Assembly (NCBI GenBank): GCA_037349105.1
Contig: JAYJMM010000070.1
Span: 806,001-870,000 of the forward strand
From: Limnomonas spitsbergensis
Taxonomy: Eukaryota; Chlorophyta; Chlorophyceae; Chlamydomonadales
Length of the DNA stretch: 64,000 bases
Direction: 5' to 3'
This document shows, one piece after another, positions 1-64,000 of this stretch (its first letter is position 1; each line of letters starts with the position of its first letter). Below the pieces are notes generated by a model. The model worked only from the letters and a program-made list of their open reading frames with translations, was not told where the DNA came from and made no database searches. Both the position numbers and the translations under genes were made by a program.

Positions 1-3000
1 TGATGGAGTAAGGGTTAAGGGTTCTGGGTATCCCTGGGTAGCCTTGATGCTCCTCAACATTCACTATTTAGTTATGAGGACGGATGGTCACCTGTGAGAT
101 GACTAGATGAGGCTGGCTGGCTGGCTGGCTGGCTGGCATCCCCCTCACTTCCTGGCGCAGTCATAGTTACCACACAAGCCTGCCTGCCCGCCCCTTCCTT
201 TCTGTTACCTTTTGCAGTACAACTTTTCCTTAAGCAGTACGGTCTAGCATGCGCACACAAGACCGCCCCCTTTCTCTTCCACTGCATGACATATTATATA
301 GGAGCAGCATGGCTTGGCCAAAGTGGCCTCTGAGGTATATGAGCGTGCACACCCTACAAACAGGGACCTTTACAGAAACGCGTACATAAGCCTGCACCAG
401 AACGATGCACCATCAGTCATCACACAAGCCAAACCCCCTTCCTCTCCCCCTGCAGTATGCCCTGCTGGAGGAGCAGCATGGCTTGGCCAAGCATGCCATG
501 GAGGTGTACGGGCGCGCGGTGCGTCTGGTACCCAAGGCGGAACGGATGGTCGTGTATGACCTGTACCTCGCTAAGGCGTCCGAGTTCTTCGGCATCGGCA
601 AGGTGGGCGGGGAGCAGGGAGGTTTAGGAGGTACGACCCTAAATCCTGGACTGTAGACAATGAGAAGGCGTGCAAGGAGCTGGCAAGGTGGAGGGCGGGG
701 AGGGTTTAGGGCGTAAGTGACCTGGAACCCTAGACTTAGGCATTGGGAGGCATGAGGGTTGGGAGGGTGTAGGGCATTAGGGGTGAAGGTCATTATTGTG
801 CAAGGAGGATCGGGAAAATGCATGCCTTGGTAAAATCATGTTGCTAGGCGTTTCCACCGGGATAGTCTGTGCCATGCAGCAAGCATGCAACCAGCCGCAC
901 ACACTGTACATGGTCCACCCACCGCCTTCAGTTATGCCCTCAGTTTCATTTGAAGCCCCACATGCCCTTCGCCCCCTTTTGACTCCCCACGCCCCCTACC
1001 TGCCTTCCTCCCTCTGCCCGTTGACGCCCCACCAACCCTTGTCCTGCCATCATGCCCTCGGTCCCTGTTGATGCCCCATCGGCCCTCTGCATCTTGACAC
1101 TGCACCTGCACTCTACCCTCTGCCCTACCACTGGTATGATGCCCCCCCCCCCTTTGCCCTTCGGATGCGTGAGATCTTCACTGGTATGATGCCCCAAACC
1201 CTGAAAAGCCCTTCAAGATGCATGTGATCATAACTCTCAACCTACTAGATGCACAAGCTCTCTGATATCTTGAAACCTGAATCCTGAATCCTGAAACCTG
1301 AAATCTTACAGATGCGCGAGATCTATGAATGTGCGATGGAGGAGGAGGAGCCAAACGAGCTGGCCGACCAGGACATCCGGACCCTGGGCGTCCGCTACGC
1401 CCAGCTGGAGCGCAAGCTGGGCGAGATTGACCGCGCCCGCGCAATCCTGGTGCATGTCAGCGCGCTCTGCAACCCGCTGCGGGACAAGGCGTTCTGGGCG
1501 GAGTGGAAGGAGTTTGAGGTGGCGCACGGAAACGAGGACACGTTTAGGGAGATGTTGCGCATTCAGAGGTGAGGGGACAGGCCCTGGAAGCAAGGGGGGG
1601 GGAGGGGAGAAGGGACAGCATATGGAAGGGAGGGGAGTTGCCACCTGTAGGGAGATGTTGCACATTCACAGTTGAGGGGACAGGCCCTAGAGGCTAGGGT
1701 GGAAGGGGAGAGGGGAGAACATATGGAGGTGAGTGGACAGGCCCTGGGGCAAGAGTGAGATGGGGGGGGGAAGCAGATATGGTTAAGATGAGGCGTCTAA
1801 GGCGATGTTGCACATTCTGTAGGCCTCTTAAACCCTCTGAACTCCTTTTGCACTTTTCCCCCTGAAGACCTTGAACTCTGCACCCCTTCAACCCCGTAAA
1901 CCCTCTCCTCAGGTCCATTATGGCGAGCTACTCCAACGTCCAGGTCCACTCCACGCTGGACGCGGCAAAACTGGCAGAGCACATCAGCAGCGGCGTCGAC
2001 GACGGGGCTGCGGCCAATGGGGGGAAGCGGGGCGCAGGGCGGGCGGGCATGGACGCCATGGCTGCGGCCGAGGAGGAGGCGCTGGCAGCGGCGGAAGCTG
2101 CGCAGTCGGTCCGGACGGCACTGCCTGGCTTTGTCAGCGCAGGGGTGATTCAACAGGTGGGTGGCGGCGTGCTGGGGGTGTGCTGCGCGGCATTTCCTGC
2201 ATACGTGTACAGCAGGTGGATGTCAGCGTGCACGGTGTGTATTAGTGCGGTGGCAAAGCGTACTGCAGTGTGTATCTGTGTGTACAGCAGGTGGATGGGC
2301 GTTGATTAGAGCCCAAGTCATCCAGGTGGTGGGTGTACTGCTCTGTACTTTGAACGTGCGTGTGCAGCATGTGGTCGTGTACTGGAATGCACCGCAGATA
2401 GTACTGTGTCTGTGCGTGGAAGGGTAGCTGCGTGGGATTCGTCAAGACCAGAGTGATTCAGCTAATGGATCGGGCCTGCCCCTGCCAGCCTGCTGTTTAT
2501 GTCTGCAGCGTCGTAGGAAGCAATATAGAATTGCAGGGCCGTTTAATGATCCGGAGGCAGCCGGGCCGGTTACTCTTGGCCTGATGGGATCCGCAATGAG
2601 TGCATGGTCTGTGCCTGCTAAGATGTACGCCCGCTCAGATCTGATTCTCACTAGATCCCTGGCCTGAGTAGATTTGATGCCCTGGGTCTATAATGCGGCA
2701 TTTGTTTTCCAGGGTCGAGTTGGGCAGTGCTCTCCCTGAGTCGACGACGTCGAATGGAAGGGTGTGCCTTATTAGACGAGCCTAGGAGACACGAATGTGT
2801 GAATGACGTTACACCTGCATATAAGGCCCTGCATATAAGGCTCCACATGTCTAGCTGGAAACTTCAAGAGAAAGCTGGAGAGAAATAATGAAGTAAACTT
2901 CTATGTGTATCTGTCAGCCATCCTGAATTTGAAAGCAAATGTGATTGTGTAGGGTTTTATGGTATGCCCCATTTATATGCCCCATCCATATGGTATGCCC

Positions 3001-3370
3001 CATCCATTCATGGTATGCTCCATCTAAAATTTGATTGTGTTTGCAGGGTGACAAGGACGCTATTGCGAAGGCTGCGGCAGAGAGCCGGTACGCCGCTGCG
3101 TTAAAGAACCCTGAGGAGATCGAAATCGACCTGGAGGCCGGTGGAGACGAAGGGGGTGAGGAAGAGCCAGCTGCGGACGAGCAGGCCGGGGATCGGGCAG
3201 ACTACCGCGCGGAGCTGCAGACCAAGCAGATACCTTCGGCAGTGTTTGGCTCGCTTGCTGGCAAGGCAGCGGCGGAGCTTGAGGCTGACGCGGCGGCGGC
3301 GGCTGAGGCGGCAGAGGCTGAGGCCAAGGTCGGGGCGCTTGACAGGTTCAAGAAGAGGCGTGTGCAGTAG
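1..3370 (+). CDS. SYF1: Pre-mRNA-splicing factor SYF1/XAB2, C-terminal part (5' end outside window)
   Basis: Spliceosomal scaffold protein of the Prp19/NineTeen complex, built of HAT (half-a-TPR) helices; acts in the nucleus. Four exons with consistent phase: 456-602, 1312-1568, 1913-2156, 3047-3370, giving 323 residues to a TAG stop. Visible hallmarks are the HAT stretch YALLEEQHGLAKHAMEVY, then REIYECAM, LGEIDRARAI, HGNEDTFREMLRIQRS, the conserved FVSAGVIQ segment, an acidic linker (EIEIDLEAGGDEGGEEE), IPSAVFGSL and a basic tail ending RFKKRRVQ, all in the order known for plant and animal SYF1/XAB2. The N-terminal HAT repeats must lie left of base 1. Introns carry duplicated splice-junction sequence (separate entries). 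Identification is from recalled family sequence and is strong; exon edges are inferred from GT/AG and phase. Confidence 0.9.
171..350 (+). repeat. Two decayed copies of a SYF1 3' splice site and exon start
   Basis: The real acceptor and exon start lie at 421-500 (CACACAAGCC, pyrimidine tract, CTGCAG, then TATGCCCTGCTGG). A diverged copy sits at 171-262 with the same CACACAAGCC, pyrimidine tract and TTTTGCAGTA. A second piece at 301-350 repeats GGAGCAGCATGGCTTGGCCA almost exactly and would read EQHGLAKVASEVYERAH. Neither copy continues into a full exon. I read them as tandem duplications of the junction inside the intron. Confidence 0.7.
603..780 (+). repeat. Diverged tandem copy of the SYF1 5' splice site at 603
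   Basis: The exon ends at 602 in GGCAAG followed by GTGGGCGGGGAGCAGGGAGG. A related block at 683-712 reads CTGGCAAGGTGGAGGGCGGG and again runs into GGGAGGGTTTAGGG. Further GGGAGG/TTAGGG pieces continue to about 780. The intron's first part is therefore a degenerate repeat of its own donor region. Confidence 0.5.
1548..1830 (+). repeat. Tandem copies of a SYF1 exon end and 5' splice site
   Basis: The true exon end (TTTAGGGAGATGTTGCGCAT, donor at 1569, then GAGGGGACAGGCCCT) is repeated at 1645-1692 (TAGGGAGATGTTGCACATTC, then GAGGGGACAGGCCCT). A third partial copy at 1725-1750 keeps AGGTGAGTGGACAGGCCCTG, and GCGATGTTGCACATTCTGTA recurs near 1801. The spacing is about 80-100 bases. The third copy carries a stronger-looking GTGAGT donor than the true site. 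Confidence 0.75.
2157..2470 (+). repeat. Repeated donor-like blocks in SYF1 intron
   Basis: After the exon end GTGATTCAACAG the donor is GTGGGTGG. Related CAG/GTGG blocks follow: GTGTACAGCAGGTGGATG near 2207 and near 2281, TCATCCAGGTGGTGGGTG near 2318, and GAGTGATTCAGCTAATGG near 2449. These look like diverged copies of the junction. The rest of the intron to 3046 has short ATGCCCCATCCAT repeats and a GATTGTGT(TTGC)AGGGT duplicate of the next acceptor (2944 against 3034). Confidence 0.5.
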
Positions 3371-3606
3371 GGAAAGGTGACGGGCGAGAGGGAGGATGGA
3401 TAAATTGAGGCCTTGTCTGTTGGGTTCAGATCGTTTGACAAAAGGTGGGCCCCTATATGCCACTTTTGAATTGATGTTCACTCAAATCATTTTTTGTTTG
3501 ATTTACGAATATTGGGGTATCGACAGGCATTCCGAACCTTCGACCAGCTAGGTGTGGGGTTACAGAGTCGAAGCCGAAGGGGAGTGGTCTTTCTCTTCAC
3601 ACCTTT

Positions 3607-3611
3607 TGTAA
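3607..3611 (+). terminator. Probable SYF1 polyadenylation signal (TGTAA)
   Basis: TGTAA is the usual near-upstream poly(A) element of green algae. It is the first such pentamer in the SYF1 3' region, about 237 bases beyond the stop codon. Position is seen; function is inferred from the algal consensus. Confidence 0.4.
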
Positions 3612-4439
3612 TGCCCTGTGGACTGAAAGAAACGCCAAATCGGTCCTTAGTATCTGGAAACTTTCAGGTAGGATGGGCTAAGACTTTTTGTGATTGACAG
3701 CGCTAGAGTTGAAGTGCTAAGAGCGGCAGTCGCTGAGGAGGCTTTTTTCTTTGATCTCAGGCTCTTGCTCCACAAATATGACGTCGACTTCAACCAGGTC
3801 TGGCAGAATCAATGCTGAAATGCTGAATGCGGAATTTAAGCAAACCCGACACTGCAATGACCTGGTGACAGGACCATAGTCGGTTAATATTCAGGGGGGT
3901 CTCGATTTGGTGTGGCTGGACCGTAGTCGCTTAATCTTGTCTGAATCAGCTCTTTCATCACATCCAGAGTGTAGAACACCGATACTGCATCCTTTTCATT
4001 CCTGAAAATGAAGATGCAGAAACAAGAGGACGAATTAGCGTATACCGGTAACAGAGCCAGATATCCGGTGTATGATTGGCGGCTTTACACATCTTTGCTC
4101 CAGCATTTTCATTGTAGTGCTGGTCATTTAATTCCGGTACAAAGCTGGAGACATTCGAAGGTTTATAAACAACATTTTGGCTCAGCGACAAGCAAAGATT
4201 ATTCTTTGAAAAGAGAAATGTTGGGCATCATAATCCATGCAGACAAGCAATAGTGTCATAGCGAAATATAAAGCTAGCCAAATGGGTGCCTTGGCTACAT
4301 GCAACTTTCCGGCAACTTCTAAGCATTACAGGTAACACAAGAGGTCCAGAGCTTAACGCAATATTAAAAACAAGTAAGTTGCAACAAGGTTATGGGAGCT
4401 TACAATGCACGAGCTGAGGAGGATGGGCTACTGTAAACT

Positions 4440-4640
4440 ACCTCCGCAATAGTGCTCTTTTAATTTGTATTATGTGCTGCAGCTTCAATTCAGCTACATC
4501 ACCACCTATGGCAAAGAGGGATGGTGCAACAAGCCCTGTTGTATGGGCCTCTGGCCCAAGGCCACCCGAAATTTGGTCCCGGTTGGCTGCTGACGGACAT
4601 AGGGCAATCTTCCTCTGGGCTCTGCAGCTGGGGAAATGAG
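4440..4640 (+). repeat. SINE-like dispersed repeat, copy A
   Basis: Shares the order of conserved blocks found in four other copies: ATTCAGCTACATCA (about 4486), GGTGCAACAAGCCCTGTTGT (about 4522), AATTTGGTCCCGGTTGGC (about 4570). The most diverged of the five copies. A minus-strand ORF of 86 codons over it is probably fortuitous. Confidence 0.5.
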
Positions 4641-5286
4641 CCATGCTAGGCAACATCCCCATAACGATGAGCAATTCCATGAGGCATATCAGCCTCACGG
4701 AATCTACCCATCCTCCAACCTTAATTGGTGAACGAAGTCAGGCCCGGTCTGGCACTTTCAGTCTGCAGTACGTGAGGAAATGATAAAATAAGTCATTAAG
4801 AGCATTGAGAATGGCCAGGTTCTCTGAGCTCATAGGAGCGGAAGTTATGGAGACTTGATAGAGGATAGGAAATATATAAAATATACGGAGAGCATGTACA
4901 GTTTCCATTCAAATGTTGTTGCTGGCACCATGGGGTTCTGAATGGTGCTGTATTACACGACCTGTCTGATTGGACATTGACGTAAACAAATGTCAACCTA
5001 CCTGGACCTATCGGAGATCATCAGTTGGCTTGCATTGGGTGGGTGCGGCCTTGTTGATGTTCCAACAGGAGGTCACACATTTGTCTGTGGACCGAATTCC
5101 CTGCTGTCGAAATGTGGCTATGGGCACTGACCCAAAAGGCGTGCTCGTTTGTGATGCGAAAGATATCTGCAGCATGATGAGTTGAGGATGTGACAAATTA
5201 AGTTGAGAAAATAGATGAGTTGCACACACGGTGAAAGAACTGAGTGTGGTACAAATGGGTAGGAGTGAGAGGGGTAATTAGGGCAA

Positions 5287-6685
5287 TCAAGGGGCATTAA
5301 TGCTCTGCTTATGCTTACACTTGTGATACATATCCTTCATGACGAGCACGAGCGGGGAGTCTTGCTTGTCTGAGACGAGTTTGCACAAGAGGGGGCGCAG
5401 CTCTCTGCCTCTGATCAGCACTAGGCGCGCTTTTTTTAGCACGATCTGGCCCTTCTGGTGGCGGTACACGATATGTCCTCGCACGATGACAGTTGGAACG
5501 CCAGATATGGGGAGAATCTTGTCCTCCACTGGCAGTAGCATATTTTGCACAAATGATTTAAACTCGTCGACCTGAGTGTCATCTTGTAGGTGGACGCGCT
5601 GGAAAGCTGTGTTCCTAACATCCAGGAGCTGTCTGTACTCCCTGTCGTAGATGTTTGTGTAGCTCAACTGCACAGCAAGCCATAAATAAAGGAATGGGTG
5701 GGATGTGAAGAATCTTGGAATTCTAGGAAGTTTTTGGGGCTCGTGCAATCAGAGCAGCCGTCCTGGCTCGAGACCGCTGAGTAGGGGTTCTTTCCATTTG
5801 GAAACTTCGTTAGATTGCCACCCGGGACTGGCATCACGTTTATTCACGCACCTTCACATCTTTCAAGGGGCTGCATTTTTCCACGACGGCTGACATTGGT
5901 AGGATGTAAATAAGCGAGCTCCTCTTCATTTGGGCACTTTCAGGCTGTCTTGTCACTCCACTGATCCTCAGCTCGTGCTCTAGCATCGACTTTTGATCCC
6001 CTTTTAACATTAGATGACGGCAACATTGTCGAAGGAGACTAAAGACACAGCCTGGCTCAGTCCTCAGCGAGAAGACTGATGACATTGCCTGTTCCAGGTA
6101 TTACCCCCACAATCCTCTCTGGGTAGTACCCGCAAGCCTTATCATCATAAAGCGCATTGCTTTCAGGGTCAACTATACCGAGCACAGTAATGCGAATCGT
6201 CTCTACCTTCTCATCAGGCGTCGGCTGCCACCATAGTGATCGAGTTTGATGAGCCATTTCAGGGTTCTGGGGAATTGGAACGTTCGTCCTGTGTATCTTA
6301 GTACTGGGAGACGATACTCACTGATAAGCGTTTATTGTCTGGGCAGGTAGTCATCGTAGATGATGTAAGAAGCTTGATATTTAATCGACTGTCACTCGCA
6401 CTCTTGAAGTGAAGCGTGTCGACCAATCCGATGATGCCGACTGTGAAAGGGAACCTAGATAGTCGGTGATTGATTTGTCGCTTTATCGGACCGGTCATTT
6501 CGTCTTGCAACGCTCGATGCCAGAGACATCAGATTTTTAGAAGCCCTCATCCCGCCTCTTACCTGATCAATGTCGCATGCTGGCGGACGTCGACTTTTAT
6601 TTAATTATTACAAACAACTTACTTTTGGGGAGCGTGGATCGTATAATTCGCGTCCCTCTAAGACGATGCCTTGAGCTTGAGGCAT
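5287..6685 (-). CDS. Unidentified conserved-looking multi-exon gene
   Basis: Not recognised. Supported coding blocks, 5' to 3' on the minus strand: 6685-6623 (MPQAQGIVLEGRELYDPRSP, donor GTAAGT); about 6510-6316 (EMTGPIKRQINHRLSRFPF, donor GTGAGT); 6266 to about 6080 (NPEMAHQTRSLWW, DDKACGYYPERIVG); about 6038-5855 (DQKSMLEHELRISG, SSLIYILPMSAVVE, donor GTGAAG); 5667-5287 (LSYTNIYDREYRQLLDVR, LPISGVPTVIVRGHIVYR, RLVLIRGRELRPLL, stop). Beta-rich segments alternate with charged helices; no signal peptide or membrane segment is seen. The joins between the first and second blocks and around 6080-6038 do not keep phase with simple GT-AG sites, so a micro-exon, a GC donor or a different start is possible. 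The steady amino-acid-like composition and clean acceptor sites argue for a real gene. Confidence 0.6.
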
Positions 6686-9150
6686 TTTAGTGGATACTGG
6701 TCACGAGTCGTAACCAAAGTGGTAAGAAACTATTTAGTCGACGAAGCCGAGGTTCAGTCGCACGCGCGTAAAAACCGTTGAAATTAATTTGGATCGGGAA
6801 AGTTTCGGCGCCAGCGGCGCAATTTTTTCACATAATGACTTCTTCTGGTGACCAAACAATTCATTGCAAATATCACTAAAAAAAGCTGTGAATCATAAAT
6901 TGATTTTTATATATATTGCTCTGGCTGGATTGCACTGTCACGAAAAACCGAGAATATGTATTGGTCAAATGGTCACATGACGACATGCGCATTTCAGTCG
7001 AGGGCGGTCATGAATTTAGCAGGACGCACAGTTTCGCTGACACTAACACTGACTACACTAGCTGCATATTGTTGCTGCAGTATTTTGCGTAGCCATGCCA
7101 GACTGAATAAGGTTCTTCGGTAGTGATCCGTGCAGCCCTCACACAATACATTTTCCCGCTGCCCCCCCCCCCCTGTACACGCATTCTGCAGAACTTCCAC
7201 AGCCTCCGAACTGCTTTGCTTCATGTATAATTATCACCCTATTTTCTGCCGAACAGTGTGTCCAGTGGTGGTCGTGGGCTCATGGCGACCCCAAACAAAG
7301 CAAGGCGGCAGCCTGCTGTGCATTTAAGAGGCAATTCAGACCTGACGAGCAGAACCCTGGCGTTGCTTGGGTTCGAAATTTTGCGAGTTGCAGTTTGAAC
7401 TTTCGACAAGTCCGAAATCTGAGCCACAACATGTACTTCGAAGTGGCTTAGGCCAATGCTAGCTTTTGCTCAGCTTGCCAAATCGACCACGCACTCAAGC
7501 TGCACCCCAATTGGACCGGAGCACCACAAGACGGCGTGGGGGGCGTTACCAGGGTACTGCTTACTTCGTCCTGGTTACTTCTGAGCATCAATTTTGTACT
7601 TGTCGAAGAGGGCTGAATGTGTGACCTGCTGTCGTTACCATGGCGCTCATATTTTTAAGGAAGATTTGTAGCTCGGCATCGGCATAGCTAGTATGATGTT
7701 CCAACGAAATCTTTGTGAATGTATGTACCTTATGTGTGAAGGTAGAGAAGGAAAGATGAAAAATACCAGTCAACTAGGGATGGCTAGTCCAAGCAAATGA
7801 ATGGCACTGCTTATTGTCATCTTTACCGGGCACGATTATTCTCTTACAAGTGCCCATACGCTGCCACCTCGCTCTGGTGTCACACTCAAGCCCTCTCAAA
7901 CGGTGCTCTCAACTTCTAGCCGTGGCGAACGTACGCAGCTCACTTGCACTGTCGTAAACAAGCATTAAAAGGATATTACACAGGTCAACTTCGGCAATGG
8001 TGATTGACTGTAGGCTACCTGGTTGCAGAAATTCGAATGGGTTGTTGCCTCGAAGAGGTAGGGCGTCAGGTTTGACGATATTGCACACGCGTGGCATGAG
8101 TGAAATCAGAGGGAAGTGGAAAGTTGCGAGAAGAGCTGCTGGCTCGTGGACCCGTGATGCATACAAGGCGAAGGTCAGTCGCGGTACCATGGTAGCTCGC
8201 CTCGTATCACGGTAGGGAAAAAGCGACCATGGTATAGCTTGCTAGGCCCTGGTAGCCCATGGTAAAGCTTACTAGGCTGCCTGGTTACCATGGTTACTAC
8301 GATGGCTCCCCCCAGGCCGTCTCATAGTGGAAGCCAGCGTCAAGGAGGACAAAATCACACACCACAGCTGTCAGGGAAGCATGCTGGTTACTAGGAACCT
8401 AAAATCGCTGCCCTCTTTACGAGAGGGCAAGAGAAGGCCACAGATATTTTCGTTGAGAGCGGCTTGCTGAGCGGTAACAGCCCTTATCTGGACTTTTCCG
8501 ACCTCGCTGCTTCCGGCTGCATGCTACTTACGCCGACCGCTGGGTATGCGTTACGACCCTGCAAGGCGAGAAGGAGGAGCAGGAGAAAGAGCATGACAAG
8601 GAGGAGGAGGAGAGGCATTTAAATGGCTTGTAGTTTGCTGCATAGCTTTGGTTGCATGAATGCCTGATGATATAGAACTTCCCATGCCTCGAACCATGGC
8701 TTTTGGCAGTGTTGTTCGGCCAATAAAGAGTAGCGCGATTGTTCGCGAATGTTAGCGCTACGATTTGATTGTTAATTGTTTTCTGTGTGCGCAATATTTG
8801 TGTGGATGCAAACCCTAACGACGATTACCGGTAACGTGTTTCCGGAACGCGTGGTGCCGTACGGCCGTGCCGGTGAAAGAGTGTACGTGGTAGGGTCAAG
8901 AAGCTGAAACCCTGGTCCCATCGACCTTAAATTTGAAGCTTTTGCGACACCATGGCAGAAGGCAGCGATTCTATCTGTTGGCTTGAGATGCCCATTAAGA
9001 TTGAAGGGTGGCAGGATCTGTGGGTAGAGACAGGCGCCACGCACGAAAAGTGGCGTGATGTTAAGGTCAATCAAGTACCGCTGTACCGGAGCAGCTGATC
9101 GTGATGATAGAGGCAGCTGCAGTGACAAGAGTGCTTGTGTACTTACTTAA
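6686..9150. other. Intergenic: no recognised gene
   Basis: Contains the likely promoter of the minus-strand gene ending at 6685. Several copies of CCATGGTA occur at about 8186-8300 as a loose short repeat. A 48-codon ORF at 8952-9098 (+) starts in a good ACCATGG context (MAEGSDSICWLEMPIKIEGW) and could be a small gene or exon. Minus-strand ORFs at 7909-8190 and 8772-9128 look protein-like but match nothing I know. Confidence 0.3.
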
Positions 9151-9153
9151 CTA

Positions 9154-9415
9154 GGCCGCCTCAGGAGCAGCTAGAAGATGGAGTTTGAGGCGACCCATGA
9201 AGGTCGCCTCAGGAGCAGCTTCAAGATGGAGTTTGAGGCGACCCATGAAGGCCGCCTCAGGAGCAGCTAGAAGATGGAGTTTGAGGCAACCCTTGCAGGC
9301 CGCCTCAGGAGCAGCTACACGATGGAGTTGGAGGCGACCCATGCAGGCCGCCTCAGGAGGAGCTAGAAGATGGGAGTTGGAGGCGACCCATGACGGCCGC
9401 CTCAGGAGGAGCTAT
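9154..9415. repeat. 48-bp tandem repeat, about 5.5 copies
   Basis: The unit begins GCCGCCTCAGGAGCAGCTAG and contains GATGGAGTTTGAGGCGACCC; copies differ by a few bases, and the last ends CTATAATGG. Because 48 is a multiple of three, both strands stay open, giving ORFs at 9151-9342 (-) and 9185-9505 (+). It directly precedes the LINE tail pieces at 9420-9740. Confidence 0.85.
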
Positions 9416-9419
9416 AATG

Positions 9420-9740
9420 GTTTCCGGCAGAGACTTGCATGGGGATATTGGCTCTCCAACTTGTCTTGGCCTTTACAGACGGTATCGCTTGGGACAGGTG
9501 CCTGATTTTTGGTTCAGCAATAATTTCCTGTTTTCTTTTCTCTTTAGGGATCTCCTTTCTGACAGTGGGACGCCCACGCGGCCGAGTCTTTTGAGCATGG
9601 CCCAGACGTCTTGAGCTTCCGGTAGTTGGATCGGGATTAGGATTTTTTTTATTTTTTTTTGAGGGGGTCTCCTGCTGTTGGACGCCGACGTGGCCGAGCT
9701 TTGCAGAGCATGGCCCAGTGGTGTAACGTCATTGACTTAC
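9420..9740 (+). mobile_element. Two truncated LINE 3' tails in tandem
   Basis: Two blocks match the 3' end of the LINE at 32.7-34.64 kb. The first at about 9560-9605 has GGACGCCCACGCGGCCGAGT and GAGCATGGCCCAG. The second at about 9666-9735 has GGACGCCGACGTGGCCGAGC, GCATGGCCCAG and GTAACGTCATTGACTTA. Each is preceded by a T-rich stretch. They are 5'-truncated non-coding copies. Confidence 0.65.
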
Positions 9741-9939
9741 TTAACTACATAGGGAGTGAGGCTGATGGATGAAAAACATCCTTGGAATGGAGTGGGAAAG
9801 TCGGTGTCAAACTCCAAACCCTTTGTACTGCCAGCCTCCCTAGTCCCTACCCCATGTAGCATTGTGACTCTGGGTGGTCCTGCTTAAAGGAGGTAACGTC
9901 GTTGACACATCTAGCAAAGGTTCACTTTTGTTGAGGACG

Positions 9940-10200
9940 TCGTACGCTTTGTCGAGGCCTAGTTTTGTTGCTTTTCTTTGCCTTCTTGGGGAATAGGCTT
10001 GAGGGGGGCAATGATACGTCTGGCTGCCTTCTCCTTTTTTTTGGGGGGGGGGGGTGTTTTCTTCTCCTTTGTGTTCATCTCCTTCTTTTACTCTTACCTT
10101 AAGTTTCATTTCTTCCAACGGGACAGTTGGGCTCCCATGCGGCCGAGCCTTTTTTTGAGCAGGGCCCAGAGATGTAATGCCATTGACTTTTAGTGCATGC
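9940..10200 (+). mobile_element. Truncated LINE 3' tail
   Basis: Has the same block order as the long LINE's 3' end: GTCGAGGCCTAGTTTTGTTG, a long pyrimidine-rich stretch with a G run, then AGTTGGGCTCCCATGCGGCC, GAGCAGGGCCCAGAGATGTA and ATGCCATTGAC. A 71-codon ORF at 9978-10193 over it is incidental. Confidence 0.65.
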
Positions 10201-11154
10201 GACATGCAAACTGCAAACCGTGGAGTTGCTGGATGATTTATCTTTTCAGGATTAACTTCACGTCCTCACAAAAGCATCAACCAATGGGAAGCGAGGGATG
10301 AGGCGACAGAGGTGGATTCGACCGTTACTCTTGACCGCACATTGGCCCAATAACAATGTGTGACCTGAGGCCGGTTTGGTCTTAAAACAAAGCTGGACAG
10401 CTTGCCAAAAAGAGTACCCCCTGTGCAAGCAACCTACACAAAAATATAGACCAGAGGAATGTGAAGTTTTAACAGTCTAACAGAGCATCACAATTGATGT
10501 ACGGTATAACATCCTAAGACATGTGTCTGTTGTAAAGTGTAAACCAGAACATGCACAGAGTACGCTAGGACATCAAGCAAAAGCGATGCCCCCTTGGACA
10601 TGCAACCTAAACAAAACCACATAACAGTAGCGTGGGAATGAATCGAATAGTGCAGAAGCTGAGACCCTGTCATATAACATGACGTGGGTGCAAAGAACTC
10701 TGCAAAATAGTTCGGTTGAGCACCGCCTAAAAAAATTCAGGAGGGCATACGAGAGTGTTGAGTGACGCGTGCAAGTCTGTCATATATATGTGTAATGGGT
10801 ATCTGTATGTCAGCAGAGTGATTAAATTGTTATTTAATGTATGACCTAGTTTAAATCATCGAGGTGATCAAGTGGAACTGCAGAGGAGGGCAAAGGAATG
10901 GTAAAGATCCCCATAGGGATAGAATCGACCCCCATACGAGAGGGCTGTGGGGATAAGAATTACCCCCCTTACTGCATCAGATACGACTCAATAACACAAC
11001 TTGACTGAGGCATAAGAAGTTAAAGACGCGTACCACCTACAACGGCTTAAAACAGGCACATGCGGAGCAAAAAACACGGTGAGTTGCTTGTGTTCGCCAG
11101 AGGTGTTTGCTGACCAATTTCAAGTGGTGCTCCCCCCCGGCTAAAACTTCCGCA
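10201..11154. other. Intergenic: nothing recognised
   Basis: AT-richer sequence between the LINE tail and the 3' end of the large minus-strand gene. It should contain that gene's 3' UTR. No RNA gene or convincing coding stretch seen. Confidence 0.5.
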
Positions 11155-14100
11155 TCATCCCTCCACCCGGTGCCTCCTCCTGCATTCCTCCTCCCTGATG
11201 GCCCCTCCTGCCATATCACTTCCAGCCCCCACACTCAGGTAGGGGATTCCGTGCTCTTGGCAGGCCCTCTGAATCTTGGCTGTGTAGCCGTGGCCGCTGC
11301 CATGACCTGCTTGGATGTACACTGACCAGACAAGGGGCAGGGGCAAGATCATACAATCAGGCGGTAAGGGGGAGGCATAAAGTCAGGGGCCAAAATGGGC
11401 CAGGCCAGCAGAGTGGGCGAGGCAAGGGAGGGCATGGCAATGAGGGTGAAGAATTTAAATCGATCACGGGCGGCATCTATAACAAAATGCAGATGGGAGG
11501 GCGGCTGGTAGGAGATAGGAACGCAGAGCTAATATTCACACAAAAGTCAAATGGGGAGAGACATGAAGGAAGCATCATGCTAGAAAACGAAGTCACACAA
11601 ATCTAAATGGGTGGAGACATGAAGGAGACGGAATCAAAGAGCGCTACTTGACACAAATTCAAACGGAGGAGGACATGTAGGAGAAAGCGTGGTTGCGCAC
11701 TGTGGCCGTGTCCATTCCCTTAGCAAGGCTGTACCTCACCTCTTGTAACACACCCCTCTTTAATGGCATGGAGAAGCTTCATGGCCGGCCCAGCGCCCTC
11801 ATGTCTAGGACTCCCAAAGCAGCGCACATCCGCATATGCCCCCCAGAACTCCTGAAGCTGCTCAACGGCACCACTGCCCTCCATCATAACCTGGTCATGA
11901 GCATGGCGAGAGTTGAAGGCAGGGCAAACACAATTTAGGCGATCAGCAAAAGCCAAGGTGGCAGTCTATTGTACCAGGAATTGAAATGAGAGGCGAGGCA
12001 GTTAAAGTTTAATGCAATGCAAACGATCAGGAACGGCGAAGGGGGCAGCCTGTTGTGTCAGTAATTCGATTTTTAAGCAGGGCAAAAGCAATGCAGACGA
12101 TCAGGATCAGCCAGGGGGGCAGACTGTTGTGTCAGGAATTTGAATTGTAGGCAGGTAAACACAATGCAGGTGATCCAGAAAGGCCTGGGGAGCTGGCTGT
12201 CGTTTCAGGAGCATAAAATTAAATATTGCTAGCCAGGATGGCTGCCTAGAGAGGCAGGGATCTTGAGCTCCGAAGCTCCTACCTTGGATCCGCCATACAA
12301 GGCAATGATGGATGCAGTCTCAGGCTGGATCTCTTTGACAGCCTCGTCGGCATAGGCATATCCAGTATCAGAGGGAGCCGCGGCGTTGAACTCAGCTACT
12401 AAGAGCTTCCTGCACAGGTCATGCAGAGAGGGAGCACGTGACAAGCTGGACATGCTGCATCTATTAAAACATAACCGGGTCACAGTCCGATTTATAACTA
12501 GTGCAGCCAGATTTGAATCTGTGCACATTGGTTGCCAGATTAAAAACATACAACTAATGGGAACCACCATGCCGCTGTGCATAAACCCAGGTCCTGCCAG
12601 ATATAAACGGTGGGTATCCATATTTTGATTTGCAGCAGCCAAGTTAAAAATCTCTGTACACCCAGATTTCGACCGAGTGCACAGCATTGTGAAGACCAAG
12701 ATTCAAAATGGTTCAGCCATTGAAACAGGACGGACAGCGGTGGCTACCAATGAAATTGCACAGCCCGAAGCTTACCATGAATCCATATCCCCGTTGGGAC
12801 GTCTATTCTGATGGATCCATTCCTTCAGCGCACAGCAGGGGTGCCCCTCCTCCAGATTAAAATAGCCATCCTCCCCGACCGCCTCAACAACGCGGTCAGG
12901 GTCGCGATTAGCAGCTTCGAGGACCTGCCACCAAGTCAGACATAAACAAGCACAGGAGGGACATGCTCAGCAGAAAGACATGTTGTGCCCCGTGCAGCAC
13001 AACGTAAAAAAGACGGCTGCCACCACGCCATGGCATGCTCAGTCGGCAACTTGCAGCACAAATAACGACAGGAAACAATATATGCTTGATGTGGGCCTTA
13101 ACATTAAATGCAGCTTTTGGGTACAGGGCAGTACTTTGTCAATGAAGCTGCAGAATATCCGCCCCTGTGTACAATCCCACATATGTCCATCGTCCTCCTC
13201 TCCCAGTCATGCCTCACCTGTTTCATCAGCCCGACATGACGGACCTCTCCCTGCATCCGCAGCAACTCCTCAAAGAGCAGCAACGTTGCGCCGTGCACTC
13301 CTGCCTCATTGAGCAGGCTCATGGCCTGAGCGCATACAGCTTGTACGTCGTCAAAGTGCACATCAAGAGAATGAGTCTGAGCTGAATGCGGCATAGCCCG
13401 CTCAGCAGCTGCAGCCCGCCCTTCCTCAGCCCGCTCGGTAGGAGTGGCTAACGGCTGAAAGCCCCTGAGCACCTCCAAAGCCAGGCCAGCAGCTTGCAGG
13501 GGCTTGCCTGAAGCTCCATAGACGGCCATTAGCTGGATGTAGGCCTCAGCAGTGGGAATTGCATAACCACCAGCTGCATGAACCACAGAGCCATCACCTC
13601 CATCTCCAGGGTCTGCTGCGCCACGGGATAGCTTCTGTTGTTTCGAGAACTCATTGGCCAGGCAGCGCATGGTAGTCCGGGCCACATTGCAGTGGTGATC
13701 CAGGTCTAGTGCATCTTCAGAGGGGGCAGGCGCGCCATTCCCACCCTCCACAGAGAGAGCTGATTTGCCCACTCGGCTGCCGCTCACCGCAGCCGCTGCT
13801 GCTGCACGTGCATGCAAGGACCGGAGCAGGCCATGCATGGTGCCGGAGGCACGAAGCAGAAGCTGCTCGGAAACTGCCATCAGGGCGCGCGCTTGGGCTG
13901 TGTCGCTCCCTGATCACAGAGAGCAACAGATGGAGTTTCAAGATTGCAATACATAGTATCTCTGCCTGAGGGATGGCAAATGAAATACATGGTTCTTGTG
14001 TGTCACAATTTACTGGTGGAGAGTAGAGCGTCATAGTGGCCCAAGGTGTTAGTTTCAGATTCTAAGTCTAGCCTGTCCACCTAGCTACACCACATAGCCC

Positions 14101-17100
14101 ATCCTACCCATTGAACCACTCACATTGTGGCCCTGATGTGCAGCAATGGACAATGATAGTCAGCACCGCGTCCACCTGGCCAGGAGTGTCCAGTAGATCC
14201 AGCTCCTCAGCCAACCTTGCCTTGTCTGCCGCCCATGCTTCAGCACCAAGCCCAAGGGCATGCAGGAGGGAATCTCCTACATGACAGGTAGGCAGGAGGG
14301 GGTCAAGGACCCTCAGAGGGGAAATCCCCGGCAGCAAAAGTCCACCCCATTTACGTGGATCGTTCCCTGCAGGAAAGGAGATTTAGCAGGACACCTGTTC
14401 TCTCAAAGCTGCAATTTAATCACCAACAGCTTTGCCCCCGGCTGCACGCACACAGTCATACATGCTGACATCTTATTTCACAGTTTTGATTCAACTCACC
14501 CAGATGCCAACCTCCCAGCTCTGAAACCGACTCCAAGGTTTGAAGCACCATCTCCTGAGGCAGCTGCATGATGAGACAGAAGAAGAGGTCAGGGGAGAAT
14601 GGCAAGTCCTACTCTTACGTCAACTTTGTGGGACATATCTCCTGCATTATGGGTTTCATGCCTATGCCAAGTACAGCTTGGCTGTTTGCGGCTATGAAGT
14701 CCAGGGGGACCACTGGTTGATCCCGTTCCCTTGCCCTGATTTATTTCAGTGCTCAAACCGAGTTGAAGGCACCTGTCCCGTGCCTCAAATCTGATGCTCT
14801 GCTGGACTTAGTCACCACGTTTGCTCACATAATTTTAATACCACAAGGAGAAAGAAATTAAGGGAGAATCATACGGAATTATACAAGTTTTCCGCATTAA
14901 TCAACTCAACAAGGTAAATGGTATCCACGCTGCAATGTAAAAAACACCTTGCGCCCCTTGTGAACATCGGTTTTGATACCACTCACCTGCGCTTTCTGAT
15001 ATTTCCTTGGGCAGGCATCGAGCACATCCAACAGCACTTGGTGACGGCGGGGACCCTGGCTGGCCCAGCAGGCCTGGGCTGCAAAAGTGGCGGCATCGAT
15101 GCCTCCGTTCTCGCACAGATTAGAATCTGACCCCTCCACCAGGGGAACCGCCCATTGAGCACCCATACCTGCAGTGGCAGGGATGGGGAGCATCATTCTT
15201 GTCAACATAAACTTATATATTCCGACGCATGCATACATAGAAGCTTGAGACAACCCAAGGGCTTGTAAGACTCAAAATGGAAATGATGGTCATAGCGGCT
15301 CCCCCCATGTGGCACCCTCCCACTCATCTCCCCCCTGACCCCCGCTTGAGTGCTTCGACTGTGCTGTGCTTTGCACTCAAACATGCCTTCCATCCTCCCG
15401 CACACACTCACCCGGAACACCTGACAGAGCAGCACACATGTCAGCGACCATGTCAGGAAGCCAAGTGTGCAGCTTTGATGCGTCCCCGCTGCTCCTGTCC
15501 CCACCAGGGGTTGATGCATGGGTAAGGGCTGCTTCCATAGCAACTGGGAAGCAAATGCTGGTGATGGCCTTCTCCCCAGCCAGCCAGCTGATGAAAGCGG
15601 CGTAGACTCTGGCCATCTCATCAGCAGCTGTGACCTGAGCACTAACGAGGCGGCTGGAGGCAGAATCGCTCACTGCTCCTCCTCCTGATTCGTGTTGGCT
15701 GGTGGTGGCGGCAGTTGGGTGCCAGCCTTGGTCTTGGAGGCCGCGCATCAGAGTGCGGGCGAGGGCCAGGTTGGTCGGCTGCCGCACCCTCTGCTTGCCA
15801 CCAGTCAAAGCCTGAATGCGGTAGGAAATGACGAGGTGGATAGAGACAGTAAGCACCCAAGGCAGTTACAGCCGTAACTCATGTAAGTGACCTCTATCCG
15901 AGATAGAGCAGGCATGTGGACCGGAATCCCAAGATCAATGCCTTATTGAGTTCCAGTAAGTGAGTGTTGGCATGGAAGCTTTACCAGTGCTACAGCTAAA
16001 CGAGTGCCTTCTTGTTACTCGCCCCCGGGCATTATATCTAATTAGTTGAATAAAGCTTGGAGGCTATCAAGACCTACGCTGGGGGTCCTAAAGATGCTGA
16101 TTTGAATTACACTGTCACAAGGATGCTCCCCACCCACCTCCTGTACCGCCCACAGGACCGCTCCAATCCCAGCAGACTTCACATCCTCCACGCTGTTAGC
16201 GCCCGATGCCCTTGCTGCTCCTGCCGCTTCCAGAAGTGCCCTCTGCTCAGCTGCAGTCACACTAGCTGCCACCACCTGTCTGGCCTGCTCCATCGCCATG
16301 GGGGCCACCTTGCCGCCCGAGCGATCACACACACACAGAACCTGTCAAGAGGGTGCGTGTTATGGTGTCCATGAGCACACAGTCGAAGGTGATTTGAAGC
16401 AAAATAATTTACAGGTCAGCCCTGAGGAGGAAACAAAACATTGATTACCCCCCCTGTACTCATCGACCATGAACTAGCAGTCTGAGGACTTTCCAGATAA
16501 TATGGTTTCGGAGCCAGCCCTTGGGTTGGGAGCCAACCAGGAAGCTTCATTGCACAGGTAATTTCCCTGGCAAAACCCTAGTCCTCTGCTTGCCCTAGCC
16601 ATCGACATACCTGCTGGATCAGCGCCTGCCACTTCAGCCCTGAGAGGAGGGAGGCGACAGAAGAGGCCCGCGCTGATGAGGCCATGCCAGCAGTTCCTCG
16701 CTCTCCACCCTCAACAGCAGGATGCAACGCCTCCACTGCCACATCCTGGTTCAGGAAGTCAATCAGGAGACCAAGGGGGCCGTCATCACCATCAGATGGA
16801 AAGGCTCCAGCTAATTTTCCTGCGGCGCTTGGGCTGGATGCAGGTGCAGCTGCCTCTGCGTCTAGAGCCAACAGGCTGGCTAGGGCGCTTGCCCCACCCT
16901 CCTTCAGCTCAACGGTCTGCCGATCAGGCGGCAGCTGCCGCAGTGCTGCCAGCGCCATGCGGCCCAGGCCGATCCACTGGTTCTCAGATGCGACCTTCAA
17001 CACCTTCCTCAGGCGTCCAGCACCTGCCAAGCTGTGAGCGGCTGAGAGCAGCAGCCGGGTAGCTGTCTGAGCTGAGGGCATCAGGTCGAGCGCTAGGTGC

Positions 17101-20100
17101 TGCAGGCAGGCGAACTCCGACTCGGCCTCTCCCACAAGCTCCTCAGCAGGTGAAGCACCCTCAGCTGCAGGAGCGGGCAGCTGATGAGCTAGCAGGTAGC
17201 GAGCCAAGGCCGACCTAGCCGCCTGTGACAGCTTTAGGATGCTCCAGTGCCGATGGTGCTGCGCGTGCTGGATGGCCTTCAGGGCAGCGCGAGCTCCGTC
17301 ATAGCTGCTGCACCCGGCACTTTCACCCGGGGGGACAGAGGCAACTGGGGCAGCAGCCAGGAAGACCTCAACCAGGGAGGAAACAATGCTGGGGTGCAAA
17401 ATAGTGACTGCCCCACCTCCACTTTGTCCTGGAGGTAAGCATGATGCAAAAATCAAGCAGAGGCATGTGGACAAAGGTCTCGTAAATGTTCCAGCAGTCC
17501 GATCCTGCACCTTTGATAAAAACATCTGCCAAACATGGTTTCCTCGAAATATTCAATTATCATTTATTCCCACTCAGGAACTTATATTTCAAAAGTACAA
17601 CCTGAACCTCTTCGTGGGCTGCCTGGACATCTGGTGACAATCTTGTCTCAAACTCCACTTGACCATAAACTCCTTAAAATATCCCAAGCTCTTGTCAATC
17701 CCAAGCCCACTGCCTTCATCAAACTCACCTCCAGCATTTGTCATTGTCGCTTCCTGCACCGTCGCCAGGGCCCACCCTGGAGACCGCAGCTCTGCGCTCA
17801 CGGCGGCCAGTTCGGCCAGGAACTTGGCCCTGCGCCTGTTGGAGGTGCAACCGGAAAGGATCTCCCCCAGGCTGGCAGCCTGCACGTATGAGCTGCTGAC
17901 CAAGCCCGCGAGCACTGCCGCGTCCGGGATGACGCTGGAGGCCGGGTTCCACTGGTCAGCGCTGAAGAAGATGGTCAGTGCACCGAGGGCAAGCTGGCCC
18001 CTGCCAGATTGAAGAGCAGCCGAGACAACCTGGTCATAGCTGCTAGCAGAGAGCTCTATATTGTTGCTCCCCTTTGATGAAAAGCGCAGCAGATCCAGCA
18101 GCTGTGTGCCAACCGCTGGGCTGTAATCCACTTGTATTTGTTTCGAGGCAAGCAGAATAGCCTGCACCATCTGGTCACGGACCGCCTGTAGGCGGTCAGG
18201 CTGCATGCCGACAGCAGCCTGCATCTGAGGCAAGCCAAGGAGCTGCAGGAGCGGAACACCATTGCCCTCTGAAGCCTGGCAGCGCCCAGCCAATGGCAAG
18301 CAAGAGAGGTACATGCTGTCATTACCAGCCGGAGCAAGCCTCTTGACAGCGGAGAGGATGGCCTCACACAATGTCTGGTCCCACTCCATATCCAGCTTGA
18401 TAATGGCAAAGCTGACCAACGTTGAAAGGTTGCCCTTGGGACTGATGTCGCTGAGAAGGCAGCTGATTACAAGACTTGCGTTGGAGACTCTGGATATTTT
18501 TGCGTGAAGATATGATTTGTGGCCTTCGACTCTGAGGCCGTGCTGTGCATTTGCTTGGCTGATCCGTGTGCCTTGACAAAGCCAAAAGGAAGCCTCGTCA
18601 GCGGAGCAAAATGTTGTATCAGACAAAGCGTCAACAATTAAAGACGCCCAAAAGGTCTGTGTACGGCCGAACTGCTTCTGGCTTTCTGTGTACAGGTCGG
18701 CCCCCGTTGGAATCAGACGGCCTTCACTGAAGCGAATCAGTTTCTCTGCCGATGTCTCGGGTGCAAGCTCTTCGCTCAAGGTGCCGAGCTTCGCCAGTTG
18801 GGCATCCAGGCTGGACACCAAAGAATTCAGCAACGCCTTTTGCCCAATCTTGCTTTTCAACAGCTCGTAACACTGAGACGTGGCGATGAATTCAAATTCT
18901 TCAAGCCATGATGGTAGTAGCTCCTTGGCAACACGGTCCCTCTCAGCTGCCCAAGAGTAGCTGCCTGCAGATTCTTTAACACCACCAAGAATATTGAACA
19001 AAGCTTGGCTGAGCACCACGCCACTTCGGGAGGATGTTCGAGATTTCTTGATCCTGTCCAATAACGTAATAAACTTGAAACTGTCCTTATCCTTTTCAAA
19101 CTCTTCAGTTGCCTCGGCCACTATTTTCTGACAATTTGCAATTGCCTGGGCAGCATTGGTAACGGTAGGCGCCATAGACCATCTGCTTGACACATCTCGC
19201 TCCAGAAGGTCAATTCTTGTGTTACCTGACGATATTAATGCCTGATTGAAGGTATGCTTGATTTTGATTTGGTGAAAAATGCTTTGCACGTCCACGGCCT
19301 CTCTGTTCACTTGTCGTGCCAGATCCACAAAGCTCTCCAGATTGTCTAGACCGGAACACCTTTCCTTAAGATCCTGCACAGGAGGCCAATGGCAATGTAC
19401 CGGTGCAGTGATTCATGAAATCAAGTAAAACATACAAAGAAGAGATATGAACTAGCAGATGCCTCAGACGAGAGATCTCTGCCTTAGACAGTGAACCTCT
19501 TACGAATGGAGTGCTGTAACTGCAGTGAAGCTTGTTAGATAATGAAGTTGTCATAGAAACTCCCCATGATCACCAGCAGATGCATCTAACACAACTTAAG
19601 CAGGAAACAAAAAAGTATTGAGATTTCCCCTCCATAGTTCAGGTTTTAAGAGATAACATGTATAGAGGAACTTACTCGAGCATCGTTGGACGGGCTGTAC
19701 AGCCACTTGTAGCGTGCTACGGGTTTCTCCTTGCCAAGAGGAGGAAGCGTAGCTGTAGAAGCTGCAGAGTCCGAAGAGTACGCGGCGCTGGACATTTCGG
19801 ATGATATCACAACACGCTGATCTAGCAAGATTCGTAACTTTGATTCGAAAACCTGCTCATCGAGCACTGCCTCAGCTTTGGAAAAAATATTCGAAATTGT
19901 TTTGACTGCGGACCCAACGAAAGAGCCAAGCAGATAGGACCAACCCCAATTTTCCGCGTTGCCATTCTGATCCACCGCCGGCGCTACATCCAGCAGCTCT
20001 GCTGACAAGGCTGAGGCTGCTACCGCTGAAGCATCATCCCAATCTGGCCCAATACGCTGCTTGCCCGATCCAGACTCAAGACTGCTGGAAGCAGGTTCAG

Positions 20101-21325
20101 CAGCCAACGGATCCTCCAGTTGGTATGGGTCCTGCGAAATAATCAGGGAAATAAGTAAGGCACGGTTGTCAACAATTACATTTCCTAAAAGGACTATCTA
20201 AGAGGGTGTCGGGTCCATGCAGGATTGCCTATCGTTCTCCAAGCAAGCATCTGAGATTGTTGGCTATAGGATAGCTTGTGAAGCTTTTGAATGCATACCC
20301 TATCTACTGGGAAACAGCTTTGAATATGAAAAATACCGTCCCATAGCTGGTTGCTTCTGCTTCTGAGTTCACAATCTGAGAGCGGTTGTGCAGCCATGCA
20401 CCATAAAAACAATGACAGGGAAAGTTCATGCATCATGCATTCCTGTCATGGTGCAATGGAAGTCTCAAATTAAAAATATTCCCAATTGTACCTGTTTCTC
20501 AACTCGTTCAATGCTGATACATTCATACCGGTATCGAAGATCAAGGGTTGTTCTGATAATCTATGCATTCGAAGATACCCATGCCGGTTACGTAAATAGC
20601 CAAGAGGATGAATAGTTAATGCGAAGCTAAAATGTGAATGACCAGTGCTCTCTGTCACATGGCAGTGCACACTGTCCAGTAATCACAATCACTCAGGACA
20701 CGGTTCATGACCACTCCAAAGTCCACACCTCATCCCAGTGCATTTAGTTAGCTGAACAACTGCATCTCGGCCTACTTCCAGTGAGGCTTGGTAAAGCAAG
20801 GCCCGTCGCTTAGGCCACTTCAGCCTACTATCTACATTATGCCTTTACCTACTATCCGCTCTATCTGTGGTGCGTGGCTGACCAACGGCCTGCCAAAGGT
20901 GGAACAGTGCGCACACAAATACTAGTAAGCAATGTACATCATGCATGCATGCACCTCACCTGATCCGCAGCTTCACCAACACCCTTACTCACCCAGTTGA
21001 TGAGTTCTGCAGGCTCTCCAACTGCTGGTGGCGGCTGGGGATCCTTTTCGGAGCTCAATGCCAGTTGGGCCGTCTGTAGCTTGACTGTTGCCGTTGAAAG
21101 TAATGCAGGGCTTCTTCGGCAGGAAGGACTGGTTGCAGAGCGTATCTGACATGACGAAGACCCTCCGCTACGACCACCCCCGAGGCTGCTGCTCAGGCCC
21201 TTCCCGGACAGGGAAAGGTGACGTCGGCGACTTGGAAGGTTCAGAAATGAAAAAGAGGCTTGGCCACGAAGGCGATGTCCGCTGCTGCTAACTGGCTGCG
21301 TGGTATGAACGTTGCTGGAGGTCAT
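11155..21325 (-). CDS. Large unidentified protein (about 1,882 aa) with a plastid-transit-like N-terminus, 14 exons
   Basis: Exons: 21325-20960, 20131-19676, 19373-17729, 17428-16611, 16341-16138, 15811-15412, 15168-14987, 14563-14500, 14366-14124, 13909-13218, 12924-12776, 12409-12283, 11890-11740, 11306-11155. All junctions are GT-AG and every phase joins, totalling 5,649 nt with the stop. The first about 80 residues are rich in Ser/Arg/Gly with few acidic residues (LPSRRRHLSLSGKGLSSSLG), typical of a chloroplast transit peptide. Next comes a hydrophobic/amphipathic patch (NWGWSYLLGSFVGSAVKTIS), then about 1,500 residues of mostly helical sequence with solenoid or PPR-like stretches such as AYIQLMAVYGASGKPLQAAG. 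The last about 120 residues differ: IIALYGGSK, then GGHGSGHGYTAKIQRACQEH and GIPYLSVG, weakly recalling the bacterial DUF2325 layout. Family not recognised; plastid location is inference. Start chosen as the first ATG in frame. Confidence 0.8.
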
Positions 21326-22185
21326 CAAAATATATTTCGAAGCAGACTACTGAGTGCTAGCAGATCCAGACTGCCCAGTGGGAAGGTCGTTGAATGTAAG
21401 TATGTAACAACTGGGGTGCGCTAAACGTCGTCGGACCGTGTCAATGTTCTACAATCTCCTTGAATTTAGACAGCCAGCGTCGAAGGAAAGAAGCCAACGA
21501 ATGCAGTCTCAGGGATAAAAATGTGGTTTTATAATTCAGGAAGTACGGCGGAGATAGAACGTCGCAGATCATGCCTCGTTATGCACGGGTGGTGACTGGT
21601 GAATGGTGACCACTGGTGGTGACGCGGGTAGAGGAAAATCAGTGCTGGGGAGGCAGAGGGAATACTGGTATGCCTCACCCCAGCTTTGCTTGCCCTGCCT
21701 AGATCAAGAAGCAAACCCCGTCCGCAGGGCCCTGCCGTAGATCGAGGCGTTGCCCTGGGCGGGGATGGAAACGCATCGAGGCGTCTCCCCAAGGCAATGA
21801 ACGCCTCGAACGATCAGTCCAACCCGATTTATCTCTAATCATAACATTTGCATCAATAAAGAGGATAAACATAACATAGAAGAGGATGGAAGATAGGGCC
21901 TACCATGCGTTAGGGCCTTGCACCATGCACTATGCTTCAAGCCACTAGTGCCATGCACCGTGCACAAGTAATGCACCCCTCACCATGCGCATGCCATCAT
22001 AATACCCAAAGCCGCTTCAAACGCTGTGCATATCTCCTTGAAAAATGGAGGTAAAACATTTAATAATCCTGCACCGTGCTACCCGGATATATTAAAAGCT
22101 CCCTTCATGCAAAATAAAACACTGTTTTTACTCCAGAGTCCCCAGCATTCCTCACATGCATACTAATGTAACTACTATTGTACCA
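21326..22185. other. Intergenic: nothing recognised
   Basis: Contains the likely promoter of the large minus-strand gene. Short ACCATGC/ACCGTGC repeats around 21,900-22,000. No coding stretch that I can support. Confidence 0.5.
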
Positions 22186-22189
22186 TACC

Positions 22190-25100
22190 TGTATATCAGT
22201 TCATCTGCCAGCCTGGCATGCCCGTGACGGCGTGACCTCAGCGATACTCATGTTCTTCCAGTACCTCAAGCTGGAGCCCATGCACAAGGAGTAGATCGTG
22301 TACCTCAAAGTGAACATGCAAACGCTGTCACGATGACATAACGTACCTGAAGGTGAGGGTATGCATGTAGATGGTTGCATATGCTGGTAGGAAGACATTG
22401 CGTACCTCAAAGCGAAGATGCACATGTGATACCTGCTGGCAGTTACCCCTGATGGCAGATGCACTGTGGAATTTGTTTCGTCTTTGAGCACTATGAACCC
22501 CAGTGGTATTAAAGAAGCCCCGTGGTCAGGACTGATGGGTTGTCCCGCCTGCCTCATTACCTGTCTACCTCATCATTGTCCCCGCCTTATCCACCAGCTT
22601 TCCTCATCCTGACTGAGTCCAGTCCCCCATTCCACCATCCTTTGCCCTACCTGACCTTGCAGCACCACCACAATGCACCACCTGTCCTAGCACAAGACCA
22701 CCCAATCCCGCCTGGTCTGGGCCGATGGGGCGAGGCTGCTTGCAAACCCGGAACCTCAATTCCGCCTGTTCAGGGCTGATTAGGCGTGGCCAGCGGAAAA
22801 ACTCCTCCCTAAGCCCAGAACCGAGAAGCAGCCTACTCAGGATTGATGGGGGCTAGGCTGCATGCAAGCATAACCCCTCACTCCTGAACGTTAACCCGCC
22901 TCGTCATCCTGCCTGCGGGGAGGGCCATTGCAGGTTCACACTTGAGGTGTGCCCCACGTGGGGCCGCTATCCTCCGCAAGATGAGATGAAGAAAGGACAG
23001 GGCGAGAGCACGGACCGCCACTTGCAGCCTGGACTGCTAGTAGCTGCGCTGGAGGGGTGTGGGTGCTGATCTGGAGTGTGTACACTAGAGCTGCCAGCTG
23101 GAGCCGAACGATTCGTAACATTACCCTTAAGCTTGCACTGTTTGAAGGGAACAGCATGTGACCAGCTCCACGTCTCAGGCTCTGAGTTCCCAGCCAGGCA
23201 TCGTAGCCACAGACCAATTTTAATTGATTATAAATTGTGTTTGCATATAGTATGGCAGTTCATTTGTTTTGTACAAATGAGAAGCACATGAAGAAGAGGC
23301 GATCCAGTGACAAGTTTGGCATTTATTCTGTTGCTCCCCTCACAATTTCATGACATATTATATGGTCTGTGACTATGGTATTATCTGGTACCAGTCCCAG
23401 CTCTGAAACCCGAATCTGGCACCTGCCAAATCCAGTTTGAAACATTTGAAACCATAAAAGCTATCAACCTTCAGCCTAATACTACAGTCTGGATATGTGA
23501 ATTTGTGTCCAGGTTGGCCTATTACTTGATCCGGCGAGGTATGTTTGTGAAGGCACGGGACACCTTCAAGGAGGGCCTTTCATAGTTCATCGCGGTACAT
23601 AAATTCTCGCTCATCTTTGATGCATACACACAGGTGTGGGTTTTCCTTTGTTGTGAATGGAGTTGGGTAGATGTGTAGGTGGTGCAAGTGGTGTTTATGT
23701 GTTTGAGAGGGGCTGGAATGAGGATGCATGTGGTTTGAAGGGAGAGGGCATATGTGGGCATACTGGGATGGCTTCAAGACTGAGGAGTGGTGTCAACATG
23801 TGCGGGACTAGCATGATACAAAGGGGGAGGGGGGGGTGCATTTATCCAATTACATGTTGTATTTGGATCACGGTAATCCAGCCTAATGGCCAGGTTTCAC
23901 GTCATTTTGTATCATGCCCACCTGTCTCCCTCCCACCCGTTACCCCCTGTGCATCCAAACCCCCTGCACCTCTGTTCCCCTGCATAATCTGCTTGTTGCA
24001 TTTCGAGGGAATCCTCTATCATTCCAGTTTGAAAAAGCCCCAACCCTATCTCCCTCCCCACTGCAGTTTGAGGTGAGCTTGATCAGAGCCAAGATGGAGC
24101 AGATGGCTGACAAGTGTCGACACGGAGGACGTCCCGGCCATGCTGGATGATAGGAAACCAGGAGACAGGGAAGACTTTCTGCGCACTAGTGATGCAAAGG
24201 ACAATGACCTCAGGTGGGGGGAGTTCGGAGTTTATGTTGCGGTTTACTGGGTTAGGGTTGAGGGGCTCGGATTTAAAGTCCGATAGGGGGGGCACTTCCT
24301 TGTCACTTACGTCCTATGTGACCTGGGGGGTTCATGTTAAGGGATAAGGGATCGATGTTAAGGCTAAACACATTGATGCCTGACAGCATGCGAGGACTTC
24401 TTGCCCACTGGTAACGCAATGACATGGAACAGAGGTGTGGAGACTTAAGGGGCATCCTATAGAGGGTTGAGGTTTTTATGTCTGGCGGGAAGGACTTGTT
24501 TTGCTTATTGATTATTTGATGGGTATCGACCTCCAGTGTGAGGGGGTAGGTGCTAGAAGGGTTCCACACTTTCAACACTCCTATTCAATGTGAAAGATAT
24601 AGTGTTTACTCAAACCTAAACCCTCAAGGACATGGACCTCAGGTGTGGACTCAGGTGGGGACTGCATTCATACCACTGGTTGACACTGCCAATGAGGGTC
24701 GGGGGGGGAGGGGAGATTATCCAACATACATTCCTTACTTCTTCTGCCTTTCTTTCCTTCTCTCAGGTTTTTGAATCCCGTCACCATTACTGCAGCGCAC
24801 CTGCCCCCTCTGGCTGCATGTATCGCCATTTTTTTAAGCTCAACCTACGAAGGCAGCGGGGCGTCTTTCCCGCCCCATCTTTCTGTTCCTGCTTTTTTTC
24901 CATCCGGATGCAACTCTCCCAAACATGCCAGGAGGGGGTTAGGACTGAACTATCCCTCTCATTTAGTTTGTGGCACACACTAAAACATACCACACACACA
25001 CACACTCACAAGCCCGCCCATACCCTTTTTTCCCCTGATGACAACACTTTCGTTTAAGGGAGTAGGGCCTGGCTGAGCACGCCACGGAGGTGTCAATATG

Positions 25101-25745
25101 CTGCGCGAAAGGCTTCATGCAGACCACTTGCTTGCCGGTGGCATGCATCAAACCTCTCGCATCGCATGTTGTCCGGTCAGCAATCTTCCAGTTTTCCGAA
25201 CTGAGAACTGTGTCTGATGGCAAGGACTAATAACGATAGGGGGCTGAATTGTCCTTTCAACCTCCCACCCTCCGCCCTCTGCCAAATTATGTGTCCATTC
25301 CCTCTCTGCTGCCCCTCAATCAATCTTTTAGTGCAATGACATCTTCCGGCTATAGACGAGAGACCTAAAACCTGAACCTTCGACTGTTATAAATGCAAAA
25401 TATCTCAACATTTACCTTTGTAGATGCAGGAGATCTCGACACTTTTTGTAGGTGCAGGAGATCTCAACCGTCGACCCTGAACACTTACAGATGTGCAAGA
25501 TCTACGAGCAAGCGATGCACGAGGAGGAGCCGAACCAGCTGGCCAACATAGGCATCCGGACCCTGGGCGTTTGCTATGCTGTAGCGCAAGCTTGGCGGCA
25601 TTGACCATGCCCGCACAATCCTGGCGCATTTCAGCAAGCTCTGCAACCCGCAGCACGAGGAGGCATTTGGGCTGAGTGGAAGGAGTTCAAGGTGGCACAC
25701 TGAAACGAGGACATAGGACATGTTACGCAATCAGAGGTGAAGGGA
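22190..25745 (+). pseudogene. Decayed partial second copy of SYF1
   Basis: Exon-like remnants occur in the order of SYF1 and on the same strand. About 22190-22320: FICQPGMPVTA, then FFQYLKLEPMHKE, an in-frame stop, IVYLKV. About 23512-23640: YYLIRRGMFVKARDTFKEGL, a stop, then KFSLIFDAYTQ. About 24066-24213: FEVSLIRAKMEQMAD, then a frameshift and DVPAMLDD in another frame. About 25060-25100: the GGCTTGGCCAAGCATGCC-type exon reduced to CCTGGCTGAGCACGCCACGG. About 25490-25738: KIYEQAMHEEEPNQLA, a frameshift, then the LRNQR region with a donor-like AGGTGAAG. Stops, frameshifts and missing exons make it non-functional for SYF1. It covers middle HAT repeats absent from the functional copy's part in this window, plus two exons that are also present there. 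Introns survive, so this is a DNA-level duplication, not a retrocopy. Confidence 0.8.
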
Positions 25746-25827
25746 AGGTCAATGGATGTCTTCTTTAAAGAGGTAGGTGTGGGGGAATGGATGGTGCTTA
25801 CTTGGGAAAGTTGCGAGCCTTCATTTC

Positions 25828-26040
25828 ATACCTGGCCTGTCCTGTGATTTACTACCTGGCTTGTCCTGTGATGTAATACCTGGCCTGCCCTGTGATTTAA
25901 TACCTGACCTGTCCTGTGATTTAATACCTGGCCTGCCCTGTGATTTAATACCTGGCCTGTCCTGTAATTTAATACCTGGCCTGTCCTGTGATTCAATTCC
26001 TGGCCTGCCCGAGGCTTGAATACCTGCCCTGCCCTATGAC
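25828..26040. repeat. 24-bp tandem repeat, about 8 copies
   Basis: The unit is like CTGGCCTGCCCTGTGATTTA followed by ATAC. Copies vary at a few sites and decay at the right end. It begins about 90 bases after the last SYF1 pseudo-exon, so in the ancestral gene it would have lain just inside an intron. ORFs over it (GLSCDLIP periods) are artefacts. Confidence 0.85.
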
Positions 26041-27052
26041 TTATTTCCGTACCTGACGCCGCCTGTGTTGTTCATTTTTTTTTAGTGCACCCTTAAATAC
26101 AATGTGAACAGTGACATCCCATCTTAAATTAGCTGGCATAGATGAGGGACGATCGGACACCCACCATCCACTATTTGTAGGTGCTCGTACCGCCTCATAA
26201 TTTTGGAAATGTGAATGGGAAGGCCCCTGTATAGATGCTAGGTACCCCTTTCATATCATAAATATCGTGTAGTTCACATCTTCGTCAAATGGCCAGAAAA
26301 AACGGGAATTTCTGAAATGCATTTATCCAGAGACCCCCAGCTGAATAGGTCTGCAAACGGGAACTGAGATAGGTATTGCCAGGTAGTGCTCTAGTACGGT
26401 ACAAAATTGAATTCCTGATGCTATCAGTTTCGTCGTATGTACTTCCTGTTCATGTTCGCCTTTACGCAGGAATCTCAGCTGCCCACAAGGACCACAAGCG
26501 CACCCAGGCTGTATTTTGTATCTGGGAATCATGATTGGGCGGCCAGCCTCACACTAAATGACGAAGTCCTGGAAAAATGGGAAATGAGGCTGGCCAAGTC
26601 ACTGGGGGAGGGCAGCTAGGAGACCCACGGTTGGGATATGTTTGCTTTCTTACTTCTTGCATTTGAGGCAGTCAAGTTACGCTGATTGGCACCAGATGTC
26701 CAATAGTCCATGTGACCGTGCCATTTGTTCTTAGTCGTCGCACTCATGTTTCTTACATGTGCACCACCGATGTGCACTATGAAGCCAATCAAGTCTAAAC
26801 TGCTATGTGATTATTAGCGATCGAGAGAATTCATGCAATCATGTCGATGACCAACCACCGGTTCTTATAGGAAGAGTGACACCCCGAGACGGGGTGCGTC
26901 GATGGTAGGGGACACTCGGCACAGCCTGCCACACTTTCCCAAAGACTTTTCCTTGGCACTGCTCAGATCGAAAAGATTGCATGAGTGTGTACCCTGGTAT
27001 GCACAGGCGTGCTATTTAATATTTTAATTATCGTACATATGCTTGCCGAGAA
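26041..27052. other. Intergenic: nothing secure
   Basis: An ORF at 26437-26619 (+) contains LYFVSGNHDW, which resembles the GNHD motif of metallophosphoesterases, but no other motif of that family is present. The right end should hold the promoter of the glycosyltransferase gene. Confidence 0.3.
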
Positions 27053-29623
27053 ATGACGACGATACGAGAATCAGCACATTTCCCCTTCAAGAAGCTCTGC
27101 AGTTATGCTGTCGTCGCGGCCGTGACATTCAGCGTGGCTCTATTCACATGCCTGCAATGTACGAGCCCTCATTATCACGATGGCTCTCAGGCAGGTGAGT
27201 TTCACGAGTGCATGCGGCACGTATAACGACTGACCTGCCTGCCCATGTGTAGCCCGATGCTTTATGTTTGAACGTCAGCTTGTGGATTTTGATTTTAACT
27301 GGTCATCACACGCGTGCTGAATGCGACATGTTGTCGCCCACAACGTTTCCGTGGGAAGCGGGCCAGAATCGTCTGATGACCGACTGACGGACGCTGGTAC
27401 ATGGTGACCGATGATGGACTCGAATCCATGGACTCCCAGCAGAGCTCCTTCGAAATTTAGTTGCCGAGCACCTTGCTTCATGTCGCCAGCATGATGATTT
27501 GCTGGCAGATATTATGCACCGCACGCCCCAGTATGCGGATTATCATTCCTTCGTGCACATGTGTCCCATGCACGTGTATGTGCCTTCAAACCTGTGGTAT
27601 CTGCCCCCCACAGGCACATTCTCAAGGAGTGACACGATTGCTCCATCGCGGTCGCTGCAACAAATACAGGGGGAAGGTGCCCCGAGACTTGGGTCAGGCA
27701 AGCATCATGCTTTCATCGAAAAAGGGTCGTCACATCGCAGACACAGGCATGAAGGCATGTTCAGGGCCAACCAAACACATCAGGAACATTTAGCTGGTGA
27801 GGCGGTGATGGAACTGCCGGGGCTCTACTTTTTCTGAAACTCTGGATGAGGTATAATCCACCACTCAATACGGTATATCAGCGTGGTTCGGCTGCATTTG
27901 TGGTGTGGTAAGACCTGCTGATCAAGCCTACGGCTGCACACTGATCAAGGCTTGGTCCCCATCGGCCCCACAAAGCCCAGTCAAGGATGAGGCCGCAATG
28001 AATGCCCAGCAGTGGCCGCCCGACGGCCACCACAAAGTCATTTGTCGCGCACTTAAACAAACACTGCAACCCTGTAAGCACCCTACCCCCTGCAGGCGTT
28101 CAGGCAGCCGCAACGGCTGAGCACGGATCCGAGACAGTGGAGCCACCAAAAATTAAAGGTGATTAAAGAGACAGCTGTTATTTCAGCTCGGAGCAGCTAC
28201 CGGTGTACAGGCTACCAGTCAAACATGGATGTGGCTTCACGCCAGTGCATGGCCACCAGAATTAGGGATGTGCCTGCTGCGACTTGGGTTCGTATCTATC
28301 AGCTTGAGGCACCGCCTGGAAATATATCCATAGCCTTCATGACAGCAGCAGCCCCATTCCTTCTCTCTGACGTCCTGGGTATACCTCTGCCCGTCACACT
28401 AGTGAGGAGTTTGGCCGATAGAGAACTCCCAATGGCTGGGGGACTGAAAACGGTCTCATCATTGTTTATTTTAGTGCTCATTAGACCACCTTTGGCAGGC
28501 CGACGGGCGACGGGCAGCCACTGCAGGGCTGATGGGGACCAAACCTTGTCTAACCTACAGCTGTCAGCCTAAGCAGCAGGGCATGCTGCACCAGGCCCCC
28601 ACAGGGTTCAGACGTGATTTTTACTGAATTATAGCTGACCCCCCCTGACAGAATTTGTTCCTCATGCTCTTCTTACCTCCTCCTTGTGCAGATAAGTCCA
28701 CAGCCTCCGGCAACGCAGTCATGATTGCTATGATTGGCCGTGACGTTGTCCGCATGCTGCCCCAAGTCCTGCTCAACATCGAGCTGCTCGGAGACCGATT
28801 CTACCGAGCACACGTGGTGCTAGTTGAGAACGACTCTGTGGATGGCACCCAAGAGGCCTTCACCACCTGGGCTGCAAAGTACGTCTCAGAGAGGGCGGGC
28901 CAGCAGCAGTCAACAGCACAGCTCGTCAGCTTCGTGGGGAACGCAGGAAAGAAGGACTTGCGCACGCTCGGCATTGCCCGCAACAAATACCTTGATCTGC
29001 TGGCCCAACCGCAGCATGCCGAGATAGATTACTTGATCGCGGTTGATACAGACATGTGCTGCGACTGGGAGGTGGACAGGCTTCTTAAGGTGATCAACAG
29101 CATGCTGCCGTACAGCGGCAAAGAGTGGCACGCGCTCCTCGCTAACGGAGCCTGCGGATGGTACAAATTAGGGGCTGGGCCAGGCCAGCAGAAGGAGGGG
29201 GTGCAGCCCAACACGCCCAACAGCGCACCTGTTTATTGTGACCTGTTTGCATTCCGGGATGGACTCGGCCGAGCGCGCCGCATGCAAGACAGCCAGCTTT
29301 GGCTACTGCCAGACACCTGCGAGCTACCGTACTTGAGCGAGGACAACAAGCGGGGGCTGGATTGTGAGACCCTTGGAGGTCAGCCCCATTACCCGGTGCA
29401 TTCGGCTTTTGGTGGCTGGGGCATGTATAGGGCGGACCTCTTCCGGCCGCTCTTGTCGGTCGGTGAGGGGGGTGACAGCGAGGTGGCCAAGGCAGCTTGC
29501 AGGCACGACGAATCCTACGGCTGTGAGCACGTGTCCTTGAGCAAGTGCATCCGGGAGCAACGCAACGGGACGCTGCTTGTCCCGACAGGCCTTGTGATCA
29601 ACTGGGGTGGCTGTGGGGGGTGA
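27053..29623 (+). CDS. Type II membrane glycosyltransferase (GT-A type, CAP59/GT69-like)
   Basis: Exons 27053-27194, 27443-27796, 28692-29623 join in phase to 475 residues. The N-terminus is a short basic cytosolic tail followed by one hydrophobic segment at about residues 17-37 (YAVVAAVTFSVALFTCLQC), a classic Golgi signal anchor. The catalytic domain starts about residue 170 (VMIAMIGRDVVRMLPQVLLN). It has LVENDSVDGT, the RTLGIARNKYLDLL motif, and VDTDM at about 283-287 as the metal- and nucleotide-sugar-binding DxD. Near the end come HSAFGGWGMYRADLFR and CEHVSLSKCI. The arrangement recalls fungal CAP59-type mannosyltransferases (GT69). Donor, acceptor and linkage cannot be told. Probably Golgi, acting on cell-wall or secreted glycans. 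Exon 2 has lower coding character than exon 3 and could differ in detail. Confidence 0.75.
27870..28100 (+). repeat. SINE-like dispersed repeat, copy B
   Basis: Carries CAAGGCTTGGTCCCCATCGG at about 27946, CAGTGGCCGCCCGACGGCC and GCGCACTTAAACAAACACT, the shared block order of the family. It lies in intron 2 of the glycosyltransferase gene and faces copy C in inverted orientation. Confidence 0.65.
28465..28640 (-). repeat. SINE-like dispersed repeat, copy C (inverted relative to B)
   Basis: The reverse complement reads CCTGGTGCAGCATGCCCTGC, then ACAAGGTTTGGTCCCCATCA, GCAGTGGCTGCCCGTCGCCC and GAGCACTAAAATAAACAATG. It ends about 50 bases before the acceptor of glycosyltransferase exon 3. Confidence 0.7.
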
Positions 29624-30879
29624 TGTACAGATGGCAGCAGCAGGTGGGGTGGCTGTCCTTAGGCAGCCATCTGGGGTGTTGGTTTGAGATAGTCAAAGAG
29701 ACGTTGCTGTTCTAGGGCATTCATTTGCTGTTGCTGGTTTGAGGTAGTCCAGAGATGTTGCTGATCTTCAGCAGTCATTTGCTGTTGCTGGTTGAAGGTA
29801 GTCAACAGACGTTGTTGTGTGAAGGTAGTAATCTAAGGCCCCAGTCAGCTGCTGCTCTCAGCCCATCTCAAGGACACAAACCTCGGGACATGATTCCCTG
29901 AACCTTTGTGGCTCATACCTACTGAGATTCGTCTCAAACTTTATTCGCTCAATGGGATTCATTCCCACGCCATTTGTCTTTGGTGATGTGAGGGTTGTTT
30001 CCTTCAAGGGTTGCTATTTTTGCGCCCTCTGCTCTAGTTTATTCAATCCTTTAATGGGTTTACAGGAACATGTCCCATGCATAAAACGTGATTATCCTCT
30101 GGACTGGCAACTTGATACCACGCGATTACCAGATCATAAGCTGGACTCACAGTAAATGTACGTCTTTGTATATTCAGGTGTTTATTCAAGGACAGATTTA
30201 CATGGCGTTTCTCATTCACCATTCATTTGATCTGGCTGGTTTGCAAATATCAGATGCAAGGTACCAGTAGTTATCACATTTGAATAGTTGGTGCATTAGT
30301 GCATAGGACAGGTGCTGGCCAAACTGGCTATAGCACAGATGCTAAGTAAAATATTGCGTGGCTCTAAAAGATACTGAAGAGACCGTTTGGGCATACCAGA
30401 CACCAAATTCCCCCCAGATACTTTATGTTTGACTTCTGGCCATGGCCTGATTTTCGACAGCGCTAGTATTTGTGACGCAGTAACACTACCGCTTTGTCAA
30501 TGCGGCATGCCAGGGGGGGCTCATGTAAACGCATGCCATATTCTTTTACTTATGAAGCAGATACAAAGAAAACGCATCAAGTGTGGCCAGGATTGAATCA
30601 TTCTCATGTGACATTGAAAGCATTGGCGACTATGAAAGTGGCGGATCATAGGGTGGGTAAAAAGCATTACTTAGAGGGCAAAGCATGCCAGGGCTGTACC
30701 TGTGGCTGCTGTTGCTCTCTCTGCTGCTACTGTCGTGGCTAACGTAGCTGCTCCAGCTGCTGCTACTCCTGCTGCACCTCCTACGTTTGCTGGCGCTGTT
30801 GGTCCTGAAGTGCACTGCTTTGAAGGGTTAGCTTTTATTTATAACCTATCTGGCGGCGGCAGGAGCATTACCGGCATGG
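29624..30879. other. Intergenic: nothing recognised
   Basis: Starts with the glycosyltransferase 3' UTR, where GTTGCTG...GGTAGTC blocks repeat three or four times (29,690-29,830). The remainder up to the KIX-like ORF has GCT-rich stretches near 30,700-30,790 that may be a decayed alanine-rich part of a KIX-like copy. Confidence 0.4.
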
Positions 30880-31332
30880 CTACTTAACCGCAGAAGCTTG
30901 CGGGGCATGGTATTTAGGCAACCCACCACCACCATCCATGCTGAGCCTTTGCTTCTGACGGTGCCTTTGCATCTGGTAAAACCGGGCGGTGAGCACTTCG
31001 ATTTCTTCCTGAAAGCGCTGTTCCGTCGCAGCATCAAGGTAGTTCTCAAGCGAGGCTGCATAAGTGTACAATTGAAGCTCTAGCCTTGGAATTAGGATTG
31101 ATAGATCCTCCTCGTTGATGTCAGGGAGCCTAAAGTGAAAATACTCGATCTGTCTCCGCTTCATGAACTGGCGGTGGATGGCATCGCACATTGGAACGCG
31201 CCACAAAGAGGGCCTGCTACCAGGATATTGGCCGGGTGCCGCTGCTGCTGCTGAGAAGCGACCATTAGGTTGGCCCAGCGTTGCTGTTGCTGCAGGTGGG
31301 GGGCTGCAGCAAGGTCTCAAAAGGGTCGACAT
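30880..31332 (-). CDS. Single KIX-like domain protein
   Basis: Uninterrupted ORF of 150 codons from an ATG. An alanine/proline-rich N-terminus leads to one module: LWRVPMCDAIHRQFM, then LSILIPRLELQLYTYAASLE and NYLDAATEQRFQEEIE. It lines up with both modules of the ORF at 36045-37199. The pattern of an I/L-x-x-LE-x-x-LY-x-x-A-x-SL-x-x-Y core followed by a helix resembles the KIX fold of MED15/CBP-type coactivators, which bind activation domains. The C-terminus is Gln/Arg-rich, then Gly-rich. A transcription-coactivator role is inference. No intron seen; it may be one exon of a longer gene. Confidence 0.6.
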   Translation of the reverse strand: MSTLLRPCCSPPPAATATLGQPNGRFSAAAAAPGQYPGSRPSLWRVPMCDAIHRQFMKRRQIEYFHFRLPDINEEDLSILIPRLELQLYTYAASLENYLDAATEQRFQEEIEVLTARFYQMQRHRQKQRLSMDGGGGLPKYHAPQASAVK

Positions 31333-32690
31333 TGTTGGTGACAGTATCAGATATCACTCGTTGATGAGGCGTGACCCACTGCGATAACAATAATTTGCTA
31401 ATTTTAAACGCTTAGGACAGGTTTTGCACTCAGAAATCCTACAATGCATGAAAATACGAAGCCTTGATAATGAAGCCTTCAGGGCTTCAGGTGCATACGC
31501 TGTTCCCAAGATTAGGCAAGATGAAGTCCCAAACACAACCCAATGTGGCATATCATAACAGATCACCTCCAGGGGACACAGGGGGAAACTCATGTTTTGG
31601 TGAAAAAGAAGAATCCTGATTAAACTTGGGCAGAGGCCTCTGTATCAGATCAATATTGGGCAGAGGCCTTTGTATCAGATACTCTCCTGACCTTCATTTG
31701 TTCCCTAGCTAACAAAGCTAATGGCTCAGACCTATCTCTTACGCCGCAGGCAACCTCATGACCATTAGATCTGCCAGCTAAGTTGTAAGATGGCTCCCCC
31801 CTGGTTAGACTGCTCTAGAATTTGGGAAATCTGTATCCAAACATGCACTCACCGTGAGCAACGCGGGCAGTTGTCCTAGCACGGCCACTCAATGGCCCAC
31901 TCAATGGTATTGATAATGACTGTCCGGCAAACACGTTCAGGAAGTGCCTGATAGATCAGGACACGAAAGCGTTCACGAATGAAGATCCAGGCCTGTTTAT
32001 TTCAAAATTTGATCCACATTTATTAAAATGAAACTACCCAAGGCAGGCTTTATAAAACCCTACTCGTTCGTCACGCAGTGACAACCAAGAGCCGACATCC
32101 GTGATTTGCTGCATTCGCACTCGCGCAATACCAGTCAATCAGAGGTGGGGGGGTGGGGAGCGGGTGCGGCTGGCATCCACCGCTGGCATCGGCGGTGTGG
32201 GCCCGGTACCCCAAATCTGGATCCGAGGGGTCTCGTCATCGTCTCGTCCACGTCAGCATTGCTTTGTTTTCAAATCGAGCATCAGTGCATGAGTCATCAA
32301 GGGGTACAGAGAAAGGGCATAGATAGAGAAAGATCTGAACAGGGGCAGGTCTCCAATGATTGCAGGATTTCCCCTTAAGCCTGCTCTCCTACAGCAGGAA
32401 GGACAGAGCCATAAAGGGTCACAACTTGGCTTCTATCCAGCACTGTCCGGACAATTGGCGACCATGAGTGAGTGCGAGCTGCCTCCAGGGACATTTACTT
32501 GTTCCATTGTCAAAAGCTATGCCCATACTATTCCCATACTCCCCCCTGGATCACCCTCTTCGCCAGTCAGTTCAGCTATACGAGGAAAGGCAAGGCCTTA
32601 GCCATGCATATTCCCAGGCCAGGCCGGATTTTCGTTTCGCCCTTCGATTTAGAGATATCGCTTTTTAATAGCGCCGTAGCACGCTTCAGG
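31333..32690. other. Intergenic: nothing recognised
   Basis: Contains a short direct repeat, GGGCAGAGGCCT(C/T)TGTATCAGAT, at about 31,630 and 31,660. The sequence leading into the LINE from about 32,470 may be degraded LINE 5' sequence, but I cannot show it. Confidence 0.4.
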
Positions 32691-32699
32691 TCGCTTTCC

Positions 32700-34640
32700 T
32701 CCCCAGGCATGTAGTTCATGCTCAACGGGCAGCTGTAGCAGCTGGCGGCCGCAGCAAACTGCATGTGGCCTTTGTGGACTTCACCTAGGCTTATGAATGT
32801 TTGCCCCAGGGGCAGCTTTGGCAGCATCTATCTGAGCACCTTTGCATGCCATCAGGCCTTTTGCGCGCTGTCCAAGCAATTTATATAGGTGCAGTCTACA
32901 CGCTCACAGACGGCCATAAAAGCACTCGCCCTGTTCCTTGCATCAGTGGTATCAAGCAGGGTTGCCCTCTCAGCCCCCTGCTCTTCAGCCTCTACATCAA
33001 CGACCTGCCAGGTATTTTTGCATTTAAATGCCCGGCAGAGGGCGATACGCTGGAGGCGGGGCCACGTATCAGGTGCCTGTTATATGCGGACGATCTCTCC
33101 CTGCTAACCGGCAGCCAGGAAGGGCTGCAGCGCATGCTCGTTGCCCTGCATGATTACGCCACAGTTTAACAGCTCCGGGTCACCATCAGCAAGACCGGCA
33201 TTTTGGATTTTGGCAGCCGCTTAGCAGCGCAGCGCAGGCAACCAGCCCACACATGCGTGTACGGCCCAGAGAGGACAGCGCTGAAGTGTGTTCAAGAATT
33301 CTGATTCTTGGGCATCATTCAGCACGAGAGCGGCAGCATGCAGAAGGCCATGCAAGGTAGTGAGGTGTCTCTGGCTGCCGCGTTGCACCGTGTCCACCGC
33401 ATGGCAGCCAAGGTGCGTCTGAGGTATCATCTGCCTGCACCCATCCGGTTGGTGTCAGTCTATGCGGTGCCTGCGGCCAACTACAGTGATGTGGATAATG
33501 TGGGCCACCGGCGACCTCAAGCCGAGGCATTGCCTCAGCAGCAAGATGCAGTCTAGCTTGCTTCAGCACCTGCGCCAGGCTGCGGGGCTAACTGCATCCG
33601 CCGCTAGCTGGGGGGTCATGAGGAAGCTGCAGATCCACCCGTTACAGCGAGGTTGGTGGCGGCACGTACTCCGCTACTACAACGCAGCGGTAGTACCAGC
33701 AGCACAGCAAGACAACGCCCTCATGGCGGCCGCCATGCAGCTCGATGTCACACAGAACATCAAAGGGCGCAGCTGGTGCAGGGAATTGCTCAGTGCCTTG
33801 GAGGACCTGGAGTAGCCATACCCAAACTGAGTCAGACAGCGATTGCTCTGCAGCCTCTACCCGTAATGGAGGTGCTGGCGCTAGTGGACGCAGCCTATGA
33901 GAGGGCGCAGCTGGAGGTCGGCCTAGGTGATCCAAGAGACCCAGCCTTGGAGTATAGGTCTGCGGCCGCTTACCGTGCCTGGTTCCAGCCTACGGCGGGC
34001 ACAAGTGCAGGCAAGGAGCCGCACCAGCAAGAGGGAGTGCTTGTGTGCGCATAAACTGAAGGCTGTGGCTCGGCGCAATCAGCACGGCCAACACTCGGGG
34101 AAGGCGCAGCGGTCGACAGCGTGACACCCGCTGCTGCCAGAGATGCTGGGCAAAGGGAGCCGGCGAGCGTGTGGAGGATGCTTTATATCCTTTATATGCT
34201 TGCTTCCTATGCCCCAGCGTGCAGGATCACCGTAAGGAGCAGGGATGGGCAGGACCCCCAGACGGTGCTACAGATTTTCATGCTTTGTACCAGGGCAGGC
34301 TAGGGTGGGATACTCTGGCTTGTGTGGAGGATTTGGTAGCTTCCGTTGGGGCTTAGTCGTTTCCGAGGCCTGGCCTTCCTTTTTCTTCGTTTCCCTGGTG
34401 TATTTCTTTATTTTAGCCGCCTTAAAGGGCTAGGATCTGGACGGGCTGGGGATTCTTCAGACTTCCTTCCCTTTTGGGGCCGGTCTTTTCCTTCTCCGTT
34501 TTCCGTCTGTCCCTTTCCTTTCTCCTCGACCATAGTATTTAGTTTATTTTCCGCCCGACTAGAAAGTTGGGCGCCCACGCGGCTGAGCCTTTTCAGGCCC
34601 AGCGGTGTTATGTCATTGACTCATCAGTCACGCATCACAG
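32700..34640 (+). mobile_element. Decayed non-LTR retrotransposon (LINE), reverse transcriptase to 3' end
   Basis: The reverse transcriptase is recognisable: LHVAFVDFT, an in-frame TAG near 32,786, AYECLPQGQLW, then SGIKQGCPLSPLLFSLYIND (about 32,945-33,005) and LLYADDLSLL with the catalytic DD (about 33,078-33,107). Frameshifts and stops follow at 33,168 and 33,300. The downstream thumb and C-terminal region continues in shifting frames: ESGSMQKAMQGSEVSLAAAL, RLRYHLPAPIRL, LQHLRQAAGLTAS and a worn Cys/His end near 34,170-34,330. The 3' UTR is pyrimidine-rich and ends with AGTTGGGCGCCCACGCGGCT, GGCCCAGCGGTGTTATGTCA and TTGACTCATC, the tail shared with 9.4-10.2 kb and 57.25 kb. No poly(A) tract seen. 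An inactive L1/RandI-like element. Confidence 0.85.
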
Positions 34641-35160
34641 CGTACTTATCCTGCCTCTACTTTTACGGTTGCAGTCTGGCTACAAGTGATTGGATGAGTT
34701 TGCTGGCATGCTTCTCTCTCTTTACCCGCTGACCTTAACCTACCTCTTGGAGGCGTAAAATTTACATTCCCGGCTGGGGGAATGTTGCATGAACAGGTGG
34801 AAGGATGGAGGTGGAAGCCCTGGATATAACGAAACATCCAGGGTTGATTATGCCTCTAGTCCAAGCATGATGTACATTTATGTGCAAGATCTTTCTGCAG
34901 CAGTTGCAGCGTTAAATTCCAGGGCCACTCAGGAAGCCATGAGGCCATATTTGCTTCCCAAGTCATTATAATGAAACTAAAGAAATTGTTATGTGGGTAT
35001 CATCACCTTGAAGGACAAGGGGTCTGCATAAACTGGTTTTGAAACCCATTCTGGTAGAAAAAGGTTGCATAAGAACATTTCGCTATAGATCTGGTGCTCT
35101 AGGCTGTAGTCCCTTGCTTAAAATTACAGCCATCGTTGACTGGGGGTCGCATTTGGGATT
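34641..35160. other. Intergenic: nothing recognised
   Basis: Between the LINE end and the decayed KIX-like copy. No gene or repeat that I can support. Confidence 0.5.
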
Positions 35161-35419
35161 GGATCATTGACAGCTGAAAAGGGAATCATTGGACTTAAAA
35201 AGGCTGATTTGTCCTACAATTATATTTAAGCATAATTGTATAAGGAACTTATGATAAGGCATGTCAGGGCAGCCACCAAAAGGCAGTGGATGGGACATTG
35301 TATCGGACATGCCATGCTCATAGCTGGGGCGTATACGAGGACTTTCCAAACCCTGCGATGCTAAGAGATCTTTGCATGCAGGCCTCGACCTCTGCCATAA
35401 GGAAATAATGAAAGCTATT

Positions 35420-35935
35420 GACAGACTGATGCCAATCAGCCGCCACATAAGTTATGTTAGTTTCCTCTGTAGAAATAGGAACGGGAGGACCTGGCTCATC
35501 TCGGTACATAGTGCAACACGATAGCAGGATGATGATAGTGGTGGCATCCCGACCGTGGCAGCTTCAAGCAGCAGAAACAGGGGATTCACGAAGCCTTCTA
35601 GTATGGAGGCCCACCACGGCCATCCAGATTATTCACGTCATGCTGGTGCTGACAAACTTGCTGCAGCATGCTTCTGCTGCCTGTGCACAAATTTCTCGCA
35701 ACCTTCAGCTACTGCTCCAGCCGTTGGAGTCCAGCCGCAGGCTGCTGAGAAGTACCAACGAGGCTCCAGGTCTGGGACCAGGATAAGAGGACATGCTTTG
35801 ATCACTTCATCTGCATAGCACTCGTGTCCGTGCGCTGCAGGTGAAAACATTGTTGCTAGGCTTTGCTCCATGGATTGGTGGTAGATGGCATTACACACTT
35901 GACCTCGCCACAAAGAGGGGCCACGCTTTAATTAG
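35420..35935 (-). pseudogene. Decayed KIX-like gene copy
   Basis: From about 35,913 down it reads WRGQVCNAIYHQSMEQSLAT, matching the module start WHDPMHDAIHRLSMEQSLVK of the neighbour, then a decayed core (LILVPDLEPRW). Near 35,510-35,430 another frame reads ALCTEMSQVLPFLFLQRKLT, which matches the C-terminal VNAMYLNEVLRPYFYGEE of the intact ORF at the DNA level. Frames do not join and the second helix is lost. Gene debris from tandem duplication. Confidence 0.6.
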
Positions 35936-36044
35936 GCCGGCGCTGCTGCTGTTGCTGCTACTAGCTGTTCTGACGCTGCGACTGCTGCTGCTGCTGAGGG
36001 GCCATCACCAGTAGGTTGCATACAGAATGTAGTTGCATACAAAA

Positions 36045-37199
36045 TTATGTATGCCTCCCTTGATCGCTGTTAGGAAGAAAAAGAGAAAGAAAGCAGATGA
36101 CAGAGTCCTGACAAGCCGCAGCCACATTTGTGCAGCCAGCCTCCTCTCCATAGAAATAGGGCCGCAGCACCTCATTCAGATACATCGCATTCACTGTGAC
36201 GGCGGCCTCAGCAGCATCTTGTTTGCAGTCAGAGGCAGCAGTGGCAGAAGACAAGCGGGGCGTAGAGGATGGGCGCTCCCCAAGCATGAAGTCAGACAGA
36301 AGCTGTTGTAGCTGATTTTGCTGTACAGCCTTGAGCTGCCTGAGCAGTCCATGCAAGCGCACTTCCAGCGTTGAAACGTCGAGGTAATACTGGAGTGAGG
36401 TTGCAGAGCTGTACAGGTGAAATTCAAGCTTTGGGACAAAGAGATAGAGACTCGCATCGCCCCTGTTTGGGAACAATGGTAGGTGAAATGTTTTGACTAG
36501 GCTCTGCTCCATAGACAGGCGGTGGATGGCATCGTGCATTGGATCGTGCCATGAAGAGGGGCCACCCGTTGGATGGCGTGTCACTCCTGGATTGAGAAAC
36601 TCGAGTGCGGACTTGGGCTCTTTGGCCTCAGAAGGGCCACTGGAAATGCTCTGCCTCAACCACTGTCTGACAAGGGCTTGTACGCGTACTTGTAACGTCG
36701 CAACGTCAATATACTGCTTGAGTGAATTTGCAGAGTTGTAAAGCCCAATTTCCAACTGCCGGATCTGGCAAGGAAGCCGTGCCTTGAAAGCGTCATCTAT
36801 GGCCGGCCGGAGTTCGTGGACCATGTCAAATAGGCTCTGCTCTATAGAATGGCGGTGGATGGCATCGCGCACTGGATCATGCCACAAAGAAGGGCCATCC
36901 TTACATTGGCCTTGCGCCGTTGCCGCTGCTGCTGCTGCTGTTGCCGCTACTGCTCCTGCTGTTGCTGCTGTCGCTGAGAAGGAGGAGGAGTTGCCATTAG
37001 ATAGATCCAGGTCCACTGCTGCTGCTGAGTACGCTGAGGGGCCACCAGCAGTAGGATGGCTTGGCGCTGTTGCTGTTAATGAGGGGCACCAACATTTCGA
37101 AACGCTCAACATTTCTTTTGGCAGTGGCAGCAGGTATCGCTCGATGCTCGTTGATGAAGGGAAACCCAATGTTGGCCTGTTGCGAAAGGCAAAAATCAT
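36045..37199 (-). CDS. Protein with two tandem KIX-like modules
   Basis: A single ORF of 384 codons from an ATG. The order is: N-terminus; polyalanine tract at about residues 72-95 from a GCT/GCA-rich repeat; module 1 (WHDPVRDAIHRHSIEQSLFD, IRQLEIGLYNSANSLKQYID, VRVQALVRQWL); Ser/Glu linker; module 2 (SSWHDPMHDAIHRLSMEQSL, VPKLEFHLYSSATSLQYYLD, LHGLLRQLKAVQQNQLQQLL); C-terminal tail. The module's second half fits the KIX helix pattern of plant MED15 and CBP, suggesting binding of transcription activators; this is inference. A TGTAA-type element in antisense occurs near 35,889. Both modules share the WHDP(V/M) start with the neighbouring copies, so the cluster arose by duplication. It might be one exon of a bigger gene. 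Confidence 0.65.
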   Translation of the reverse strand: MIFAFRNRPTLGFPSSTSIERYLLPLPKEMLSVSKCWCPSLTATAPSHPTAGGPSAYSAAAVDLDLSNGNSSSFSATAATAGAVAATAAAAAATAQGQCKDGPSLWHDPVRDAIHRHSIEQSLFDMVHELRPAIDDAFKARLPCQIRQLEIGLYNSANSLKQYIDVATLQVRVQALVRQWLRQSISSGPSEAKEPKSALEFLNPGVTRHPTGGPSSWHDPMHDAIHRLSMEQSLVKTFHLPLFPNRGDASLYLFVPKLEFHLYSSATSLQYYLDVSTLEVRLHGLLRQLKAVQQNQLQQLLSDFMLGERPSSTPRLSSATAASDCKQDAAEAAVTVNAMYLNEVLRPYFYGEEAGCTNVAAACQDSVICFLSLFLPNSDQGRHT

Positions 37200-39182
37200 G
37201 AGAAATCTGAATTAGCGCAGTGGAGATCTTCAGCTTAAAATGTTGAATTGATGGAAATATCAATCAATCACGCCGGTGACCAGGGGGGCATAAATCCCTG
37301 ATGGTGCATACCTGCTGGGTCCTGTTTCACGTTCGGCTGTATGGGGCTGGTAGGGGATCAGCATTGAGCAAGCTTAATCAACATGCACAGCCAGGACCAG
37401 GGTGCAGACGTGAGGCCCCCCCAGTCAGGGGACAGGACCATGGACCCCAGCAACCAGATCCAAGGTGCAGCCATGTCCACATGCTATGTGATGCATGGGG
37501 CAGGAACCTGGAACCTAAATCCCTGATGATGAGCACTGGATGCTTCTAAGGTGAGCTCTCATTGCCAAAATCCCATCGGGGCATAGCTCTCGTTAGTCTC
37601 GTTTTGTTCTTTTCTTTGCTGAATGATGGTATTCATATCCTTTTCATTACCGGTGTGTGCTTAGACCTGCAGTAGTGCAGTCAGCCCTAAGATCAGGACT
37701 GCAAGCCCTGGAGTGTTAGACACAGAGACACGCACAGTCAGTCACTCAATCTGTTTGTATCAGGGGGTTGCATCCCCTGGTCCAGACTCCAGAGGGTCCT
37801 CTCTGCCCTGGTCTGCACTCATGCTGAAAATTTTCAAATTTGTATGGAACAAAATCTGCTGTGCTCTCCCTCATTTGCATCCGTGCCATTCACTCACGAA
37901 TTCACGATGTGGCCCTTGGCACGTCCATGCAGCAGTGGACGTTATGACGAGTGCGACTGTTCGTCGAGCACGTTGCGGTCGCCAGCAAGCCGTGAGGAGA
38001 TCCCGACAGATCCCGCCAAGAAACAAAACGACCACAAAGAATTACCGGTATTCAGTCCTCATGTGCCTATATTTAAATATAACAACCACTCACTCAGCAC
38101 ATCATTGCATCGACTTGGAACTAGGATGCATGAGATCAGGCACCCTGAAGACCACCACGAGACCAGGCCAGGGCAGGCCAGGGGATGGAACCAGGGCAGG
38201 GAACCAGGGGCGGGCAAAAATCCAGGTGGGAGATTGGTGGGAGCTTCTGGTTGGAGTGACAATCCTGGTGACGAGAACAATCTTCCACGTCCGCAATTTC
38301 AGTTTGAAATCGGGCGTCTTTACAGAGGTGGTCATGGATACTAGTAGGGAAAGAGACCTGGTTAGAAGAGAGCCAAGCTTGTGCACGTTATTATCATGCA
38401 GGCCCTCTGTTGCAATCCAGTATTCTTTCGTTTACTCAGCCTCTCTATCTCCGCCAACATGTAGCGGCAAATATCCAAGCAGGCACCTCCCAGTTTCCCT
38501 TCGGCTGTGAGCCTGCTGTGACACTCACTGGCTGGAATGCTGGATGGGACAGCCATTAATCTTTGACTGCCAAGTTGGCAGTCAAATATTCAAAGAAAAC
38601 ATCATTTTACAGCAATTGAGCAAACATTGAGAATCGCCCTGTTCGCAGGGCTTAGCCCTAAAGAAGAGGGCTTTTCGCCACCCTTGGGTGCATGCATCGA
38701 CGCTAAAAGTCTTAAACAACAATGACGAGATACCGCACCGGTAAGATCTTCATGTCATGCATTTTTGAACTCCTGAGATGGCCTCACTTGCTACAGTCTT
38801 CTGATTCTAGATTGGCTGCTGCTACAGCATCTACTCAGAAGTCAGAAGCATGCTTGTTGGTGATGAGATGCTTCTGTCCTCCGGAAAAATATGCTGCAGC
38901 TTGGCCTGATGGATGCCTTCTTGCAATGTCAGCTTGTTGAGCTCACACCGGGTCCACACCCCACTTTTCACAGATTTCTTCTTTCAGCCACTGCCCACTG
39001 GTCACTCGGTCTGGAGAAGGAACAAAGAAAAAATATCACTTTTGTTCCAGGCATAAACTTTTGGGAATCCTCACGTATTCGTAGGAGTTGAAATACAGTT
39101 AGCCACTCATTTGTCTAGGGATCAAAGGAACCCTGTATGTGCAGCCCCTGCAGACGGCAGCAGGACCTAATCAATGACACCT
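37200..39182. other. Intergenic: promoter side of KIX-like gene and 3' side of asparaginase gene
   Basis: The ORF at 37713-38510 (+, 265 codons) is the longest here but has no recognisable motif and a composition unlike the nearby genes; I do not call it. TTTTACAG near 38,604 would be a TGTAA on the minus strand and could serve the asparaginase transcript, though at a long distance. Confidence 0.4.
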
Positions 39183-42100
39183 TCAGTACGGGAAGGAGAT
39201 GCTGGTGTAAATGTCCTGGAGGTCTGTGGACGAGGTGTTGGCTGCCATGGCGAGCATCATCACAATGCGCGCTTGGAAGGCATCCAGATTGAGAGCCTCC
39301 ACGACACCCTACACAGGAGGAGCGGTGCGAGGATTAAGGTTTAGTGATGGGGTCTCGAGCTTACTATTTGTTACATCATATTTTGGGGGGATAAATTCGT
39401 AGAAGTTCAGCAGGGCCTCCACGACGCTCTAAGCAGGGAGAGTCAGCAAGGTGAGGGGGAAACCGTGGCAGAGGTTTTTGAAGGGTTATTCACATGGGTC
39501 AAGGGTAAGCCACATGGGCTGAGGTTTGAGTCACGGAAGGGGGTGCATCAAATATGTCTGAATATGAAATTTGCCAAGGTTGAGGGCTCTTTACAAGGTG
39601 TTGGCAGAGGAGGGGGAGAACTCGTGGCAAAGGGAAAGAGGAGAATAAAACTACGGGCTGAAGGGGAGTGAGGGTTGAGGGAACAGTGCGGCATGGGCAA
39701 GGTTGAGGGATTCCACGAGTCCACGGTGCACCGCTCAGGAGCTGGGCAGAGGAGGGGCAGGAATCGAGGCTGGTAGGAGTAGAAAAACTAACGCCCCACA
39801 GGGGCGTGAAGGTTAAGTGAACTGCGTGACCGACGCCTAGTCCGCGCTGATGGCTCATATCAGGTATGACTAACTAAGGGTTCTGACGCACCCTCGGTAC
39901 TCGTGTGAAAGGGGCCTATGCCCCGGCTGCCCCGTTTGCTGAATCCTCTCTACCCTGCTAGGCGTGGTTTTGTTTGAAACGTTCTATCAGGAGCCGCACC
40001 TGTAGAACGAGGTTATCCAGGCAGCCTTGGCACCCGTAGTCTGGGGCAGTGACACCGCTGTTTGGCTTCCTGTAGTGATAGTAAAAATGGTGGTTGGTTT
40101 ACTGTAAGGAGTGGCAGGTGATCTGCGGTCAGTCAGGGGCACTGACGCGCTGTCAGGCTTCCTGTGGTGATAGTAAGAAATGGAGGCGGATGTTTAACAG
40201 TTGGGAGTGGCGGTTGGTTAGCAGTTAGTGGGGGACAGTGACACAGACGTCTGGCTTCCTGTGGTTTAGTCAGACATTGTGGTGGTTGGTTGACAGTTGG
40301 AAGTGGCAGTTGGTTAGCAGTTAGTGGGGAGCAGTGATGCCGCTGCCTGGCTTCCTGTGGTCATAAATGGTGGCCATTGGTTCACCATTCGTTGGGAGCC
40401 GGGGCACTGCTGTTCAGCTTCCTGCGGTCATTGAGGGCCAGGGGTCATAGCCAACTTAAACAGCATCGGGTCAACGGGCATGATTCAGGTTAAGATCGGC
40501 AAAAGTATTCAAGTTGCCGTCAGATGAGTAAGATGACACAACCATCTGGCTTCCTGTTGTCACGGAGGTCAACGGGGTGGCGGTTGGCAAACAAGAGCAG
40601 AGGCGGTTGGTTGAGAGTTGGTGATGGTTCATTCTGAAAGGGTTGACAAATGCTGCACGTCAGAAGATTTTTATATTTGAAACCTCACTGTGGGCTTGTG
40701 AATGCATGATCTGTGGCAGACTTGCGGTTCCTAGCAAAGTAGCAGTTACCGACAGTTGTTGGCAGTCTTTAGCAGTAACTAGGGGATTATGGCAGTTGCT
40801 AGCTGAAGGACACTCACCTGGCAACGACCACCTGGAAGGATGGTGCAGTGGCCAGCAGAGTTGAGACACCAGAGGCAAGGCCGAGTCCGATGTTGCCAGA
40901 ACCGAGACCTTCAATGACAAGTCCCACATGGTCCCTATGTGTGGGAGCAGCAGCCAAAGTGACAAATGTTTATTTCAGCTTGCACCAGACCACGTGGCCA
41001 GGCTGCTGTGCCGCTAGCACTGGGCCCATGGGGACCAGACCTGGACCGGTCTATGGCCGTTTGCCCAAGCAGCAGATCTTGCTGCACCAGCCCCCCGGGC
41101 CTCTGCAGTTAGTTATGCAGCTGATCTGTTGCTGAATCACCCTAAATAAGCATTGCCCTGATCACGAAGAGATCGGAAGCAGGCCGCACAGGCAAATGCA
41201 AGTGAAATAAATGACATGCAGCTGTCCTGTCTGTGTGATCCTGGATAAGTCATACCTAGCCTAGCCTGGCCTGCCTAGCCAAACCTGCTATAACAGCTTA
41301 GCCTGCCCAGCCTGCTGAGCCTACCTGGCCTCACCTACCTGGCCTAGCCAGCCTGACCCAGCCTACCTGGCCTAGCCTTCCTGGCCTAGCCTACATGGTC
41401 TAGTCTACCCTGCCTAGCCTTCGTAGCCTAACTAGCCTAGTCAACCTGCCTATCCTACCTGGCCTGGCCTACCTAGCTTAGCTTGCCTAGCCTACCTAGC
41501 CTACCTGGCCAGGCCTACCTATTCCTGCCCGGCCCGGTTCAGACCTACGTAATATAATAGAAGGCCATGAGGTCTGCCGAGGCGCCGGGGTAGGCAGGCT
41601 GCAGGCCGATCAGCGGCAAAGCTGTTGATGGCATGGGAAACCCGCCGTTGATGCCGCAAATGATCGCGCCCTTTAACTCGAAGTATTGGACAAACCTGCC
41701 ATCATAAGGAAGGAGATGAGGGAGGAAGGGGTGGGGATGATGTGGCAGTGGGAGGGAGCACTCTGTCAGCACTACAGGACTGGGCGTGAAGCGGGGGAAT
41801 GGCCAAGTGCTCACGGGACGGGAAGAAGGGGTTGCGGGACAGGGGTCAGGACGGTGCATCTTGATGCAAATGTAACTCTCTCATGACCCGCCCCTGCCAT
41901 TCACCGCACTGCCATTGAAGCCGACTCCATTCACGCAAATATAACCAACACTAAGGGCCCTAACAGAATCCAGAAGCCCCTTCCCTTACAGGGCAATCCA
42001 CAGCCTGCGTCTTGATGACCCCATGATAGCCAGGAAATGCTAGCGGACCAAGGTTTGGCCCCAAACAGCCTCACCAGGTAACTCTAAATGACGCGCACCT

Positions 42101-44803
42101 GCCATTCGCCACATTGTATATGATGCCACCCCCATTGCCGCTGATTCAACAATATCATACCTGAATTCATTTGTAGGCCTCCTGCACTCTTTCTCCATAC
42201 ACCCAGGCGCAGCCCTAATCATGACCGACGACCCGCACCTGCCATTGACCACATTGCCAATGATGCCACCACCATTCACGCTTCCGAAGGCGGCGTTGCT
42301 GTTGGCGGACACCTTGGTCACAAAGCGCGACGAGTATACCTGGTTGGGAGGAGGTGCGGCAGCAGGATAATGTGAAACATGGTGGGAACTAGTGAAATAG
42401 GTCTGGTGGGCGGCCCGGGGGTGGGCGAGGCATGCAACTGTGTCATGCAGAAGGATGAGGGATGAGACATGAGGGATGAGGGCCATGTGATTCCCTCGAT
42501 GTTTTGCGATGACCCATAACACTACCATTAGTTAATACGCACTCTGTTTATTGCAGGGCTTTGGGTTAGAAACGATTGGTTAGCAACATAACACAAGATA
42601 AACGCACACGATGCTCCGTTAGGGTTCAGGATTTAGGGTCTGGACTCTGGACATGGCTGCTGTGAAACTGCCTCATGCTGCTAGGCCACACAGAATCCAG
42701 ACATTCGCATCATCAGAGAAACGTGCCTACAAGGTCCGTGCTTTGAGGGGGGAGGGCACACGCATCTCACCTGCTGTGCAAAAGCGACCAGCACGCCCAG
42801 GCCGGATGCTTGAGGGCTTGAGGCCACAACAGACGCGGACAAGATGTTGCCGGGGCCATCAGCAAATCCACTGTCTGCGCCATTCATGGCACCCGTCAAG
42901 ACAACAGGCTTGTCTTGGTTACCGATGCCGAGGATGCACTGCGGGCAAATAGAGGGAGAAGGCACAAGGAAGCGTGGCTTTTGAGGCAGGAAGGATACCT
43001 GTAGGTGTGGAACGAGATCATGATGGGTGATCTAGCCTAGATCACCCATCAACGGGAGCAGGTAGAAAATCGGAAGAAGGGTGACGAGCGTATGCTCAAC
43101 CAGCCCAGACTTTAAGCTGACAGGACAAGGCAGTGGCTATGAGTCCATGGCCTGCCACAGGGCCTACGGCACCTGCTCCGGAACTAGCCTCCTTCTTTAA
43201 GGGCCCAGGGTGTCTGCTCCGCAAGCAGCCCTCCTTCTTGCAGGGCCTAGGATGCCTGCTTTTAAACCAAATCTCCCTTAAGCAGTGCCTAAGGTGCCTG
43301 CCCCCAAACCAAGCCTGCTCCCTGCAGGGCCTGATGTGCCACTCTAGGGTCAGCCAGCGCACCTACCTGCAGAATCCATGTTGTCTGCTCCTGAACCAGC
43401 CCTCCTACCGACCAGGCACATGGTGCCTGATCATGAGCCAGCTCTGCAACCTGCAAGATCCTTGCAGTCCACTGCTCCGGAACCAGCCCCTCTTACCTGC
43501 AGAAACCAGGCGGTCTGCTCCAGAGTGTCGGTGCCGTGAAGGATGACGACGCCATCAACCTCCTCCAGCGCCAGCTGCTGAAGGGTGAGGTTGGCGACGG
43601 CCATCCAGAAGGCTACAGCAGGGAACTAAGTTTCTTGGTTTTTTAGTGCAATTTGCCTACAATTCGGCTGTAGTTCAGCTACATCAGAGCCTTCGACCGG
43701 GGAGGTCTGGTGCAGCATGCCCTGCTGCTAGCGCCACCATCCTTAATTCCTTATGTAGGCCGGTCAAGGTTTGGCCCTCATCGGCCGATGGATGGTTGCC
43801 CCAAAATATCCTTATATGCTCTGGTGTGCACTAAAATGAACACTGAGAGTGAGGGTGGGCAACGGCCACCTAGAAGGCTGCAACTGGGAGGAACAAATAT
43901 TAAAATGTATCCCACCAGTCTTTATGACTCGTCTGCGCGGCTTCATTCCTGTCTGGAGGGTCACAGCGGGATTGTGGGCCATCTAATTTTTGAGCGCCAA
44001 TATATCAACGTTATCTTAGGAGATACAGATTAAATTGTTAAAACATATCAATGATATAATAAGATTTGCGTCATCCAACCAAATAGCTTAAATGCAAGGT
44101 TTCCTTCGCGCATCATTCCTGCTAGAAACGCACCATGCACGCACCCATGCACGGGGGAACGCACTCGGTGTGTTCGACACGTCTAACGAACCGAAGTCGG
44201 GCTCTGAGTGTCTGCCTGACTGCCTGACTGCCTCACTGGATAACTATGCAGGGGATGTGGTGCCATCGTGGTGGGGGGGAGCTGCCTATCGCATGCATTT
44301 TTGTGGCATTTACATGGTATGGCATTTTCATGGTATGGCATTTTCATGGTATGGCATTTACATGGTATGGCATTTACATGGTATGGCATTGATGACATGG
44401 TATGGCATTTACATGGTGTTGCGGTGGACGAGTCGATCTTGGCAGCGGCGTAGATGCCGCTGACGTTAATGAAGGAATCCAGCCCGGGCACCGAAGCAAG
44501 AAGGCTATCGCCGTCTGTGGCTGGGATGAGCGTCCCATGGGGACCTTGGATGCTCGCGATGGTGCCACCGGTCGTGATGAACGCGATGCGGGGGAGCGTG
44601 ATGTTGCCCATGGGCGTGTCGTTGACGACGACTTGCAGCACCGAGCGGCTTTGAGGCAGGGCGACATCGATATGTTGCGGAAGGTGATGGAGATTCCTAG
44701 CGAGGACTGCGGATGGGGGGCAGATCGCTAGGGCAGCGACCAGGACGATCATCACACATCGCAATACGCCTTCTGATATCATGTTATGATGACTGGCGGG
44801 CAT
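39183..44803 (-). CDS. Secreted bacterial-type (type II) L-asparaginase
   Basis: Hydrolyses L-asparagine to aspartate and ammonia. Exons 44803-44413, 43612-43497, 42938-42771, 42339-42239, 41695-41549, 40934-40818, 40069-40000, 39308-39183 join in phase to 411 residues. A hydrophobic signal sequence at about 12-35 ([19 protein letters not shown]) targets it to the secretory route. Family motifs: ITTGGTIAS with nucleophile Thr81; [12 protein letters not shown] with Thr158-Asp159; [10 protein letters not shown] with Lys179, completing the Thr-Asp-Lys triad; [42 protein letters not shown]-terminal [14 protein letters not shown]. All key residues are present. The closest relatives I know of this form are bacterial periplasmic enzymes, so an old transfer is possible. 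An ATG at 44782 is an alternative start. Exon 7 is short and sits in a field of decoy acceptors, so its choice is the least certain. Confidence 0.9.
39308..39735 (-). repeat. Decoy copies of the asparaginase exon 8 acceptor and exon start
   Basis: On the minus strand the exon begins GTAG then GGTGTCGTGGAGGCTCTCAA. Diverged copies upstream read GAGCGTCGTGGAGGCCCTGC (about 39,412-39,431) and GACTCGTGGAATCCCTCAAC (about 39,686-39,710). Neither extends through the rest of the exon. Confidence 0.6.
40000..40560 (-). repeat. About six tandem copies of the asparaginase exon 7 acceptor
   Basis: The real junction reads ACTACAG then GAAGCCAAACAGCGGTGTCA (exon start 40069). Upstream on the minus strand, CACAGGAAGCC-type copies occur near 40,163 (GAAGCCTGACAGCGCGTCAG), 40,260 (GAAGCCAGACGTCTGTGTCA), 40,358 (GAAGCCAGGCAGCGGCATCA), 40,424 (GAAGCTGAACAGCAGTGCCC) and 40,557 (GAAGCCAGATGGTTGTGTCA), spaced about 65-135 bases. 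Each retains an AG acceptor. Only the last before the exon leads into a full open exon with a proper donor. Confidence 0.8.
40960..41135 (-). repeat. SINE-like dispersed repeat, copy D
   Basis: The plus strand reads TGTTTATTTCAGCTTGCACC, CCATGGGGACCAGACCTGG, AAGCAGCAGATCTTGCTGCA and CAGCCCCCCGGGCC, matching copy C block by block in the same orientation. It lies in asparaginase intron 5, just upstream of the exon 6 acceptor. Confidence 0.65.
41254..41530 (-). repeat. Degenerate short tandem array next to the asparaginase exon 5 donor
   Basis: The minus-strand unit is about 10-15 bases, such as GTAGGCTAGGCCAGG. The array begins about 20 bases from the donor AC/GTAGGTCTG at 41548. Units repeatedly carry GTAGG, the donor's own first bases. 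Copies are uneven in length. Confidence 0.7.
41881..42290 (-). repeat. Three tandem copies of the asparaginase exon 4 end and donor
   Basis: Plus-strand view: the real exon end and donor at 42226-42290 (ACCCGCACCTGCCATTGACC ... CCACCACCATTCACGC) is copied at 42088-42148 (GCGCACCTGCCATTCGCCAC ... CCACCCCCATTGCCGC) and at 41881-41937 (ACCCGCCCCTGCCATTCACC ... CGACTCCATTCACGC). The period is about 140-205 bases. Both intronic copies keep a donor-like CAG/GTGCG or CAG/GGGCG on the minus strand. Confidence 0.8.
43143..43520 (-). repeat. About eight 43-bp copies of the asparaginase exon 2 end and donor
   Basis: On the plus strand each unit runs (C)CTGCTCC...ACCAGCC(C)TCCT...CTGCAGGGCC...GGTG. The unit that contains the true exon end is the rightmost (ACTGCTCCGGAACCAGCCCC, TCTTACCTGCAGAAACCAGG). 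Going into the intron, seven more diverged units follow end to end. The donor is retained best in the unit at about 43,360 (CACCTACCTGCAGAATCC). Confidence 0.8.
43640..43860 (+). repeat. SINE-like dispersed repeat, copy E
   Basis: Best-preserved block order: AGTTCAGCTACATCAGAGCC, TCTGGTGCAGCATGCCCTGC, GTCAAGGTTTGGCCCTCATC, GTGCACTAAAATGAACACTG. It lies in asparaginase intron 1, opposite to the gene. Confidence 0.7.
44305..44413 (-). repeat. 16-bp tandem repeat starting at the asparaginase exon 1 donor
   Basis: The minus-strand unit is GTAAATGCCATACCAT, about seven copies, some with GAAAATG in place of GTAAATG. The exon ends ACACCAT and the donor GTAAATG opens the first unit, so each unit restates the junction CAT/GTAAAT. 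Confidence 0.8.
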
Positions 44804-45907
44804 GTTGGACTGGTGGTGCTTGGACAATTGCCGACGATCGGTTCGGTCTGGGATTCTCTTTCCAGCAAACAGTGAAACGCGGTAACGTGATGCCGCCTTC
44901 AATATGGACTATGGGGGCACGCCTGTTTACTAAAGGTCGAAATTTGCTATTAGTCACCCATCGCTGTAATCAAGTGTCGCACCGTCCGAGAGTCGCATCA
45001 TGCGGTCATCAGAGGAGAGTACTGCGGACTCAACGATGCTCAGGATAGCTGACCGCACAATGTTCGCGGATTACGCACGTACTGCTTTATTTTAACATGA
45101 AAGTCTGCTCTGGGTCTCGTATGGTCGAACGAGCCAGTAAGATGTAACGCGCAAGGACTGGCCCTTGGGTGAGTAGTACCACCCGGGGCGGGGCACAGTT
45201 ACAATTCGAATTGTTCGGATGCTGATATCGAACTAAAAACCCCAGAGTTTATTTCAGGCCGCGACATCATTTTGTGCACACCTAGCACACTAAGCACACC
45301 TTACTACCTTAGACAGACCGCTGGGTAGCCACCACTGGCCCGTTCATTGGAAGCCAAACGTTATACCGATTTCTGCCGGGGTCCCAACTAAGTAGCAACT
45401 GTGTGGGGGAGGTTGGTGGGGGAGGGCTTGATGTAGGAGCCCACGACCGCATGCCATAATTTAGCTGCGTTGTAGCTTAAGCACCATAGAACAATCAGCG
45501 CAGTTGACTTGTTAGGTTCTTGTATGTTTCCTCTTGCCGCATTCTCATATCTGAACCCAAATTTTTTCAACCAAACATTCAAGCGCCAAGCTGAGCATTT
45601 ACTTTTTTAGCATGGCCCTCATTCACCTACCATAGGGTCCCCATTATATTTCCCTGCGCTTTGCCCTGCCCCATCCCTGACCAGGCTTCGGCTATCTTCT
45701 CATGCCTTAACAATTACCCCTCGCATTACCTCCCCCCTCAGTCTAACCTTAGCAGTGAGGCAACAGGCCAGCAACCGAGCTCGGAGGCTGGGTGAAGGGA
45801 AGCAACCGAAAGTAACGGAGAAAACCGTCAGCAACCGTAACTCCGTACTTGTGAATTGTGATGGCCGACAGCGGCTTTCGTTCTCCCAGTCTCCGAGCGC
45901 ATTACAG
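44804..45907. promoter_or_regulatory. Shared intergenic region of the asparaginase and dipeptidase genes
   Basis: About 1.1 kb between two divergent starts (44803 on minus, 45908 on plus). No clear TATA box or known motif identified. The arrangement allows a bidirectional promoter; this is inference from position only. Confidence 0.45.
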
Positions 45908-48900
45908 ATGAAAAGAATGCCATGCTTGATTCTGTATGTTGCCATACTGCTGCTGCTCGCCGGTCATCTGGTCCAAGCGGACAGCGTCGTTAGCGATATC
46001 GAGGCAGCTTTCCTACGACTCGACAACGAGTACATGCGAGACATCGAGGAGCTTGTCGGTAAGATTGCGCCTGTGCACGCATCTATAATAATGTTCAGTA
46101 TTGCTGGGCGCATGGCACGAATGACGTGACGCGCCAATGGCGTCATTTATGGATAGATGCCCACCTCACATGCCGAAAAAGAACTTACATACAATTGCAT
46201 GAAAGTCTAGGACATGCAGACAATGCATTGACGGCAATCCTGTCGTCTGTGAATCTCGACTAGCGGACGGGTTGGCCCGCATCAGCAGCAGTGGACCCGC
46301 CACGTCAGAGCAACCTTTCCTGCCGAAGAAATCAAATAAACTGAAAAAATAACACATTTCAGTAAAGAGGGATGCAACCAGAGCCTATCTTTAGGCTTAA
46401 GCTGCCTCTTGTCCAACCTATTTCCCCCCCCGTCCCTTCCTGGCCAGGCATCCCCAGCATCAGCGCTCTGCCAAATCACCAACCAGACATCATGCGGGCG
46501 GCGCAATGGCTTGTTGACAGACTGCAGCGCGCAGGCATGGAGGTGCCCTGCTTCACAAGCATGCTGCCATGCAAGGAGGGACTGTGCAGTGCATCAAAGC
46601 CATGCTGTCATGCATGGCTCATCCACCGTGCACGTATGTGCCATGCATCTCCTTGCCATGCTCATGGTTGTCATGGACCTACTTTCCATGTTAGCATGCA
46701 TCTTCTCGACAGGCTGTCATGCACCTCCTGGCTGTGTTGTCATGTACCTTCTTGCCCTGTCCATGCTTATCATGCAGCCACTTGCCATGCATCTGCTTGC
46801 CATGTTCCCATGCAAGCACCTCCGCAACCCCTGACCTTGCCACCCTATCACCCCTGAGCTTAGAATGTCAAGGTGTATGGAACGGAGGGACCCCACCCTG
46901 TGGTCTACGGTGACTGGCTGAAAGCCGGATCTGGCAAGCCCACCGCTCTCATCTATGGGCACTACGATGTACAGGTAGGCACTCCGATGTACAGGTTTTA
47001 TCTACCTCCCTGTCATGTCTGTCATCTGAATGCATGCCAGTACCAATTATTACGCAATCATCGCTAAATAGCCCCGGCCTGCTCCGCCCCGTCCCGCTCC
47101 ACGCCTCTCCGCCCCCCCTCGCACATGCACTGGTGCTCCTTCTAGCCAGTGGACCCTCTTGATGAGTGGGAGAGCCCGCCCTTCAACATGACGGTGCGGG
47201 ACGGCTACATGTACGGCCGCGGAGTGGATGACGACAAAGGAGGCGTGCTCATGGCTATACAGGTGGGGCGCTATGATGGCAAAAGGCTCTCAGTATGATG
47301 CGCCATACAGTGCCTACCTTCAGGTTATCCAATCAATAGCAGACTCATGGTAATGTAGTACTACTGGAAGGGCCGATTTATGGCCTCTTTTAGGCTTCAC
47401 GTGTTTTCGATATGTGTGATTGTTGTGTTTCAGTGATTACGGCTGCTCATGGGCTGCATGCCTGCGTGGCGCCCAGGACTGGCTTTCGTTGTCACTTGGC
47501 TGTTGCTTCACAAGGCTGCTGCTCAGGGTTTAGGGTTCAGGAGGGTTCATTCCACGATGAGTGTGCTGGGTTAAAACTGGAAGGATCAGTGAGAAGGGTC
47601 TAGGGTCAAGAGATCGGCAATTGTCCTGTTCAATGAAGCACAATACAGCACAGTACGGGGCACAGTACAGCACAGTACGGGGCACAATATAGCACAGCAT
47701 GGGGCACAATACAGCACAGCACGGGGCACAAAACAGCCCAGCACGGGGCACAATACAGCACAGCACGGGGCACAATACAGCACAGTACGGGGCACAATAC
47801 AGCACAGCACGGGGCACAATACAGCACAGCACGGGGCACAATACAGCACAGCATGGGGCACAAAACAGCCCAGTACGGGGCACAATACAGCACAGCACGG
47901 GGCACAATACAGCACAGTACGGGGCACAGTACAGCACAGTACGGGGCACAATACAGCACAGTACGGGGCACAATGCAGCACAGTACGGGGCACAATACAG
48001 CACAGTACGGGGCACAATACAGCACAGCACGGGGCACAATACAGCACAGCACGGGGCACAATACAGCACAGTACGGGGCACAATACAGCACAGTACGGGG
48101 CACAATACAGCACAGTACGGGGCACAATACAGCACAGCACGGGGCACAATACAGCACAGCACGGGGCACAATACAGCACAGCACGGGGCACAATACAGCA
48201 CAGCACGGGGCACAATACAGCACAGCACGGGGCACAATACAGCACAGTACGGGGCACAATACAGCACAGCACGGGGCACAATACAGCACAGCACGGGGCA
48301 CAATACAGCACAGCATGGGGCACAAAACAGCCCAGTACGGGGCACAATACAGCACAGCACGGGGCACAATACAGCACAGTACGGGGCACAGTACAGCACA
48401 GTACGGGGCACAATACAGCACAGTACGGGGCACAATGCAGCACAGTACGGGGCACAATACAGCACAGTACGGGGCACAATACAGCACAGCACGGGGCACA
48501 ATACAGCACAGCACGGGGCACAATACAGCACAGTACGGGGCACAATACAGCACAGTACAGGGCACAATACAGCACAGTATGGGGCACAATACAGCACAGC
48601 ACGGGGCACAATACAGCACAGTACGGGGCACAATACAGCACAGTACGGGGCACAATGCAGCACAGTACGGGGCACAATACAGCACAGTACGGGGCACAAT
48701 GCAGCACAGCACGGGGCACAGTACAGCATAGTACGGGGCACAATGCAGCACAGTACGGGGCACAACGCAGCACAGTACGGGGCACAATGCAGCACAGTAC
48801 GGGGCACAACGCAGCTCAGTACAGGGCACAATACAGCACAGTACGGGGCACAATACAGCACAGTACGGGTCACAATACAGCCCAGCACGGGGCACAATAC

Positions 48901-51900
48901 AGCCCAGCACGGGGCACAATACAGCACAGTACGGGGCACAAAACAGCACAGCACGGGGCACAATACAGCACAGTACGGGGCACAATGCAGCACAGTACGG
49001 GGCACAATACAGCACAGTTCGGGGCACAATACAGCACAGTACGGGGCACAATACAGCACAGTACGGGGCACAATACAGCACAGTACGGGGCACAATGCAG
49101 CACAGCACGGGGCACAATACAGCACAGTACGGGGCACAATACAGCACAGCACGGGGCACAATACAGCACAGTACGGGGCACAATACAGCACAGCACGGGG
49201 CACAATACAGCACAGCACGGGGCACAATACAGCACAGCACGGGGCACAATACAGCACAGCACGGGGCACAATACAGCACAGTACGGGGCACAATACAGCA
49301 CAGTACGGGGCACAATACAGCACAGTACGGGGCACAATGCAGCACAACACGGGGCACAATACAGCACAGTACGGGGCACAATACAGCACAGTACGGGGCA
49401 CAATGCAGCACAGTACGGGGCACAATGCAGCACAGTACGGGGCACAATACAGCACAGCACGGGGCACAATGCAGCACAGCACGGGGCACAATGCAGCTCA
49501 GCTCCAGCGGGATTGGATTATACCAACAATGCTGTCAATAATGCAGAATGTGGCACAGGTTTAGCCGGATTGTGCTACCATGGTCCTTTGGTCCAGGCGA
49601 CAAGGCAGGCAGGATATGTGGCTTTACCGCCAATGGGGCGCATCTGGTACGTGGGGCACTGAAGGGCATCGCAAAGGCGCTTCATAACTGCACAATTGTA
49701 TAAATGCACAGCTGCATACCTTTACCTTTATAACTACATAGCTTCATAATTGCATACCTTTCTAATAGCAAAACTACAAACCGGTAGCGCCTTCAGAATT
49801 CCATGTCTTCTATACTCCCATTATCTGTAGAAGCACGTGACCCTTCCCTGGCTGCGTTATCCAACAGGCCGTGGAGGCACTGGTGAAATCTGGAGAAGGA
49901 GGCGAGGGTGCCAGCGGGGGCGCGACAGGCCTCCCGCTGAACATTAAGTTCATGCTTGAAGGGCAGGTGGGCGAGGGGCCACTGGTGCAGCCTCTGTTGA
50001 TACATCTTAGCAGCCATTTTGGAGTGCAGCCCTTGGGTCATAAAATGCGCATTACTCTTCGCCTCCATCAGCTGAAATCTGATAAGCAATGGGGGGGGTA
50101 AGAGCTGACGGTAGGCCATGATGCCGCTGAGTGGTAGTTGGAGCACTCAGCGGCATAGTGCTAATGAACTTGTCCAGCCCCCCTGGGTCGCCTCATCCAT
50201 GCAGGAGGAGGTGATGAGTCCGCAGTAGGCTATAGCTGATTGTAGCTGAGGCACTTTGCATTGTAGCTGAACTGTTATTGAAATGTCTGAGCACCTAGAG
50301 GGAGGTGATGAGCCCTGATGTGGGTGACATCCTCACAGCAGCAGGCCCTGATATAGCTGAATTGTAGTTAAATTGTAGCTGGATTGTTTTTGAATTGTAG
50401 CTGAAGTGTTGCTGCATTGTAGCTGCATTACCTGTGAGCATAGAAGTAGGCGATGAGCTTTAACGTAGCAGCTTTCATGAGGCAGCAGTATGCCGTGATG
50501 TAGCTGAATTATGAGGCAGCAGTATGCCGTGATGTAGCTGAATTATGAGGCAGCAGTATGCCGTGATGTAGCTGAATCATGAGGCAGCAGTATGCCGTGA
50601 TGTAGCTGAATCATGAGGCAGCAGTGAGCCGTGATGTAGCTGAATCATGAGGCAGCAGTATGCCGTGATGTAGCTGAATCATGAGGCAGCAGTGAGCCGT
50701 GATGTAGCTGAATCATGAGGCAGCAGTATGCCGTGATGTACCTGAATCATGAGGCAGCAGTATGCCGTGATGTAGCTGAATCATGAGGCAGCAGTATGCC
50801 GTGATGTAGCTGAATCATGAGGCAGCAGTATGCCGTGATGTAGCTGAATCATGAGGCAGCAGTATGCCGTGATGTAGCTGAATCATGAGGCAGCAGTATG
50901 CCGTGATGTAGCTGAATCATGAGGCAGCAGTATGCCGTGATGTAGCTGAATCATGAGGCAGCAGTATGCCGTGATGTACCTGAATCATGGCTGAACCATG
51001 GATGAACTGAAGCTGTACTCTCCTGTTCATGTGCCCAGGAGGAGGTGATGAGCCCCGACGTGGCGGCCTTCATGAGCCAGCACCGCACGATGCTGGCGGC
51101 AGACTTCTGTTTGTCAGCGGATGGGCGGCAGGTGTCTGACAAGCTGGGCGGTGTGCTGACAGGGATCAGGTGGGCACCGGGTGTGTGCTTGCAGGCATGG
51201 GTTATAAGTATGAAATCATTTCGTTCATACTGCATGAATGGCTATCTTCAAGTAGTTGCATTGACTGTCTGCTAGGGGTCCATGTCTGACTGTATAGGGA
51301 CATAATGGGGCATGTTTGGTTTTGAGTGCAGGCAGCATCTGGGAGCAGCATGCGTGGGGGCTGCATGCATGGGGGCAGCATGCATGGGGGCAGCATGCAT
51401 GGGGGCAGCATGCATGGCGGCAGCATGCGTGAGGGCATCATGCATGGGGGCATCACACATGGGGGCATCACGCATGGGGGCATACTTTTGTGAGTTTGTA
51501 TGCGGTCTCATGAGGGGACCATGCATGGGGGCATGTAGGACTACATGCTTGGGGATATTGGAAACCACAAACATGGGGGAGCAAGCGGATGGCTTTTGTA
51601 CGTCTGAGTCCGCACAGTATGAAGCAGATTGGACTTCTCCAGGGTCAGATGAAGTGCAAGCTAAAAATAACTGCTTTTGTTAGCCTGCTTCTATTGGGCT
51701 AGGCAAGGTGATAGAGCTTAGAGATTTTTTCTTTGGTGGTCTGGTCTTGACACACACCTCCAATCTATACATCCAAAGCCCTGGAAAAGTTATCATGGGT
51801 TGCCCCAGGTGTTCACCGCTGAGCCTTAACAACCCAGTACTGTTTGCAGGGGCATCTCCAGTATGCAGGTTGAGGTTACGACAGCCGCCACCGACATGCA

Positions 51901-54900
51901 CAGCGGCATCCTAGGTGGAAGTGTGTCCAACTCCAACCATGTGAGTACAGAGGGTGAGGGCAGGGCATGAGGTTCAGGGGGTGAGGGCAGGGCGTGGGGG
52001 TCAGGGGGTGAGGGCAGGGGGTGAGGCCAGAAGGTGAGGCCAGGGGGTGAGGCCAGGGGTGAGGGCAGGGCATGGGGTTCAGGGGGTGAGGGCAGGGCGT
52101 GAGGGTCAGGGGGTGAGGGCAGGGGGTGAGGCCAGAAGGTGAGGCCAGGGGGTGAGGCCAGGGGTGAGGTCAGGGCATGGGGGTCAGGGGGTGAGGCCAG
52201 GGGATGAAGGCAGGGCATGGGGGTCAGGGGGTGAGGCCAGGGGGTGAGGCCAGGGGGTGAGGCCAGAAGGTGAGGCCAGGGGTGAGGCCAGGGGTGAGGG
52301 CAGGGAGGTGAGGACAGGGGGTGAGGGCAAGGGGTGAGGGCAGGGGGTGAGGTCAGGGGGTGAGGACAGGGGGTGAGGACAGGGGGTGAGGACAGGGGTG
52401 AGGACAGCGGGTGAGGACAGGGGGTAAGGACAGGGGGTGAGGACAGGGGGTGAGGACAGGGGGTGAGGACAGAGGGTGAGGACAGGGGGTGAGGACAGGG
52501 GGTGAGGGCAGGGGGTGAGGACAGGGGATGAGGGCAGGGGGTGAGGGCAGGGGGTGAGGACAGGGGGTGAGGACAGGGGGTGAGGACAGGGGGTGAGGCC
52601 AGGGGGTGAGGACAGGGGGTGAGGACAGGGGGTGAGGACAGGGGGTGAGGACAGGGGGTGAGGACAGGGGGTGAGGGCAGGGGGTAAGGGCAGGGGGTGA
52701 GGGCAGGGGGTGAGGACAGGGGATGAGGGCAGGGGGTGAGGGCAGGGGGTGAGGACAGGGGTGAGGACAGGGGGTGAGGACAGGGGGTGAGGACAGGGGG
52801 TGAGGACAGGGGGTGAGGCCAGGGGGTGTGCACTTGCATATGTTTGGATCATGGTTGAGATGTCCTCGGAGCTGCCAGAATCCTGGCCTGGCCCAGGTAC
52901 AGGGCTGGACCCTAACCAAGCACAGGACTGGATCCTGACCAAGCACAGGGCTGGACCCTGACCAAGCACAGGACTGGACCCTGACCAAGCACAGGGCTGG
53001 ACCCTGACCAGGCACAGGGCTGGACCCTGACCAGGCACAGGGCTGGACCCTGACCAGGCACATGGCTGGACCCTAACCAAGCACAGGGCTGGTCCCTGAC
53101 CCGGCACAGGGCTGGTCCCTGACCCGGCACAGGGCTGGACCCTGACCAGGCACAGGGCTGGACCCTGACCAGGCACATGGCTGGACCCTGGCCAAGCAAA
53201 GGGCTGGACCCTGACCAGGCACAGGGCTGGACCCTGACCAGGCACAGGGCTGGACCCTGACCAAGCGCAGGGCTGGACCCTGACCAGGCACAGGGCTGGA
53301 CCCTGACCAGGCACATGGCTGGACCCTGACCAGGCAGAGGGCTGGACCCTGACCAGGCAGAGTTCTGGACCCTGACCAGGCACATGGCTGGACCCTGACC
53401 AAGCACAGGGCTGGACCCTGACCAGGCACAGGGCTGGACCCTGACCAGGCACAGGGCTGGACCCTGACCAGGCATAGGGCTGGACCCTGACCAGGCACAG
53501 GGCTGGACCCTGACCAAGCACAGGGCTGGACCCTGACCAGACACAGGGCTATACCCCTGACCAAGCATAGGGCTGGACAGGGCTGGGTCCATGCCCAGCT
53601 TGCATGGCCATATCCTGAGACATATCGCGGAATGGGACTTTCAGCCTAGGTAGCTTGGGCAAGGAATGTCATCTTATGATCCCTCGCTAGTTCAGCGGAC
53701 GCACGACCTCGCCATGGTAGGTGTGAGCACCTACCTGAGAAGTGTAAATGCTGGGTTGTCACTCAAGCGATCTAGCGGTGCTGTCTGGTGTGACCCATGA
53801 CTATAATGTGTGTGATGTTTGACCCTTCGTGTGTGACCCATGGCATAAGGTGTGATGTGTGACACACCATGCATAAAGCACTGTGTGTAATGTGTGACCC
53901 ATCATGCGTCAAGCATCGTGTGATGTGTGACCCATCATGTGTGACCCCCCCTGAACAGGTGCTGACTCAGCTTCTGGCTGGCCTACATGACCCAGTCACC
54001 GGCCGCATCAATGTCGAGGGCTTCTATGATGTGGGTTGGGGATGCTGGTGTTTCAGATGCAAAACAGTTTGTGATGATGAGTTGTCAGATCCAAAAGTTT
54101 GTGTCACTAGCGTTTCAGATGCAGAAGTTTACCGTGAACAGTTTTTGATGAGGGCGTTGATGTTCTGTTTACTAAAAGAGGTTTATTGCCATGCGGTGCA
54201 GACATCGAAGCTGATTTGTAACAAATGTGATTTGTTACTAGATCCTGCAGAAGGTCTGGACCATCCGCACCCTCCTACCCTCTCCTCCACTGTCCACACT
54301 TCAACCACCTGACAGGACGTGGAAGAGATGTCTGCTGAGGATGTGGCTGATGTGGCGGCCTATGTTTACGATGAGGAACAGGAAGCGTCACAGCTTGGTG
54401 TGCTGGCCTTCCATGGGGAACAAGGTTTCGGCACCCTTGAAAGGAGGTGCGAGCGGGATGCATGCGGGGTGGCTGGAGGTGAAGGCTTGGAGAACCACCA
54501 CAAACGCTGCTCTACAATTTCGGCCTGTTCAAATGTGCACCCCCCTATGTACTGCCAAACCCCACCCCCTACAACGCAAGCTCTACCGTATTCTGAAAGC
54601 TAGGCGATACAAAACATAAACTAGGTCTGTGCTAATGTACTACCAGATCCCGTCTGTGCTAATGTACTACCAGATCCCGTCCCCCCCATATTCACAATCT
54701 GCTCTATCATCTTAGCATAACGGGATTTCAAACTGTCTCTTTCTCCATCTCAATCAATCATGCAAAATCATAAAAATGTCTCCCCTGCTTGATCTGTAGG
54801 TGGCATCGCCCCACCCTCGAGGTTGTGGGTATGCAGGGAGGCTTCACAGGCAGCGGCATCAAGACGGTGGTGCCCCGCTCAGCCTTCGCCAAGCTGTCCT

Positions 54901-56256
54901 GTAGGCTAGTGCCCGGGCAGCTGCCTCTGGCTGTCTTTGAACAGGTGGGCCATTGTCAAGCTGTACTACCGGCGGGTGCCCGGACAGCTGCTTCTGGCCG
55001 TCTTTGAAAAGGTGGGCCTTGTCAAGCTGTACTGCGGGCTGGTGCCCGGGTGGCTGCATCTGGCCATTGTTGAAAAGGTGGGTGCTCCTGATCCTACGGA
55101 GGGTGTCAAACTTGGTATGATACCTGCGAGACCTGGCGTAACGCCCCGACGTGGAAACAGGAACCTTTGAATTTGTTGAGGCGAAGTTTATCAAAAAGTG
55201 CCTTGAGTGCTGACCCTGACGGTCTGACCTCACATCCCGTCATTCAGACGCTTGTCCACCCAAGTGAGTCTGAAATCCTAGACGCAAAAGCTCCTGGATG
55301 GATCCGCTTTGTAATTAGCCATGATTGGCAAATCTCTCCGATATAGATCTCCGATCCTGCCCCGTGGTGTGCAGATGGAGGCGTATGTCATAGATCTCTC
55401 TGATCTAGATCTCCCTGACCCTGCCCGGTGTGTGTAGGTGAAGACTCATATCATGAGCCATGCTCCTAGCCATGCCAACGTGACCGTGACGCGGCTTGGA
55501 GGCGGTGCGGTGGCCTGGTCCTCTCCCCGTAGTACGCCGGGGAACCGGGCAGCGGCCAGGGTCGCGGAGCAGATCATGGGCGTACCTGCCCTGTGGCATC
55601 GGTGAGCCAGGGCTCAGTAGGAACCTGAGTTAGCTCATTATCAGGTGAATATATAACCAGGCTTGAAGCATGGTAAGATGAGAGACCACACATCTTTTAC
55701 ATGTGCGTGAGCATTGTTTGATAGGAAAGTACCAGTGTGCATGATTGTATGAAAAAAATAAGCAGTAAGAAAACAAGATGGGAGCCTGAGGCATCATTTT
55801 TGTTTCACAAAGGCCTGCTTGTTTATTCAGGATGCTGCACCGGTAACTGGACAGGCTGTGCATACAAAAGCCATGGCAGCCACTTGGCCAGGACATTTAG
55901 ACTCGGGGGCCACGGCCTTCACATCCTTTTCACTCTCCTGTCCATCGATAAATGCCCTGACGACCCGCCGCCTGCTTGCATGTCTGAACCGCAGAGACGG
56001 CGGTACGATCCCTGCCCTTTCGCAGCTTCAGGCGGTCCTAGGCATGCCCACCACAGTGTTTGGGTGGGGCCTGGGCGAGAGGATCCACGCGCCTAACGAG
56101 CGCCTCAAGCTGGAGATGTACAGCAAGGGAAGGCGTGCCTGGGCGCGGCTGCTGCTGCTGCTGGGGGAGGGCGAGGCGGGAGGTGCGGCTGATGGAGGTC
56201 CGGCCGCTGCTGAGGCTGTGGCTGAGGCTTCAGAGGCTGGTCACGATGAGTTGTAG
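45908..56256 (+). CDS. M20-family metallodipeptidase (CNDP/DUG1-like) with signal peptide and C-terminal HDEL
   Basis: Di-zinc dipeptidase hydrolysing dipeptides, probably in the ER lumen. Exons 45908-46058, 46448-46542, 46864-46974, 47146-47262, 49868-49966, 51039-51169, 51850-51940, 53959-54030, 54316-54446, 54800-54944, 55438-55601, 55995-56256 join in phase to 522 residues. The N-terminal signal peptide contains [18 protein letters not shown]. Zinc and catalytic motifs: LIYGHYDVQ (His about 115), [10 protein letters not shown] (Asp about 148), LEGQEEV (glutamates about 189-193), [10 protein letters not shown] (His about 252), RDGGTIPAL and RIHAPNER (His about 467), in the family's usual order. 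The protein ends GHDEL, a standard ER-retrieval signal. Length fits the family (about 475-510) plus a signal peptide and an Ala/Gly tail. Introns are extraordinarily repeat-rich (separate entries). An ORF running upstream of 55995 is intron; the phase favours the acceptor at 55994. Confidence 0.9.
46543..46820 (+). repeat. Irregular CATGC-rich repeats in dipeptidase intron 2
   Basis: Loose units such as TGCCATGCATCTGCTTGCCA and GTCATGCACCTCCTGG recur about ten times. The donor reads GGCATGGAG/GTGCCCTGCTTC, and CATG/GCCCTGC/CTTC words of that junction recur in the units, but the relation is less clear than in other introns. Confidence 0.55.
47636..49500. repeat. 22-bp minisatellite, about 85 copies, in dipeptidase intron 4
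   Basis: The unit is CACAATACAGCACAGTACGG plus GG. Variants are T/C in GTACGG or GCACGG, CACAATGCAG, CACAAAACAGCCC. No unit holds a stop in any frame, so all six frames are open over most of 1.86 kb, giving spurious ORFs up to 653 codons. A higher-order duplication of 462 bases (21 units) is visible: the variant run GCATGGGGCACAAAACAGCC occurs at 47,851 and 48,313 with the same flanking variants. It lies wholly within intron 47263-49867. Confidence 0.95.
50199..50474 (+). repeat. Decoy copies of the dipeptidase exon 6 acceptor and exon start
   Basis: The real junction is GTGCCCAG then GAGGAGGTGATGAGCCCCGA (51039). Copies read GCAGGAGGAGGTGATGAGTC (about 50,201), AGAGGGAGGTGATGAGCCCT (about 50,298) and GAAGTAGGCGATGAGCTTTA (about 50,443). 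The last continues into GTAGCAGCTTTCATGAGG, matching the exon's GTGGCGGCCTTCATGAGC. Confidence 0.8.
50475..50988 (+). repeat. 34-bp minisatellite, about 15 copies, resembling the dipeptidase exon 6 start
   Basis: The unit is TCATGAGGCAGCAGTATGCC plus GTGATGTAGCTGAA. The downstream exon at 51,070 reads TTCATGAGCCAGCACCGCAC then GATGCTGGCGG, so the unit is an amplified relative of exon bases about 31-62. Copies are very uniform, implying recent expansion. The array runs straight on from the decoy copy at 50,443. Confidence 0.9.
51335..51482 (+). repeat. 15-bp minisatellite, about 9 copies, in dipeptidase intron 6
   Basis: The unit is GGGGGCAGCATGCAT. The array opens with TGCAGGCAGCATCTGGGAGC, which resembles the next acceptor and exon start TTTGCAGGGGCATCTCCAGT at 51,843-51,862. 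Some later units change to GGGGGCATCA. Confidence 0.85.
51941..52828 (+). repeat. 13-bp minisatellite, about 68 copies, starting at a dipeptidase 5' splice site
   Basis: The exon ends AACCAT at 51940 and the intron opens GTGAGTACAGAGG, which is itself the first unit. The consensus of the array is GTGAGGACAGGGG with G/C/A variation at the seventh base (GAGGGCAGG, GAGGCCAGG). Nearly every unit therefore carries a GTGAG donor-like core. Larger blocks of about 115 bases are also duplicated near 51,955-52,170. ORFs of up to 445 codons on the minus strand here are artefacts. Confidence 0.95.
52905..53600 (+). repeat. 23-bp minisatellite, about 30 copies, in dipeptidase intron 7
   Basis: The unit is GGCTGGACCCTGACCAGGCA plus CAG, with an A or G at CCAAGCA/CCAGGCA. 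It follows the 13-bp array in the same intron. The next acceptor reads CCCTGAACAG then GTGCTGACTCAGCTTCTGGC and TGGCC; CCTGA-CAGG and GGCTGG are shared, so it may come from that acceptor, with lower confidence than for the other arrays. Confidence 0.9.
53760..53950 (+). repeat. GTGTGACCCATCATG repeats before the dipeptidase exon 8 acceptor
   Basis: About seven irregular copies of a GTGTGACCCATCATG-like unit, 20-35 bases apart, ending in GTGTGACCCCCCCTGAACAG at the acceptor. The last unit includes the pyrimidine tract. Confidence 0.65.
54888..55084 (+). repeat. Three tandem copies of the dipeptidase exon 10 end with its 5' splice site
   Basis: Copy 1 is the real exon end: CCAAGCTGTCCTGTAGGCTA, GTGCCCGGGCAGCTGCCTCT, CTTTGAACAG/GTGGGCC. 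Copy 2 (about 54,953-55,017) and copy 3 (about 55,021-55,084) repeat it with TCAAGCTGTACT, GTGCCCGG and TTTGAAAAG/GTGGG. The period is 65-70 bases. All three keep a GTGGG donor. Copies 2 and 3 are in frame with each other ([20 protein letters not shown]) but not with copy 1. Confidence 0.9.
55345..55445 (+). repeat. Duplicated acceptor and exon start before dipeptidase exon 11
   Basis: The real site GATCTCCCTGACCCTGCCCG ... GTGTAG/GTGAAGACTCATATCATGAG at 55,410-55,457 is preceded at 55,349-55,392 by GATCTCCGATCCTGCCCCGT ... GTGCAG/ATGGAGGCGTATGTCATAG. The decoy keeps both the pyrimidine context and an AG. Confidence 0.75.
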
Positions 56257-57240
56257 CTTGTATGGCAAGGCTTCTGTCTTGATGGGTGATGCCTCATTGG
56301 CTGTCCATTTTATTCAGGACAATGCTATCCTGGTTATTGGGACTTGGATTTTTATTATGACCGGTGCTGTTATGCAGGACTCCCATCTGTGCAGGTGGTG
56401 TATTCCCCATTCCTCATAGTATGAACCGGTGTGGCAGGTAGCTAGCCAGGGTCCTGAAGGTCGGTGGCCGGCACCAAATGTGTGGATTATGGAGCAGGCA
56501 GTTTTGTTCAGCACGCAGCAATATTTTGAGGCTTTTCGCAGTTTTGTTTCCAATGAAAGTGGATCTTAGGCTGACAGGAGGCCATTGGACCTAGGCTGCT
56601 GGTGGCCGGCAATAAACGTGTGGAACTCGGTGTGGAATACAAAATAAAATATGGATCGAGTGCTCGATTTAGGGTTGAATTATGCCAATGGCGTTACACC
56701 TCTGGGGCTTCATCAAAATTAGGGTTTAATATCGTATGTCTTGTTGGATGTCGAGCCCCCTCTTGCCCTTTGTCCCAGCCACAGAACATGATCTGTCCAG
56801 TGCAACTGCGCCGCAACTCTGAAAACGTGCACGGAATCACGGATTATTATTAGAAAAATTAAGGATTATTGCCGGTAAAGTAGCTGAATTTGCCTTGCAA
56901 TTACGATGACTGAAAGCCAGCTACGTAATTCAGCTACCGTAAGGAACGTAATCAGCACAGCACTGGATCTATCCCTTTGGCCCTGGCACCTGCATCAAGA
57001 ATATAGACAAAAATGTGCTCTGGGACCAAGTCTTCGAAATGCTAGGGCCCTCCTGGCTCTCTAGCAGTGGCAACCTAGCTGTGTTGCAATGGCTTGGTTT
57101 TGCTATATTTCGTCTCCCGTGCTGGTATTGCCACTTGATCAGGGTTAGTGATCGAATTGTTGCAAAATAGAAGGCCCTTGAACATTTTGGCATCCTCAGA
57201 GACTGCGAAATATAAGCTCAAGGTCAACTGACATTCACTC
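56257..57240. other. Intergenic: dipeptidase 3' region, nothing recognised
   Basis: A 24-base duplicate, GGTGGCCGGCA(C/A)(C/T)AAA(T/C)GTGTGGA, occurs at about 56,462 and 56,602. Gene content not seen. Confidence 0.5.
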
Positions 57241-57244
57241 GAAA

Positions 57245-57430
57245 TGCCTTTTAATAACCTTCCTTTTCTTTTGGGGGGCGGTGTGTGTGCGTTCTTCCTC
57301 CTTTGTCTTCTTCTCTTTCTTTCTTCTTTGTCACCGCAAGTTTCCTCTTTTCCCCACCAGGAAGTTGGGCACCCACGTTGCCGAGGCTTGTTGAAAAGGG
57401 CCCAGAGGCCATGTCATTGATTTACCGGTT
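57245..57430 (+). mobile_element. Truncated LINE 3' tail
   Basis: A pyrimidine-rich block is followed by GAAGTTGGGCACCCACGTTG, CCGAGGCTTGTTGAAAAGGG and CCCAGAGGCCATGTCATTGA, the shared 3' end of the LINE family. Same orientation as all other copies. Confidence 0.7.
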
Positions 57431-59597
57431 CCTCTTGGTAGCCTTTAGGATTTATTCCTACGCTACAGCGAGATTGCCAGTTGGTAGAAAGTCCAGGATG
57501 TCACCGGTAATTTTGTTGGTTGCAGTCTTTTAGTTTATGAAGTGCTCTGACCAGTTTGCGGGCACCTATCTTATTCATCAAATATGATGCTCTGCCAGTC
57601 TAAAAACAAAACCACGCAGCGGCGAGGGGGGGACAAAAAATAGCTTGACCCCCATCATCAAACAAATGTTTAACGCCCCCTGGCCGATCCCCCTCCTGCC
57701 TCCGAAACCTAGTAACCTTATTTCTCCGCCACAAAAAAAATAGAGGGGGAGACAGGTAAATTCCAATCAGCTCAGCCGTGCGCTTTTCTATCGGTGTCGC
57801 CCAATGACGTCATGGGTCGACACCTCGCAAATCACAACGATACCCGGAGAAGGGGAGGCTGACATTGAAAAGGGCTGACCTTGTGGGCTAGCACCTTGAG
57901 CAGGACACCGACTAAACCAACCCACGCTAACGAGGTTACTGATCCATCAGCCTCACTCCGCCTGGATTACTTGAGCACTTCATGAGCACTCCTGCAACTA
58001 CAGCTACCTCCATCATGAGCTGCACCGGCGTCAATTCGCCCATGCTGTACAGGCTCCCCTAGCTGTTGGGACCAGGATCATGTCTTCTCTGAGCACTTCC
58101 AGGGCTGACACATTGTTGCAAGAGACTAAACTATGAGTGGATCTTGAAGCCCTAACGTAGACAGGTCGTGCCAATCAGTTGCTGCCACGGACGTGATGGA
58201 GTAAACAGACTACGAGAAGAAACAATGAATTTTAAGACATAAAAAGTTCATAGACTGCAACCATCAGCCCAGAGAGCATGAGCCATTGCTCAGATCATAA
58301 CAACTACTGGTATACTGCTTGACTCAAGAATGGGCATACCAACAACAGTGGTTTTGGTTCCGGAGCTGCCCCCTATGCCCAAATGGGATGTATAGGAGAT
58401 ATATAGTTTGATAACATGCTACATTCTATGATGCAAATCGACAGCATTTGCCACAAGGAATGCAACGGTGTAGCTCTCGCCTCAATCTGGTGTTAAAAAA
58501 ATATTTGGTTGAGTATTTTTCTCAACAACACTTTTGCCCTCTGATTTTATCTTTTCACCCCTCTCCTTCCCCCTACATTGCCCCCCCCTTATCTCCCACA
58601 CTCTTTGGACCAAAATATATTTTGAGATCAGATTTGGAATGCTCTCGTTAAGCTCTATAATTTCAGAATGATGGGGTACATATTTTGTTTTCTCGCGCAG
58701 CCGGACGTAAATTATGTGAACTTGTCCTGTAAGATTCTAAGCCCTAATACCGTAGCTCCGCAGCCATGTACTGCTTGCATCATGAATACTGGGTGCAGAC
58801 AGAGCTACGGCACTGTCTTCATCCGGGGGTAACTTACTAGAAGTCCCGGTGTTGGCTGGTTGCCCTTTGTCTATCTCTATCCTACGAGGTATTCGGAGTT
58901 CGGTTCGACTCCTGAAGCATTACTTCAAGTAACCCATCTTGCATTTGCTGCATTCCTGCTTCCTTGTGTGTAACAGTCTCACAACTGGTTTGAGAGCTAG
59001 GGCTGGGTGTCGACCGTGGAGGTCCTCAGTTCAAATCCTGGCGCGGCGTAACTTGCATCAGGGGGGATCATCCCGAAAAGAGCTGTGCTTCTAGGGGGGA
59101 GAGTTGTAAGGATGCGCGGAACGTAGTCGAAGCGTAGTCTCCTTTCAGCATCGCGATACCTCTTGGTGTAGTAAAGCTTTACTTGTCCTCCACATCCATG
59201 CACTCAGCCCTCAGCCTCCATTTCAAGCAACCTGCAGTCAGCCTACCTGACATCAGTATGCCCTAGCACCCGGCAGTTGCGGTGCATGAGGTTCTAAATG
59301 GTGAGGCAGGCAAGGATCCCACGTGAGGCTGTGAATTTTCATCATGCAGTGATGGATTTGTTTTGTAAAGCAAGCACATTTGACAGATTCAAAATTGGGA
59401 TTGCATTACACGGTTCTTTTGCACATAAGGGAAAGGGGAAGGGCGTTTGGCTAGTGGCCACCTTCCCCCCTTGTGAAACCAAAGCAAGCCCTAGCCCTAA
59501 GATCTCAACCCGTTGTGCAAGGATGAGTCAACCCGTGACCCAGAAATTAAGGACTCGACCCAACCACATTTGAGCACATATGCAATAGGCGATTATT
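57431..59597. other. Intergenic: possible tRNA-derived SINE fragments
   Basis: Two pol III B-box-like motifs occur, CGGTTCGACTCC at about 58,900 and AGTTCAAATCCTGG at about 59,030. No complete cloverleaf could be folded by eye, so I do not call tRNA genes. The right end contains the presumed promoter of the gene starting at 59598. Nothing else recognised. Confidence 0.35.
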
Positions 59598-62500
59598 ATG
59601 TCCGACAACGAGGATGCCGCGGATGAGTTCATCCCAGCTGGGCCTTTGGAACATCTCAAGGCGAGTAGAAATCCTGGCCTGATGTGGCCATACTGCTGGT
59701 GTCTCTGTCTTTCCCCAGTGAAAAATGTGCATGTTAAAAATCTATGCGATGTCGATACCTCAACTCCATGTCTTGTAATGTCGTCAGGAGCCCGCCGACC
59801 AAGTCGCTGCTCTAGACGGTGACCTTCCTCCGCATATGCTCGCCATGATGCAAGGCAATGCTGGGGATGCTGGCGATGGTGCCGGGAGCGCTGGGAACTC
59901 GCACCTGGGCAGTGCCGATGGAGCGGAGCAGGACGACGATCTTCCTGCAGTGGTGCACATGGACGGCGAAGACGACGCGCAAGAGGAATCGCAGGAGCAT
60001 CAGGAGGACGAGGACGACGCCGAACATTCACATGACGAAGATGTTGAAGCCGATGACGGCTCAAGCGAGGAGCGCAGGCAAGCTTTCTAACGCAAGACCT
60101 CCATGCACAGTCCACTGCATTTTATAATCTGCTGCCTGCCAAGCTGTGCTTCTGCTTTCCTGCTTCTGCTTGATCTCCCGACCTCTCCTTACCTTTGCCT
60201 CCCCGCGTTTTCTGTGGCATGCAGGCAGGATGTCGAAGCGGCGACTTCGGATGATCAGGACGCAGCAGGTGAAGACGACATCGACTCCGCTGCCGGAGGT
60301 GATGACATCAACGATGACCAGGCCGCTGGCGAAGATGTTGTGATGAGTGAGGCCCTTGAGGCTGACTTAAATGACCTGGACGACGAACAGCAGCAGCAGA
60401 TGGGTAGCGAGAACATGGAAAGCGGCAGCATGGATGCCCATGATGGCAACGACGAGGATGAGGAGATGGAAGAGCTTGAGCTGGAGGAGGAGTTATCTGC
60501 AGCTACCGGTGGCGACCTTGATCCGGAGGAGGAGCCTGATGTCCAAGGCAGCAAAGCCCAGTCTCATGCTGACCAACCCGCTGCTGAAACTGTGGAACTT
60601 GAGTCGCACGACAGGCCAGATAAACCAGCTGCTCAAGCGCCAGAGAAGGATCTGGGCTCAACTGACGCTAAGCTGGAAGTCGTCCCTATACATGAACCGG
60701 CTGAGCCTGCGAAATCAAAGGATGGCTCCATCAAGGATTCAGAGGTTGGAGGCAGCGCCAGGGGCGCGGTTAAGGAGCCTGCTGCTCCCGTTGTGGCGGC
60801 TGCAGTGGCCGTCGTGGAAGGAGGAGCCAGCGTTGTTGTTGATGCTGAGGGTGCAGCTGTTGCAGCCGAGGAGGGCAAGAAGCCAGCTGGGAAGCCTGCT
60901 GGGGAGCTGCAAGCGTCTGTGCAGGGAGGCAAGCCAGCAGATGTGCCAAGGTGTGCGCTGCTGAGACACGACGCCTTGCTTGCTGCTACTTCTGCTGCTA
61001 TCCAGTCGGTAGAAAACAGCAGCAGGTCACAACGTTGGTTGGTGCACACAGTCGTCAGCAGGTTGAAAGCCGTGCCGCTATTTTCCTGGCCCGCCAACAT
61101 CCCCGCACATCCCAACGTTGCTCCAAGGCAGAAGTCGTGGCCATATTTGTTCTCCCCCATGCAGCTACTTCTTGTTTTCTGATCAGGGACCAAGCCTCAT
61201 GATGCACCTTCTTGAACCATCTCGCACGACACAATTTAGGCCCCGGTTGACAGGCGGCCTGCTCTGCCTTCATTCTACCGCTGTCTTGGGAGGAGGGTTT
61301 GTGTGTGGCTTCACCCGGCCAGCATTGCAGCCCCGCTCTGTGGGGAGGAAGGAGATGTCTGCGGCCTCTCCCAGCCTTCACTCCAGCCCCTTTTCCTTCT
61401 GACCTCCTAGCTGTGGCGGCAGTCCCTGAACTTGGGACTGGGTGCAGGTGTTAGGGTTTTATCGTTGACCCTGCGCACAAATCATCATCTTCCCCTCTTT
61501 TGTACCATCAGGCAGAAAAAAGGGGACGCAGTGGCAGTTGGTGGAAGCAGCGCGGCACGCAGCGGCCAGAGTGGCAGCAAGGCTCCTGATAAGGGCGCCG
61601 CCAAGGCGGGCAGTAAGGCAGCGCCTCGCGCGGCGGTAACCAAGCAGGACCCCAATGCTGACAGCAAGTCTAAGACCGTGGCTCGGCCCAACGGCAACGG
61701 CGCTGAAGCTCGACGGAAAGACAAGGCCGGCGCCACAGCCGCTGCCCCGAGCAATGTCGCGGAGGAGGGTAAGCCAGGCGGGGGCGGGAGTGCAGGCGGC
61801 CCTGCAACGGGGAAGGATCTGGGCGACCGCAGGCGGTCAAGCAATGGCGGCAACGGCGGAGGCAAGGCGGCTGAGGGACCCGTCCGATCCTCCCGCCCGA
61901 CGGGCAACATTCAGAAAGCTGGGGAGCCTTCCGGGAAGGATGCTGCTGCTCCTGCTGCTACAAAGGGTGAGGGTAGCAACTACAAGCACAGGTCTGAACC
62001 TATGAAAGACGTTAAGCTTGACGATAGGAGGCGCAAGGCTGAGACGGGCAAGGATCACGTCGCCAGCGCGAAGGCCGACGTAGGTAGCAGCCAGGGCAAG
62101 GCCGCAATGCACGATCCTGGCAAGGTTGCAGACCGAGGTTATGGCGGCCCTGCCGGTAAGGCGTCAGACCCGCACCATGGAGACCGCGTTCGCGACCAGG
62201 GCAGGCCTTTTGAGGCTGCTAGGCGGCCCGTCGAGGCTGCTAGGCGGCCGGACTTCAGGGACAGGAATGTCAGGGCAGGTAAGGATGACCGGCAGGCCAG
62301 GGTTGTTGGGGGCTCGGCGAGGAAGCCGATCCCAATCTTCAGCGTTAAGCCCAAGCGGCCACGTTCAGCAAGCCCGCGCGGCAGGCCGACAGGCCGCGTC
62401 GAGAGGCGCAGCAGCCCGCCGCCGCAGAAGCGCAGGGCCGCCTCCCCACCGCCTTCCACGCGCGCCGGTGGCAGCAGCAGACGGGAGGCACCTCCGCCAG

Positions 62501-63754
62501 CGCGCCCAGGACCACCGTCATCCCGGAGGTGTGTGGGGGGGTGAGGGTTCAGGTTTGATTCCCTTCATTTGGAACTAGCTCCTGGTATGCTTGGTTTTGC
62601 TTAAAATGTGCTCAGAGGTGGGATGCAGCTGGGGCAGGTGTGGAAACGAGTGGGTCTGTGTTGCTGCCTGGTCTGTGTTTGTTCTTCCTGTTGCCGTTTT
62701 TTGTCGCAAGCTGTGGCTCGTTGTTGCCGACACATGTTGAATTTATGTCTGGTAGATCCTGCCGTAGTCTCTGCAGAATGCTGTTGCTGCTGCTGGGTGC
62801 AACATCAGGCCATAGATCTGCAGTGAATATGTTGTGCCAGCGGGTGAATGGGGATCGTTACAGAAGGCAGATTTAAACGCTGTGGAAGGGCTGCATAAAA
62901 ATCCTTACACCCTTTTCTTGGCCAGGAAGCCTGAGGACCGGCACTACCTATGCACCCTCTGTCTTTCTGACTATCAGGGCTTCCTGCGCTGATGCATTAT
63001 TCTCTATTTACTTCCCATGTCCTGTAACCTGCATGGGTCTGCTGCCTGCAAAAACAGGTCCCCTGCTACTCATCCCCTTCCCCTCCTGTTCCTGTTTGTG
63101 TGTCCAAAATAAACCTTCCAGACAGCCTCTGAATGGCACCCTCCCTCCACCCCCCTGCTGTCTCTCTTTGACAGGCCGCACAAGCTCACATTCACGTCCT
63201 TTCTGCGGCTTCCTTATCCCCTGCTGTGGTTGTGTACTGGTCTGCTTCTCCCTCTGACCTTCTCCCCTGGACCCCACTGTTGCCCTGTATCAGGCCGCAG
63301 CACCCTGCCCAGGTGCCCCCAGCGAAGGCATTGCCCCAATTCCGGAGCGACGTGCGTGTCGACCATCGAGGGGATCCCGGCTATGGCCGTGGCCCGCCTC
63401 CAGGCCACGACATGCGCGGCCGCCCGCCGGCCGACTCGCGCCGGCCTGAGCCGGCCTACCTGGACCGTCCGCCCTATGGCGGTGGCGGTGCGCCTCCGCC
63501 ATACGGCCGAGATCAGTACCTCGACCGTCCGCCCTACCCGCAGCCTGGCCTGCACCATGGACCTGGCCGCATGCCGGGACCCCCAGGTAGGAGCTGGGCT
63601 GAGGCATTGGACTTTGTGGATGGTGTGGTCATGTGTTGAGAAGTTTTTCTGGGGGCGAGTCTGACCATGTCCTCTTTGATCAGGCTTACCCCTACGATGT
63701 GAGGGGCTAATGCTAGCGCCACTCATCTGCATTGTATCTGTTGCATTACGATAA
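59598..63754 (+). CDS. Long disordered protein: acidic N-terminal half, basic Arg/Gly/Pro-rich C-terminal half
   Basis: Exons 59598-59660, 59788-60077, 60225-60950, 61512-62528, 63294-63586, 63684-63754 join to about 819 residues. No catalytic motif is seen. Order: start MSDNEDAADEFIPAGPLEHL; strongly acidic Asp/Glu/Gln stretches (about 21-260); Ala/Lys-rich middle; Gly/Ser/Lys/Arg region; KPIPIFSVKPKRPRSASPRG resembling a nuclear localisation signal; SPPPQKRRAASPPP; and YLDRPPYGGGGAPPPYGRD, a Tyr/Arg/Gly/Pro low-complexity tail. This suits a nuclear RNA- or chromatin-associated scaffold (inference). Introns 1 and 2 use GC donors (AAG/GCGAGT and CAG/GCAAGC). The last exon is uncertain: in the other frame it would read AYPYDVRG and stop at 63710; without the intron at 62529 the protein would stop at 62543. 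Confidence 0.7.
63023..63027 (+). terminator. TGTAA motif inside the last long intron of the disordered-protein gene
   Basis: TGTAA lies about 480 bases after the stop that would be read if the donor at 62529 were not used. It could end a shorter transcript isoform. Position seen; use inferred. Confidence 0.25.
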
Positions 63755-64000
63755 AGAGGAGGGCCGTTAATGGCACATTTCAAATGTTGCCATACCAATA
63801 CCTGACCAGTACATATTTTTGCATTCTTTATCATTTCCCATGCGATTTTGTGCAATCCTGGTGCTGAGTACCGTAACGAGATTTTATATTAAGAATCCTT
63901 AACGCCTTAACATCTTTACTTTGTGGGAAGGCAGCTGGAATCTCCTGTATGCCTAATTTGGTTAATCAAATCAACTATTGCACGCTGGTCTGGAGCCCCT
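63755..64000. other. Right edge: nothing recognised
   Basis: AT-rich sequence, probably the 3' UTR of the preceding gene or the start of an intergenic region. Confidence 0.4.

What the first reader, a model, noticed from the sequence alone, without database searches (positions are those of the whole stretch)
39183..56256. Introns appear to grow by tandem duplication seeded at splice junctions
In three unrelated genes (SYF1, asparaginase, M20 dipeptidase) sequence spanning a true exon-intron border recurs in tandem on the intron side. It ranges from two or three diverged copies to arrays of dozens. Both donor-side and acceptor-side cases occur, and at least eleven introns show it. A mechanism that repeatedly copies splice junctions would create many decoy splice sites and would explain both the intron length and the minisatellite content. 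Known biology includes intron gain by tandem duplication of exon segments carrying cryptic sites; amplification of existing junctions as a general intron-growth mode is not something I know to be described.
Basis: partly seen in the sequence, partly recalled or inferred. Interest (0 to 1): 0.9.

Follow-up and report, generated by a model that had tools for sequence, protein, structure and literature searches.

The report
Introns piled with copied splice borders
In a green alga's genome, 32 of 74 introns sampled outside the window hold a copy of their own exon-intron border, where chance would give about three; the copies likely come from a local DNA duplication process that largely ignores the border, which would let introns lengthen while filling them with decoy splice sites.

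Summary
In SYF1, asparaginase and M20 dipeptidase, 14 of 45 borders (12 of 23 introns) have a copy in their own intron that beats every foreign border. In kinesin, CCT/Cpn60 and dynein genes elsewhere it is 41 of 148 borders, 32 of 74 introns; borders tested in foreign introns give 5 of 296. No inverted match reaches score 30; exon heads are copied upstream, tails downstream. 'Seeded at splice junctions' is not supported: border windows match their introns no more often than interior windows. Counted as repeat families the result is mixed: 5 of 24 touch a border against 4.6 expected from blind placement, but 9 of 24 are linked to an exon end by a sensitive match. I read this as local tandem duplication largely blind to the border, passed through a splicing filter. 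Acceptor-side units carry at least 37 intron bases (15 of 15), donor-side as few as 12 (post hoc). Decoy dinucleotides are not purged. The host is probably Limnomonas spitsbergensis. A new variant of known internal gene duplication; RNA data would settle decoy use.

The parts
456..3370 (+). SYF1 3' part: exons 456-602, 1312-1568, 1913-2156, 3047-3370
   Evidence: Pfam PF23231 2.5e-62; PDB 8xi2_I Syf1 1e-73
300..321 (+). upstream copy of SYF1 exon 456-602 head (source 469-490, 22 of 22)
1164..1177 (+). short copy of acceptor border 1311-1324
1652..1691 (+). copy of donor border 1549-1588 (offset 103)
39183..44782 (-). asparaginase gene, exons 44413-44782, 43497-43612, 42771-42938, 42239-42339, 41549-41695, 40818-40934, 40000-40069, 39183-39308
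   Evidence: Pfam PF00710 4e-45, PF17763 2.3e-11
44360..44382 (-). copy of donor border 44395-44417, within the 16-base array 44304-44417
43858..43889 (-). copy of acceptor border 43593-43624
43354..43394 (-). copy of exon 2 tail plus donor (source 43497-43524); weaker copies at 43178-43220 and 43223-43260, the last within shuffle range
42099..42136 (-). copy of exon 4 tail (source 42239-42276), offset 140
40148..40182 (-). copy of acceptor border of exon 7 (source 40056-40089); three copies counted in that intron
39412..39437 (-). copy of acceptor border of last exon (source 39292-39317)
45908..56256 (+). M20 dipeptidase gene, 13 exons: 45908-46058, 46448-46542, 46864-46974, 47146-47262, 49868-49966, 51039-51169, 51850-51940, 53696-53716, 53959-54030, 54316-54446, 54800-54944, 55438-55601, 55995-56256
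   Evidence: homologues; Pfam PF01546, PF07687
46978..46994 (+). copy of exon 3 tail (source 46958-46974), 20-base unit at the donor
50202..50221 (+). copy of acceptor plus head of exon 6, 19 of 20
   Evidence: 0 of 300 shuffles
50294..50340 (+). second copy of exon 6 acceptor and head
   Evidence: 0 of 300 shuffles
50435..50487 (+). third copy of exon 6 acceptor and head, running into the 34-base array
   Evidence: 0 of 300 shuffles
50475..50989 (+). 34-base array, 15 copies, that starts inside the exon 6 copy (exon-derived minisatellite)
51941..52828 (+). 13-base array, 68 copies, that begins at the donor of exon 7 and whose units resemble it (source 51941-51959, copy 52463-52481)
54993..55030 (+). 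copy of donor border of exon 11 (source 54926-54964); a third copy follows, unit 66-67 bases
55356..55391 (+). copy of acceptor border of exon 12 (source 55420-55454)

Best explanation
Introns of this alga likely lengthen by a local tandem duplication process that largely ignores the exon-intron border, and the units that happen to straddle a border would be kept because the outermost splice site still gives the same protein. Shown: direct, local, side-specific copies of borders in 32 of 74 sampled introns; a flat repeat profile across the border; decoy dinucleotides as intact as their flanks. Inferred: (1) duplication units are mostly 50-165 bases and fall in or across the intron edge without preference; (2) selection removes units inside exons and units that leave the outer site without its signals, so acceptor-side units need the branch point and pyrimidine tract (at least about 37 intron bases) while donor-side units need little more than the donor; (3) the captured exon piece is then neutral, decays, and can be amplified further into a minisatellite; (4) the spliceosome keeps using the outer site although intact inner copies exist.
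For: Swap test, 74 introns outside the window: own exon end against own intron at score 34 or more in 5 of 74 (donor) and 12 of 74 (acceptor), against 2 of 5402 foreign pairs each; reverse complement 0 of 74 and 0 of 74 at score 30. Sensitive statistic: 41 of 148 borders, 32 of 74 introns, calibration 5 of 296. Exon heads match upstream (19 of 168 at the edge) and tails downstream (12 of 169); the crossed tests at the edge give 0 of 169 and 0 of 168. Border not special; strict family count 5 of 24 against 4.6 expected (P 0.51; P 0.37 to 1.0 over eight threshold pairs in the independent set); 8 of 11 families of at least 95% identity show no link to the own exon ends at score 30. Shuffled introns 32 of 2860. 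No family lies wholly in the 100-base exon flanks of 96 introns. Geometry: acceptor-side intron part below 37 bases in 0 of 15, 6.9 expected from uniform breakpoints; with the 37-base filter the acceptor breakpoints fit a uniform law (KS p 0.54), without it p 0.0001. CTRAY motifs: 21 in the three bins 20-50 bases from the acceptor, 25 in the other nine bins (weak). Paralogues: the 59-base exon-tail-plus-donor array of L005 is not in L004; the 104-base acceptor repeat of L030 is not in L029, which has only an 18-base exon match at another offset. Of 21 border copies with an intact dinucleotide, use of 20 would shift the frame or bring a stop.
Against: Families linked to the own exon ends by a sensitive match are 9 of 24 at 90% identity, about twice the 4.6 expected, and 3 of 11, 12 of 30 and 15 of 33 at 95, 85 and 80% (expectations 2.0, 6.0, 7.0). 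Families found with exon bases included touch a border in 14 of 26 cases against 6.2 expected. I explain both by slower decay of the exon half and by re-amplified older copies, but measured neither. The strict rule misses border families whose border copy is diverged or gapped. A flat profile would also arise if interior repeats were old border copies pushed inwards. The 37-base acceptor limit was read off the same 15 events that support it, and donors show a deficit too (3 of 13 below 37, 7.2 expected) and fit a uniform law poorly (KS p 0.047 with a 12-base filter), which the filter idea does not predict. All introns rest on homology and GT-AG, not on RNA, and the scoring favours the site that keeps the protein unchanged, that is the outer one. 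Paralogue differences do not tell gain from loss.
Confidence: 0.58

Rival explanations
1. Junction-seeded amplification: something at splice junctions, such as paused transcription with R-loops, starts duplication there, and interior repeats are old border copies pushed inwards.
For: 9 of 24 families linked to own exon ends against 4.6 expected; 14 of 26 against 6.2 with exon bases used; an array starts inside an exon copy; 20 copies, the cap of the count, at one border.
Against: Border windows match no more often than interior windows at four thresholds; flat profile; strict count 5 of 24 against 4.6; 8 of 11 families of at least 95% identity without a link to the own exon ends.
Confidence: 0.22
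2. Intron-seeded duplication: existing intronic repeats breed new duplications by slippage or unequal exchange, and the process leaks a few tens of bases into exons.
For: Exon coverage fades within 60-90 bases; repeat content rises with intron length; exon reach over 50 bases is rarer than uniform breakpoints predict: 1 of 15 acceptor-side and 2 of 13 donor-side, 9.0 and 6.7 expected.
Against: 7 of 31 introns with a border copy have no other repeat family by intron bases; the acceptor breakpoints are uniform once the 37-base filter is allowed. Hard to tell from the best explanation with this sample.
Confidence: 0.22
3. Mobile elements (Introner-like) or dispersed copies brought the exon pieces.
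For: Introners are reported from rapidly evolving lineages such as green algae (PMC9860276, passages read).
Against: Only 3 of 96 introns have a match in an intron of another gene at E 1e-5, with short alignments of 33-76 bases; copies are direct, local and side-specific.
Confidence: 0.02
4. The copies are real alternative exons, or the gene models chose the wrong copy.
For: Models rest on homology only.
Against: Copies carry one border, and 33 of 36 reach at most 49 bases into the exon; 20 of 21 intact inner sites would break the frame; M20 and asparaginase give full uninterrupted conserved proteins.
Confidence: 0.05

Closest known systems
[quoted passage not shown] not held; content recalled, title seen in a reference list)
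   Same: Tandem duplication of segments inside genes, taking in exon and intron parts; splice sites are copied.
   Different: As recalled, there the stress is on new introns and latent sites; here existing introns lengthen, the outer site stays in use, and 32 of 74 sampled introns are affected.
Intron gain by tandem genomic duplication of an AGGT-bearing exon segment (Rogers 1989, Hellsten 2011; described in PMC3443670, passages read)
   Same: Tandem duplication makes a second splice site in register with the first.
   Different: No new intron inside an exon was seen; the duplicated piece straddles an existing border and goes into the intron.
Internal tandem repeats at exon-intron boundaries of human paralogues (De Grassi and Ciccarelli 2009, PMC2812944, passages read)
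   Same: Tandem repeats across exon-intron boundaries; the longer units in coding intron cases are 62-126 bases, like the 49-165 here.
   Different: 27 intron modifications among recently duplicated human genes, seen as novel introns; here a large share of introns of conserved genes, with the repeats inside introns and the protein unchanged.
Human introns from tandem arrays (Zhuo 2007; not held; content recalled)
   Same: Introns inside arrays of direct repeats.
   Different: As recalled, there the two ends of the intron match each other; here each end matches the intron interior.
Long introns of core-Reinhardtinia algae (Craig 2021, PMC8226300, passages read)
   Same: Related green algae with conspicuously long introns (median 198-343 bases); the authors leave the mechanism open and call it likely ancient.
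   Different: No tandem-duplication account is given in the passages read.

Membership tests
Internal (within-gene) tandem duplication | Copies in direct orientation close to the source | tested here: met
   reverse complement 0 of 74 and 0 of 74 at score 30; offset at most 165 bases in 26 of 34 events with 30 or more aligned columns
Internal (within-gene) tandem duplication | Presence/absence difference between related gene copies | tested here: met
   L005 against L004; L030 against L029, where only a weaker, different match exists; gain not told from loss
Intron gain by tandem genomic duplication | New intron position flanked by duplicated AGGT | tested here: inconclusive
   copies sit inside existing introns and no exon-only repeat family was found in 100-base flanks of 96 introns, but intron positions were not compared with other species
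Introner elements | Similar introns shared by many genes | tested here: not met
   3 of 96 introns with any cross-gene match
   no excess in windows, profile and strict family count; about two-fold excess in counts that use exon bases
Tandem repeats at exon-intron boundaries that alter splicing | RNA evidence of altered splicing | not testable with these tools
   no RNA reads available

The most novel reading that the evidence does not exclude
In this lineage introns grow outward through their own edges: border-straddling duplications keep feeding exon pieces and intact splice sites into introns, these become minisatellites, and the spliceosome copes by an outermost-site rule that ignores even many intact inner decoys. 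This would be the mechanism behind the long introns of volvocine algae.
Probability: 0.25. Interest if true: 0.8.

Novelty: new variant of a known kind. Interest (0 to 1): 0.55.

Why it matters
What drives the long introns of volvocine algae is left open in print (PMC8226300, passages read). If largely border-blind duplication with a splicing filter is right, it gives a countable, datable process for intron lengthening, predicts different minimum unit geometry at donors and acceptors, and offers natural competitions between near-identical splice sites in which mainly position differs. It also warns that gene finders and minisatellite annotation in such genomes will meet many intact decoys.

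Tried and rejected
Junction seeding: no excess in windows, profile and strict family count. A sharp 50-base limit of exon reach: first seen and suspected to be a footprint; the profile without my gap filter shows a taper, and the 37-base acceptor filter accounts for the acceptor events, so I do not claim a footprint; donors remain a poor fit. Purging of decoy dinucleotides: retained 0.93 (12 donor junctions) and 0.87 (16 acceptor junctions) against 0.86 and 0.86 in flanks, no purge seen. Introner origin: rejected. A first event description found only 10 events because the best local match was often an interior array; replaced (36 events). Dropped rows: 8 of 82 resolved introns failed the quality cut (margin, alignment or splice score; listed); exon pairs with a profile gap outside -20 to +14 were not resolved; events with offset of 200 or more, or 30 or less, were left out of the geometry tests (28 of 36 kept; 27 in the KS tests). 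Genes sampled: 20 of 47 kinesin places, 11 of 16 Cpn60/TCP1 places, 4 of 16 dynein places (places by my own grouping of the matches), chosen for several matched exons, the dyneins also for compactness, not for repeats. Papers: the searches gave listings; five papers were opened, none in full. In these searches I saw no report of border copies as a general mode of intron lengthening; most subscription papers are not held.

Full report
What was checked. The window is contig 70, bases 806001-870000, of a genome of 260,226,709 bases in 124 contigs. The published Limnomonas spitsbergensis assembly has 260,248,090 bases in 124 contigs (PMC11228838: outline, passages and the first part of the results read), so the host is probably that Arctic snow alga; the name is an inference from size and contig number. 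The closest named relatives of the M20 protein are green algae of that order.

Gene models. M20 dipeptidase: 13 exons, 12 GT-AG introns, one open frame of 529 aa. Asparaginase: 8 exons on the minus strand, 7 GT-AG introns, 404 aa. SYF1: four exons at the 3' end of the gene, which begins outside the window. Pfam and PDB searches agree with the three names.

The observation in the window. For each border I took three windows (last or first 40 exon bases, 25 exon bases, 20+20 bases across the border) and compared the best match in the gene's own intron with the match of the same window of every border from other genes in that same intron. 14 of 45 borders, in 12 of 23 introns, beat all foreign borders in at least one window type. 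One array can be traced to such copies: three copies of the M20 exon 6 acceptor and head lie at 50202, 50294 and 50435, each beyond 300 shuffles, and the last runs straight into the 34-base array at 50475.

The observation outside the window. Kinesin motor (PF00225, 139 matches), Cpn60/TCP1 (PF00118, 72 matches) and dynein AAA_6 (PF12774, 89 matches) exons were located in the genome. 35 gene regions were fetched, and introns were resolved by family profile, frame and splice score: 82 resolved, 74 kept. These genes were not picked for repeats. Own exon ends match own introns far more often than foreign exon ends do: 5 of 74 donor and 12 of 74 acceptor at score 34 against 2 of 5402 each, sum-of-scores z 11.9 and 21.6, and none of 74 in reverse complement on either side at score 30. 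Each of the three families shows it on both sides, z 3.2 to 11.7. With the sensitive statistic 41 of 148 borders and 32 of 74 introns are positive; the same statistic on borders put into foreign introns gives 5 of 296, so two or three of the 41 may be chance. A test that needs no intron model, on 173 exons, shows heads copied upstream (19 of 168 at the edge, 0 of 165 at 60 bases) and tails downstream (12 of 169, 2 of 166), with crossed controls 0 of 169 and 0 of 168 at the edge, and 2 of 166 and 1 of 165 at 60 bases.

Is the junction special? In 61 introns of 200 bases or more, border-spanning windows match in 8 (donor) and 12 (acceptor) at score 34; interior windows match in 24% (mean over introns) or 44% (pooled), and borders do not exceed interiors at any of four thresholds. 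The profile of repeat coverage is flat across both borders (donor about 0.14, acceptor about 0.20), rises deeper in the intron, and fades out 60-90 bases into the exon; shuffled introns give 1.1%. Counted as repeat families, the answer depends on recognition. Repeats found from intron bases only, with a border family defined by ungapped extension into the exon: 5 of 24 against 4.6 expected (P 0.51; P 0.37 to 1.0 over eight threshold pairs). The same families, with any match of score 30 between the own exon ends and the family's footprint: 9 of 24, foreign exons 4 of 1693; 3 of 11 at 95% identity, where 2.0 are expected. Repeats found with exon bases included: 14 of 26 against 6.2. Exon halves do not drift, so pairs that include them stay recognisable longer, and older border copies can be re-amplified inside the intron; both favour the higher counts, but neither factor was measured. 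So the data exclude a strong preference for junctions, not a two-fold one.

Geometry and a splicing filter. The distance between copies is at most 165 bases in 26 of 34 events with 30 or more aligned columns. If breakpoints were uniform, about 7 of 15 acceptor-side units would carry less than 37 intron bases; none does. On the donor side 3 of 13 do, two with 12 and 13 bases and one in an array, where 7.2 are expected. A downstream acceptor needs its own branch point and pyrimidine tract inside the unit; an upstream donor needs little more than its hexamer. CTRAY motifs are somewhat commoner 20-50 bases from the acceptor (21 in three bins, 25 in the other nine). With the 37-base filter the acceptor breakpoints are uniform (KS p 0.54); without it they are not (0.0001). 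The limit was read from the same data, so it is a prediction to test, not a result. Donor breakpoints are skewed in a way that the filter does not predict (KS p 0.047 with a 12-base filter).

Decoys. In 12 donor and 17 acceptor cases the copies retain the splice dinucleotide at 0.93 and 0.87, like their flanks at 0.86. Of 30 copies that carry the whole border 21 have an intact dinucleotide, and use of 20 of these would shift the frame or add a stop; the last is undetermined. So, if these models are right, the outer site must be chosen with some fidelity. L005 carries six intron copies of a 59-base unit with 46 exon bases and the donor; three of the six have GC in place of GT and one AT.

Age and growth. 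In two pairs of related genes (exon identity 0.81, from one exon, and 0.87, from six) one member has a border repeat that the other lacks; L029 has a weaker, different match. 5 of 7 intron pairs compared share at most 27 aligned bases. Direct repeats make up 36% of intron bases and the mean fraction grows with length: 5.8%, 9.5%, 19% and 43.5% over four length classes of the 74 introns. Cross-gene matches are nearly absent (3 of 96 introns), so transposons and Introners are not the likely source.

Verdict. Introns here likely lengthen by local tandem duplication that largely ignores the border, with a splicing filter. This is a frequent form of internal gene duplication (known), applied to existing intron edges. 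What is new, as far as the searches named above show, is the frequency (32 of 74 sampled introns), the exon-derived minisatellite, the unpurged decoys, and the predicted difference between donor-side and acceptor-side unit geometry.

Noticed in passing
47638-49501: 22-base array of about 85 copies in M20 intron 4 leaves several frames open on both strands (ORFs up to 689 aa), which a gene finder could call as proteins.
   Followed up: no
53696-53716: M20 exon 8 appears to be a 21-base microexon, next to the intron that holds the 13-base and 23-base arrays.
   Followed up: no
32789-33169: Fragment that matches reverse transcriptase (RVT_1, E 1.4e-11).
   Followed up: no
L029/L030, L004/L005, L007/L008, L033/L034: Pairs of related gene copies on different contigs; in the two pairs whose exons were compared they are 81% and 87% identical, and 5 of 7 intron pairs share at most 27 aligned bases, so introns turn over fast.
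   Followed up: partly
L037 intron 233-739; L005 intron 5235-6450; L027 intron 630-709 (coordinates on the gene's strand): Best models use GC-AG donors; the array in L005 intron 3967-4715 also holds GC versions of the copied donor.
   Followed up: no
36045-37211 and 30880-31353, minus strand: Two open frames share a motif like WHDPVRDAIHR (twice in the first, once in a weaker form in the second); no Pfam family at E 0.001.
   Followed up: partly
asparaginase intron 40935-41548, L011 intron 4648-5723, L037 intron 233-739: The only introns of different genes that match each other; the asparaginase one holds a CTAGGC-type array, the matching stretches themselves were not looked at.
   Followed up: no
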